Virus record (IMG/VR): IMGVR_UViG_3300047356_000336
Location: 1-38,632 of that record
Origin: a virus
Reading direction: 5' to 3' (one strand)
DNA: 38,632 bases
The translations under genes were made by a program, and so were the position numbers. Positions within the stretch are counted from its first letter, which is position 1. Each line of letters starts with the position of its first letter. Below, piece after piece: positions 1 through 38,632 of the stretch. Below the pieces are notes generated by a model, which saw only the letters and a list, made by a program, of their open reading frames with translations, was not told the origin of the DNA and searched no databases.

Positions 1-1
1 G

Positions 2-556
2 GATAAACTTGCATTGCATTTAAAGAATCCAGAGTATCAAAAGAATAGCAAACTTACTGTTGTTGAACAAGACCGTAACGGAGTAACTATTCCAACAGGT
101 ATTCACTTTGAAAATGAAGCAGGTGATTTCCAGAATGATTTCCGTTTTATGTCAACAGAAATTATTAATGAAAAACTTAAAAGTGTTAAGTTTAAAGGTG
201 CAACATGGGACGTAGAGTTTACTCCATCGTTAGCGGCTATTACAAGAATGAAATTACAAAGTGCGGCACATTCAGAAGAAACAACTTTTACAATTAAAGT
301 TGAAGAAACTGGTGGTGTTAGTGACGTAATGTTTTACTTTGGTGATGCAAATACACACGCAGGTAAGTTTGTGTTCCAAACAGGCGTTGAAGGTAACTTG
401 AAACATCCATGGACATATCCAGTAGCACAAGTACAAGCAATCCTAAACTTAGATGGACAAGCAACAATGAGTCTAAGTGATCAAGGAGCAATGCAAATTA
501 CAGTTGACAGTGGTATGGGTACATATAATTACATTTTACCAGCACAATCTAAGTAG
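2..556 (+). CDS. Probable DNA polymerase sliding clamp (gp45-like), C-terminal part
   Basis: The frame is open to the left edge, so the 5' end of the gene is missing; the TTG at 14 is probably internal. The visible part (about 184 residues) is beta-strand-rich with one early amphipathic helix (around SLAAITRMKLQSA). It ends in alternating hydrophobic strands closing with YNYILPAQSK. This layout resembles the second half of a PCNA/gp45-type clamp, which encircles DNA, gives the polymerase processivity and, in T4, also activates late transcription. The late-promoter motifs elsewhere in the window fit a phage that has such a clamp. Identity rests on fold-like pattern and end-motif similarity, not on a diagnostic catalytic motif. 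A structural protein of similar composition is the alternative. Confidence 0.5.
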   Translation, partial: DKLALHLKNPEYQKNSKLTVVEQDRNGVTIPTGIHFENEAGDFQNDFRFMSTEIINEKLKSVKFKGATWDVEFTPSLAAITRMKLQSAAHSEETTFTIKVEETGGVSDVMFYFGDANTHAGKFVFQTGVEGNLKHPWTYPVAQVQAILNLDGQATMSLSDQGAMQITVDSGMGTYNYILPAQSK

Positions 557-565
557 GAGAAAAAG

Positions 566-2101
566 TTGAATACGGACTTAACAACAGAACAAAAAGACTA
601 TGCAATCTTTCTTCCAGCTCTAAGTGGATTCTACGCAACATTTGTAGGTAAACAAAGACGTGAAGAATATGTTGAAGAAAGTCGTATTCCTTATCCTAAT
701 ATGGAAAGTATGAATTGGTTAAACAAAAAAGAAGGATTGTTTAACTATCATTGGACATTGTACTCAGCAGGACATGCTGAGTTAGATACAATGAAAGATG
801 CACCTAAAGAACTTATGGTTAGAGAACGTGATCGTAAAAACAGTTGGTTACTTGGTGACAGTGGTGGCTTCCAAATTGGTAAAGGTGTTTGGGAAGGCGA
901 CTGGAAAGATCCTAATTGTCCTAAAGCACAAAAGAAACGTGAGCAAGTACTTGCGTGGATGGATGCTTATATGGACTATGGTATGATACTTGATATTCCG
1001 GCTTGGGTGGCACGTTCGCCTGCTGGTGTTAAAGCAACAGGTATTAGTACATACCAAGAAGCAGTTGATGCTACACGTATTAATAACGATTACTTTATGG
1101 CTAACCGTAACGGTAATTGTAAGTTCTTAAATGTACTACAAGGCGAAAATCATGCTGATGCAGAAGATTGGTATCAACAAATGAAAGACTATTGTGATCC
1201 GGCTAAGTATCCAGACACACACTTTAACGGATGGTCAATGGGTGGACAGAACATGTGTGATATACACTTAGTTCTTAAACGTATTGTAGCATTACGTTTT
1301 GATGGTTTGCTTGAACAAGGCAAACATGACTTTATGCACTTTCTAGGAACAAGTAAACTAGAATGGGCTACACTACTAACTGACATACAAAGAGCAGTAC
1401 GTAAGTATCATAATCCAAACTTTACAATTACATTTGATTGTGCTTCTCCTTTCCTTGCTACAGCAAATGGACAAATTTATATTCAAACTGAAACTGAAGA
1501 TAGAACTAAATGGGTCTATAGAATGGTTCCAAGTATTGATGAATTAAAGTATGCAACTGATACACGTAACTTTAGAGATGCAGTATTAGCAGATGGTATC
1601 TTTAAAAACTTTACTGATAGTCCTTTAACTAAAAACATCAAAGTAAATGACGTTTGTATATATGCTCCTGGTGATGTTAATAAAGTCGGTGGGCCTAAAA
1701 TACTTAAAGGTGAAATTGATCGAGACAAGCATGGTGCTCCTATCCTTGATGAGCAAGGTAACGAGCAAGTGCGTAAAAGAGATTCAACTAGTTGGGATAG
1801 TTTTAGCTATGCTATACAAATGGGTCATAATGTATGGAGTCATATTAATGCAGTGCAAGAGGCAAATAGACAATACGACAGTGGAAGTGTTCCGGCAATG
1901 CTTGTGGAGGAGCAATTCGACAGGCTATATTTTAGAGATGTTGTGGAAGCAATATTTGCAACTTCAAACAGAGATGAAGCAGAAGCAATCATAGAAGAAT
2001 ATAGTAAATTTTGGATGTCAATTATTGGCACTAGAGGAGCAACTGGTAAAAAGACTGTAAATGCAAATACAGGATTTGGAAACTTATTTACGGAGGTATA
2101 A
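566..2101 (+). CDS. dpdA: DpdA-like tRNA-guanine transglycosylase-family DNA base exchange enzyme
   Basis: TTG start 8 bases after a GGAG ribosome-binding site; 511 residues. The TGT-family motifs occur in order: GDSGGFQ with Asp98, the base-binding and acid/base region; NVLQGE near 189-194; GWSMGGQ near 222-228, matching the GYAIGG motif; HFLGTSKLEW near 258-267, matching the MGVGTP region; and TFDCASPF with Asp291, the expected nucleophile. In phages this family (DpdA) exchanges guanine in DNA for a 7-deazaguanine base. The CxCx2C...H zinc site of bacterial tRNA TGT is not visible after Asp291, which argues against an ordinary tRNA enzyme. QueD-like, FolE and QueE proteins encoded nearby would supply the precursor. 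The DNA substrate is inferred from context. Confidence 0.85.
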   Translation: MNTDLTTEQKDYAIFLPALSGFYATFVGKQRREEYVEESRIPYPNMESMNWLNKKEGLFNYHWTLYSAGHAELDTMKDAPKELMVRERDRKNSWLLGDSGGFQIGKGVWEGDWKDPNCPKAQKKREQVLAWMDAYMDYGMILDIPAWVARSPAGVKATGISTYQEAVDATRINNDYFMANRNGNCKFLNVLQGENHADAEDWYQQMKDYCDPAKYPDTHFNGWSMGGQNMCDIHLVLKRIVALRFDGLLEQGKHDFMHFLGTSKLEWATLLTDIQRAVRKYHNPNFTITFDCASPFLATANGQIYIQTETEDRTKWVYRMVPSIDELKYATDTRNFRDAVLADGIFKNFTDSPLTKNIKVNDVCIYAPGDVNKVGGPKILKGEIDRDKHGAPILDEQGNEQVRKRDSTSWDSFSYAIQMGHNVWSHINAVQEANRQYDSGSVPAMLVEEQFDRLYFRDVVEAIFATSNRDEAEAIIEEYSKFWMSIIGTRGATGKKTVNANTGFGNLFTEV

Positions 2102-2103
2102 AG

Positions 2104-2289
2104 ATGGCGACAGGAAGAAAAAGTAAAAGTGCAAAAAAACTACAAAGTATGCACGACTACTTACATAACAAAGTAGAAGATGTTGAAAAAGAACGTTTAG
2201 GTGATAGATCATACAATCACAAAGCTCACCTTATTAGTCTTAAAAAACAAAAACTCGCTGTAAAGGATCAGCTTAATAAAAATGAATAG
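2104..2289 (+). CDS. Small charged coiled-coil protein, DUF465/YdcH-like
   Basis: 61 residues, ATG start 3 bases after the dpdA stop, with GGAGG inside the dpdA end as the ribosome-binding site. It is strongly basic and helical. The pattern (HDYLHNKVEDVEKER ... HLISLKKQKLAVKDQL) resembles DUF465/SlyX-like short helical hairpins, where an LKKxKLxLKDxI segment is typical. Function is unknown. Its last bases overlap the next start, so the two are probably translated together. Confidence 0.6.
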   Translation: MATGRKSKSAKKLQSMHDYLHNKVEDVEKERLGDRSYNHKAHLISLKKQKLAVKDQLNKNE

Positions 2290-2812
2290 AGATTATGATG
2301 ATGGCGTCAAAGATGACGTTGTATACTTTACAGGTTACGAAGTAGAGCATACGCCAGTACACGGCGAGCATACATTATTTGTTGTAGGTCCACAAGATCC
2401 TGCAGAAGTAATTGCAAAGGCAAAGAAAGAAGCAGTCGAACATATCTACTTAGGTGCCAATCAAAGTTTTAATATTGATGGCGGCACTAGTAGACAATGG
2501 GATGGATTAGTTCAAGAATTATGCCAAGCAGGGTTTTGGGTTACACTAGACTATGATGTTAGATATCATGAATATGTGCTAGAAGCAGGATACAATGAAC
2601 ATAATAAGTTTATTAGTATGATTAGTGTAAAACTGCCTCATATCGATCAACTTAACTATAATGCATGTGTTAAAATTGATGATAAGGACTTTAAAGCATC
2701 AAATGCAGGTGTTTGGGTACATTATGCTAGAGATTTACAACCAAGAGATAAGTTTACATCTTGGGAAAAATATGAAAATGATTCACCAATATCTATTGAC
2801 AACGATGAGTAA
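2282..2812 (+). CDS. Conserved marine-phage protein of unknown function
   Basis: 176 residues, starting inside the end of the previous gene (8-base overlap). No catalytic motif was recognised. Features include an acidic N-terminus, a HTPVHGEHTLFVVG strand, the phrase IYLGANQSF, and LPHIDQLNYNA followed by a KIDDKDF segment. I recall similar proteins in T4-like cyanophages next to the QueD-like gene that follows here. This position between dpdA and a QueD-like gene suggests a link to base modification, but that is inference only. Confidence 0.7.
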   Translation: MNRDYDDGVKDDVVYFTGYEVEHTPVHGEHTLFVVGPQDPAEVIAKAKKEAVEHIYLGANQSFNIDGGTSRQWDGLVQELCQAGFWVTLDYDVRYHEYVLEAGYNEHNKFISMISVKLPHIDQLNYNACVKIDDKDFKASNAGVWVHYARDLQPRDKFTSWEKYENDSPISIDNDE

Positions 2813-2824
2813 AGGTAGTATAAT
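2796..2824 (+). promoter_or_regulatory. Consensus sigma-70 promoter (TTGACA-N17-TATAAT)
   Basis: TTGACA at 2796-2801 and TATAAT at 2819-2824 are separated by exactly 17 bases. It lies at the end of one gene, and its -10 box ends 2 bases before the annotated ATG at 2827. A transcript would therefore begin near 2831, inside the next reading frame. Confidence 0.7.
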
Positions 2825-2826
2825 AA

Positions 2827-3288
2827 ATGCAACAAGAACGACATTATGACTATATGATGCGTAGAATGAAAGAGGCAGATATGATTGACGCTAAAGCAAA
2901 AGCAATGAAAGAAGCAAAACGTATGATTTGGGTAACCTTTAAGAAAGAAGGTATCCATAAGTATCCTGCGGCACTAGATGATCCTAGTCTTGCAACAGGA
3001 GATGAATATGATGTTAGTTTTTTGGGATATCCCCATAGACACATATTTCATTTTAGAGTAGGTATTACTGTTACACATAATGACAGAGATATCGAGTTTA
3101 TTCAATTTAAAAGATGGATGGAGAAACTTTACGCAGAAAAAACACTTGAACTAGATTATAAGTCATGTGAAATGATGTCAGATGATTTATACGAGCAGAT
3201 TACAACAAAATATACCGGACGTGAGGTCCACATCGAAATTTCCGAAGACGGAGAGAACGGTGCACATATTACATACCCTAGCTATTAA
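2827..3288 (+). CDS. QueD-like (6-pyruvoyltetrahydropterin synthase fold) protein
   Basis: 153 residues from ATG 2827. The pattern fits the PTPS/QueD fold: a first zinc histidine in FKKEGIHKYPAA (His44), then the paired ligands in YPHRHIFHF (His70, His72). The DF-like segment IEFIQFKRWM follows, and the C-terminal strand VHIEISEDGENGAHITY stands where the family has its conserved Glu. QueD makes 6-carboxy-tetrahydropterin, the second step from GTP to 7-deazaguanine, which fits FolE, QueE and DpdA nearby. The family call is by motif, and the usual catalytic Cys is not obvious. A consensus promoter overlaps the start, so transcripts from it would need a downstream start such as ATG 2854 or 2857; residues 1-30 may then not belong to that product. 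Confidence 0.6.
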   Translation: MQQERHYDYMMRRMKEADMIDAKAKAMKEAKRMIWVTFKKEGIHKYPAALDDPSLATGDEYDVSFLGYPHRHIFHFRVGITVTHNDRDIEFIQFKRWMEKLYAEKTLELDYKSCEMMSDDLYEQITTKYTGREVHIEISEDGENGAHITYPSY

Positions 3289-3300
3289 AGGAGATAACAA

Positions 3301-3564
3301 ATGGCCACCCAGGGTGAATACTTTGCTAATAATCCAGAGATTGTCAAGATCTTTGATGACATAGAACGTTTTAAAGCGTTCTGTAGAACCGCTTACTTGT
3401 TTGGTCATGATGGCTACACTTGGGACGAAAGCAATCTGTATAATAATAAAAGTCGTGCTTGGCAGGCTTATAGCAGATTCCGTTCAGGCGGTAAACGTAA
3501 ATTTAATAACCAACGTAATGACCGTAATGGTCAAGGACGTTATCAGAGTAATAGGAGACACTAA
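3301..3564 (+). CDS. Small basic phage protein, possible nucleic-acid binder
   Basis: 87 residues with a strong AAGGAG ribosome-binding site. The N-terminal half is helical (PEIVKIFDDIERFKAFC). The C-terminal third is very rich in Arg, Asn and Gly, ending in RYQSNRRH, and looks disordered and able to bind RNA or DNA. I recall similar small proteins in marine T4-like phages. No function is known to me. Its stop overlaps the next start (TAATG). Confidence 0.65.
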   Translation: MATQGEYFANNPEIVKIFDDIERFKAFCRTAYLFGHDGYTWDESNLYNNKSRAWQAYSRFRSGGKRKFNNQRNDRNGQGRYQSNRRH

Positions 3565-4640
3565 TGGCAATCTTTATTGTAGACATTGAAGCAGTAGATA
3601 CTAGGTATACTAAGCAGTGGAAAGAATATCTTCCAAAGCAACTGCAACGATCTACGAATGAAGAAGTCATTGTTATTAGTGGTGGAGAAGTACCTCAGGC
3701 TACAACGCCTGGGGCATTTCTTAACTTTGCTGGAACTAACAATTATAAATCTCAACAGATGTTAGAGATTAGCAGGATGTTTGCAAGTGGTGAAATTAAA
3801 GACGGTGATTATTTTATCTACACCGATGCCTGGAATCCTACAGTTATTCAACTACGCTATATGGCAGAGCTATTGGGTGTTGACATTCGCATTGGTGGTT
3901 TGTGGCATGCAGGTAGTTATGATCCACAAGACTTTTTAGGTAGACTCATAGGCGACAAGCCTTGGGTAAGAAATGCAGAACGTAGTATGTTTGATTGTTA
4001 TGATCACAACTTTTTTGCTACACAGTTTCATATTGATCTATTTTTACAAACATTTAAGAACAAAGATAATCCTAAAGAATTCCAACAGGTAAACGAAGAT
4101 AAAATTAAACGTGTTGGTTGGCCAATGGAGTATTTGGCTACTAGTTTAGATAGTTACAAAAGTATGCCTAAAGAAGATATAATTTTGTTTCCACACAGAG
4201 TTGCTCCGGAGAAACAAGTTGAAATTTTTAGAGATTTAAAAGAACAATTACCACAGTATGAGTTTGTTGTGTGCCAAGAAAAAGAACTATCAAAAAATGA
4301 TTATCATAATTTGTTAGGTAGAGCTAAACTTGTGTTTAGTGCTAACTTACAAGAAACATTAGGTATTAGTTGGTATGAAGGTTTGTTAGTTGATACTATT
4401 CCTATGGTTCCTGATAGACTTAGTTATAGTGAAATGGCAGATCAACCTTTTAAGTATCCAAGTATTTGGACTAAAAACTTTGAACAATACAAAAAGTTTA
4501 GACCACAACTTATTGACAAAGTAATTGATTATATGGAAAACTATGATAGTTACAAGGCTCCTATGAATACACAATTATACAACTTAAAAAGATCTTTCTT
4601 TAGTGGTGAAGCATTATACAAGGAGGTAAGCAATGGGTGA
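3564..4640 (+). CDS. GT-B-fold glycosyltransferase (GT4-like)
   Basis: 358 residues, start overlapping the previous stop. The C-terminal half reads as a family-4-type nucleotide-sugar binding domain. It has ILFPHRVAPEKQVEIF around 207-222, then an EX7E motif from Glu264 to Glu272 (ETLGISWYEG). The N-terminal half contains YIYTDAW, and GLWHAGSYD near 112-120. It should transfer a sugar from an activated donor. The acceptor could be a modified DNA base, a host surface sugar or a phage protein. Location in a block with dpdA and queD-like genes makes DNA or nucleotide glycosylation an open possibility. Confidence 0.75.
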   Translation: MAIFIVDIEAVDTRYTKQWKEYLPKQLQRSTNEEVIVISGGEVPQATTPGAFLNFAGTNNYKSQQMLEISRMFASGEIKDGDYFIYTDAWNPTVIQLRYMAELLGVDIRIGGLWHAGSYDPQDFLGRLIGDKPWVRNAERSMFDCYDHNFFATQFHIDLFLQTFKNKDNPKEFQQVNEDKIKRVGWPMEYLATSLDSYKSMPKEDIILFPHRVAPEKQVEIFRDLKEQLPQYEFVVCQEKELSKNDYHNLLGRAKLVFSANLQETLGISWYEGLLVDTIPMVPDRLSYSEMADQPFKYPSIWTKNFEQYKKFRPQLIDKVIDYMENYDSYKAPMNTQLYNLKRSFFSGEALYKEVSNG

Positions 4641-4980
4641 TGATTACGATATAACTTATACTGCTGGAACTTCTAGTTCTAGTTATGCTACTGCTAATGA
4701 TTCTAATTTAACAGTTACAATAGGTGGAACAGACAGTGATCCAACTTCGCATACTATAACTTTAGATAGTATGGAAATGAACGACACAGGTACAGAGTTT
4801 ACGTACAATATGCCTACCTTTGAACAAAAAGATTTTGTAGATAGAATGCCTCTTGTTTCACGTATAGAAGAAATGTGTGACGAATATCCTGCACTTTTAA
4901 AAGCATATGAGCAGTTTAAACTAATTTACAAAATGACAGAGCAAGACTACGAAGGCAAATTAAAAGAAAGAAACATATAA
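4633..4980 (+). CDS. Conserved phage hypothetical protein
   Basis: 115 residues, AGGAGG ribosome-binding site, 8-base overlap with the glycosyltransferase gene. The N-terminal 50 residues are Ser/Thr-rich and look like extended strands or linker. The C-terminal 60 are helical with RIEEMCDEYPALLKAYEQF, which I recall from small cyanophage proteins. No function can be assigned. Confidence 0.65.
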   Translation: MGDDYDITYTAGTSSSSYATANDSNLTVTIGGTDSDPTSHTITLDSMEMNDTGTEFTYNMPTFEQKDFVDRMPLVSRIEEMCDEYPALLKAYEQFKLIYKMTEQDYEGKLKERNI

Positions 4981-5399
4981 TGTTTGAATTTTTTAGAAAT
5001 AGAAAACGTGTAATTACAGATAGAAGCGGAAAAGTACCTTACTTAGTACGTTGGTATTTGTTTTTAAAAGACAGGAAAAACTTTCCTTTTAATATTACAC
5101 TACATAAAGTTTTAGTAAGTGACGAACCTACACTACATGATCATCCGTGGAGTTGGGGAGCATTTATTATTAAAGGCGGCTATTGGGAACATACACCACA
5201 AGGTAAGTTTTGGCGTGGTCCAGGTAGCATACGTTTTCGTTCAGCAAAAGATTTACATTGGTTAGAACTTGCTAAAGACGAAGATGGAAATAATATTCCA
5301 TGTTGGAGTTTGTTCTTCATGGGTAAAAAGGCACAAAGCTGGGGCTTTGTTAAAAACGGTAAATGGATTGACAATAAGGATTATTTAAAAAATGTTTAA
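4980..5399 (+). CDS. Cupin-like single-domain protein
   Basis: 139 residues, start overlapping the previous stop. It carries a cupin-type core: HDHPWSWG (His53, His55), a Gly-rich turn, then YWEHTPQG with Glu70 and His71, and the second-motif-like stretch GPGSIRFRSAKDLHWLEL. These could form a metal site. Many phage cupins act on small hydroxylated or sugar compounds, but the substrate here is unknown. It sits between conserved small genes in a closely packed run. Confidence 0.65.
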   Translation: MFEFFRNRKRVITDRSGKVPYLVRWYLFLKDRKNFPFNITLHKVLVSDEPTLHDHPWSWGAFIIKGGYWEHTPQGKFWRGPGSIRFRSAKDLHWLELAKDEDGNNIPCWSLFFMGKKAQSWGFVKNGKWIDNKDYLKNV

Positions 5400-5586
5400 T
5401 ACAAGACAAGACCTCACTGAATGGGCTATCGAACAAGTTAACAAATATGGTATTAGGCAACCTGAAACTTATACAGAACAAGAAATTAAAGATGCATGTT
5501 TAGAAGTTCCAAGTTGGGCTATTACAAAGCATGTTGAAAAAAGAAATATTCAATTACTAGACGAGGACGATGGATATCATGATTAA
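5392..5586 (+). CDS. Small hypothetical protein
   Basis: 64 residues, overlapping the cupin gene by 8 bases and the next gene by up to 17. It is helical and acidic at the C-terminus (LLDEDDGYHD). No motif was recognised; it is kept because of its tight fit between two real genes. Confidence 0.55.
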   Translation: MFNTRQDLTEWAIEQVNKYGIRQPETYTEQEIKDACLEVPSWAITKHVEKRNIQLLDEDDGYHD

Positions 5587-6115
5587 GAAACATTATTATA
5601 GTTGGGCTGACGTTGAAAAAATGTGCGTTAGTATTGTAAATCAAATGTATAAAGATAATTGGAAGCCTGATTATATTGTAGGTATTACCCGTGGTGGTAA
5701 TGTACCTGCTACTATTATTAGTAACATGACTGGCATACGTTGCGAAGCAATTAAAGTAAGTCTACGTGATGATAATAGTGAAAGTGAAAGTAACTGTTGG
5801 ATGGCTGAAGATGCATATGGCTATGTTGAAAACCCAGGACCTACTGCCGGACCGCATCATAAAAACATTCTTATTGTAGATGATATTAATGATACTGGTG
5901 CTACGTTTAATTGGATTACACAAGATTGGAAAGCAGGTTGTTTGCCAGATGATCCTAAATGGAATAATGTGTTTGGTAACAATGTTCGCTTTGCTACACT
6001 AACAGAAAACTTAGCAAGTGACTTTGATAAAGTTAACTACACATGTCATGAAGTTAATAAAGCCGAAGAAGATGTTTGGTTAGTTTATCCGTGGGAAAAC
6101 GTAGGAGAATATTAA
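5570..6115 (+). CDS. Purine-type phosphoribosyltransferase
   Basis: 181 residues. The PRPP-binding loop is clear: ILIVDDINDTGAT around residues 100-112. The N-terminal YIVGITRGGNVPA is the usual PP-loop region, and the C-terminal WLVYPWE is typical of xanthine/hypoxanthine-type enzymes. It should join a base to PRPP, or act in reverse, in purine or modified-base salvage. The start could be ATG 5570 or ATG 5579; GAGG lies just upstream of 5570. With base-modification genes nearby it could serve deazaguanine or nucleotide recycling, which is inference. Confidence 0.8.
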   Translation: MDIMIKKHYYSWADVEKMCVSIVNQMYKDNWKPDYIVGITRGGNVPATIISNMTGIRCEAIKVSLRDDNSESESNCWMAEDAYGYVENPGPTAGPHHKNILIVDDINDTGATFNWITQDWKAGCLPDDPKWNNVFGNNVRFATLTENLASDFDKVNYTCHEVNKAEEDVWLVYPWENVGEY

Positions 6116-6696
6116 TGATTGAAAAGCAGTTTATCTTTCCAACACAAGTATTTAGAGCTGTATACGATAAGTCTCAAGAGCTACAAAAGTCTGTAGTTCC
6201 TGAATTATTAGCAAAAGAAAAAACAGATACATCTCCTGTAAGATATACTGCTAACGGATACACGTCATATGGTAATGAAAGTATTTTAGAAAATCCGTTG
6301 TTTGAAGACTTAAAAAACTTTATCGATACATGTGTACAAGAATGTCACAAAGAAACTAAACTACAACATACGCCTTCACTTAAGAGCAGTTGGTTTAGTA
6401 TTAATCGTAAATACACATACCACGAAGAACACAATCATCTTCCAGACACATGGAGTGGAGTATACTATATTCAAGCAGATCAAGATCATCCGGGACTAAC
6501 ACTTGTTAATCCTAACATGAAGGCCAACTGGCCTAGAGTAAATGTTTCAGAACTTAATGAAGCAAACTCTCCTAATGTAACTTGTGCGGCAACGACAGGA
6601 AGTTTAATTATTTTTCCAAGTCATTTGCATCACAAAGTTGAACAACAACTTACAGATAAAGAACGTATAATGGTGGCATTTAATTATGGATTCTAA
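6115..6696 (+). CDS. Putative 2OG-Fe(II) oxygenase (TIGR02466-like)
   Basis: 193 residues from ATG 6115, chosen because it overlaps the previous stop as TAATG; an upstream in-frame extension would overlap 40 bases. The core resembles the TIGR02466 putative 2OG-Fe(II) oxygenase family: a His-rich entry HEEHNHLPD (103-111), WSGVYYIQ, then GSLIIFPSHLHHKVEQ with the distal iron His at 172/173, and Arg184 for 2-oxoglutarate. The substrate is unknown. Confidence 0.75.
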   Translation: MIEKQFIFPTQVFRAVYDKSQELQKSVVPELLAKEKTDTSPVRYTANGYTSYGNESILENPLFEDLKNFIDTCVQECHKETKLQHTPSLKSSWFSINRKYTYHEEHNHLPDTWSGVYYIQADQDHPGLTLVNPNMKANWPRVNVSELNEANSPNVTCAATTGSLIIFPSHLHHKVEQQLTDKERIMVAFNYGF

Positions 6697-7054
6697 ACCT
6701 TGGACAGATGTTTTAATTGACTCAAAAGAGTTTACAGTATATAAAGATGGTTATCCAGTTACTGAAGGACATATACTTTTTGTTCCTAAAGAAGAAAACT
6801 GGCAAGGCCTTACTAAATGTATGGAAGCGGCATACAAATGGGGATACGATTGGGTTGAACGCGGATATTGTGATGCGTTTAATATTGGTCAAAACGTTGG
6901 AGAAGCGGCAGGACAAACTGTTATGTATCCACACGTTCACTTAATTCCTAGGCGCAAAGGCGATATGGATGATCCACGCGGCGGCGTAAGACACGTGATA
7001 CCTAACAAAGGCAACTACAGGAAAGGAACTTATGTTGAAACAGCAAATGATTGA
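6686..7054 (+). CDS. HIT-family nucleotide hydrolase-like protein
   Basis: 122 residues. The N-terminal strand GHILFVPK and the C-terminal YPHVHLIPRR match the HIT core. The HxHxH signature has Tyr81 in place of the first His, but the expected nucleophile His83 and the third His85 are kept. HIT proteins split dinucleoside polyphosphates or nucleoside phosphoramidates. DPRGGVRHVIPNKGNY is the usual tail. It overlaps the oxygenase gene by 11 bases. Confidence 0.8.
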   Translation: MDSKPWTDVLIDSKEFTVYKDGYPVTEGHILFVPKEENWQGLTKCMEAAYKWGYDWVERGYCDAFNIGQNVGEAAGQTVMYPHVHLIPRRKGDMDDPRGGVRHVIPNKGNYRKGTYVETAND

Positions 7055-7238
7055 AGCGGCAAGAAAACATGCCGAAGCAGAAATCTTATTACACAAAACT
7101 AATATTAATGTGTATATGGAAAAGGTTGTGGGCATTGGCGAACATTCAGATATTATTGAAACTATTCAAAAAGAACTGGATAAAATGGCCGCGGCACACG
7201 ATCGTATGGAAATGCTAGACAAGTATTTTAATGACTAG
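7032..7238 (+). CDS. Small conserved phage protein
   Basis: 68 residues, start 23 bases inside the HIT gene, stop overlapping the next start. It is helical with a VVGIGEHSDIIETIQKEL segment that I recall in small marine T4-like phage proteins. No function is known. Confidence 0.6.
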   Translation: MLKQQMIEAARKHAEAEILLHKTNINVYMEKVVGIGEHSDIIETIQKELDKMAAAHDRMEMLDKYFND

Positions 7239-8043
7239 AACACTATTCATCGGCGACAGTCACGCACACGGATATTCCGAAATTGGTGATACAATCTCAG
7301 CATGGCAAGATAATAACTATGCTGAGATCTATGCTGATGAAAATAATAAAGAAGTTGTTATCTATAGTCAACCAGGTGGATGTAATAGAAAATATCCTGC
7401 TTGGGTTAAATCAATACTTGATCGTTATGACGACATTGATGAAGTATTTGTACAAAGTACATACTGGAATAGATTCTTACTTGCATGTTCACGTAACTTA
7501 GATGTTGGTGAAAACACAAATGTAGATTTATTCTTAGATGACAATCAACCAAAAGACAAAAAGATACAAAGATATACAGATCATCGTGTAACTGAAAATT
7601 ACATTGAAATGATTGATCAAGTTAGAAAAGAGAACTATGAAGAATTCAAAGGTTTCTTTTTTGATGATATGAAAGTACAAGCAGACTTTAAACCCTTTCA
7701 TGAAAAGTATATCTACACAAAACTTTGGCACGAGCTAGTAACACCTTTACAATACAAAGACTATTGTTTAGACTTATTAGCAATTGATACTATGTGTGCT
7801 AGACGAGATATTAAATGGTATCAATGGACGATTAACAATAGAGTATTTGTTCCTGACAATGTTGAGCTTTACGGAGATTGGCAAGCAGGTACAAAAGCAT
7901 CATCGTCCGCAGAAGGTTATTTGCAATTAGCAAAGGCCATTAACATAGAAACGGACGAACACAGAGTCGACGGCGAGCATTATACTAAGAATATACATGA
8001 ATTGATTGCCAAAGACTACCTAAATTATGTTAAAAAAGGTTGA
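7231..8043 (+). CDS. SGNH/GDSL-like hydrolase
   Basis: 270 residues. Block I is at the N-terminus (FIGDSHAHG, nucleophile Ser10), and the C-terminal DGEHYTKN supplies a DxxH pair. SGNH enzymes remove or move acyl groups on sugars, lipids or peptides. The middle of the protein is less typical, so activity is inferred. Its end carries the -35 box of the next promoter. A second SGNH-type protein lies in the minus-strand island at 35684-36337. Confidence 0.7.
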   Translation: MTRTLFIGDSHAHGYSEIGDTISAWQDNNYAEIYADENNKEVVIYSQPGGCNRKYPAWVKSILDRYDDIDEVFVQSTYWNRFLLACSRNLDVGENTNVDLFLDDNQPKDKKIQRYTDHRVTENYIEMIDQVRKENYEEFKGFFFDDMKVQADFKPFHEKYIYTKLWHELVTPLQYKDYCLDLLAIDTMCARRDIKWYQWTINNRVFVPDNVELYGDWQAGTKASSSAEGYLQLAKAINIETDEHRVDGEHYTKNIHELIAKDYLNYVKKG

Positions 8044-8068
8044 CATAGACCTAAATATATTGTATAAT
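8040..8068 (+). promoter_or_regulatory. Consensus sigma-70 promoter for folE-queE
   Basis: TTGACA at 8040-8045, 17-base spacer, TATAAT at 8063-8068. Transcription would start near 8075, giving a leader of about 40 bases before the folE ATG. The -35 box begins inside the stop region of the SGNH gene. Confidence 0.85.
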
Positions 8069-8080
8069 ATAAACTATTAC

Positions 8081-8096
8081 AGGCAATCCACTGCCT
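8081..8096 (+). promoter_or_regulatory. Short leader hairpin before folE
   Basis: AGGCA (8081-8085) pairs with TGCCT (8092-8096) around a 6-base loop, only a few bases after the expected transcript start. It may protect the 5' end. The A-rich tail of a preQ1-I riboswitch is not present. Confidence 0.35.
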
Positions 8097-8113
8097 TAAC
8101 ATCGGAGAAGTAA

Positions 8114-8803
8114 ATGAACAAAAGTGAAGAAATTAAAACAAGGCTAGAAGAAGCTGGTATTAGATCGTGGGCTGGTGACAATATCAGTGATGTTTTAGTA
8201 GACGGTGACAAAGAAGCACTAATTGAAGAAGCAACTGTAGCCTTTGAAAGTGTGCTAGACTCACTTGTGATTGATAGGCATAATGATCCTAACAGTATGG
8301 GAACTGGCAAACGTCTAGCAAAAATGTATATTAATGAATTAATGGCAGGACGTTATGATCCTATGCCGGCCGCAACTGCATTTCCAAATGATGGTGAAGA
8401 CCGTTATGCAGGTATGTTAGTTGTTAGAAGCGAACTTACAAGTATGTGTTCACATCATCATCAAATTGTAAAAGGTGTTGCGTACATTGGTATTATTGCC
8501 GCTGACAAATTAATTGGACTATCTAAGTATACACGTATTGCACAATGGTGTGCTGAACGTGGTACACTACAAGAAGAACTTGCAAACGACATTACTCGTG
8601 AAATACAAAAAGCAACAGGTGCAGAACACTTAGGTGTTTATGTACAAGCAACACATGGTTGTGTTGAGAACAGGGGTATTAAGGCACACAGTAGTCTTAC
8701 ACAAACAACTGTACTTAAAGGTGCGTTTAAAGATGACGCAGGTACTAAGAAAGAGTTTATGGATAACATTAAACTACAACAGGAGTTTGCTTGTGGAAAG
8801 TAA
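8114..8803 (+). CDS. folE: GTP cyclohydrolase I
   Basis: 229 residues, ATG start after GGAGAAG. The family signatures are intact: CSHHH with zinc ligands Cys112 and His115, IGLSKYTRIA near 134-143, and HGCVENRGIKAHSS with the third zinc ligand Cys183. The enzyme turns GTP into 7,8-dihydroneopterin triphosphate, the first step to both folate and 7-deazaguanine. With QueE directly downstream (11-base overlap) and QueD-like and DpdA proteins encoded nearby, the deazaguanine route is the likely use. It has its own consensus promoter. Confidence 0.95.
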   Translation: MNKSEEIKTRLEEAGIRSWAGDNISDVLVDGDKEALIEEATVAFESVLDSLVIDRHNDPNSMGTGKRLAKMYINELMAGRYDPMPAATAFPNDGEDRYAGMLVVRSELTSMCSHHHQIVKGVAYIGIIAADKLIGLSKYTRIAQWCAERGTLQEELANDITREIQKATGAEHLGVYVQATHGCVENRGIKAHSSLTQTTVLKGAFKDDAGTKKEFMDNIKLQQEFACGK

Positions 8804-9701
8804 AGAAAAACAATTAAGATACTCAGAAGCATTTTATAGTGTACAAGGTGAAGGTAAATTTGTAGGAGTGCCTAGTGTGTTCTTACGTACCTTTGGTTGT
8901 AACTTTCGTTGTATGAACTTTGGTACAGACGAAAAACGTGATCGTTGGGAGCAACACAAAGCAGGTAAGAAACATAACGCAGAAGTAATGGAACTTATCA
9001 ATCAAGGTGTACACGAAACTACAAAAGAATTTAACGACTTGCCTATTATACACACAGGCTGTGATACATATGCAAGTATCTATCCTGAGTTTAAACACTT
9101 TAACAAACTAGCAGGTGTTGATGCTGTTGTTGAACATTTACTATCACTTACTCCTAACGGTAAGTGGGTACAAGATAATGGTCAAGACGTACATTTGATC
9201 ATGACAGGTGGAGAGCCTTTATTGGCGTGGCAAAAGCTCTACATCGATTTATTTGAACATCCACGTATGCAGGATTTAAGGAATGTTACATTTGAAACAA
9301 ATACTACACAACACTTACACAACGATTTCTTCAACTATCTCAACGATCAAGACAGAATCCAAGTTACTTGGTCTTGTTCCCCAAAACTTAGTGTTAGCGG
9401 AGAACCTTGGGATACTGCTATTAAGCCTGATGTGGCTGAGCAGTATAACACTGTTACTGATAGCGACATCTATCTTAAGTTTGTTGTCGCTACTCAAGAT
9501 GATTTTGATGAAGTTAAAAGAGCTGTCAGTGCTTATCAAGGTGCCGGGGTACAATGTCCAGTATATCTTATGCCGTTGGGTGGACGCAGTGAAGAATATG
9601 CCCTCAACGTTAAAGACGTGGCTGAAGCGTGTATGGCAGAAGGATGGAGATTTACCCCAAGACTACACATTTCACTCTTCGGAAATGCGTGGGGCACTTG
9701 A
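8793..9701 (+). CDS. queE: 7-carboxy-7-deazaguanine synthase, radical SAM, with split cysteine motif
   Basis: 302 residues from GTG 8793, preceded by AGGAG at 8781-8785; a longer in-frame extension into folE has no ribosome-binding site. QueE hallmarks are SVQGEGKFVGVPSVFLRTFGC near 16-36, TGGEPL near 138-143, and LPLGG-like SAM contacts. It converts 6-carboxytetrahydropterin to 7-carboxy-7-deazaguanine. The iron-sulphur motif is odd: Cys36 and Cys40 are in normal CX3C spacing, but the third Cys, in the GCDT context usual for QueE, is at residue 90, after a 49-residue interval. See findings. Confidence 0.9.
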   Translation: MESKEKQLRYSEAFYSVQGEGKFVGVPSVFLRTFGCNFRCMNFGTDEKRDRWEQHKAGKKHNAEVMELINQGVHETTKEFNDLPIIHTGCDTYASIYPEFKHFNKLAGVDAVVEHLLSLTPNGKWVQDNGQDVHLIMTGGEPLLAWQKLYIDLFEHPRMQDLRNVTFETNTTQHLHNDFFNYLNDQDRIQVTWSCSPKLSVSGEPWDTAIKPDVAEQYNTVTDSDIYLKFVVATQDDFDEVKRAVSAYQGAGVQCPVYLMPLGGRSEEYALNVKDVAEACMAEGWRFTPRLHISLFGNAWGT

Positions 9702-9783
9702 TGCACGATACAAAAATAAGCAACATGAAAAAGCTATGAAAGCACCTATTAACGAAGATAAAATAAGAAAGGCAGGATGGTAA
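9685..9783 (+). CDS. Possible 32-residue basic protein
   Basis: ATG 9685 overlaps the queE end by 17 bases and stops 3 bases before the next gene. The peptide is basic and ends in INEDKIRKAGW. It fills the only gap between queE and the next gene, which supports it, but there is no strong ribosome-binding site. Confidence 0.4.
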   Translation: MRGALDARYKNKQHEKAMKAPINEDKIRKAGW

Positions 9784-9786
9784 TAT

Positions 9787-10170
9787 ATGTTAGATAAAGT
9801 AAAAAAAGCGTTGGGTATGAAATCTGAACAAGTAAAAAAACTTACAGCAGAAGAACAACGTAGAGCTATTCTTGAAAAAGAAAAAGCACAAGCAACTAAA
9901 GATAAGAAGCCTTGGGTAGCAGTACTAGATACACAAGTGAATCCAGAGAACATTAAGAACGGTTTCTTTGAGCTCGATTGGAACAATGAGTTTATTGAAC
10001 AACTTATTGATGCAGGATACTCAGGCGAACAACCAGAGCATATTGTTGATCAATGGTTTAGAACTATTGCTACACAGATGTTAGAAGAAGACGGTCAACA
10101 AACTGATCGAGGTATGGGATATATTGAAACTAGTAAAGCAGACGATAATGGTAAAGCTGAAGTTAAATAA
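9787..10170 (+). CDS. Conserved phage hypothetical protein
   Basis: 127 residues, AGGATGG upstream as ribosome-binding site. Residues 1-40 are a Lys/Glu-rich helix. The rest contains PWVAVLDTQVNPENIKNGFFELDWNNEFI (written here in part only as key words: PWVAVLDT, NGFFELDWN) and an acidic tail. I recall related proteins in marine T4-like phages, without a known role. It is the last gene before a new promoter. Confidence 0.65.
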   Translation: MLDKVKKALGMKSEQVKKLTAEEQRRAILEKEKAQATKDKKPWVAVLDTQVNPENIKNGFFELDWNNEFIEQLIDAGYSGEQPEHIVDQWFRTIATQMLEEDGQQTDRGMGYIETSKADDNGKAEVK

Positions 10171-10173
10171 TGC

Positions 10174-10202
10174 TTGACATAAGCCAGATCTGGTGCTATA
10201 AT
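10174..10202 (+). promoter_or_regulatory. Consensus sigma-70 promoter for the exonuclease gene
   Basis: TTGACA at 10174-10179, 17-base spacer, TATAAT at 10197-10202. It begins 4 bases after the previous stop and should start transcripts near 10209, about 23 bases before the exonuclease ATG. Confidence 0.85.
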
Positions 10203-10231
10203 ACTACTATAAATTACAAAAAGGCAAACTA

Positions 10232-11215
10232 ATGACATATATTCTAGTAGACACAGCTAACACATTCTTTCGTGCAAGACATGTAATACGTGGTGATCTT
10301 GACACAAAGATAGGCATGGCTTTTCATATTACACTAAGCAGTATTAAAAAAGCATGGGCTGACTTTGATGGCAGTCATGTTGTGTTCTGTTTAGAAGGAC
10401 GCAGTTGGCGTAAAGACTTTTACGAACCTTACAAGAGAAATAGAAAGGTTGCACGTGATGCACTTACTGAATCGCAAGCTGAAGAAGATAAAGTGTTTTG
10501 GGAGATGTTCGATGAGTTTAAAGACTTTGTAACTACAAAGACTAATTGTACTGTGATGCAACACCCTGAGCTAGAAGCAGATGATCTTATTGCAGGTTGG
10601 GTACAAGCACATCCTAATGATAAACATGTTATTATTAGTACTGACGGTGACTTTGCACAACTTATTGGTCCGAACGTAACACAGTACAATGGTGTTAGTA
10701 ATACAATTATTTCACATGAAGGTTACTTTGACGATAAGAAAAGGCAACCTGTTATTGACAAGAAAACTAAAGAGCCGAAGCCTGCTCCTAATCCAGAATT
10801 TATGTTGTTTGAAAAGTGTATGCGTGGTGACACAAGTGATAATGTGTTTAGTGCATACCCTGGTGTACGTACAAAAGGTACTAAGAACAAAGTTGGTCTT
10901 ATTGAAGCATTTGAAGATAAAGACAATAAAGGCTTTAACTGGAACAACATGATGCTACAACGCTGGACTGATCACGAAGGTGTAGAACATCGTGTACTTG
11001 ATGACTATCAACGTAACGTTGTCCTTTGTGACTTAACTGCACAACCCGGCAACATTAGAAGTATTATTAACGATGTAATTGAAGACAACATGGTTGCAAA
11101 AGAAGTTACACAAGTAGGTATGCGTTTAATGAAATTTTGTGCTAAACACGATATGCAACGGATTGCAGACAATGTTCAGTTATATGCTGATCCACTCAAT
11201 GCGAGGTATTCATAA
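10232..11215 (+). CDS. 5'-3' exonuclease / flap nuclease (T4 RNase H-like)
   Basis: 327 residues with the FEN/PIN nuclease acidic residues in order: Asp7 (ILVDTANTF), the ELEADD cluster (residues 113-118), STDGDF (Asp138, Asp140), and RGDTSDN (Asp200, Asp203) leading into the helix-hairpin-helix-like AYPGV. Such enzymes remove RNA primers and flaps at the phage replication fork. The length matches the T4 RNase H class. It has its own early-type promoter. Confidence 0.9.
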   Translation: MTYILVDTANTFFRARHVIRGDLDTKIGMAFHITLSSIKKAWADFDGSHVVFCLEGRSWRKDFYEPYKRNRKVARDALTESQAEEDKVFWEMFDEFKDFVTTKTNCTVMQHPELEADDLIAGWVQAHPNDKHVIISTDGDFAQLIGPNVTQYNGVSNTIISHEGYFDDKKRQPVIDKKTKEPKPAPNPEFMLFEKCMRGDTSDNVFSAYPGVRTKGTKNKVGLIEAFEDKDNKGFNWNNMMLQRWTDHEGVEHRVLDDYQRNVVLCDLTAQPGNIRSIINDVIEDNMVAKEVTQVGMRLMKFCAKHDMQRIADNVQLYADPLNARYS

Positions 11216-11228
11216 CATGGAGGCAAGA

Positions 11229-11708
11229 ATGACAATTAAGGCAAAGCCAATCCTAAAGAACAAATTTTGGATTGTAGAAAAAGATGGTGAACGTATTGGT
11301 ACACTATCAAAACAAGAAGACAAAAGATACATGTATAGTTGTTCATCTGGAACAGATTACTTTACTGATATTAAATCATTTAATAGTTTTATTGGTGGTA
11401 TTAGTTATGATAAAGCAACTATATCAGATGGTAGTTCTGCTACTAAAGAAATACACGGTTTTTCGACGTCTAGTACACCTTACAATGTAATGTACAATGT
11501 ACAAAAGAAATTACCTCTCTTTACTAAAAGTAAAAAGTCTAAGAGTTTGTATGCGGCAGGATATTACATTATTCACTTTGACAAGGGTTGGGTACGAAGT
11601 TTTTGTCCTAAACTAGTCACACTTGAAAAGTATGATTACAAAGGTCCTTTTAAAACTGAATTTACAATGAGACAGGAACTTTCAGATGCAAACAAACGAA
11701 CCAATTAA
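11229..11708 (+). CDS. Conserved phage hypothetical protein
   Basis: 159 residues from ATG 11229, chosen because GGAGG at 11219-11223 precedes it; ATG 11217 is a weaker alternative. The N-terminal FWIVEKDGERIGTL and the C-terminal AGYYIIHFDKGWVRSFCPK are well structured and basic. No enzyme motif is visible. I recall relatives in marine T4-like phages; the role is unknown. Confidence 0.7.
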   Translation: MTIKAKPILKNKFWIVEKDGERIGTLSKQEDKRYMYSCSSGTDYFTDIKSFNSFIGGISYDKATISDGSSATKEIHGFSTSSTPYNVMYNVQKKLPLFTKSKKSKSLYAAGYYIIHFDKGWVRSFCPKLVTLEKYDYKGPFKTEFTMRQELSDANKRTN

Positions 11709-11934
11709 TACTATACCAATTCAACAGTTTATACAAGTTGTAAAGACTGCTGAAACTACTAACCAAAAAGAAATCAGAATTCCACTAGCACAAGCTAAAG
11801 CACTTGTATACGCCTTAGGAACTGTAATGGCAAATCATCAAGGAAGACTAGAAAAACTTATCGTTGATAATAAATCTAGTGCAGATGATGAAACTGTAAC
11901 AGTTACTATGGACGGCGGTGGAGACTGGAAATGA
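11686..11934 (+). CDS. Small hypothetical protein
   Basis: 82 residues, overlapping the previous gene by 23 bases. It has a helical middle (IPLAQAKALVYALGTVMA) and an acidic C-terminus. Tight packing and an overlapping downstream start (ATGA) support it as real. No function recognised. Confidence 0.6.
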   Translation: MQTNEPINTIPIQQFIQVVKTAETTNQKEIRIPLAQAKALVYALGTVMANHQGRLEKLIVDNKSSADDETVTVTMDGGGDWK

Positions 11935-12173
11935 AGTGGTTTATATTAGTATTATTTTTAAATCAAAACGACCCTTATCTATTTACAAAACCTACATTTG
12001 AATCAGAAGATTTATGTACAGGTACTATAACAGATCCTCAATTTTATCCAACTCTAGTTGAAAAGTTAATACAAGAGTATGACGGTAATCCAAACAAGAT
12101 ACAACACGTATTTTGTATTAATCAAGATGATGTTAAGATTCTAATAGACTATATGAACACTCAACAAGTTTAA
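11931..12173 (+). CDS. Small protein with hydrophobic N-terminus
   Basis: 80 residues; the start overlaps the previous stop. The first 9 residues (MKWFILVLF) are hydrophobic but short for a signal peptide, and the two later Cys could matter if exported. No known family was recognised. Confidence 0.55.
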   Translation: MKWFILVLFLNQNDPYLFTKPTFESEDLCTGTITDPQFYPTLVEKLIQEYDGNPNKIQHVFCINQDDVKILIDYMNTQQV

Positions 12174-12200
12174 TATAGTAGCACTTTTCTAATAAAAAAA

Positions 12201-12208
12201 GATAAATA
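12201..12208 (+). promoter_or_regulatory. T4-like late promoter motif (GATAAATA)
   Basis: Seven of eight bases match the T4 late consensus TATAAATA. By T4 spacing, transcription would start near 12214. That lies inside the left arm of the hairpin at 12207-12240. The motif begins 37 bases before the next start codon, like the perfect motif at 17262, which begins 35 bases before its gene. Confidence 0.6.
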
Positions 12209-12240
12209 TATGCGTAGTTAATTAAAAGGATACGCATATG
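12207..12240 (+). promoter_or_regulatory. Hairpin covering the start codon of the 12238 gene
   Basis: Bases 12208-12216 (ATATGCGTA) pair perfectly with 12231-12239 (TACGCATAT), and a G-U pair adds the last base of the ATG. The 14-base loop holds the AAGGA ribosome-binding site at its 3' end. Longer transcripts from upstream would hide the start codon; a transcript beginning near 12214 would not. Confidence 0.6.
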
Positions 12241-12528
12241 AGTAGACCAAAACCAACGATTATTTTAGAGAATGTTGACAAAGCATCTTACAAATGCGAG
12301 CAAGTTTTACAAGCCGAAGCTATTTGGGCTGTATTTTTTAAAGGTGCTCCATTCAATCTAAAGACGTCAAACGCAATTACAAACTATCCTGGACCTAAAT
12401 ACAAAAAAGTATCTTTTTCAAATCCAGGACATGCACATAATCTAGCAAAAAAATTAAACGACCTTTTCAGAAGCGAAGACTTTGCAGTATATAAACTTAC
12501 CTCAGGTGAACTGGTTACAGATGAATGA
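12238..12528 (+). CDS. Conserved phage hypothetical protein under hairpin control
   Basis: 96 residues. Basic, with segments AIWAVFFKGAPFNLKT and GPKYKKVSFSNPGHA that look like a small mixed fold. I recall relatives in marine T4-like phages. Function unknown. The start codon is in a hairpin that overlaps a late-promoter motif, suggesting late expression. The stop overlaps the next start (ATGA). Confidence 0.65.
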   Translation: MSRPKPTIILENVDKASYKCEQVLQAEAIWAVFFKGAPFNLKTSNAITNYPGPKYKKVSFSNPGHAHNLAKKLNDLFRSEDFAVYKLTSGELVTDE

Positions 12529-12905
12529 ACTGGAAAGAAACATATACTAAAGTCTTTCTGAAACAATCAGACACAGCTATCAGTGATGCTAATGTTAAAC
12601 AGTATATGTCAGACTGGTGGCAGAACACCAGAGGCAAATCAACAGGCGGACTAAGACTTACTGAAGCTGGCTTTGATTTTTTAGGTACAAATTTAGATAT
12701 TCAGATGTACGAGATTCCTTTTCCTAGGGATTTTAAATTTACAACACAAACTTATATATTTTTAGACCAATTTATTACATGTCCTTACTATCTAACATCA
12801 TATAGTATATGGGTTACAGACGAAAAAAAGAGCATGGAATTACACCTTTTTAGTGGGGACTTACGCAAGTACGGACTTACAAAGGCTATGAAACGGCACG
12901 AATAA
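12525..12905 (+). CDS. Conserved phage hypothetical protein
   Basis: 126 residues, 4-base overlap with the previous gene. Contains WWQNTRGKSTGGLRLTEAG and a C-terminal LHLFSGDLRKYGLTKAMKR, which I recall from marine T4-like phages. No motif gives a function. It is the last gene before a 263-base gap. Confidence 0.65.
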   Translation: MNWKETYTKVFLKQSDTAISDANVKQYMSDWWQNTRGKSTGGLRLTEAGFDFLGTNLDIQMYEIPFPRDFKFTTQTYIFLDQFITCPYYLTSYSIWVTDEKKSMELHLFSGDLRKYGLTKAMKRHE

Positions 12906-13083
12906 ACCGTCATTAAATGCTCTTATAACGGTCTTATAGTCTAATACATACAAACACCCCAGAAAAACGTTAAATGCAGTTTAAGAGCCGTTTAGACGTG
13001 AAAATCGTACATTTTAGGCGTCTGTCGCATAGGTTCTATTAAATGGTACAAAAAAATAATTTATAAAAAATGTCCAAAAGTGG
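12906..13083 (+). other. Non-coding stretch upstream of the moxR promoter
   Basis: No convincing gene on either strand. TTAAATGC occurs at 12913-12920 and again at 12970-12977. Short inverted pieces (GCTCTTA near 12919, TAAGAGC near 12983; AGACG near 12994, CGTCT near 13019) could form weak stems. No poly-T tract follows them, so a terminator is not supported. Confidence 0.4.
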
Positions 13084-13112
13084 TTGACTTTCGAAGTTAA
13101 TGATCGTATAAT
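13084..13112 (+). promoter_or_regulatory. Sigma-70 promoter for the MoxR gene
   Basis: TTGACT at 13084-13089, 17-base spacer, TATAAT at 13107-13112. Transcription would start near 13119. Confidence 0.8.
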
Positions 13113-13168
13113 ATATACATACTTAGAAATAAAGTATGGCACTGATAACAACAAACGAGGAATATAAT

Positions 13169-14257
13169 ATGGAAAATACTGCACTACGTACTGTTTCACC
13201 TAATGGCGCAAAAAAAAGCATTATACGAGCTTTTAAAAAGAAACGTCCTGTGTTTATGTGGGGACCTCCAGGTATTGGTAAGTCTGATATCGTTGGACAG
13301 ATCACTAAACAACTTAAAAAATCACATTTAATTGACATACGTTTGTCACTTTGGGAACCTACAGATATTAAAGGTATTCCATACTATTCGGCAAATGATA
13401 ATGTAATGGCTTGGGCACCACCGCAAGAACTTCCTACGGAAGAGTTTGCTAAACAATTCGATTACATCGTTTTGTTCTTAGACGAAATGAATTCTGCGGC
13501 ACCGGCTGTACAAGCGGCCGCTTACCAACTTATTCTTAACAGACGTATTGGACAATACAAATTACCAGACAATGTTTTGATTGTTGCGGCTGGTAATAGA
13601 GATGCTGACAAAGGTGTTACTTATAGAATGCCTGCTCCGTTAGCAAATAGATTTGTTCACTTAGAACTAGCAGTTGATTTTGATGACTGGTTCCAGTGGG
13701 CAGTAGACAACGACATACACCAAGATGTTGTTGGTTACTTAACTTTTAGCAAGAAGGACTTGTATGACTTTGATCCAAAGAGCCCAAGTCGTTCGTTTGC
13801 TACACCTCGTTCTTGGTCATTTGTTTCCGAGCTTATCGAAGACGATGATGATGAGAACACCACTACCGATTTGGTAAGTGGTTCTGTCGGCGAAGGACTT
13901 GCCGTTAAGTTTATGGCGCATCGTAAGGTTGCTTCAAAACTTCCTGACCCTACTGACATACTTGAAGGTAAGGTTAAGGATTGTGAAACTAAAGAAATCA
14001 GTGCCATGTATTCCTTGACTGTTTCACTTTGCTATGAACTTAAAGACGCATGCGATAAAAACGATAAGAAGTTTGACAACAAAGTAAATAACTTCTTAAG
14101 GTTTGCAATGGATAACTTTGATACTGAATTAGTTGTTATGGGTATCAAACTAGCTCTAACACAATACTCACTTCCAATCGACCCAGATGAAGTAGAGTGT
14201 TTTGATGAGTTCCATGAGCGTTTTGGTAAGTATATCCAAGCCGCACAGAGTGCCTAA
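13169..14257 (+). CDS. MoxR-family AAA+ ATPase
   Basis: 362 residues from ATG 13169, chosen for the GAGG ribosome-binding site at 13157-13160; ATG 13136 would add 11 residues without a good site. Walker A is GPPGIGKS (32-39), Walker B is LFLDEMN (102-108), and the sensor region AAGNRDADKG follows. MoxR ATPases usually work as chaperones with VWA-domain partners to insert metals or remodel complexes. The VWA protein is encoded next (14392-15678), after a terminator and a second promoter. The target in a phage infection is unknown. Confidence 0.9.
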   Translation: MENTALRTVSPNGAKKSIIRAFKKKRPVFMWGPPGIGKSDIVGQITKQLKKSHLIDIRLSLWEPTDIKGIPYYSANDNVMAWAPPQELPTEEFAKQFDYIVLFLDEMNSAAPAVQAAAYQLILNRRIGQYKLPDNVLIVAAGNRDADKGVTYRMPAPLANRFVHLELAVDFDDWFQWAVDNDIHQDVVGYLTFSKKDLYDFDPKSPSRSFATPRSWSFVSELIEDDDDENTTTDLVSGSVGEGLAVKFMAHRKVASKLPDPTDILEGKVKDCETKEISAMYSLTVSLCYELKDACDKNDKKFDNKVNNFLRFAMDNFDTELVVMGIKLALTQYSLPIDPDEVECFDEFHERFGKYIQAAQSA

Positions 14258-14268
14258 TAGGCACGGTG

Positions 14269-14315
14269 ATATTGGGCAAGGCAACGGCTTATGCTGGTAA
14301 GACCTTGCCCAATAT
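14269..14315 (+). terminator. Strong hairpin terminator after the MoxR gene
   Basis: A perfect 13-base stem, ATATTGGGCAAGG (14269-14281) with CCTTGCCCAATAT (14303-14315), closes a 21-base loop and is followed by a short T run. It starts 11 bases after the ATPase stop and precedes the next promoter. Confidence 0.75.
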
Positions 14316-14328
14316 TTTACCAAAACTG

Positions 14329-14357
14329 TTGACAAATGGTATTAAATACTGTATACT
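14329..14357 (+). promoter_or_regulatory. Sigma-70 promoter for the VWA gene
   Basis: TTGACA at 14329-14334, 17-base spacer, TATACT at 14352-14357. It lies directly after the terminator, so the VWA gene can be transcribed independently of the MoxR gene. Confidence 0.8.
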
Positions 14358-14391
14358 GTAAGTATAAAATGGCACACAAGGAGTACACAAT

Positions 14392-15678
14392 ATGGGCATA
14401 GATACAAAAGGTTTTCAACCTAATCCAGACATTACTGAGCAAGAACTTGCAGAAATGCGAATAGACGTAGCTGATAGAATTATTGTTGCTCGTGTTGGTT
14501 TACTACTTAGACACCCATTCTTTGGCAATATGGCTACTAGGCTTATTGTTAAAAACTGTGATGATTGGTGTCCTACTGCCGCTACAGACGGCAAACATTT
14601 ATATTATAACACACAATTCTTTAATGCTATGAGCAATAAGGAAATAGAATTTGTAATCGCACACGAGATTTTACATTGTGTTTTCGATCATATTACACGT
14701 AGAGAAGATCGTATTCCAGTACTACACAATATCGCATGTGATTACATCGTAAACAATACATTAGTACGTGACCGTATTGGTGAAATGGTTAAGATTGTAC
14801 AATGCTATCAAGACTTTAAATATGATGGTTGGATGAGTGAAGCAGTGTATGATGACTTGTTTAAACAAGCAGAAGAAAAAGGTCAAGAATATTTAGAAGC
14901 ACTTGGTGATTTACTTGATGAACACGTTGACTGGGAAAAAGAATCAGAAGGTAGTAACGAAAGCAAAGGCGGTGGCAAAGAAGGCAAAGGCGAAGGTCGT
15001 CCTACATACACCAAAGAAGAACTTAAAAAGATACGTGACGAAGTAAAAGAAAACATGTTAAGTTCTGCACAAGCCGCAGGTGCTGGTAACACTCCTGCAG
15101 AAGTACAACGTATTATTAAAGAACTTACAGAACCTAAAATGAACTGGCGTGAACTACTACGTCAGCAAATACAATCTACAATTAGAAACGATTATACGTT
15201 TAGTCGTCCTTCACGTAAAGGCTGGCATACTGGTGCAATACTTCCAGGTATGAACTTTATGGATACAATTGATGTTGCTATTGGACTTGACATGAGTGGT
15301 TCAATTGGTGATCATCAGGCTAAAGATTTCTTAGGTGAGATTAAAGGCATTATGGAAGAATATAAAGATTATAATATTAAGTTATGGACATTTGATACAG
15401 CCGTATATAATGAACAAGACTTTAGTGCAGATGGCGGTGAGGACTTGCTTAGTTACGATATACAAGGCGGTGGCGGTACTGACTTTATGACTAATTGGGA
15501 ATATATGAAAGAACATAATATAACACCTAAGAAGTTTATTATGTTTACAGATGGATACCCATTTGGTAGTTGGGGAGATGAAGACTACTGCGAAACAGTA
15601 TTCATTATACATGGACATCATGATAAGAATACTAAAGCACCGTTTGGTGTAACTGCTCACTATGAGGAGGCACGTTGA
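14392..15678 (+). CDS. VWA / putative metallopeptidase-like partner of MoxR
   Basis: 428 residues, AAGGAG ribosome-binding site. The N-terminal half holds HEILHCVFDH (91-100), a zinc HExxH motif. A Gly/Lys/Glu-rich linker spans about 185-210. The C-terminal half is a VWA-like domain with the metal-adhesion signature DMSGS, then GGGGTDF and FTDGYP. This layout matches the DUF2201 type of putative metallopeptidase with VWA-like domain, often encoded next to MoxR ATPases. Whether it cleaves protein is unknown. Confidence 0.85.
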   Translation: MGIDTKGFQPNPDITEQELAEMRIDVADRIIVARVGLLLRHPFFGNMATRLIVKNCDDWCPTAATDGKHLYYNTQFFNAMSNKEIEFVIAHEILHCVFDHITRREDRIPVLHNIACDYIVNNTLVRDRIGEMVKIVQCYQDFKYDGWMSEAVYDDLFKQAEEKGQEYLEALGDLLDEHVDWEKESEGSNESKGGGKEGKGEGRPTYTKEELKKIRDEVKENMLSSAQAAGAGNTPAEVQRIIKELTEPKMNWRELLRQQIQSTIRNDYTFSRPSRKGWHTGAILPGMNFMDTIDVAIGLDMSGSIGDHQAKDFLGEIKGIMEEYKDYNIKLWTFDTAVYNEQDFSADGGEDLLSYDIQGGGGTDFMTNWEYMKEHNITPKKFIMFTDGYPFGSWGDEDYCETVFIIHGHHDKNTKAPFGVTAHYEEAR

Positions 15679-15956
15679 TCGTTAAAAATAGAGTTACTGC
15701 TCAAGATTTTTTTGAGATAAGAAGGCTATCTTATGAGTCTTCACATCTTACCACAATAGACTTACCACACACTTATAATATAGAAAATGCTATTTCTAAA
15801 TGGATTGATAGTAATCTAAAAAAGAGATACTTTCTAAAAAAAGTGATAGGATTAACTAAAGAAAATAAGATTGAAACGGTTCTTAGAGCAGGGTTTGAAG
15901 ACCCAAAAGAGCTTTCTTATTTCGTTTTAGCATGTCCACTTTTGAAGTACAAATAA
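15675..15956 (+). CDS. Small hypothetical protein
   Basis: 93 residues from TTG 15675, which overlaps the VWA stop and follows a strong AGGAGG at 15665-15670. It is basic and helical. No motif recognised. Coupled translation with the VWA gene is likely. Confidence 0.55.
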   Translation: MIVKNRVTAQDFFEIRRLSYESSHLTTIDLPHTYNIENAISKWIDSNLKKRYFLKKVIGLTKENKIETVLRAGFEDPKELSYFVLACPLLKYK

Positions 15957-15959
15957 ATA
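15952..15959 (+). promoter_or_regulatory. Possible T4-like late promoter (AATAAATA)
   Basis: Seven of eight bases match TATAAATA, 45 bases before the next start codon. A sigma-70-like TATAAT is also near 15972 without a clear -35 box, so the assignment is tentative. Confidence 0.4.
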
Positions 15960-15996
15960 TTAAGTGCATATATAATACATACAAGGAGTAAACAAT

Positions 15997-16290
15997 ATGT
16001 CTGAAGAAAATAAAACAGCAGAAGCTCAAGCGGCACCCGCAGGTGAAGCACCACAAGCAGGTGTATCAACAGCACCGGTTGAACTTACTGTACAAGATCT
16101 TGGAGTACTAAGATCTATTATTGATGTCGCATCACAAAGAGGCGCATTCAAAGCAAACGAAATGGAAGCAGTTGGAAAAACATTTAATAAATTAGATGCA
16201 TTCCTACAAACAGTCCAGAAAGCTGAAGAAGAAGCAAAAGCAAAGACTGAAGGAACTGCTCCAGCGGAAGCACCTAAAGGAGATGCATAA
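15997..16290 (+). CDS. Conserved phage protein with Ala-rich ends
   Basis: 97 residues, AAGGAG ribosome-binding site. The first 25 and last 20 residues are Ala/Glu/Pro-rich and probably disordered. The core (VQDLGVLRSIIDVASQRGAF, helical) is one I recall in T4-like cyanophage proteins of unknown role. The stop overlaps the next start (TAATG). Confidence 0.65.
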   Translation: MSEENKTAEAQAAPAGEAPQAGVSTAPVELTVQDLGVLRSIIDVASQRGAFKANEMEAVGKTFNKLDAFLQTVQKAEEEAKAKTEGTAPAEAPKGDA

Positions 16291-16949
16291 TGGCCGAAAT
16301 TAAACACGTAGGCAGACTTAAGAAAAATAATCGTAAAGTTGTAGTAGCATACAGAGTTATTCCAGGTGAAAATCCACCTGTGAATTCTTTAGTAATTGAT
16401 ACTGCTACACTTAGAGATGAAGATCACGATGTCTTAATTAAAACAGTTGAAAGTAATTCGGCACAAACAGCATTTGAATTTGCTGAAGTAATGTCAAGAA
16501 CTCAACTTAGTGATGGTGCTAACATGTTAGCAAGGTTTCATAGCACAGGTAAATTACAACCGTTACCTATGAGTGAAATTGAAATGACACCAAACACTGC
16601 AACCGTAATTGGTCTAGATGAACTTAACAAAATTATTGCAGATCAAAGAGGTGTTACTATTAGTGACTTGGCTCTTAAAGATCCCAATGAACTAAAACCA
16701 GGTGAAAGTATTACTGAAGCTGGTAGTGTTAGTGAAATGCCAAAGCCAACAAATCCGGCAGTGGTAGCTGAAGCAAAAGCCGCTAATTTACAAGCACCTA
16801 ATGACGGTGTATTAACTGATGCTGATTTAGCCGCAAAATATCGCAGTGATGCTGACAGACTATACAAAGAAGCAAAGGCGCTTAGAGCACAAGCAGAAGA
16901 GCTTGTTCCTACTACAAAGAAGAAAACTAGTGCCAAAGCCACTACCTGA
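16290..16949 (+). CDS. Conserved phage hypothetical protein
   Basis: 219 residues, AAAGGAG ribosome-binding site. Starts with a basic strand segment (HVGRLKKNNRKVVVAYRV), has a mixed middle, and ends in a Lys/Ala-rich helical tail. I recall related proteins next to the preceding gene family in marine T4-like phages. A structural or assembly role is possible because of the late-type promoters nearby, but nothing shows it directly. Confidence 0.65.
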   Translation: MAEIKHVGRLKKNNRKVVVAYRVIPGENPPVNSLVIDTATLRDEDHDVLIKTVESNSAQTAFEFAEVMSRTQLSDGANMLARFHSTGKLQPLPMSEIEMTPNTATVIGLDELNKIIADQRGVTISDLALKDPNELKPGESITEAGSVSEMPKPTNPAVVAEAKAANLQAPNDGVLTDADLAAKYRSDADRLYKEAKALRAQAEELVPTTKKKTSAKATT

Positions 16950-17244
16950 TGATGTAATTAAACACTGGCCTGAAGTTTTTAGAGATATAGATATACAGAC
17001 TATACCCATAAATTATCTTCATTCGATACGTATCGAGTTTAAAAAAGGTAAAATATGGGAGATAGATTGTAATGCTAAACGTAGTACAGGCGCAAATTTA
17101 GACGACACTATCGCCGATTTGTTTAACGAATACGGCGATGATATTGTGCATGTAGACTTTAGATTAAATACAACAAAGGTAAAACGTGATGTTCAAAAGC
17201 AAACTAGAGCATTTTTAAAGAATCCTACTAAAAAGAAAAAGTAG
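16930..17244 (+). CDS. Small conserved phage protein
   Basis: 104 residues from GTG 16930, 20 bases inside the previous gene; the longer open frame upstream is a shadow of that gene. It reads LPDDVIKHWPEVFRDIDIQ, then a beta-rich middle and a very basic C-terminus (NPTKKKK). I recall relatives in T4-like marine phages. No function known. The ribosome-binding site is weak. Confidence 0.6.
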   Translation: MPKPLPDDVIKHWPEVFRDIDIQTIPINYLHSIRIEFKKGKIWEIDCNAKRSTGANLDDTIADLFNEYGDDIVHVDFRLNTTKVKRDVQKQTRAFLKNPTKKKK

Positions 17245-17261
17245 AGATATCGTAGTTTTGA

Positions 17262-17269
17262 TATAAATA
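17262..17269 (+). promoter_or_regulatory. Perfect T4-type late promoter (TATAAATA)
   Basis: Exact TATAAATA match, 35 bases before the ATG of the tail-fibre-like gene and in a 52-base gap. It would place the transcript start near 17275, with an AGGAG ribosome-binding site following. Confidence 0.8.
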
Positions 17270-17296
17270 CATGTAACAATGAATTAGGAGCATTAC

Positions 17297-18412
17297 ATGG
17301 GTACTTTACGAATCAAACGAGGCACCAAAACAGCACTACAAACCAGTCCAGGTTATGTACCAGCTGAAGGTGAACTTGTTTACACAACAGACAGCAAAGA
17401 AGTATTTGTTGGAGACGGAGCCACAACAGGTGGTACTCCAGTATCTGTATCAACACAGAATTTAGAAGATTTAGGTAACGTACAAGCGTTAGCCGCACAG
17501 AACGATCAGATCCTTGTATACAACGGTTCAAATTGGGCGGCAACAGATAATCCAGCAATTGACATACGTGGTAACATTTATGGTGATGACTCAACGCTCC
17601 TAGTTGACGCTATAAACGGAAGAATTGTAGGACCAGTAGTAACTAGTTCAGTTACAGCAACTAATGTAGTTGGTAACTTAACAGGTGATGTTACAGGATC
17701 AGTTACAGGTAACGTAGTTGGTACTACAACAGGTACACACTTTGGAAACGTAGTTGGTAATGTTAACGGTGATGTAGTTGGTTCATTATTTAGTGATGAC
17801 AGTACAAGTTTAGTAGATGCTGTTAAAGGTGAGTTGCTTGGTAAAATTAATGCTATGCAGGCGTCTACATTTGACAACAATATTGATATTGGTACAAAAA
17901 GTGTTAACCCAAATGTGTTTTATTATAACACAACTGTACCCGGATCATTTCCATTATCAACGTTTCAATTGAGAAACGTACAAGATAGTGCTATATCACA
18001 CGAATTTGGTTTTTATAAAGCAAGAGGTACTATTGCCAACAAAACAACTGCTCTAGCAGGAGATAGTATTGGCGGCTTTGCTTGGTCAGCATTAGATGAT
18101 TCGGGCAATAATATGATTACAGCAAATATGACTACTGTTATCAATTCAGCAAGCACAGTAAATATTGATGCTGATATTATTATTAGAACTAGAAACGGGG
18201 CAGTTAGCACGTACGGTGAAGCATTACGTATTAAAGGTAACAACGATCTTGTTTCAGCAGGTAATGTAACTTCAGGTGGATTTGTACAGTTTGGATCAAT
18301 GACAACTACAGAACGTAATGCACTTACAGCCGCAAACGGAATGGTTATTTACAATACTACTGATAATAAATTCCAAGGCTATGAAAACAGTGCTTGGGTT
18401 AACTTAGTTTAA
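17297..18412 (+). CDS. Tail-fibre-like structural protein
   Basis: 371 residues. The N-terminus (TLRIKRGTKTALQTSPGYVP, then GELVYTTDSKEVFVGDG) is typical of fibre or tropism-determinant attachment domains. Residues about 124-163 form a Gly-spaced repeat (GNLTGDVTGSVTGNVVG), as in fibrous shafts. The DDSTxLVDAxxGxxxG unit occurs twice, at 97-112 and 167-182. The C-terminus (ERNALTAANGMVIYNTTDN) is a common fibre end. It is expected to be late, matching its perfect late promoter, and to contact the host surface. It ends 14 bases inside the convergent minus-strand gene. Confidence 0.8.
   Translation: MGTLRIKRGTKTALQTSPGYVPAEGELVYTTDSKEVFVGDGATTGGTPVSVSTQNLEDLGNVQALAAQNDQILVYNGSNWAATDNPAIDIRGNIYGDDSTLLVDAINGRIVGPVVTSSVTATNVVGNLTGDVTGSVTGNVVGTTTGTHFGNVVGNVNGDVVGSLFSDDSTSLVDAVKGELLGKINAMQASTFDNNIDIGTKSVNPNVFYYNTTVPGSFPLSTFQLRNVQDSAISHEFGFYKARGTIANKTTALAGDSIGGFAWSALDDSGNNMITANMTTVINSASTVNIDADIIIRTRNGAVSTYGEALRIKGNNDLVSAGNVTSGGFVQFGSMTTTERNALTAANGMVIYNTTDNKFQGYENSAWVNLV
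17666..17785 (+). repeat. Coding repeat of short Gly-spaced units in the fibre gene
   Basis: About 40 residues with a Gly nearly every fourth position (GNVxG and GDVxG units), visible at DNA level as repeated GTAGTTGGTAA-like stretches. Such repeats can shorten or lengthen by recombination. Confidence 0.65.
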
Positions 18413-18989
18413 ATAATTCTTTATTATCATACAATTCAATAATTTCATTAAATTCTAAACCAGTTGTAAACTGGCAATTAAATCTATAATCATTTGTATC
18501 ATTAACAGCATTATGATATTCTTGTAAGTTAAAAATTACAGGCTTATTATGTTTGTAGTCAACACTACATTGTTTTTCAAATACAGCGTTATCGTAATCA
18601 GAATATTTTCCTGACGTAAGTTTAAAAAAGTTTGTTGGTCCGTATGTATTCATATCAAATGGATATATAGGAAAATTAATAAGTGTTACTCTAGGAGGTA
18701 GTCCTTCTACTTTACGATCAATATGTATCTTACCGTCAGTGTAAGGTGTTTGTCCTAGTATTTCATATGCTACATCTATTTTAAAAAGTTTTCCTACTTC
18801 GTCCATAAGTTGTGTAGGAATTAAATCCCTTGGACAAAACCAATTCCAATCATACTTTCCGTACTTGTTAGCATGATCGTTTGAACTGCGAATATAATCT
18901 TCAGCATTAGATAGAATATTTTCTGCTAGTGCTTTGCGTGTTTCTTCCGAAAAGTTTATACCTTCTACATATTCAAAGTATGGTCTCAT
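18399..18989 (-). CDS. Putative 2OG-Fe(II)/Asp-Asn hydroxylase-like protein
   Basis: 196 residues; last gene of the minus-strand operon. The HxD...H...R pattern of Fe(II)/2-oxoglutarate enzymes is present: KIHIDR (His89, Asp91), NLQEYHNA (His159) and Arg169, in a beta-rich setting resembling aspartyl/asparaginyl beta-hydroxylase-type folds. The substrate is unknown. Its start overlaps the previous stop by 4 bases. Confidence 0.65.
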   Translation of the reverse strand: MRPYFEYVEGINFSEETRKALAENILSNAEDYIRSSNDHANKYGKYDWNWFCPRDLIPTQLMDEVGKLFKIDVAYEILGQTPYTDGKIHIDRKVEGLPPRVTLINFPIYPFDMNTYGPTNFFKLTSGKYSDYDNAVFEKQCSVDYKHNKPVIFNLQEYHNAVNDTNDYRFNCQFTTGLEFNEIIELYDNKELFKLS

Positions 18990-19555
18990 TTACTGCTCCT
19001 AAAATAATTTTGTAGATTTCGACGTACATAGTTATAACTATGATGTGTAAAACGTAGTGTAAATAATATTCTATCTTGGTCTGTTTGAATTGGTACACTA
19101 TGGTTCAACGTTATATTTAATAATGCTACTTCGTAAAGTTCGTCTCCGTATCCTTGAAAATTTATAGGAGTTTGACCTCCTTGCAAAACAAGATTGATTT
19201 TACATAATGTACCTGGATCAATATGTAATAAAACTTCTGTATCTTTTTTTTGAGTTAAGAAACTAGGTCTAATTTTATCAGTATTACAAACTTTTTTGAA
19301 TAATTCTATAATACGTTTACTTTCAGAAAGATTAGCATTTTTGCTTTTAGGCTCTCTTGATGCATTCCAAGATGTTTGTTTATCCCACCATTGTTTGTCT
19401 TTTTCAACAAAAGAAAGATTATCATTGTTAGTTTCATTAGATGATCGTGTTAAAAAATTATTATAATTAACAGGTGTATAATTTAGTAACTGTGATTCTT
19501 TTAAAAGTTTTTCTTTATCATAATCAAAATCAAATTTGAACATACACTTTTTCAT
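18986..19555 (-). CDS. Putative 2OG-Fe(II) oxygenase-like protein
   Basis: 189 residues, starts and ends with 4-base overlaps in the operon. The N-terminal half is polar and variable. The C-terminal half has LLHIDPGT (His111, Asp113), NITLNHSVP (His152) and DRILFTLRF (Arg162), the HxD...H...R order of a small 2-oxoglutarate oxygenase. Substrate unknown; sequence identity to its neighbours is low apart from these positions. Confidence 0.6.
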   Translation of the reverse strand: MKKCMFKFDFDYDKEKLLKESQLLNYTPVNYNNFLTRSSNETNNDNLSFVEKDKQWWDKQTSWNASREPKSKNANLSESKRIIELFKKVCNTDKIRPSFLTQKKDTEVLLHIDPGTLCKINLVLQGGQTPINFQGYGDELYEVALLNITLNHSVPIQTDQDRILFTLRFTHHSYNYVRRNLQNYFRSSK

Positions 19556-20259
19556 ATGTTTTCCTTTCGTCCAAGATAGTACATCCGTCTACCCATATCA
19601 AGAGATACTAAATCTCCAGTAGCATACCAATCATTATATATACTAGTCGGTCCTTTTACATATAATTCGTGTTTGACTATTTTCCAATCACAATAAAATT
19701 TATCTCCTAATATAGTATAACCTTCTGGTGTTTTTGATTTTACGTGTTGTACTTTATCAATGCTATCAAATTCTATATTAATAGTAATTGGTCCTATTTC
19801 GCTCATTCCCCAGTTAGGCTGTACAACAGCACCTTTACTTACAAATGCTTCAACCATTTCCCAACTAACAGGATCACTTCCTCCTAGTATACGTTTGCCT
19901 GTAAGATCACAATCTTCAAATCCTTTTGTATTCATAAGTGCGGTCATTTGTGCCGGAGCGAGGAATGTATGTGTGTAATCTTTAAAATCTTTTAAAAATG
20001 TAAAAGCATTAAATTGTTGTACTTTAAAATCTGCACCTATACTATAAGCAGGTAATGTTTGTGTTAATAAGCCGCCTGCATGTGTCATACGAGTTACTGT
20101 AAGCACCTTAGAGCTTCGTACAAGCTGTTGAGCCTCAATAGCAACATCAATACAAGCCTTTAAGTTATCTGGCGTTCTAAAGACCTTTTTAGCAGGTCCT
20201 GTAGTACCACTACTGCTTATTTCTACACCATTGTTTAATATATTAGCATAATCTATCAT
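19552..20259 (-). CDS. Adenylate-forming (ANL) enzyme lacking the C-terminal domain
   Basis: 235 residues, against about 500 for normal family members. The key motifs are present in order: SSSGTTGPAKK (15-25, ATP phosphate loop), NWGMSEIG (149-156), YATGD (Asp216) and LGRKENI, which is the hinge motif and the very end of the protein. Upstream, the first ~200 residues of the usual N-domain are also missing. The enzyme could adenylate an acid. A missing mobile C-domain, which normally carries the catalytic Lys, means it might need another partner or only activate the acid. It overlaps both neighbours by 4 bases, so the short form is not an obvious frameshift. Confidence 0.8.
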   Translation of the reverse strand: MIDYANILNNGVEISSSGTTGPAKKVFRTPDNLKACIDVAIEAQQLVRSSKVLTVTRMTHAGGLLTQTLPAYSIGADFKVQQFNAFTFLKDFKDYTHTFLAPAQMTALMNTKGFEDCDLTGKRILGGSDPVSWEMVEAFVSKGAVVQPNWGMSEIGPITINIEFDSIDKVQHVKSKTPEGYTILGDKFYCDWKIVKHELYVKGPTSIYNDWYATGDLVSLDMGRRMYYLGRKENI

Positions 20260-21284
20260 TGTTCATACTTCGCCAAACTGTTGTTAATTTGGTTGTTTAC
20301 ACGAACAAACGTAGTACACTTATATAGCTGTGTTATGTTCTCTGCACCTACATAAGTGCATACACTACGTAAACCGCCTTGTATCTGCTTTAAAATGCTT
20401 TTAATCGACCCTTTACACGGTATTAACAAGTCTCTACCTTCGTTAGGCCTATACTCTTGTTCTGTTGGATTTGTACGATTGTACATAGTTGTACTACCTA
20501 AACCGTAAAAGTTTATATATTTTTTACCATCTATTTCTACAATATTATCACACTCTTCTGACTTAGACACCATACCTGCTATCATTACCATTTTAGCACC
20601 AGCGCCAATTGCTTTACAAATATCGCCAGCAGTAACACATCCGCCATCAGATATAATTCCTACACCATACTTTTGTGCTTCTGTATAACAATCCATAATA
20701 GCACTTAGTTGCGGTACACCTGTACCTACTTCTGAACGTGTTCTACAGGCGGCGCCACTACCAACACCTACTTTAATTAATGTTGCTCCTGCTTTAACAA
20801 ATTTTTGTATAGGACTTGCTGTTGCTACATTGCCAGCACATATTTGTATGTTAGGAAATTTTTCTCTATATAATTTTATTGTATCAATCATACCTTGTAT
20901 ATTAGCATATACATTTGCAATGTCAACATTGATTATTCCGATATCAGGAAACTTACTAATTACTTCGATTGTTTTTTCTCTATCTTGTAAGCGTACACCA
21001 CTAGTAATAGCTATGAACCTTCTATCTTTCATTTTTTCTAATTCATTAATATGCTGTTCAACAGTATATTCTTTGTGTATGAATGTAAAGATGCGTTCTG
21101 GAGTAAGTATATTTGCAATCTTATAAGTACCAGTACTAAGCATATTAGATACTATTACAGGAGTTGCTGTAGTATCTAACCACTCTATTTCAATGTCAAC
21201 ACTTTTACGTGTAAGAGTAATCTCACTCTCACAAGGCTCAATAAGTACATCACTAAAATCTAACTTTAGATCCTTTACTTTCAT
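20256..21284 (-). CDS. GMP reductase / IMP dehydrogenase-family protein
   Basis: 342 residues, close to the usual GMP reductase length. The core matches GuaC: ICAGNVAT near 148-155, VGSGAACRTRSEVGTGVPQL with the catalytic Cys180 loop, and ISDGGC phosphate-binding turn. It lacks the CBS domains of IMP dehydrogenase. GMP reductase turns GMP into IMP using NADPH. In this operon it could divert purine nucleotides or act on a modified nucleotide. Its ATG overlaps the last base of the previous stop. Confidence 0.9.
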   Translation of the reverse strand: MKVKDLKLDFSDVLIEPCESEITLTRKSVDIEIEWLDTTATPVIVSNMLSTGTYKIANILTPERIFTFIHKEYTVEQHINELEKMKDRRFIAITSGVRLQDREKTIEVISKFPDIGIINVDIANVYANIQGMIDTIKLYREKFPNIQICAGNVATASPIQKFVKAGATLIKVGVGSGAACRTRSEVGTGVPQLSAIMDCYTEAQKYGVGIISDGGCVTAGDICKAIGAGAKMVMIAGMVSKSEECDNIVEIDGKKYINFYGLGSTTMYNRTNPTEQEYRPNEGRDLLIPCKGSIKSILKQIQGGLRSVCTYVGAENITQLYKCTTFVRVNNQINNSLAKYEQ

Positions 21285-22216
21285 TAGTACTCGCCTTCGT
21301 TCATCTTAACATGCTCATAGAAAGGTGCTACTTTCCAATCTTTAGTTACTCTCCCTCTACGTACACTACCAGGATCAGGAATACCTACTTCGTTATCTGT
21401 ATCCCAATCGGTTATCTTTACCCATTGCCCTTTGTATCTTTCTTTATTATTAGGATCTAATGGAAACTCAATAGTGCCTGGTTCTACAACATTACTATAT
21501 CGATGAGGCTTACCATAATGACTCCAAATATAATCTTCTGTAAAACCTAATTGATCTGCACATAGTTTTACCATATCTGCCATTTTTAAATTTTCGTCAG
21601 CATCTTTTTGATATCTTCCAAGTTGCCCTACATTCTTAAAACGCAAGGTTATATCAGGAACTTTTTCTCTAGTAATTAAATCAAAGGCGGCTCTTGGAGC
21701 TTCTTCGTTAATACCTTTTACTAAAATTATTCCTGCATTCATATTAAACTTATCTTTACAATTTATAAATGCTTTTATTTTTTTAGTAGCACATCTCATT
21801 TCATCTATCTGTTCGTACCAATCATCGTTATCTATACCGTTCAAACTCATGTATACATGTTTTAGTCCAGTTGCCTCTACTTTATCTACAAAGGGTTGAC
21901 TAGCTAATCGAAGTCCGTTAGTAATTAAGATACAATTATGCCCGTGTTCAAATCCAATTCTTATAAACTCTGTAAGTTCTGGATGAAGAGTTGGCTCCGC
22001 TCCTACAATGCGTAACATAACTGGCTTTGGTAATTTTGCTACAAATTTAGTATATTCAGCTAGTCGCATATCTGGTATAAATCTATTTGGAACATAACAG
22101 TTCTTACACTCCATATTACAACGGTGAGTAATATCAACTACTATATCATAAAACGAATTATTCTCTGGCTCGAGCTCGTAATAATTCATATTGTTAAGAT
22201 CTATGTCTTTGGTCAT
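21284..22216 (-). CDS. Radical SAM enzyme (Fe-S CX3CX2C)
   Basis: 310 residues. The cluster motif is CNMECKNC (Cys33, Cys37, Cys40), followed by VGAEPTLHPE, the SAM-binding motif with Ala in place of the second Gly, and the usual TNGLRL strand. It belongs with MoaA/SPASM-type proteins, but no C-terminal Cys-rich domain is visible, so the reaction is open. A late-like motif (AATAAATA) lies 35 bases upstream on this strand. It is the first gene after the opposite-strand gene that interrupts the operon. Confidence 0.9.
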   Translation of the reverse strand: MTKDIDLNNMNYYELEPENNSFYDIVVDITHRCNMECKNCYVPNRFIPDMRLAEYTKFVAKLPKPVMLRIVGAEPTLHPELTEFIRIGFEHGHNCILITNGLRLASQPFVDKVEATGLKHVYMSLNGIDNDDWYEQIDEMRCATKKIKAFINCKDKFNMNAGIILVKGINEEAPRAAFDLITREKVPDITLRFKNVGQLGRYQKDADENLKMADMVKLCADQLGFTEDYIWSHYGKPHRYSNVVEPGTIEFPLDPNNKERYKGQWVKITDWDTDNEVGIPDPGSVRRGRVTKDWKVAPFYEHVKMNEGEY

Positions 22217-22243
22217 ATTAGGGTTCTCTTTTTTAACTGTTAG

Positions 22244-22251
22244 TATTTATT
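22244..22251 (-). promoter_or_regulatory. Late-promoter-like motif AATAAATA
   Basis: On the minus strand this reads AATAAATA, one mismatch from TATAAATA, 35 bases before the radical-SAM start at 22216. It stands back to back with the plus-strand TATAAATA at 22255-22262. Confidence 0.5.
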
Positions 22252-22254
22252 GCC

Positions 22255-22262
22255 TATAAATA
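22255..22262 (+). promoter_or_regulatory. T4-type late promoter motif (TATAAATA), opposite direction
   Basis: Exact TATAAATA on the plus strand. Using T4 spacing (first T at -13) the transcript would start at 22268, which is an ATG of the plus-strand gene. Confidence 0.6.
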
Positions 22263-22954
22263 TGTACATGTACGATGTGAATAAATGGCAAGAGCTATAT
22301 ACCAACTACCAGCCAAGCAAACATAATGTAGTTGGGTTACCCAATAGATACGATGTAAATTTAGATGAAATTGATAGAGGAATAAAAGATGTTTTAAATA
22401 ATTTTAAAATGATTCCATATACTGTTGACAGTCCTGTAGGGAAACATGTGGTTCCGGGCTACTACGGACTTTGTTTTAAATCAACATTAAATTCTAAAGA
22501 CCCATTAGGGCAAGGATTATCAAGTAATGTACATTCTCATAAAACAATTGATAGTCCAATAGATATTGAATATACAGAAAAGAGTCCTGCTTGGTTTCCT
22601 TATTTAGATGAAGTTGTTAGTAAATTTAAAGGACAAGTAACACAAATAAGATTAATAAAACTAGAAGCTGGACACGATTTACTAAGTCAAGAAAAAACTG
22701 CACATATTGATTATCCTTGGTATAGAGGAATTAGGATGCACATTTGTATTACTCCAGGTGCTGATTATACTTGGAGAGTTTTAGGTAAAGATTATTCTTT
22801 TACAAGGTCAAATAAAATGTTTTATCTTGATACTGGTAAGCCACACGGTGCTGTAAATTCTCACAACAATAACGATAGATATGTTCTTAACTTTAACCTA
22901 ATACCGCATTTAGATAATCATATCGATTACCAAATAGAAAATCAAATTATTTAA
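22262..22954 (+). CDS. Putative 2OG-Fe(II) hydroxylase-like protein, opposite strand
   Basis: 230 residues from ATG 22262; ATG 22268 and TTG 22250 are alternatives, and none has a ribosome-binding site. HxD...H...R is clear: TAHIDYPW (His148, Asp150), GKPHGAV (His195) and DRYVLNF (Arg206), resembling aspartyl/asparaginyl beta-hydroxylase-like proteins. It is the only plus-strand gene in the minus-strand island, convergent with the radical-SAM gene at 22947 (8-base overlap) and divergent from that at 22216. It may be a later insertion or separately timed. Confidence 0.7.
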   Translation: MYMYDVNKWQELYTNYQPSKHNVVGLPNRYDVNLDEIDRGIKDVLNNFKMIPYTVDSPVGKHVVPGYYGLCFKSTLNSKDPLGQGLSSNVHSHKTIDSPIDIEYTEKSPAWFPYLDEVVSKFKGQVTQIRLIKLEAGHDLLSQEKTAHIDYPWYRGIRMHICITPGADYTWRVLGKDYSFTRSNKMFYLDTGKPHGAVNSHNNNDRYVLNFNLIPHLDNHIDYQIENQII

Positions 22955-24458
22955 AAAGAGATAGTTTATGTTGTTTATACTGTTCTATTCTTTTTTTGTT
23001 AACAGAAGAATATTTTCTTTTTAAGTACATTTCATCTAAAGTCAAACTTAACAGTTCTTTTTTATCTTCTGGAAACTTTCCTATATATTCAGTCATATCA
23101 AAATTTGAAAGTCGTTGTTTAAAAAAGTATTTGTTGTGATACATTTCTCCAAACAATGATGCCTCTTTAAAATTAGTAATATCATTTTCCCATACTAACG
23201 CTCTATTATCTAACTTGTTATTAAGTCTTCCCATAGGATCAGCTTTAAAAGGAACGTTATATCCTTTTTCAATAGACCAGTCAAGTACTTCTTGATTTTT
23301 TGTTTCAAAGTAACCAAACTTCTGTGCGTCAACACTAAAGTCACTTTGTGTTTGTGTATCAGGATCATCACTTATATGTAATCCCCAATAGAAGAAACTT
23401 TCCCAGTTTTTATCTAACCAGTCTAAACTATCATACCAAGATTGTACAGGTTCATATGGTAGTCCAGCTATCATTCCACAAGTGCCTCTATATAGACCTA
23501 ATCGATTATTAAATTCGTCCCTAATCCATAACAGCCCTTTTTTAATTTTATCAGGGTGCATACCCTTTCCAATTGCTTTTGCCGCTTGTGGATGAAATGT
23601 TTCTATTCCATAAAAATGTCCCCAACACCTTGCTCTTATCAATAAGTCTACTTGATGTGGTTTTGATATAACTAGATCTAATCTTATGAAACAAGTAAAG
23701 TTAGGTTCAAAAGGAAGTCTTTCAACAGCTAACGCTAATTTTTCAATCTTGTTATCTCTATCATTAAAAGTATCATCACTTATAATATAATTTGTTGTAC
23801 CCCATTTTTCGTAATTACGCATTAGTTCATTATACATATCATCTTCAGATCTACCATAATCTTCTTTGACTCCTAAAAATGCATAATTACAATATTTACA
23901 TTTAAATCTACATCCTCTACTAGTTTCTAATGTTAGTGCTTCATGATTCTCAATAAAATCATGAGAGTGATATTCGCAATCAAATTTATCTATGTCTAGT
24001 CCCGCATACATATGATTAGCATCTACTAGCAAACTATTAGGTGCCCATTCAGGATACCTTCCTTTAGGTTGTTCGCCACCGTCAAACATCCAGTCTAATA
24101 CAGGCAAAAGAGCTTTTTCGCTATAACCAAACACCATACAGTCAGCACCAAAGTCTGTTTGGTATGGCTTAGGTCCTCCTAATAAAAACTTTGAACCTGG
24201 ATATGTTTTTTTCAAAAAACTTATTTTATTTACGACAGTTGTATCTGTCATCCATAGATTACCAAAGGCAAACAAAGTAACTTTATAAGGTAACTGATCA
24301 ACAAACTGTTGTACCTCTTTATCTGACCAATGCTCAACCCAATCTATTATCTCAACTGTCCAGCCAACCTTTCTCATCATATCAGCTACTTTATATGCTC
24401 CCATAGTTCTACGGGTAAGATCCTGTCCACTATCGTTAAAAATTATTGCATTTTTCAT
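22947..24458 (-). CDS. B12-binding-type radical SAM enzyme
   Basis: 503 residues. The N-terminal 140 residues look like a Rossmann, cobalamin-binding-type domain (FLLGGPKPYQTDFGADCMVFGYSE reduced here to FLLGGP and VFGYSE), though the DxHxxG lower-ligand motif is not seen. The radical-SAM core follows with ETSRGCRFKCKYCNY (Cys183, Cys187, Cys190). The family includes methyltransferases and other enzymes acting on unactivated carbons. The C-terminal part is helical and unrecognised. It overlaps the previous gene by 4 bases. Confidence 0.85.
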   Translation of the reverse strand: MKNAIIFNDSGQDLTRRTMGAYKVADMMRKVGWTVEIIDWVEHWSDKEVQQFVDQLPYKVTLFAFGNLWMTDTTVVNKISFLKKTYPGSKFLLGGPKPYQTDFGADCMVFGYSEKALLPVLDWMFDGGEQPKGRYPEWAPNSLLVDANHMYAGLDIDKFDCEYHSHDFIENHEALTLETSRGCRFKCKYCNYAFLGVKEDYGRSEDDMYNELMRNYEKWGTTNYIISDDTFNDRDNKIEKLALAVERLPFEPNFTCFIRLDLVISKPHQVDLLIRARCWGHFYGIETFHPQAAKAIGKGMHPDKIKKGLLWIRDEFNNRLGLYRGTCGMIAGLPYEPVQSWYDSLDWLDKNWESFFYWGLHISDDPDTQTQSDFSVDAQKFGYFETKNQEVLDWSIEKGYNVPFKADPMGRLNNKLDNRALVWENDITNFKEASLFGEMYHNKYFFKQRLSNFDMTEYIGKFPEDKKELLSLTLDEMYLKRKYSSVNKKRIEQYKQHKLSLFK

Positions 24459-25030
24459 TTTTTATATACGGCTTGCCAACAAAGATATGTTTTCCAATCT
24501 CCGTGAGCAGGCAATTCTCCTTTATTAAGAACTACTCTATTATAATTATCAAAAATATCAAAGTCAGATCGCTGAAGCTGAGGGGGTTTATAACCTAAAG
24601 GATTATCTTCGCCTGTCCAAGGATCTCCCACTAGTCTAGCAGATTCATTTATATAAATTCCGCCAGTGTTTAATACACTATCTAACTTTTTAAAATATTC
24701 GTTTTGTTTATCTGTTGGATAAAAATGATAAAAGCCAAAATCTATAACTACATCAAATTTACCTATATTCCATTCTTCTTGTATAAGATCTTTATGTTTT
24801 ATATTTTTAGTTACTGCTTGAGAAATTGCTACATTTGAAAATTCATACCCTACAGCATTATATCCTTTATTAATAAGATACTGTAGATTTCTGCCTTCAC
24901 CACAACCTAAGTCAAGAACTTTGCCTTTTTCCGGAAACATATGTATTACTTCTTTTAAGAAGGTACTAGTAGACTTACCCCAAGCAATGTTTTTACTTGT
25001 GTAGACTTCGTCCCACTTTTTATTATCCAT
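24455..25030 (-). CDS. SAM-dependent methyltransferase (class I)
   Basis: 191 residues from ATG at 25030, which overlaps the previous stop; an upstream in-frame start would cut deeper into that gene. Motif I is VLDLGCGEGRN (38-48), followed by VGYEFS, and the post-II strand FDVVIDFGFYH. The layout is that of small methyltransferases of the tellurite/thiopurine type. Substrate unknown. Confidence 0.85.
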   Translation of the reverse strand: MDNKKWDEVYTSKNIAWGKSTSTFLKEVIHMFPEKGKVLDLGCGEGRNLQYLINKGYNAVGYEFSNVAISQAVTKNIKHKDLIQEEWNIGKFDVVIDFGFYHFYPTDKQNEYFKKLDSVLNTGGIYINESARLVGDPWTGEDNPLGYKPPQLQRSDFDIFDNYNRVVLNKGELPAHGDWKTYLCWQAVYKK

Positions 25031-25598
25031 TAAGGAAATCCTTTTTTGCATTATCAAAATCGTCATCATATGACCATGTAGCTATAACTCTTTGAGTATC
25101 TGTGTAATTAATAACGCCATGCGGAATCTTAGTGTTAAATAAAGTTGGCCCTTGTAATGCAAATTCAAAATCTACTACAGCGTCAGCTACATATTGTACA
25201 TACTGATGTGAATGCCATTCAGCTTCTACATCACCAAAAGTTGTTACAATACTCTTTACTAGTTTTCCTTTTTTACCCATTTGTGTGACTTTAGTTTCAT
25301 CACAATTTTGAATAGGAATATTTATTGCACAACTACGTTGTGTATCAACATGAGTAGGCCATTGTCCTTTATCCATTTTTAATAACTTTATATAAGATTC
25401 TAATTTAGGATATGTGTCTCTTATACTTTTTAAATACGGATCTGATTCAACATCTATAGTAACTGTATCTGTAAATTTACGGAGTGCTTGTACATCACCT
25501 ATGCTTAACCATTCTTCTGTTAAAGTTTCTTTACCTATTTTTTTCATATAATCTTCATCTAAAAGACTAGGTAATGTTAAAATATAATCGTTGTTCAT
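25023..25598 (-). CDS. Putative 2OG-Fe(II) oxygenase-like protein
   Basis: 191 residues from ATG 25598, which overlaps the previous stop (ATGA). HxD...H...R is present: PTHVDTQ (His83, Asp85), KIPHGVIN (His160) and TQRVIATW (Arg170). The length and motif spacing match the other oxygenase-like proteins of the island. Substrate unknown. Confidence 0.65.
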   Translation of the reverse strand: MNNDYILTLPSLLDEDYMKKIGKETLTEEWLSIGDVQALRKFTDTVTIDVESDPYLKSIRDTYPKLESYIKLLKMDKGQWPTHVDTQRSCAINIPIQNCDETKVTQMGKKGKLVKSIVTTFGDVEAEWHSHQYVQYVADAVVDFEFALQGPTLFNTKIPHGVINYTDTQRVIATWSYDDDFDNAKKDFLNG

Positions 25599-26116
25599 AG
25601 CACAAATCCTTTCAAATGCTCTTCGTACAAAGTACATACTTCATTATATGTTTCTTCAAAGCATAACTGGAAAACAATTCTAGTATTATCGTCTTCTGTG
25701 AAGTAAACATTATGAAAGTGTTCACCAGTATTTAACACTGCACCATAGCCGTCATAATTTATCTTTGCAACATTTTCTTCTTTGTCATTATAAAACCATG
25801 TTTCTCCACAATTTTCTGTTAATGGAAAACTAATTACAGTTTGACGTGGCATGTATATATTTTCGTATTCGTTATAACGATTTTTATCCTTGTGTATTTT
25901 ACTACCTGACTCTGATACTTTTAATATTTGACATACACAGTCTAAACCAGTTGTGTTAAATTTTTGTATAGTACTAGGTAATTTAAAGAAACTTATTTTA
26001 TAACTTATATCTATAAATGCATCAGGAGTAAGAGCTATATCTAAAAGCTCTTGCTTTGTAGAATCGCCTATTGCATAAGGAATGGTTCTATAATAAGGAT
26101 CACAGTTCTGTAGCAT
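25595..26116 (-). CDS. Putative 2OG-Fe(II) oxygenase-like protein
   Basis: 173 residues, 17-base overlap with the aminotransferase gene. The motif is KIHKDKN (His75, Asp77), then PRQTVISFPL, GEHFHNV (His133/135) and NTRIVFQL (Arg146). The gene directly upstream of another member of this kind (25023-25598) suggests duplication or sequential hydroxylation. Confidence 0.65.
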   Translation of the reverse strand: MLQNCDPYYRTIPYAIGDSTKQELLDIALTPDAFIDISYKISFFKLPSTIQKFNTTGLDCVCQILKVSESGSKIHKDKNRYNEYENIYMPRQTVISFPLTENCGETWFYNDKEENVAKINYDGYGAVLNTGEHFHNVYFTEDDNTRIVFQLCFEETYNEVCTLYEEHLKGFVL

Positions 26117-26933
26117 ACTGTTCTTTTTTATCTTTATATTTTGATACTAGTAAATGTGTAACGTCTCCAGTTACAGTAGTAGGCGTTACTCCACCGCTTG
26201 AACTTGTAATAAAAGTCTCGTCTGCTGACATGAACATTTCTTGTGTAATTGGCATACGTTTAAAAGAAATATTATTTTCGTTAGCAATATCTTCAACTAC
26301 GCTCATAGTAATGCCTTTTAAAACATTTTTATCTGCTGTATAGATTGCACCATCTTTAACAATACCCACATTAAATCCCGGTCCTTCTGTTACATGGCCA
26401 TCTATATCAACAAGCACAGTTGTATCATAGCCTGCTGGTGTGTTGCGTTGACTCATTGTTAAGTCTATCCAAGCCATATTTTTATATTCTTGTCCGTAAT
26501 AGTCATCATTAACTCTATTAGTTTTCTTATCTAAGTAAAGTCTTACTAATGGTGTACTTGCTATAGGATAACTTGGTTTGATATACATAGCAAAGTTTAC
26601 AGGACAATTTTCTAAGTCTCTTGGATTACCACTAGGCGGGAATCCTCTCCAGATTAAAAACCATACAAATGCATTATCAATTGGATTACGCTTTGCAAGT
26701 TCTTTAATAATCTCTAGAGGATCAACGTCTGGAATAGTAAGCCCGTAACGTTCTGCACTATTCTTAAATCTTTCTAAGTGTCTTTCGTAACAAAATGCTT
26801 TACCGTTATAAACTGGCATTACATCATATGTAGCATCACAATGAATAAACCCAAAGTCGAGTATACTTGGTCCAATTTCTCCTAGTGGTTTATATTCACC
26901 GTTTTTATATGCTATTAAGTCTAATACGTTAGT
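26100..26933 (-). CDS. Class-IV PLP aminotransferase (branched-chain/D-amino-acid type)
   Basis: 277 residues from ATG 26933, which overlaps the previous stop. The PLP lysine is Lys152 in EYKNMAW, Glu184 is in VTEGPGFNVG (the family has a Glu here), and SSSGGVTP near the C-terminus matches the phosphate-binding end. It moves an amino group between an amino acid and a keto acid, or eliminates from one, as in aminodeoxychorismate lyase. It could provide or process an amino-acid unit of the island product. Confidence 0.9.
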   Translation of the reverse strand, partial: TNVLDLIAYKNGEYKPLGEIGPSILDFGFIHCDATYDVMPVYNGKAFCYERHLERFKNSAERYGLTIPDVDPLEIIKELAKRNPIDNAFVWFLIWRGFPPSGNPRDLENCPVNFAMYIKPSYPIASTPLVRLYLDKKTNRVNDDYYGQEYKNMAWIDLTMSQRNTPAGYDTTVLVDIDGHVTEGPGFNVGIVKDGAIYTADKNVLKGITMSVVEDIANENNISFKRMPITQEMFMSADETFITSSSGGVTPTTVTGDVTHLLVSKYKDKKEQYATEL

Positions 26934-27192
26934 CATCAAAATGTACCTTTTGTAGTTGGGGGTCATCAGGCAGTTGTTTCTTAAGTTTTTTTAATCTATT
27001 GATTCTCCATTCTAATAATTTAAAATCAAGTACCCAAGGAAAAACTGCATGAATTAAACTTCCTATACAAACTAGTAATAGGAAAAAGAATTCTTTTATT
27101 GCCAAACCAAAATGCCACCAATAACCTGCTGTAGGTTTGCCAGCTTTTGTTTTTGCTTCATTTAAATGTTTAGGATTTAGCCACGTACTCAT
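26929..27192 (-). CDS. Small membrane protein, DUF6356-like
   Basis: 87 residues, overlapping the GNAT-like gene by 23 bases. It has the HLNEAK... YWWHFGLAIKEF entry, a hydrophobic stretch about 28-56 (FFLLLVCIGSLIHAVFPWVL region) and a basic helical tail. The SLIHAVFPW phrase is like DUF6356 proteins. It is probably a membrane hairpin, and could anchor enzymes of the island. Confidence 0.6.
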   Translation of the reverse strand: MSTWLNPKHLNEAKTKAGKPTAGYWWHFGLAIKEFFFLLLVCIGSLIHAVFPWVLDFKLLEWRINRLKKLKKQLPDDPQLQKVHFDD

Positions 27193-27727
27193 TACCTATC
27201 CTTTCTCTACGTCTTAGGTATTCACTAGTATTTAACCGCCATAGTGTTTGGTTAGTGTTGTTTAAGAACATGTCTCCGCAGTTGTCTAATATGCCTTGCT
27301 TAGACATTAAAGTCATTGTACGATGATTCCTTGATGATCTACCGTTACTATGGTCGTTATTAATATTTGTAGTAATGTATAAAAGGCTATTTGGAAGATA
27401 TTTAATAAACTGTGGAACAAAATCTCTAAACGTAATACTGTTCCACTGTGCTTTTCCAAGTCCTTTAAAATTATCTGATTTTGGAAGTTCACAACCTCTA
27501 AATAAAATTCTGTAGGCAGAATCACTAACTTCAGGTAAAGTATGGCATCCTGCTACTGCTACTATTTTTCCTTGTTTAATAGCACACCAGTACTCTCCGT
27601 TCTCCTTACACCAAAGGAGCCTCATTTGTTCAAAACTAGAATTGTTTACATAACCTAATTCTTTACAGTTGTTACAAAATTCTTGTAACATTTCTAAATG
27701 TTTATCTTGTATTACTTCTATTCTCAT
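27170..27727 (-). CDS. GNAT-like acetyltransferase candidate
   Basis: 185 residues, start overlapping the previous stop by 4 bases. EYWCAIKQGKIVAVAGCHTL and the following strand look like the beta4 region of a GNAT fold, and YITTNINNDHS resembles its later core. The usual acetyl-CoA loop (QxxGxG/A) is not clear, so the call is tentative. A GNAT would fit with aminotransferases by acylating an amino group. Confidence 0.5.
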   Translation of the reverse strand: MRIEVIQDKHLEMLQEFCNNCKELGYVNNSSFEQMRLLWCKENGEYWCAIKQGKIVAVAGCHTLPEVSDSAYRILFRGCELPKSDNFKGLGKAQWNSITFRDFVPQFIKYLPNSLLYITTNINNDHSNGRSSRNHRTMTLMSKQGILDNCGDMFLNNTNQTLWRLNTSEYLRRRERIGNEYVAKS

Positions 27728-28353
27728 GGATATAAAAAATTGTTTGTAACAAACTCCACTGTTTCTTTGTTTATGATTACATTTACAACAATCATATAGC
27801 TAGGGTTTTGACTAGCATTAAAAAGATAATGCATCTTAGCAGTATCTACAAAATATACAACACCGTTTTTAAAGTTTTGTATTTTATCTTCTATAACAAA
27901 ATTAAAACAAGGTGGTTCAATATTACGTAAAGGAATAATAAGTCTATATGTTTTAAAAATGTCTCTTGTAAAATCTCTGTGAGGAGGAAAATATCCGCCG
28001 CTGTTTAGTTTTAATACATGCGTTCTACATATATAATCTTTAATAGGATCAAGAACCTCTTTAACACTAGGAAAATCATAAACAGGAGTAGGTGTTTTAA
28101 AATGTTGTTCGTAATATTGTGTGTTATTTTCTTTATTATAATTTGGAAGACTATCTAAGTCTGGTGTACCACTTAATCCGCCATCAAGACTTGTAATACT
28201 TAGTCCCCATCTATCAATTTCTTTACGAGGATTATATCTTACATAGTCAAAATTTTCTTCTGTCCAATCAACAAACTTGTCTACATTAGACATTGTGTAT
28301 CTAGTTTCATACACTGTACCGTATGCTGTAAGATTTTGATATAAGTCTAACAT
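27724..28353 (-). CDS. Aspartyl/asparaginyl hydroxylase-like 2OG-Fe(II) protein
   Basis: 209 residues. This is the clearest of the set: LNSGGYFPPHRDFTR (His125, Asp127), then YRLIIPLRN, and AKMHYLFNAS (His175). PHRD followed by a late His is the aspartyl/asparaginyl beta-hydroxylase-type pattern. Substrate unknown. It overlaps both neighbours by 4-7 bases. Confidence 0.75.
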   Translation of the reverse strand: MLDLYQNLTAYGTVYETRYTMSNVDKFVDWTEENFDYVRYNPRKEIDRWGLSITSLDGGLSGTPDLDSLPNYNKENNTQYYEQHFKTPTPVYDFPSVKEVLDPIKDYICRTHVLKLNSGGYFPPHRDFTRDIFKTYRLIIPLRNIEPPCFNFVIEDKIQNFKNGVVYFVDTAKMHYLFNASQNPSYMIVVNVIINKETVEFVTNNFLYP

Positions 28354-28931
28354 AATTTACCTACTATTAAATACCTAATGCCACGTGAATCTTTTATTTC
28401 GTCTTCAACTGTCACGGTTGCATTATCTGGCAGTTGATCTTTAAATTCTTGAATACTACTTACACAGTTAGTATGTCCTTCAATATCGTACATGTTGTTT
28501 GAAGTGAATGCAAAATATGCTTTAGATGTTTTTAATGCATCTAACGTTTTCATAGAAGGCATGTGTTCGCAAGAAGGATTAATTATAAGATCAGCGTTCA
28601 TAATTCTTCCGTGTCTTTTTTTGTCAAACACATCACTTGCTATATAATCAATATTGTTATAATGACTAAACAACCTGTTTTTAGATATACTTATAGCAGT
28701 ATCATCTAAATCAATTATTGTAATTCTTTTTACATGTTTAAAAAACGGAACTAATATACTGCCGTACCATCCACCTAAAATTACAATTTCACTGTTAGTA
28801 TCTACAAATTGATTAACATTGTCTACTATTTTTTCTTTTGCTTTAAATTGATTTGGGCTATAAGAATCTAGTAACGTTGAATTGTTCCTAGCTTCAGCCA
28901 TAATATTTTTAAATAGTTGTAAATCTATCAT
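28347..28931 (-). CDS. SAM-methyltransferase-like Rossmann protein
   Basis: 194 residues. VILGGWYGSILVPFF (50-64) is a glycine-rich nucleotide loop, followed by ITIIDLDDTAI with the acidic ribose ligand, and INPSCEHM. This is like class I methyltransferases, with a sequence not typical of small-molecule members. No substrate motif seen. It follows the carbamoyltransferase by a 4-base overlap. Confidence 0.6.
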   Translation of the reverse strand: MIDLQLFKNIMAEARNNSTLLDSYSPNQFKAKEKIVDNVNQFVDTNSEIVILGGWYGSILVPFFKHVKRITIIDLDDTAISISKNRLFSHYNNIDYIASDVFDKKRHGRIMNADLIINPSCEHMPSMKTLDALKTSKAYFAFTSNNMYDIEGHTNCVSSIQEFKDQLPDNATVTVEDEIKDSRGIRYLIVGKLC

Positions 28932-30391
28932 TTGCTAACCATCTTATTATCTATTACAAGTATATCAATTGCAGTTTCTTCGTAAGTTTCATATGCTTCG
29001 TATGGGTTTTCTACAATAGGTTCTTGGCAGTTAAAGCTAGTATTCAGTAACATTGGTATTCCAGTAATTTTATAAAACTCATTAATAAGATCATAAAACT
29101 TTTCGTTTTGTGTTCGATTAACTGTTTGTATTCTTGCTGTATTGTCTACATGTGTTACACCTGGAATCTTATCTGATTTTACTGGCATAATCCTACTCAT
29201 GTACGGACTTGGTTGATTAGTATCAAAATATTCTTGGTAATATTCTTCTAACACACTTGGAGCAAACGGTCTAAAGTCTTCACGCTTTTTAATAGTAGTA
29301 TTAATAATATTTTTTATGTTAGGGTTCCGAGGATCAGCAAGTATACTACGATTTCCTAATGCTCTGTTACCGCTTTCAGATAACCCTTGGAACCATCCAA
29401 CAATTTTTCCGTTTGCAATATCTTGTGCAACTTTCTTTATATCCAAATCAATAAAATTATCAGATAGCACATAATCAAAATGTTTACCTGATGCTGTTTT
29501 AGGTAAGTGTATATTTTTGTTTAGTACATAATCGGCATGCATATATGTGCCAAGTGCTTGTCCTTCATCACCAACTGCTGGCGGAATATGTACATTAGTA
29601 TAATGTTTAGTAAACATTTCATTTACATAACCGTTATATGCAACACCTCCTGCTACACATAAGTTGTCACAAGTTTTTAAAGGATACACATATTTTTTGA
29701 TTAAGTCTTCAGTTACCCATTGTAGTGTATAAGCAACATCTTCTTTTAAATGTCTATCTAAAACTTTCTTTGACCATTCTGGTAGTGTAAAGTCATTGTT
29801 CATATAATAATCAATTAAAGCATGTATTTGATAATCGTACTGACCGTAACCTGCTAGACCCATAACTTTACCGGCACCTAAGTAACCAAATCCTAAGTCT
29901 TGTGATAGTCTGTTCCACAATCCGCCAATTGATAGTTTATCTGATAAGTCGTGTATATGTCCGTGCTTGTCGATAAACACGCAATTAAATTTCCAACCTT
30001 TACCGTCAATAGCAAGTATGTCTGACTGTTCGTACTTAGAACTTAAAAAAGCGTATGCGGCATGACTTTGATGATGGTCAATATAATAAAAGTCTTGCCC
30101 TTGATGGTAGTCCCATAAGTTAGTAGGTTTAAAATCTAAAAATTCTTTTGTACCAAACTTTTCTTCAATAAGATCAATTACAAACTCTTGTCCAAGATTA
30201 GAAACTGTAAAGCATAATGTTTCATCTTCTGTTTTTACATACTGTTCAAAGAATTCTCTACTAGGTTTGCCGTCATGCGGATCTGTGTTCAAGTTATGCT
30301 TTCTACGAGTATGTCTTTCAACTTGTAAATGCGTCTTTCCGTTATACGTATTATGGTCGTGCATATTAAGTGCTACAGAAAATAGTTTCAT
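28928..30391 (-). CDS. NodU/CmcH-family carbamoyltransferase
   Basis: 487 residues. The N-terminal Kae1-like domain has IDHHQSHAAYAF (HHQSH 106-110, metal/carbamoyl-AMP site) and LAIDGKG. The middle CVAGGVAYN and the C-terminal YrdC-like segment with SGNRALGNRSILADPR and LLNTSFNCQEPIV are the classic family motifs. The family carries a carbamoyl group from carbamoyl phosphate to hydroxyls of sugars or antibiotics, as in Nod factor and cephamycin. Length is slightly short of the common 560-600 residues. GAGGAAATAAAATG is a good ribosome-binding site. One of the most informative genes for the product. Confidence 0.93.
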   Translation of the reverse strand: MKLFSVALNMHDHNTYNGKTHLQVERHTRRKHNLNTDPHDGKPSREFFEQYVKTEDETLCFTVSNLGQEFVIDLIEEKFGTKEFLDFKPTNLWDYHQGQDFYYIDHHQSHAAYAFLSSKYEQSDILAIDGKGWKFNCVFIDKHGHIHDLSDKLSIGGLWNRLSQDLGFGYLGAGKVMGLAGYGQYDYQIHALIDYYMNNDFTLPEWSKKVLDRHLKEDVAYTLQWVTEDLIKKYVYPLKTCDNLCVAGGVAYNGYVNEMFTKHYTNVHIPPAVGDEGQALGTYMHADYVLNKNIHLPKTASGKHFDYVLSDNFIDLDIKKVAQDIANGKIVGWFQGLSESGNRALGNRSILADPRNPNIKNIINTTIKKREDFRPFAPSVLEEYYQEYFDTNQPSPYMSRIMPVKSDKIPGVTHVDNTARIQTVNRTQNEKFYDLINEFYKITGIPMLLNTSFNCQEPIVENPYEAYETYEETAIDILVIDNKMVSK

Positions 30392-31221
30392 TTTATTTCC
30401 TCTAATGCTATTTTTTCTAGTATTGCCTGCCTACGTACTTTAGGTCGAGGCGGAATAATATCCATACACACTGTACAATATTTTTCAAACTGGAATAAGT
30501 CATGTTCCATCATTTTAGTAATATTTTCTACTGTAATATCAAACTCACGTGATCCGTTAATTGCTTTTCTACTACAATGTCTAATCTTTTGTATTTCAAA
30601 ATCAAACACAGGTACTTGAGGAAACTTAGCACAAATACGTCTTTCTAATTCAGGTGCTTGTACAAGTTCGTGATCACTAAAGAAATCAGGCGAACGTGAA
30701 TTATATTCTTTAAATTCTGTATTTTTATGATCAATATGACTTATATCGTGCTTGTCTCTATATGCAAAATAACCAGGTGTTTCAATAATAAGATTATAGT
30801 TGTTTAAGTCGTTAGGTTTAAACCAATCATAGTTTCCTAGTTTTTCAATTTTATCTTCGTAAAAGTCTAATATTAAGTGTTCAATATAGATGACTTCAGG
30901 ATCTTCAAGTATGTGTGGATAAAACTTACGTACTAAACTATTAGATAATACTTGTGGAATTAGATTAGGATATTTTTTAATTTCTGCTATAATCTCATCT
31001 AAGTTTTTAATAAGTCCGGGTTCGCCGCCTAATAAACAGATACGTGTTTTGTAAGGAGCAAGTCCCTTTAGAATAGTACGAACTAGATCCATATCTGTGT
31101 GTAGGTATCGCATTTCTAAAGTCCACGCAGTACAATAATGACAAGACTTGTTGCAAGACTTTGACAAGTAAAAGTCTACTGTTCTATATTCTGATCCTTT
31201 TAATTCTTCAAGTGTTATCAT
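30388..31221 (-). CDS. Radical SAM enzyme with C-terminal Cys pair
   Basis: 277 residues. The cluster motif is CNKSCHYC (Cys23, Cys27, Cys30), then LLGGEPG. The C-terminal part has RHCSRKA and KYCTVCMD, which could bind an auxiliary cluster, SPASM-like but shorter. Proteins of this sort modify peptides or small molecules. It overlaps the carbamoyltransferase start by 4 bases. Confidence 0.85.
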   Translation of the reverse strand: MITLEELKGSEYRTVDFYLSKSCNKSCHYCTAWTLEMRYLHTDMDLVRTILKGLAPYKTRICLLGGEPGLIKNLDEIIAEIKKYPNLIPQVLSNSLVRKFYPHILEDPEVIYIEHLILDFYEDKIEKLGNYDWFKPNDLNNYNLIIETPGYFAYRDKHDISHIDHKNTEFKEYNSRSPDFFSDHELVQAPELERRICAKFPQVPVFDFEIQKIRHCSRKAINGSREFDITVENITKMMEHDLFQFEKYCTVCMDIIPPRPKVRRQAILEKIALEEIK

Positions 31222-31222
31222 A

Positions 31223-31981
31223 TTATTCGTCAGTTTCTTCTAAATGATATTTGATAATATCTTCTAAAGCAGGTTTTGTTTCTGCTCCTCTTTCAAGAAG
31301 AGGCACGTTTGGATTATCAATGTTTGTAGCAAGCATATCTGCAATGTTTGCTTTATAGCCAATCTGTGCTACAATAATAGGCATTTCTTTTATATAAGGT
31401 AAAGCACTCCAATCTATACCAGAACCTTTGTTAGTGTCTTTATGATATTCATTTCTTATACCTTTCCAGCTCCATTCTGGGAATGATTTTATATAACTGA
31501 TCTGTAAGTCATTTTCTAAACACTGACCAGCAAGTATCTTTAAAAACATGCCAACTTCGATACAGGCAAGTTTACTATTGGTAGGTCCGCGAAATCGTTC
31601 ATCTATTTGTGTAAATCTTTTTTCTCCGCCTTTGTATTTCGTTCCGTGTTTTACTATAAAATCATTTGGTTCACACTTCCGCAATTCAAATATCAGCACC
31701 CAAGGTGCTTTGTGATTTGGATGAGGCGCTTCTTCCATCTGCCATTGATTTACTGATCCATTTTTAAATAAAGCACAAATTTTGCCTACTATGTGATTAT
31801 CTTTGTTATTTTTAGGACCAATAATATGAATCTTAAATGGAAATAAATTTTGCTTAGAAGGAGCCACATCAAAAGTTGTTTCAATAAGACTGTGGATAAG
31901 TTCCTTACTAGGAATACGTTCTTGATCCCATGCCCATCTTATTTGTCTGCGTTTTTTAAAAAGTTCGTATATTTTTGACAC
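31223..31981 (-). CDS. Nitroreductase-like protein, copy A
   Basis: 252 residues from GTG 31981, after AAGGA. RRQIRWAWDQERIPSKELI, then APSKQNLFPFKI, matches the FMN-binding N-terminus of nitroreductases. IEVGMFLKILAGQCLEN and IVAQIGYK follow the family's dimer helix and last strand. The family includes flavin enzymes that reduce nitro groups or oxidise azoline rings, and BluB-like enzymes. Copy B is at 33072-33764, with the DegT gene between. Confidence 0.75.
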   Translation of the reverse strand: MSKIYELFKKRRQIRWAWDQERIPSKELIHSLIETTFDVAPSKQNLFPFKIHIIGPKNNKDNHIVGKICALFKNGSVNQWQMEEAPHPNHKAPWVLIFELRKCEPNDFIVKHGTKYKGGEKRFTQIDERFRGPTNSKLACIEVGMFLKILAGQCLENDLQISYIKSFPEWSWKGIRNEYHKDTNKGSGIDWSALPYIKEMPIIVAQIGYKANIADMLATNIDNPNVPLLERGAETKPALEDIIKYHLEETDE

Positions 31982-32001
31982 GTTGATTCCTTAATTTCAA
32001 T

Positions 32002-33075
32002 CTATAAAGCATTTTTTACATTGTTAATAATACTTATTACTTCATCCTCAGTAAGCCAAGCATGAATGGGCAACGACAAAACAGTATCAGATGCCGTTTT
32101 AGATTGCATACAATCGTCTCTCCTGTGTTCTATACTATCGTACATACTATTAGCACTTAAAGGTGTTTCGTAGTGTATACTGGCACTTAGAGCAGTTTTT
32201 ACACGTTTCCTTGTGTCTTTGTCTTTGAAACGGACTACATATTTGTGGTAGTTATGGTTAAGCCCATTTGACATTGTTTGTGTTACCACAGGTAAATTAC
32301 TAAATGCTGTATTGTATTCTTGTGCTATTTGTTGTCTGCGTTCTTGATTACGTTCAGTATGTCTTAATCTTAAATTAATAATTTCTGCATTTAACACATA
32401 CATACGACTGTTATATCCTAGTATACTAAAGTCTTTGTCTTTGCCATGGCGTCTAATCATTTTTACGCGACGAGCAATATCTTCGTTATCTGTTAATACA
32501 ACTCCGCCACCATTGATGCCAGCAATAACTTTATTTGAGTTAAAACTATATACTGAACAATCTCCAATAGTACCTGCTTTTATATTATGTAAACTACTAC
32601 CCAAACTTTGTGCGGCATCTTCAATAAACAATATATCTTTGTCTTTACAAAATTGTTGTAGCTCTGTAGTATCAGTCATGTTACCAAATAGATGTGGATA
32701 AATTATTGCTTTTACTTTATCACTGTACATACGTTTAACACTATCTAAACTAATGTGATATGAATCTAAATCAATGTCACAGAACACAGGAACAGCGCCT
32801 ACCATACTAGCACAAGCTGAACTTGAAATCCAACTAAAATTTGTTACTAGCACTTCGTCGCCTAGACCAATGTTGTGTGCTAGTAGTGTAAAATGAAGAG
32901 CGTCTGTAGCACTTGCTACACTAACACAATGTTTACGCCCAACACGTTCAGCAAAACCACTTTCAAAGTCCTCATTATTTTCATAATTTGTTTGACTCAT
33001 AAAACGATCAAACACTTCTAAATAGTCTTGTTTGTTTTCTTGATATTCTCTATCCCAAGCATCATATGCTGTCAT
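32002..33075 (-). CDS. DegT/DnrJ/EryC1-type PLP aminotransferase
   Basis: 357 residues. The PLP lysine is Lys182 in YSFNSNKVIAGINGGG, a variant of the SFHxxK...GEGG motif; FIEDAAQSLG (150-159) and VASATDALHF (53-62) are typical. This family makes amino sugars from keto sugars, or amino-cyclitols. With the carbamoyltransferase and glycosyltransferase-like genes it points to a sugar-like or cyclitol product. Confidence 0.93.
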   Translation of the reverse strand: MTAYDAWDREYQENKQDYLEVFDRFMSQTNYENNEDFESGFAERVGRKHCVSVASATDALHFTLLAHNIGLGDEVLVTNFSWISSSACASMVGAVPVFCDIDLDSYHISLDSVKRMYSDKVKAIIYPHLFGNMTDTTELQQFCKDKDILFIEDAAQSLGSSLHNIKAGTIGDCSVYSFNSNKVIAGINGGGVVLTDNEDIARRVKMIRRHGKDKDFSILGYNSRMYVLNAEIINLRLRHTERNQERRQQIAQEYNTAFSNLPVVTQTMSNGLNHNYHKYVVRFKDKDTRKRVKTALSASIHYETPLSANSMYDSIEHRRDDCMQSKTASDTVLSLPIHAWLTEDEVISIINNVKNAL

Positions 33076-33764
33076 GCTGTGTTCCTTTGACTATTATCAA
33101 CAAAATTAAAAATATCTTCAAATGGAGCATCAGTATCTGTTTTTAATCTTTCTGGATGATAGAACTGCCATTTATATTTTTCAGCTTTTCCAATAGTTTG
33201 TATAAGGTCAGGGTAAAAATCTATGTAGGGGAAATCTTTCCAGTCCTCCATATTTTTAGGAAGACAAACTGTATACGAAGAATCCCATCCTCTGTCTAAT
33301 ACAGCACCGGTTACTGTTTTAGCAAGCATACCAACTTCTATGGAGTTAGAAGATCTATTACGTGTATTAATAAATGTTGGATCTTCTAATTGCCATTTTG
33401 ATTTTTCTCTTTCAAAGTTTCCTTTATGAAAAGGGTTTGGTGGTGCTATTCTAGGAGTATATATAATAGTGTAAGGAGCACTTAATATATGATAAAGTCC
33501 TGGGTTAGATCTATAGGCTTCGTCACTGTCGCCAAATTCTTCTTCGTCAGTTCGAATTTTGTTACCTTCGCACATATTCCAAAGTTTTCTGCTTCTTGCC
33601 TTATTAGGTCCTAGTATATGTGCTTTGTATGCATATGCTTTTTGTTTAGATGTAACAAGAGGATATGCAGTTTGCAGTATTTCAAAAATTTCAGCTTCTG
33701 TAGGTATTACATCTTCACAGTATTTCCATACATGGGCTCTTCGTGAAAGAGAATCTTCAATCAT
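33072..33764 (-). CDS. Nitroreductase-like protein, copy B
   Basis: 230 residues from ATG 33764, chosen because GGAG precedes it by 8 bases; the longer open frame lies over the previous gene's end. LVTSKQKAYAYKAHILGP parallels the APSKQNLFPFKIHIIGP segment of copy A, and SIEVGMLAKTVTGAVLDRG parallels its dimer helix. It is more divergent and lacks the double-Arg entry, so it may have lost or changed flavin chemistry. The two could act as a heterodimer. Confidence 0.6.
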   Translation of the reverse strand: MIEDSLSRRAHVWKYCEDVIPTEAEIFEILQTAYPLVTSKQKAYAYKAHILGPNKARSRKLWNMCEGNKIRTDEEEFGDSDEAYRSNPGLYHILSAPYTIIYTPRIAPPNPFHKGNFEREKSKWQLEDPTFINTRNRSSNSIEVGMLAKTVTGAVLDRGWDSSYTVCLPKNMEDWKDFPYIDFYPDLIQTIGKAEKYKWQFYHPERLKTDTDAPFEDIFNFVDNSQRNTA

Positions 33765-33768
33765 AATA

Positions 33769-34494
33769 TTAACTCCATGGTGCCCGACGCCAGTTTTCAA
33801 GTTCTTTTGACATATGCCCAATCCATTCTTTCTTAACCCGATCTTGCAAATGTTTTTTATCTGGAGATGTAAGTTTAAAATCTACATTCTTTCTTAACAA
33901 TGGATTATCAGGATTAAATCCTCTATTTGTGTTTACAAATAATAGAGCAAAGTTTTCCTCTTTAGCAATTTCTATAGCACGGTCAACTTCGTGTTCGTTG
34001 TAACCAAATATAATATACTGCCAAACAATAGTATGCCCGAGGTCTCTGCCTAGTTTCATCATTTCCCAGACATTTTCAAAGTTTGATCCAATTCTATAAA
34101 GTTCGCTCTTTTTATCAATACCGTCTACACCAAAGTACCAAGCGTTTGTGTTCTTACCGTAACTATATGCTTGTTTCCACCAATCTAAAGATTGTCCACT
34201 TCCGTTAGTAGCAATACGTACTTGCTTACCATCAGACATTTCTAAAAATTTTAAAAAATTAGGATGATATATAGGGTCGGAAATTTGTCCGCAAAATGTA
34301 ATACCTTTATAATAATCTAATATTTTTTGAAAGTTTTTTTCTTCTAGATCAAAAGATCTACGTATTTGATCTTGACTAGATATTTTTTGACGAATACACT
34401 GTGGGCATTTCAAAATACATCGATGCGAAATGTCTAGGTTAGGCCTAGACCATACCTGTTGTTCTACGTAATTATTAGTAATTCTTTCCGACAC
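33769..34494 (-). CDS. Radical SAM core protein, paired with separate SPASM-like ORF
   Basis: 241 residues from GTG 34494. CX3CX2C is HRCILKCPQC (Cys26, Cys30, Cys33). The GGE-like SAM motif is replaced by FCGQISDP. There is no C-terminal auxiliary-cluster domain, but the gene directly upstream (34475-34834, 20-base overlap) encodes a Cys-rich protein of that kind. Together they look like one enzyme in two pieces. Confidence 0.8.
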   Translation of the reverse strand: MSERITNNYVEQQVWSRPNLDISHRCILKCPQCIRQKISSQDQIRRSFDLEEKNFQKILDYYKGITFCGQISDPIYHPNFLKFLEMSDGKQVRIATNGSGQSLDWWKQAYSYGKNTNAWYFGVDGIDKKSELYRIGSNFENVWEMMKLGRDLGHTIVWQYIIFGYNEHEVDRAIEIAKEENFALLFVNTNRGFNPDNPLLRKNVDFKLTSPDKKHLQDRVKKEWIGHMSKELENWRRAPWS

Positions 34495-34834
34495 GTTGTT
34501 TTACACTCTCTAATTTTTCTTCTAGTTTACGAATATTATGCTCATCTTCTGTAAGTTCAACACCACACTTTTTCTTACACATATACGAACATTCATCTGG
34601 GGCATTGTAAAGTTTTTGAAAAAAGTTTTCCCATTGATCACTTGTAAAGATATCTTCTAATTTTTCATTATTTGCTAAAGCAAGTTCTGGGTCTTTTAAT
34701 CCTGCCTTAATAATATGATTTAATACAGGAGGATCATCCATCCAGCAACAAGGTAACATAAAGCCGTCACTAGTGTAAGCGGCTCCTTTTCGATCTCTTT
34801 CACCAAATGCTAAACACTTTGGCCTAATTTTCAT
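34475..34834 (-). CDS. SPASM/twitch-like auxiliary iron-sulphur protein
   Basis: 119 residues, ribosome-binding site GGAGGAATTAA. Cys-rich: one near residue 7, a PCC pair (about 29-30), and CSYMCKKKC near 79-87. DGFMLPCCWMDDPP followed by LEDIFTSDQWENFF is the usual SPASM-domain phrase. Radical-SAM maturases carry this domain at the C-terminus, but here it is a stand-alone ORF ahead of the core ORF. Confidence 0.75.
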   Translation of the reverse strand: MKIRPKCLAFGERDRKGAAYTSDGFMLPCCWMDDPPVLNHIIKAGLKDPELALANNEKLEDIFTSDQWENFFQKLYNAPDECSYMCKKKCGVELTEDEHNIRKLEEKLESVKQRVGKNY

Positions 34835-35681
34835 TTAATTCCTCCACTACTTTTACAATAGGTGTTACATCTGGTTCTTTACAATCACGCCTCCAATATA
34901 CACTACCACCGTCTTGTATATTTTTATCTCTAAGGTACACTACATCTTTTCCATAGTATTTACACTCTTGAAAAATTCTTGGAGCAGGATCGAATGTTTC
35001 TTTGGTGTATACATATGTTTCAAACAAGCTCATAAGATTTTCTACTGGTACAAATATATTATTATTCTTTATATTAACATACTTTTCATCATATGTCAAG
35101 ATCCCATGGTCAGGATAATTATCAATAACTTTTTCAACACTAGTATAGTATTCTGGGTTTGTGCCTAAAAACAAGTGTTTGAACTGTATGTTATCTTTGT
35201 GTGGTTTGTATATACTAAAATTAATAGTTTTTTCGAAATGAGCGCCAGCGCCATTAGGATAAACTTCGGTATCGCAAAGGTCTACTATTTGTTTAGGATT
35301 ATAAAACTTAACAGCCTTAGGATAACCATCTACATGATTTTCAGAATATACGCTAATGATATCACCATCAAACAAGCGATATAATATACGTTTTTGTATA
35401 TCTGTATAATCATTAAAACTTTGCCAACTAAGTGTCATCATACTACGGCCCATAATAAGTGTAATATCATTTAGTGCCGGAACATAATCGTCAATAATTA
35501 TATTTTGACAATGTATATATTTGTTGCTAATTGAATCTAGATAATCTTCTTTAGTAAAGTTTCGATGTGTTATAACAACAACCTGTGCAGAATAACCAGC
35601 TTTGTTAAGCATATCACAGTATTCATAACTGTAATAGAATAAGCCGTCAACTGGTTTGCTTGTTACAACAATGTTAATCAT
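34824..35681 (-). CDS. GT-B-like glycosyltransferase candidate
   Basis: 285 residues. INIVVTSKPVDGLFYYSYEY opens like a GT-B donor/acceptor domain. Near the C-terminus PVENLMSLFETYVYTKETFDPAPR resembles the late GT-B nucleotide-sugar region, without a clean EX7E. Function is not proved. Upstream glycosyltransferase- and SGNH-type genes support a sugar-linked role. Confidence 0.45.
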   Translation of the reverse strand: MINIVVTSKPVDGLFYYSYEYCDMLNKAGYSAQVVVITHRNFTKEDYLDSISNKYIHCQNIIIDDYVPALNDITLIMGRSMMTLSWQSFNDYTDIQKRILYRLFDGDIISVYSENHVDGYPKAVKFYNPKQIVDLCDTEVYPNGAGAHFEKTINFSIYKPHKDNIQFKHLFLGTNPEYYTSVEKVIDNYPDHGILTYDEKYVNIKNNNIFVPVENLMSLFETYVYTKETFDPAPRIFQECKYYGKDVVYLRDKNIQDGGSVYWRRDCKEPDVTPIVKVVEELNEN

Positions 35682-35683
35682 AG

Positions 35684-36337
35684 CTAATTTGTTTCCTTTA
35701 CATATTTTAACATATCTCTAGCAATTAACTTTTGCGATTCTGGTCCGGGATGATCATTATCAGATGCAAAATCAACATAATATAAAGACTGATTAATTAG
35801 ATTTACTTTATTCCATTTAGGATATACATATTCGATATCAGTCTTGTTAACGCCTAACTTTGAATTAAAATTAGCTTTAAAATTATACACATGACGATGT
35901 TCTTGTAGGGTATAGTTTGCTAAATTTACAGCTTCTAATGATTCAAGAAAACTATTATACGGATCATGAATCCATTTATAATAGTTTTTACACACATTGT
36001 TATTTCTTGTAGGGTGTATATTCGTTGCTACTTTTGCTAGTTCTATACTCTCGGATGTAAATACTGTTGACCTGTTGACCTCTGTCCATAATATAACTAT
36101 AATGTCGTCTTTTTCTATAGTAGTGTTTAATATTTGCTGAGATATGTATCTGTTACCACACCCAGGGCGTCCTAAATTCACAACTTTTTTATCTAACATT
36201 TTTCCTAGCAATGTTGGCCAAGCATACTGACTAGGCTTATCTGCCATTACTATGCCATTTGGTCCTTGACTATTAAGACAGTCTATTTGGCCTTCACCGT
36301 AAGTATGACTGCATCCAAAAGCAAATAATCTACTCAT
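35684..36337 (-). CDS. SGNH-type hydrolase
   Basis: 217 residues. GCSHTYG (8-14) is a block-I variant with Cys in place of Asp, and DNDHPGPES near 193 gives DxxH. Other blocks include NLGRPGCGN, which matches the Gly block. It may add or remove an acyl group. It is independent of the SGNH protein at 7231. Confidence 0.7.
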   Translation of the reverse strand: MSRLFAFGCSHTYGEGQIDCLNSQGPNGIVMADKPSQYAWPTLLGKMLDKKVVNLGRPGCGNRYISQQILNTTIEKDDIIVILWTEVNRSTVFTSESIELAKVATNIHPTRNNNVCKNYYKWIHDPYNSFLESLEAVNLANYTLQEHRHVYNFKANFNSKLGVNKTDIEYVYPKWNKVNLINQSLYYVDFASDNDHPGPESQKLIARDMLKYVKETN

Positions 36338-37007
36338 TAAATTGTCCTTTCAACCAATCAAAATCATTTATTAAGTTAAGATCAGAGCTGTTAGAAAGGC
36401 CAAACTGCATACCAGCATTAGCACCTCGTAACGCATCTCGCTTATAACTTCCAGTAGCATAAGTAGTCCAAGTTTTAAGTCTTGCATTAGTTTCCTCCTC
36501 GTCTTGTCTGTTTATTGTTTTACTTGATAATTTTGCACATTCTCTAAAAGCACTTTTCCAAGTACTAAAAGCATCTGTATCAAACGCTGTAATATTACTA
36601 ACTTCGTCTATTACTTTAAATTTATCACTAATACTTGTAGTCATATCTGTAGTAGTTGTATCCATGTTATGTGTAAGTGTAGTAGGCAATAGTTTTATAC
36701 CGCCGTAACCATATGTTAAATCGTTAACAGGATTCTTACTATGGTAAACGTGTACTGTATCTCTTTCCTCTGCTGTATGAGCAAATTTGAAGTCTTGTAC
36801 GACCTTTGCATCACCATCTACTACATAAAAGTAACTAGTTTTTGCAAGTTTAGCCGCTTCGATATGTGCATTGTGTATGCCTTTGACATTAGAAACACGC
36901 TTTACTCTATCACCAAATACACCAATAGTATTAAATCTACTGTACAAATCGTCAAAATTTTGTTCCGCATTTGGTTCGTAATAGCTTATAAACACTATAT
37001 CATACAC
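36330..37007 (-). CDS. GT-A-like glycosyltransferase candidate
   Basis: 225 residues from GTG 37007, which has AGGAG with an 8-base gap; the GTG at 37016 lies on that ribosome-binding site. VFISYYEPNAEQNF is the first strand, and YVVDGDAKV holds a DxD-like DGD (64-66). GIHNAHIEAA and YGYGGIKLLPT resemble GT-A phage proteins. It overlaps the radical-SAM gene by 13 bases. Confidence 0.55.
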   Translation of the reverse strand: MYDIVFISYYEPNAEQNFDDLYSRFNTIGVFGDRVKRVSNVKGIHNAHIEAAKLAKTSYFYVVDGDAKVVQDFKFAHTAEERDTVHVYHSKNPVNDLTYGYGGIKLLPTTLTHNMDTTTTDMTTSISDKFKVIDEVSNITAFDTDAFSTWKSAFRECAKLSSKTINRQDEEETNARLKTWTTYATGSYKRDALRGANAGMQFGLSNSSDLNLINDFDWLKGQFNE

Positions 37008-38350
37008 TGTTTGCACTCCTCGTAAAACTCTTTCATCTGAGGGAATACTTCTAAAAAATTAACATTTCGACGTTTATCGTATTGTTGTATCCATTCATAA
37101 AACATTCTTCGTCCTTCAATAGCCTCTTGTTCCCAATTAGCTAAATCAGCATGTCTTACATCTAAGTCTTTTACAATACGTTTCATCTGAGACTTTTCTC
37201 TGTCATCAAAATTATTTTCTTCCATGTAGGAAATACATGGGTGTAAGTATTCTTTAATTAAATCTTTTGTAGCAATTTTAGCATCTAAAAATCCAGGGCT
37301 TCTTACATAAGGTATATCTACTTTAATATCATTTTTATACCCGCTTTTAAGTTTAAAAACATATTTTAGAAAAGGTAAAAATGTAGGAATACTTAATACA
37401 TTAAACGCACTCATGAACACACATCTACCTTGTGTTTGTTTTAGATAATACTTAACATTATCTGTAAACATTGTCCAGTCCATACCATATCTGTTATATT
37501 CTTGTTGAGCACCTTTACCTTCAGCACTTACAAACAATACAAATCGTTTAATACAATTATTGTCTTCTAAAACTTTAATTCTATCTACAAATTCCTTCCA
37601 TTGTGTTTCTCCTGGGGGGCATGCATTTGTGTTTATTGCAAACTCTAAATTAGGCTGAGGATTTTTAATTAAGTATTCTATTACCTTATTAGTATTCTTA
37701 CTCATTAAAGGTTCGCCACCTGTAATACGGAAAGTATGCATATGTGTTACTGCTTCAGGAAACCATTTCCAAAATGCTTCAACGTACGGATTAGTTTCTC
37801 GTTGTGGTATTTGTTTTTGCGATTCATCTGGTTGGTTATATTTCCAATTAACATATTTAAATTTATAAGGACCATGTTCTTTAATTTCGTCAGTCCATTT
37901 ACTACTAAATGCAGGACCACAATACCCACACTTAAAATTACAGACATTACTAAAACTAACTTCAACATAACGTGGATAAAAATTTTCATCACCGGTCATC
38001 TTAGATATAGCATCAAAATCGGGCCAGCTAAAAGGATCTCTACTTTTAAAAACCCTATCACTTGTCATGCCGGTGTTATCTTCAATGCGCCAACAGTAAT
38101 CACACTCGTTTGGTCGCTCGTTATTAAGCATTTGCTTTCTTACGTTCTTTTTAAATCCAGTGTTGTGTAATGCTCCTGGATTTTCTGCAAGCTCATTTAA
38201 ATCAATTGGATGTGCTTTAACATGATGGCAACTGTGTGTAAGTCCTGATCCTAAATGAATAGTTACCTGTGTCCATTTAGCCAGGCAGAATCCACAACCT
38301 ACATTGTCTAACTTAGTTTTTACAATAATAGGATCTTCTAATGATGTCAT
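36995..38350 (-). CDS. Radical SAM enzyme with N-terminal twitch-like cluster domain
   Basis: 451 residues. An N-terminal Cys set (GCGFC 18-22, SCHH 40-43, CDYC 83-86) precedes the core cluster CNFKCGYC (Cys137, Cys141, Cys144) and ITGGEPL (209-215). This order, auxiliary domain first then core, is that of twitch-type radical-SAM proteins. The C-terminal 130 residues are helical, ending in CKQCMI. Its start overlaps the previous stop by 4 bases. The 34475-34834/33769-34494 pair has the same order in two ORFs. Confidence 0.9.
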   Translation of the reverse strand: MTSLEDPIIVKTKLDNVGCGFCLAKWTQVTIHLGSGLTHSCHHVKAHPIDLNELAENPGALHNTGFKKNVRKQMLNNERPNECDYCWRIEDNTGMTSDRVFKSRDPFSWPDFDAISKMTGDENFYPRYVEVSFSNVCNFKCGYCGPAFSSKWTDEIKEHGPYKFKYVNWKYNQPDESQKQIPQRETNPYVEAFWKWFPEAVTHMHTFRITGGEPLMSKNTNKVIEYLIKNPQPNLEFAINTNACPPGETQWKEFVDRIKVLEDNNCIKRFVLFVSAEGKGAQQEYNRYGMDWTMFTDNVKYYLKQTQGRCVFMSAFNVLSIPTFLPFLKYVFKLKSGYKNDIKVDIPYVRSPGFLDAKIATKDLIKEYLHPCISYMEENNFDDREKSQMKRIVKDLDVRHADLANWEQEAIEGRRMFYEWIQQYDKRRNVNFLEVFPQMKEFYEECKQCMI

Positions 38351-38631
38351 CTTATTTGTGGTCCTTGATACACTGTTTTAAAAAATTCGCTTTGCTCTTC
38401 GTTGAAAGGCTGTATAGCAATAGGTATTTCTAATTGGTTAATTAAATCACTTCCATAATTAAAAATTTCATCGTGTAATACATCTGCAGGCATTTCATCT
38501 CTGCCACCCCATAATTGATTTAGATATTCAAAGTCACGTACTTGTATATAATCCCAATCACTAAGCATTGTCATACTAAGTCCTTCTCTAGCACCTAGTA
38601 TAGCCCAATTACCGTTAGGCACATCACTACC
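38347..38631 (-). CDS. Partial gene, C-terminal part only
   Basis: The frame is open through the right edge, so the beginning is outside the window; about 94 residues are visible. Phrases include GNWAILGAREGLSM and EFFKTVYQGPQIR. I do not recognise the family. Its stop overlaps the radical-SAM start (ATGA), so it belongs to the same operon. Confidence 0.6.
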   Translation of the reverse strand, partial: GSDVPNGNWAILGAREGLSMTMLSDWDYIQVRDFEYLNQLWGGRDEMPADVLHDEIFNYGSDLINQLEIPIAIQPFNEEQSEFFKTVYQGPQIR

Positions 38632-38632
38632 A

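Follow-up and report, generated by a model that had tools for sequence, protein, structure and literature searches.

Two genes that lie on either side of an aminotransferase gene in a marine virus encode diverged members of a multiplied viral family of nitroreductase-fold proteins. The two proteins, A and B, share ancestry and fold, fall into separate clades, are encoded within a cassette of radical SAM, aminotransferase and carbamoyltransferase genes, and differ at positions of the flavin site. Our preferred reading, to which we give a probability of about 0.4, is that A and B act as separate tailoring oxidoreductases in a glycan-type island and that the flavin site of B has been rebuilt. The window, by which we mean the whole stretch of DNA analyzed, is a 38,632-bp virus record (IMGVR_UViG_3300047356_000336).

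Genes of the window

The relevant genes are all encoded on the minus strand, in the order 285-aa protein, SPASM-like protein, rSAM2, B, DegT, A, rSAM1, carbamoyltransferase and small methyltransferase (Table 1). The original prediction, made from the letters of the window, was that A and B flank the DegT gene with no gene between them, and the coordinates and gaps bear this out: B and DegT overlap by 4 nt, and DegT and A are 20 nt apart. B was assigned an ATG start that lies 4 nt past the upstream stop; an alternative, longer ORF with a TTG start extends to 33821 and runs into the upstream radical SAM gene. The DegT protein scores 277.6 bits against its Pfam family (cut-off 19.8), and its nearest solved structures are glutamine-scyllo-inositol transaminase (7b0d), QdtB and perosamine synthetase. 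Its Lys182 is presumably the PLP lysine, and no NCBIfam equivalog cut-off was reached. A viperin-like identity for rSAM1 was rejected, as its weak match scores 27.8 bits where the cut-off is 180.

Table 1. Genes of the cassette in the window.
Feature	Position	Strand	Remarks
A, nitroreductase-fold protein, clade A, 252 aa	31223..31981	minus	GTG start, AAGGA upstream
B, nitroreductase-fold protein, clade B, 230 aa	33072..33764	minus	altered FMN-site residues W13, K42, D212
DegT/DnrJ/EryC1/StrS-family PLP aminotransferase, 357 aa	32002..33075	minus	PF01041; Lys182 in SFNSNK motif
rSAM1, radical SAM protein	30388..31221	minus	directly downstream of A
NodU/TobZ-type O-carbamoyltransferase	28928..30391	minus	
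Small methyltransferase-like cassette protein	28347..28931	minus	
rSAM2, radical SAM core protein	33769..34494	minus	directly upstream of B
SPASM-like iron-sulfur protein, own gene upstream of rSAM2	34475..34834	minus	PF13186 18.7 bits, below cut-off 21.5
285-aa cassette protein, glycosyltransferase-like by eye only	34824..35681	minus	no family match

Homology and fold of A and B

The similarity noticed in aligned segments of A and B reflects true homology (24% identity over 206 aa, BLASTP E 1e-15), and A used as query against the window's record retrieved B at E 7.8e-12. Against the Pfam Nitroreductase family PF00881, A scores 17.7 bits, below the gathering cut-off of 23.5, while B has no Pfam match, PF00881 included; PHROGs gave no family for either protein at E up to 0.1. 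Neither is called a PF00881 member, although some relatives do qualify. One of these (L006:6977-7675) passes the cut-off with 47.2 bits, which provides a transitive link to recognized nitroreductases, and profile A6 reached 3gfa at E 3.8e-9, which makes the sequence descent of A and B linkable to recognized members.

Structures of A and B were predicted with an alignment of 95 viral relatives and had mean pLDDT values of 88.6 and 94.8, respectively. Among the Foldseek matches listed (50 for each protein), all are nitroreductases and their kin by title, namely NAD(P)H:FMN oxidoreductases, NADH oxidase, NfrA1, a BluB-like flavoprotein and putative oxidoreductases. The best of the VIA-align matches listed were 3of4 for A (Z 15.7, 3.6 Å, 191 residues) and 3gbh for B (Z 16.7, 3.2 Å, 187 residues). 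The fold shared with the nitroreductase superfamily (E. coli NfsB, 3gbh, 3of4, 3gfa and iodotyrosine deiodinase 6pz0) extends over nearly the whole chain of A and B; identity is 9-21% among the structural matches listed. The predicted models and the profile links place both proteins in the nitroreductase-fold superfamily by fold and descent. "Nitroreductase-like" is therefore an apt description of both by fold, despite a sub-threshold or absent Pfam score; a failure of B to match this fold, which had been named in advance as the point against the idea, was looked for and did not occur (pLDDT 94.8, Z up to 16.7). That B might be unrelated to nitroreductases was rejected on the predicted structure.

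A multiplied family in marine phages

Four rounds of HMM searching recovered at least 187 ORFs of this family in 97 loci on marine phage contigs. The loci searched comprise the window, that of Pelagibacter phage Mosig (L010) and 95 viral loci, with loci on the same contig merged; the set came mostly from five scans of viral contigs, the last of which contributed the best 80 of 181 confirmed stretches. A single copy is present in 39 loci, two in 34, three in 16 and four in eight. The 183 ORFs of at least 180 aa were reduced to 107 at 90% identity for the tree, and the four shorter ORFs were left out of the clade counts. Seven clades, drawn by hand from the tree, hold 17 (A), 21 (B), 14 (C), 12 (D), 24 (E), nine (F) and five (G) proteins, with five unplaced; support is 100/100 for clade A and likewise for clade B. 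Window B groups with the B proteins of three loci that have no A (L013, L014 and L078; support 99/91).

Within 50,697 phage records, the sole match to A, to B and to an E-clade protein was Pelagibacter phage Mosig, and a D-clade query had no match there. Among 197 genomes from the family of a Pelagibacter MAG (G021), none beyond G021 itself matched; genome contigs were scanned with two degenerate patterns only. The G021 match sits on a contig that resembles the phage cassette by eye, and a host origin of the family was rejected on these grounds.

Flavin-site residues

In a model of K. pneumoniae NfsB, Arg207 and Lys205 are described as binding the FMN phosphate, Arg10, Ser12 and Ser39 the ribityl chain, and Lys14 the pyrimidine, with Glu165/Gly166 contacting N5/O4 of FMN (PMC10805014). 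The profile alignment to E. coli NfsB (E 4.6e-5, probability 68.7) stops short of the C-terminus. NfsB residues R10, S12, K14, S39, S40 and N42, the last of which we take to be an FMN-site residue, correspond to R11, Q13, R15, S42, K43 and N45 of A and to R9, H11, W13, S39, K40 and K42 of B. The structural alignments end with residue 246 of A and residue 222 of B on NfsB-type residue 217, which, read without gaps, puts K236 of A and D212 of B on position 207; this mapping of K236 to Arg207 derives from the end register of the alignments and not from a residue-by-residue comparison. A would thus have FMN residues of the NfsB type or their equivalents, with Gln13 at the Ser12 position, and the RRxxR and PSxxN motifs of the superfamily are present in it. 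A is probably an FMN oxidoreductase. B lacks this set: R9 and S39 are kept, but Trp13 occupies the Lys14 position, Lys42 that of Asn42 and Asp212 that of Arg207, and on these residues we do not file it as an FMN nitroreductase enzyme. The loop has Ser-Lys in both proteins, in contrast to Ser-Ser in NfsB.

These differences extend to the clades, for which residues were counted over 95 rows; the structure and residue alignments omit 12 of the 107 dereplicated proteins (five of clade G, one each of A, C and F, and four unplaced). R11, R15, S42, N45 and K236 are kept in all 16 rows of clade A. Of the 21 clade B rows, 19 have Lys at column 45, where the PSKQN loop has Asn. Column 236 has neither Lys nor Arg in 19 rows, 13 of which have Asp there, and the other two rows have Arg. 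Where Asn is retained, in two rows, column 236 is Arg in one and Cys in the other, and one further row combines Lys at 45 with Arg at 236. Examples of the states at 45 and 236 are K/D in the B proteins of the window and L059, N/R in L077 and K/R in L014. Because of the exceptional rows, gain of the Lys at 45 and loss of the basic residue at 236 are not strictly reciprocal. Asn at 45 is found in 10/13 rows of clade C, 23/24 of clade E and 8/8 of clade F, and column 236 is Lys or Arg in 13/13 of C and 8/8 of F and Lys in 23/24 of E. The more distant clade D has Asn at 45 in 9/12 rows and no Lys or Arg at 236 in the alignment used. Column 166 is Ser (15) or Thr (1) in clade A and Cys in 21/21 rows of B, 12/13 of C, 23/24 of E, 8/8 of F and 12/12 of D. 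Compared with the nitroreductase superfamily, Arg101, Ser162-Tyr163 and Trp191 are specific to this family and occur in most rows of clades A, B, C, E and F, whereas clade B mostly lacks the C-terminal basic residue.

Selection was estimated from median dN/dS values of 0.20 (84 A pairs) and 0.29 (196 B pairs), for many of which the synonymous distances are near saturation. Between the window and L058 the ratio was 0.33 in A; in B, for which the longer TTG ORF was used, it was 0.17. Both proteins are under purifying selection, and these ratios, together with the presence of B in 41 contigs, disfavor a decaying pseudogene. B could instead be a non-catalytic, flavin-free paralog in which the fold has been kept for a role as partner or scaffold. 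The missing basic residue at the C-terminal position and the Asn-to-Lys exchange, each in 19/21 rows, point in this direction, as does the Trp in place of the N-terminal Lys/Arg. We nevertheless consider this unlikely, given that B keeps R9, S39 and K40, has the loop Cys of column 166 in all 21 rows and is under purifying selection, that the new Lys may substitute for the old one, and that Lys/Arg is mostly absent from column 15 in clades C, E and F as well, so this loss is not special to B.

Cassette and neighboring genes

Of the 97 loci, which are partial, 50 contain a DegT, carbamoyltransferase or rSAM1 gene and 20 contain nrdB, while 27 have none of the four. The typical cassette consists of the 285-aa protein, SPASM/rSAM2, DegT, paralogs, rSAM1, carbamoyltransferase and methyltransferase. 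Neighbors of 137 paralog blocks were compared with 2000 random-placement shuffles in the same loci. Radical SAM/SPASM genes adjoin 66 blocks (32.2 expected), isochorismatase-like genes 49 (12.8 expected), nrdB 31 (5.6 expected) and DegT 25 (8.5 expected, in a group that includes 11 unlabelled ORFs of about 100 aa), and in none of these four cases did a shuffle reach the observed value. With unlabelled cluster members that contain CxxxCxxC added to the radical SAM/SPASM genes, the count is 68 blocks against 39.2 expected. The carbamoyltransferase is not enriched beside paralogs (8 of 137 blocks, 8.8 expected).

An E-clade paralog follows nrdB in 20 loci, in 10 of which a B-clade paralog also lies between nrdA and nrdB. 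This NrdA-(B)-NrdB-E arrangement, the enrichment of nrdB beside paralog blocks and the isochorismatase-like gene directly after E in 37 of 60 cases could mean that the role of the family lies in nucleotide or cofactor metabolism and not with glycans. We judge this very unlikely, since none of the 24 clade A proteins examined is in an nrd setting and the window pair is surrounded by DegT, radical SAM and carbamoyltransferase genes. Four paralogs are spread over three sites of a 165-kb record (G003). Two stand in the order nrdA-B-nrdB-E, a D copy neighbors radical SAM genes, and the fourth, E-like, belongs to a cassette with glycosyltransferase-like and epimerase-like genes; these two names and the clades of the D and E-like copies were assigned by eye.

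Several observations run counter to our preferred reading. Members of clades B and E also occur outside the cassette, as the 20 nrd loci attest, and 27 of the 97 loci have neither cassette nor nrdB; the lack of carbamoyltransferase enrichment belongs here too, as does the fact that A and B do not track DegT distance.

Gene order was compared across the 15 contigs that contain both A and B: B-A and B-C-A were each found in four, B-DegT-A in three, B-IsoC-DegT-E-A in three near-identical contigs and A-B in one. The B-DegT-A contigs are the window, L021 and L058. They represent two viruses: the window is 99.99% identical to L021 over 16.4 kb, so that both come from one virus, and 88.9% identical to L058. 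A conserved unit of a pair around DegT was rejected on this count. The B-DegT-A order is lineage-specific, and flanking of DegT is not a general rule of the family.

Co-occurrence and co-divergence

Nitroreductases form dimers in which the flavin sits close to the interface, and an A-B heterodimer would share a flavin site formed from one intact and one altered half. K. pneumoniae NfsB is itself described as a homodimer (PMC10805014). Co-occurrence counts bear on this possibility but are descriptive, as the contigs are incomplete and in part redundant, and A and B served as the starting points of the search. A was found on 23 contigs and never as the sole paralog; it occurs with B on 15, with D on 13, with C on nine and with E on seven, and without B on eight. 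Of the 41 contigs with B, 26 lack A, and in 11 of these 26 the only paralog besides B is E. B is alone on eight of the 41, which are contigs or stretches of 1.4-10 kb, two of them also bearing a cut-off copy. C (16 contigs) and E (54 contigs) were never found on the same contig. The 72.8-kb record of the window's virus (L021/G006) contains no third paralog.

Protein distances were compared with one-sided tests, uncorrected although many pairs were tried, after six of the 23 A contigs had been removed as duplicates (five pairs 94.2-100% identical over 8-19 kb, and L021). The A-B distances correlate with r 0.74 (p 0.0012) over 12 contigs. DegT distance correlates with neither (r 0.05 with A, 0.09 with B), and the same holds for rSAM1 (-0.04 and 0.08) and the 285-aa gene (0.06 and 0.05). 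A correlates with SPASM (0.66) and rSAM2 (0.57), and B with SPASM (0.64) and the carbamoyltransferase (0.46); other pairs gave 0.67 (A-C), 0.65 (B-methyltransferase), 0.17 (A-D) and 0.03 (B-C). When the window lineage was removed, A-B fell to r 0.29 (p 0.10), and to 0.14 when L034 was removed too. A-rSAM2 (0.55) and A-SPASM (0.57) then remained (p 0.03), B-SPASM was 0.24 and B-rSAM2 0.04, and B-DegT rose to 0.38 (p 0.04). General A-B co-evolution was rejected, since the r of 0.74-0.75 traces to a single lineage. A and B of the window lineage are 46-55% identical to their counterparts, whereas DegT is 68-85% identical. Because the correlation drops without this lineage, A and B look to have diverged jointly, or to have been exchanged, once, in the window lineage and beside a DegT with up to 85% identity to its counterparts in other phages.

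An A-B heterodimer is quite unlikely on balance. It would be in keeping with the dimeric nature of the superfamily, with A never being the sole paralog (0/23), with the A-B correlation before removal of the window lineage, with the low identity of both proteins to their counterparts, as if they had changed together, and with the absence of a third paralog from the 72.8-kb record. Each protein nevertheless occurs often without the other, the correlation is lost with one lineage, window B groups with the B proteins of A-less loci, and the B-DegT-A order is confined to 3/15 contigs. Of the earlier interpretation, an A-B-specific heterodimer is not supported, as B is without A in 26/41 contigs, while a duplicated enzyme with changed function is supported by the separate 100/100 clades, the purifying selection and the differing residues at mapped FMN contacts. 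A looser version, in which a family born in viruses would have become a set of exchangeable oxidoreductase subunits and A would be the flavin-bearing one with an obligate second paralog (B, C, D or E, with C and E replacing one another, and B with its relocated Lys), strikes us as improbable; such complexes would work with radical SAM/SPASM proteins towards a carbamoylated amino-glycan, and related copies in the nrd operon would have another redox task.

The paralogs might also be redox partners that use NAD(P)H and FMN to pass electrons to the Fe-S clusters of the neighboring radical SAM/SPASM proteins. This is consistent with the frequent adjacency of such genes (66/137 blocks) and with the correlation of A with SPASM and rSAM2, which persists without the window lineage. 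We hold it to be rather unlikely, as no ferredoxin- or flavodoxin-like part was seen, no labelled radical SAM gene adjoins a paralog in the 20 nrd loci, B does not track rSAM2 without the window lineage, and the clade-specific pocket residues suggest different substrates.

Proposed function

We return to the reading of A and B as separate tailoring oxidoreductases of one pathway, with their order around DegT incidental. A is proposed to be an ordinary, dimeric FMN-dependent oxidoreductase that uses NAD(P)H. Its substrate would be an intermediate of the cassette pathway, either a sugar or an aminocyclitol, which it may reduce or dehydrogenate next to the radical SAM steps. DegT would add an amino group and the NodU/TobZ-like enzyme a carbamoyl group. 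A precedent for part of this sequence exists in butirosin biosynthesis, where the radical SAM dehydrogenase BtrN feeds the DegT aminotransferase BtrS. B probably stems from an ancient duplication, after which its flavin site would have been rebuilt, with the C-terminal Lys gone and a new Lys in the PSKQ(N/K) loop; it may therefore bind flavin differently or serve another substrate. The island would be of the surface-glycan (host-recognition) type of marine T4-like phages.

Relation to known systems and significance

One close setting is that of Mosig (EXVC030M), in which Mosig_00082 and Mosig_00093 belong to the same family (clades F and G) and are annotated as "putative nitroreductase domain-containing protein". 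As in the window, the Mosig cassette contains DegT, radical SAM, carbamoyltransferase and methyltransferase genes, but its copies belong to neither clade A nor clade B, and several genes separate each of them from DegT. The cyclodipeptide oxidase AlbAB offers a structural parallel, as the nitroreductase fold is shared by AlbA (8uc3; Z 15.6 against B and 14.8 against A), which is reported to work in a hetero-oligomer (PMC11055893). Its partner AlbB is described there as having no homology to any characterized family and is thus not a nitroreductase homologue, whereas A and B of the window both have this fold. The island of the window belongs to a class that has been published for pelagimyophages under the name host recognition cluster; such islands are variable and carry tail fibres, glycosyltransferases and cassettes with radical SAM genes (PMC7029224). 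The main text of that paper makes no mention of nitroreductase, carbamoyl or aminotransferase. In the open-licence PMC literature, nothing was found that joins Pelagibacter phage with nitroreductase, and no mention was found of a nitroreductase in such a carbamoyltransferase/radical SAM phage setting.

These proteins point to a redox-enzyme family of phages of marine bacteria, probably SAR11, which Pfam and PHROGs miss for A and B and which has one cultured representative. It is a large and hardly described family of viral proteins, with up to four copies per phage. Copies that differ at the flavin site provide a natural series for studying how this fold can be retuned or lose its cofactor, and the family raises the question of what product such phages make with their DegT, carbamoyltransferase and radical SAM enzymes.

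A phage ribonucleotide reductase operon houses genes of the nitroreductase-fold family. The gene order NrdA-NrdB-E, in which E is a clade E paralog, or a cut-off part of that order, is found in 20 loci, and a B-clade paralog lies between nrdA and nrdB in 10 of these. Clade C paralogs occur on 16 contigs and clade E paralogs on 54, with no contig carrying both, as if the two clades were occupants of one slot.

Nitroreductase-like paralogs are directly followed by a gene of a small family with weak similarity to isochorismatases (18.2 bits against a cut-off of 27) in 48 cases, and the two genes overlap by 8–13 nt at 40 of these junctions. Cys111 is present in all 55 members of the small family, and its pairing with nitroreductase-like proteins brings RutB/RutE to mind.

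Upstream of paralog B in the window, radical SAM core and SPASM-like domains are encoded separately, and the distances of the two proteins correlate across 13 loci (r 0.92). Two PP-loop ATPase-like genes adjoin genes similar to this pair, in records that carry D- or A-clade paralogs.

A second cluster in the window encodes AMP-binding, IMP dehydrogenase/GMP reductase-like and class IV aminotransferase proteins together with two radical SAM proteins, one of which has a weak B12-binding match. Elsewhere in the window, a QueE-like radical SAM protein is a sign of 7-deazaguanine chemistry.

Coordinates of the features discussed (L, numbered loci of the family set)
Feature	Location	Remarks
NrdA-NrdB-E order, or part of it, with B-clade paralog between nrdA and nrdB	L013 2617-8634; L014, L016, L017, L018, L019, L078, L084, L085, L086	
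Small isochorismatase-like family	L013:8086-8634	and 54 relatives
Radical SAM core and SPASM-like domain	window 33769-34834	two overlapping genes, SPASM first
PP-loop ATPase-like protein	L131:2253-3113; L041:10872-11717	named by eye
Second gene cluster	window 19552-26966	minus strand
QueE-like radical SAM protein	window 8634-9701	phrog_2076, 172.8 bits
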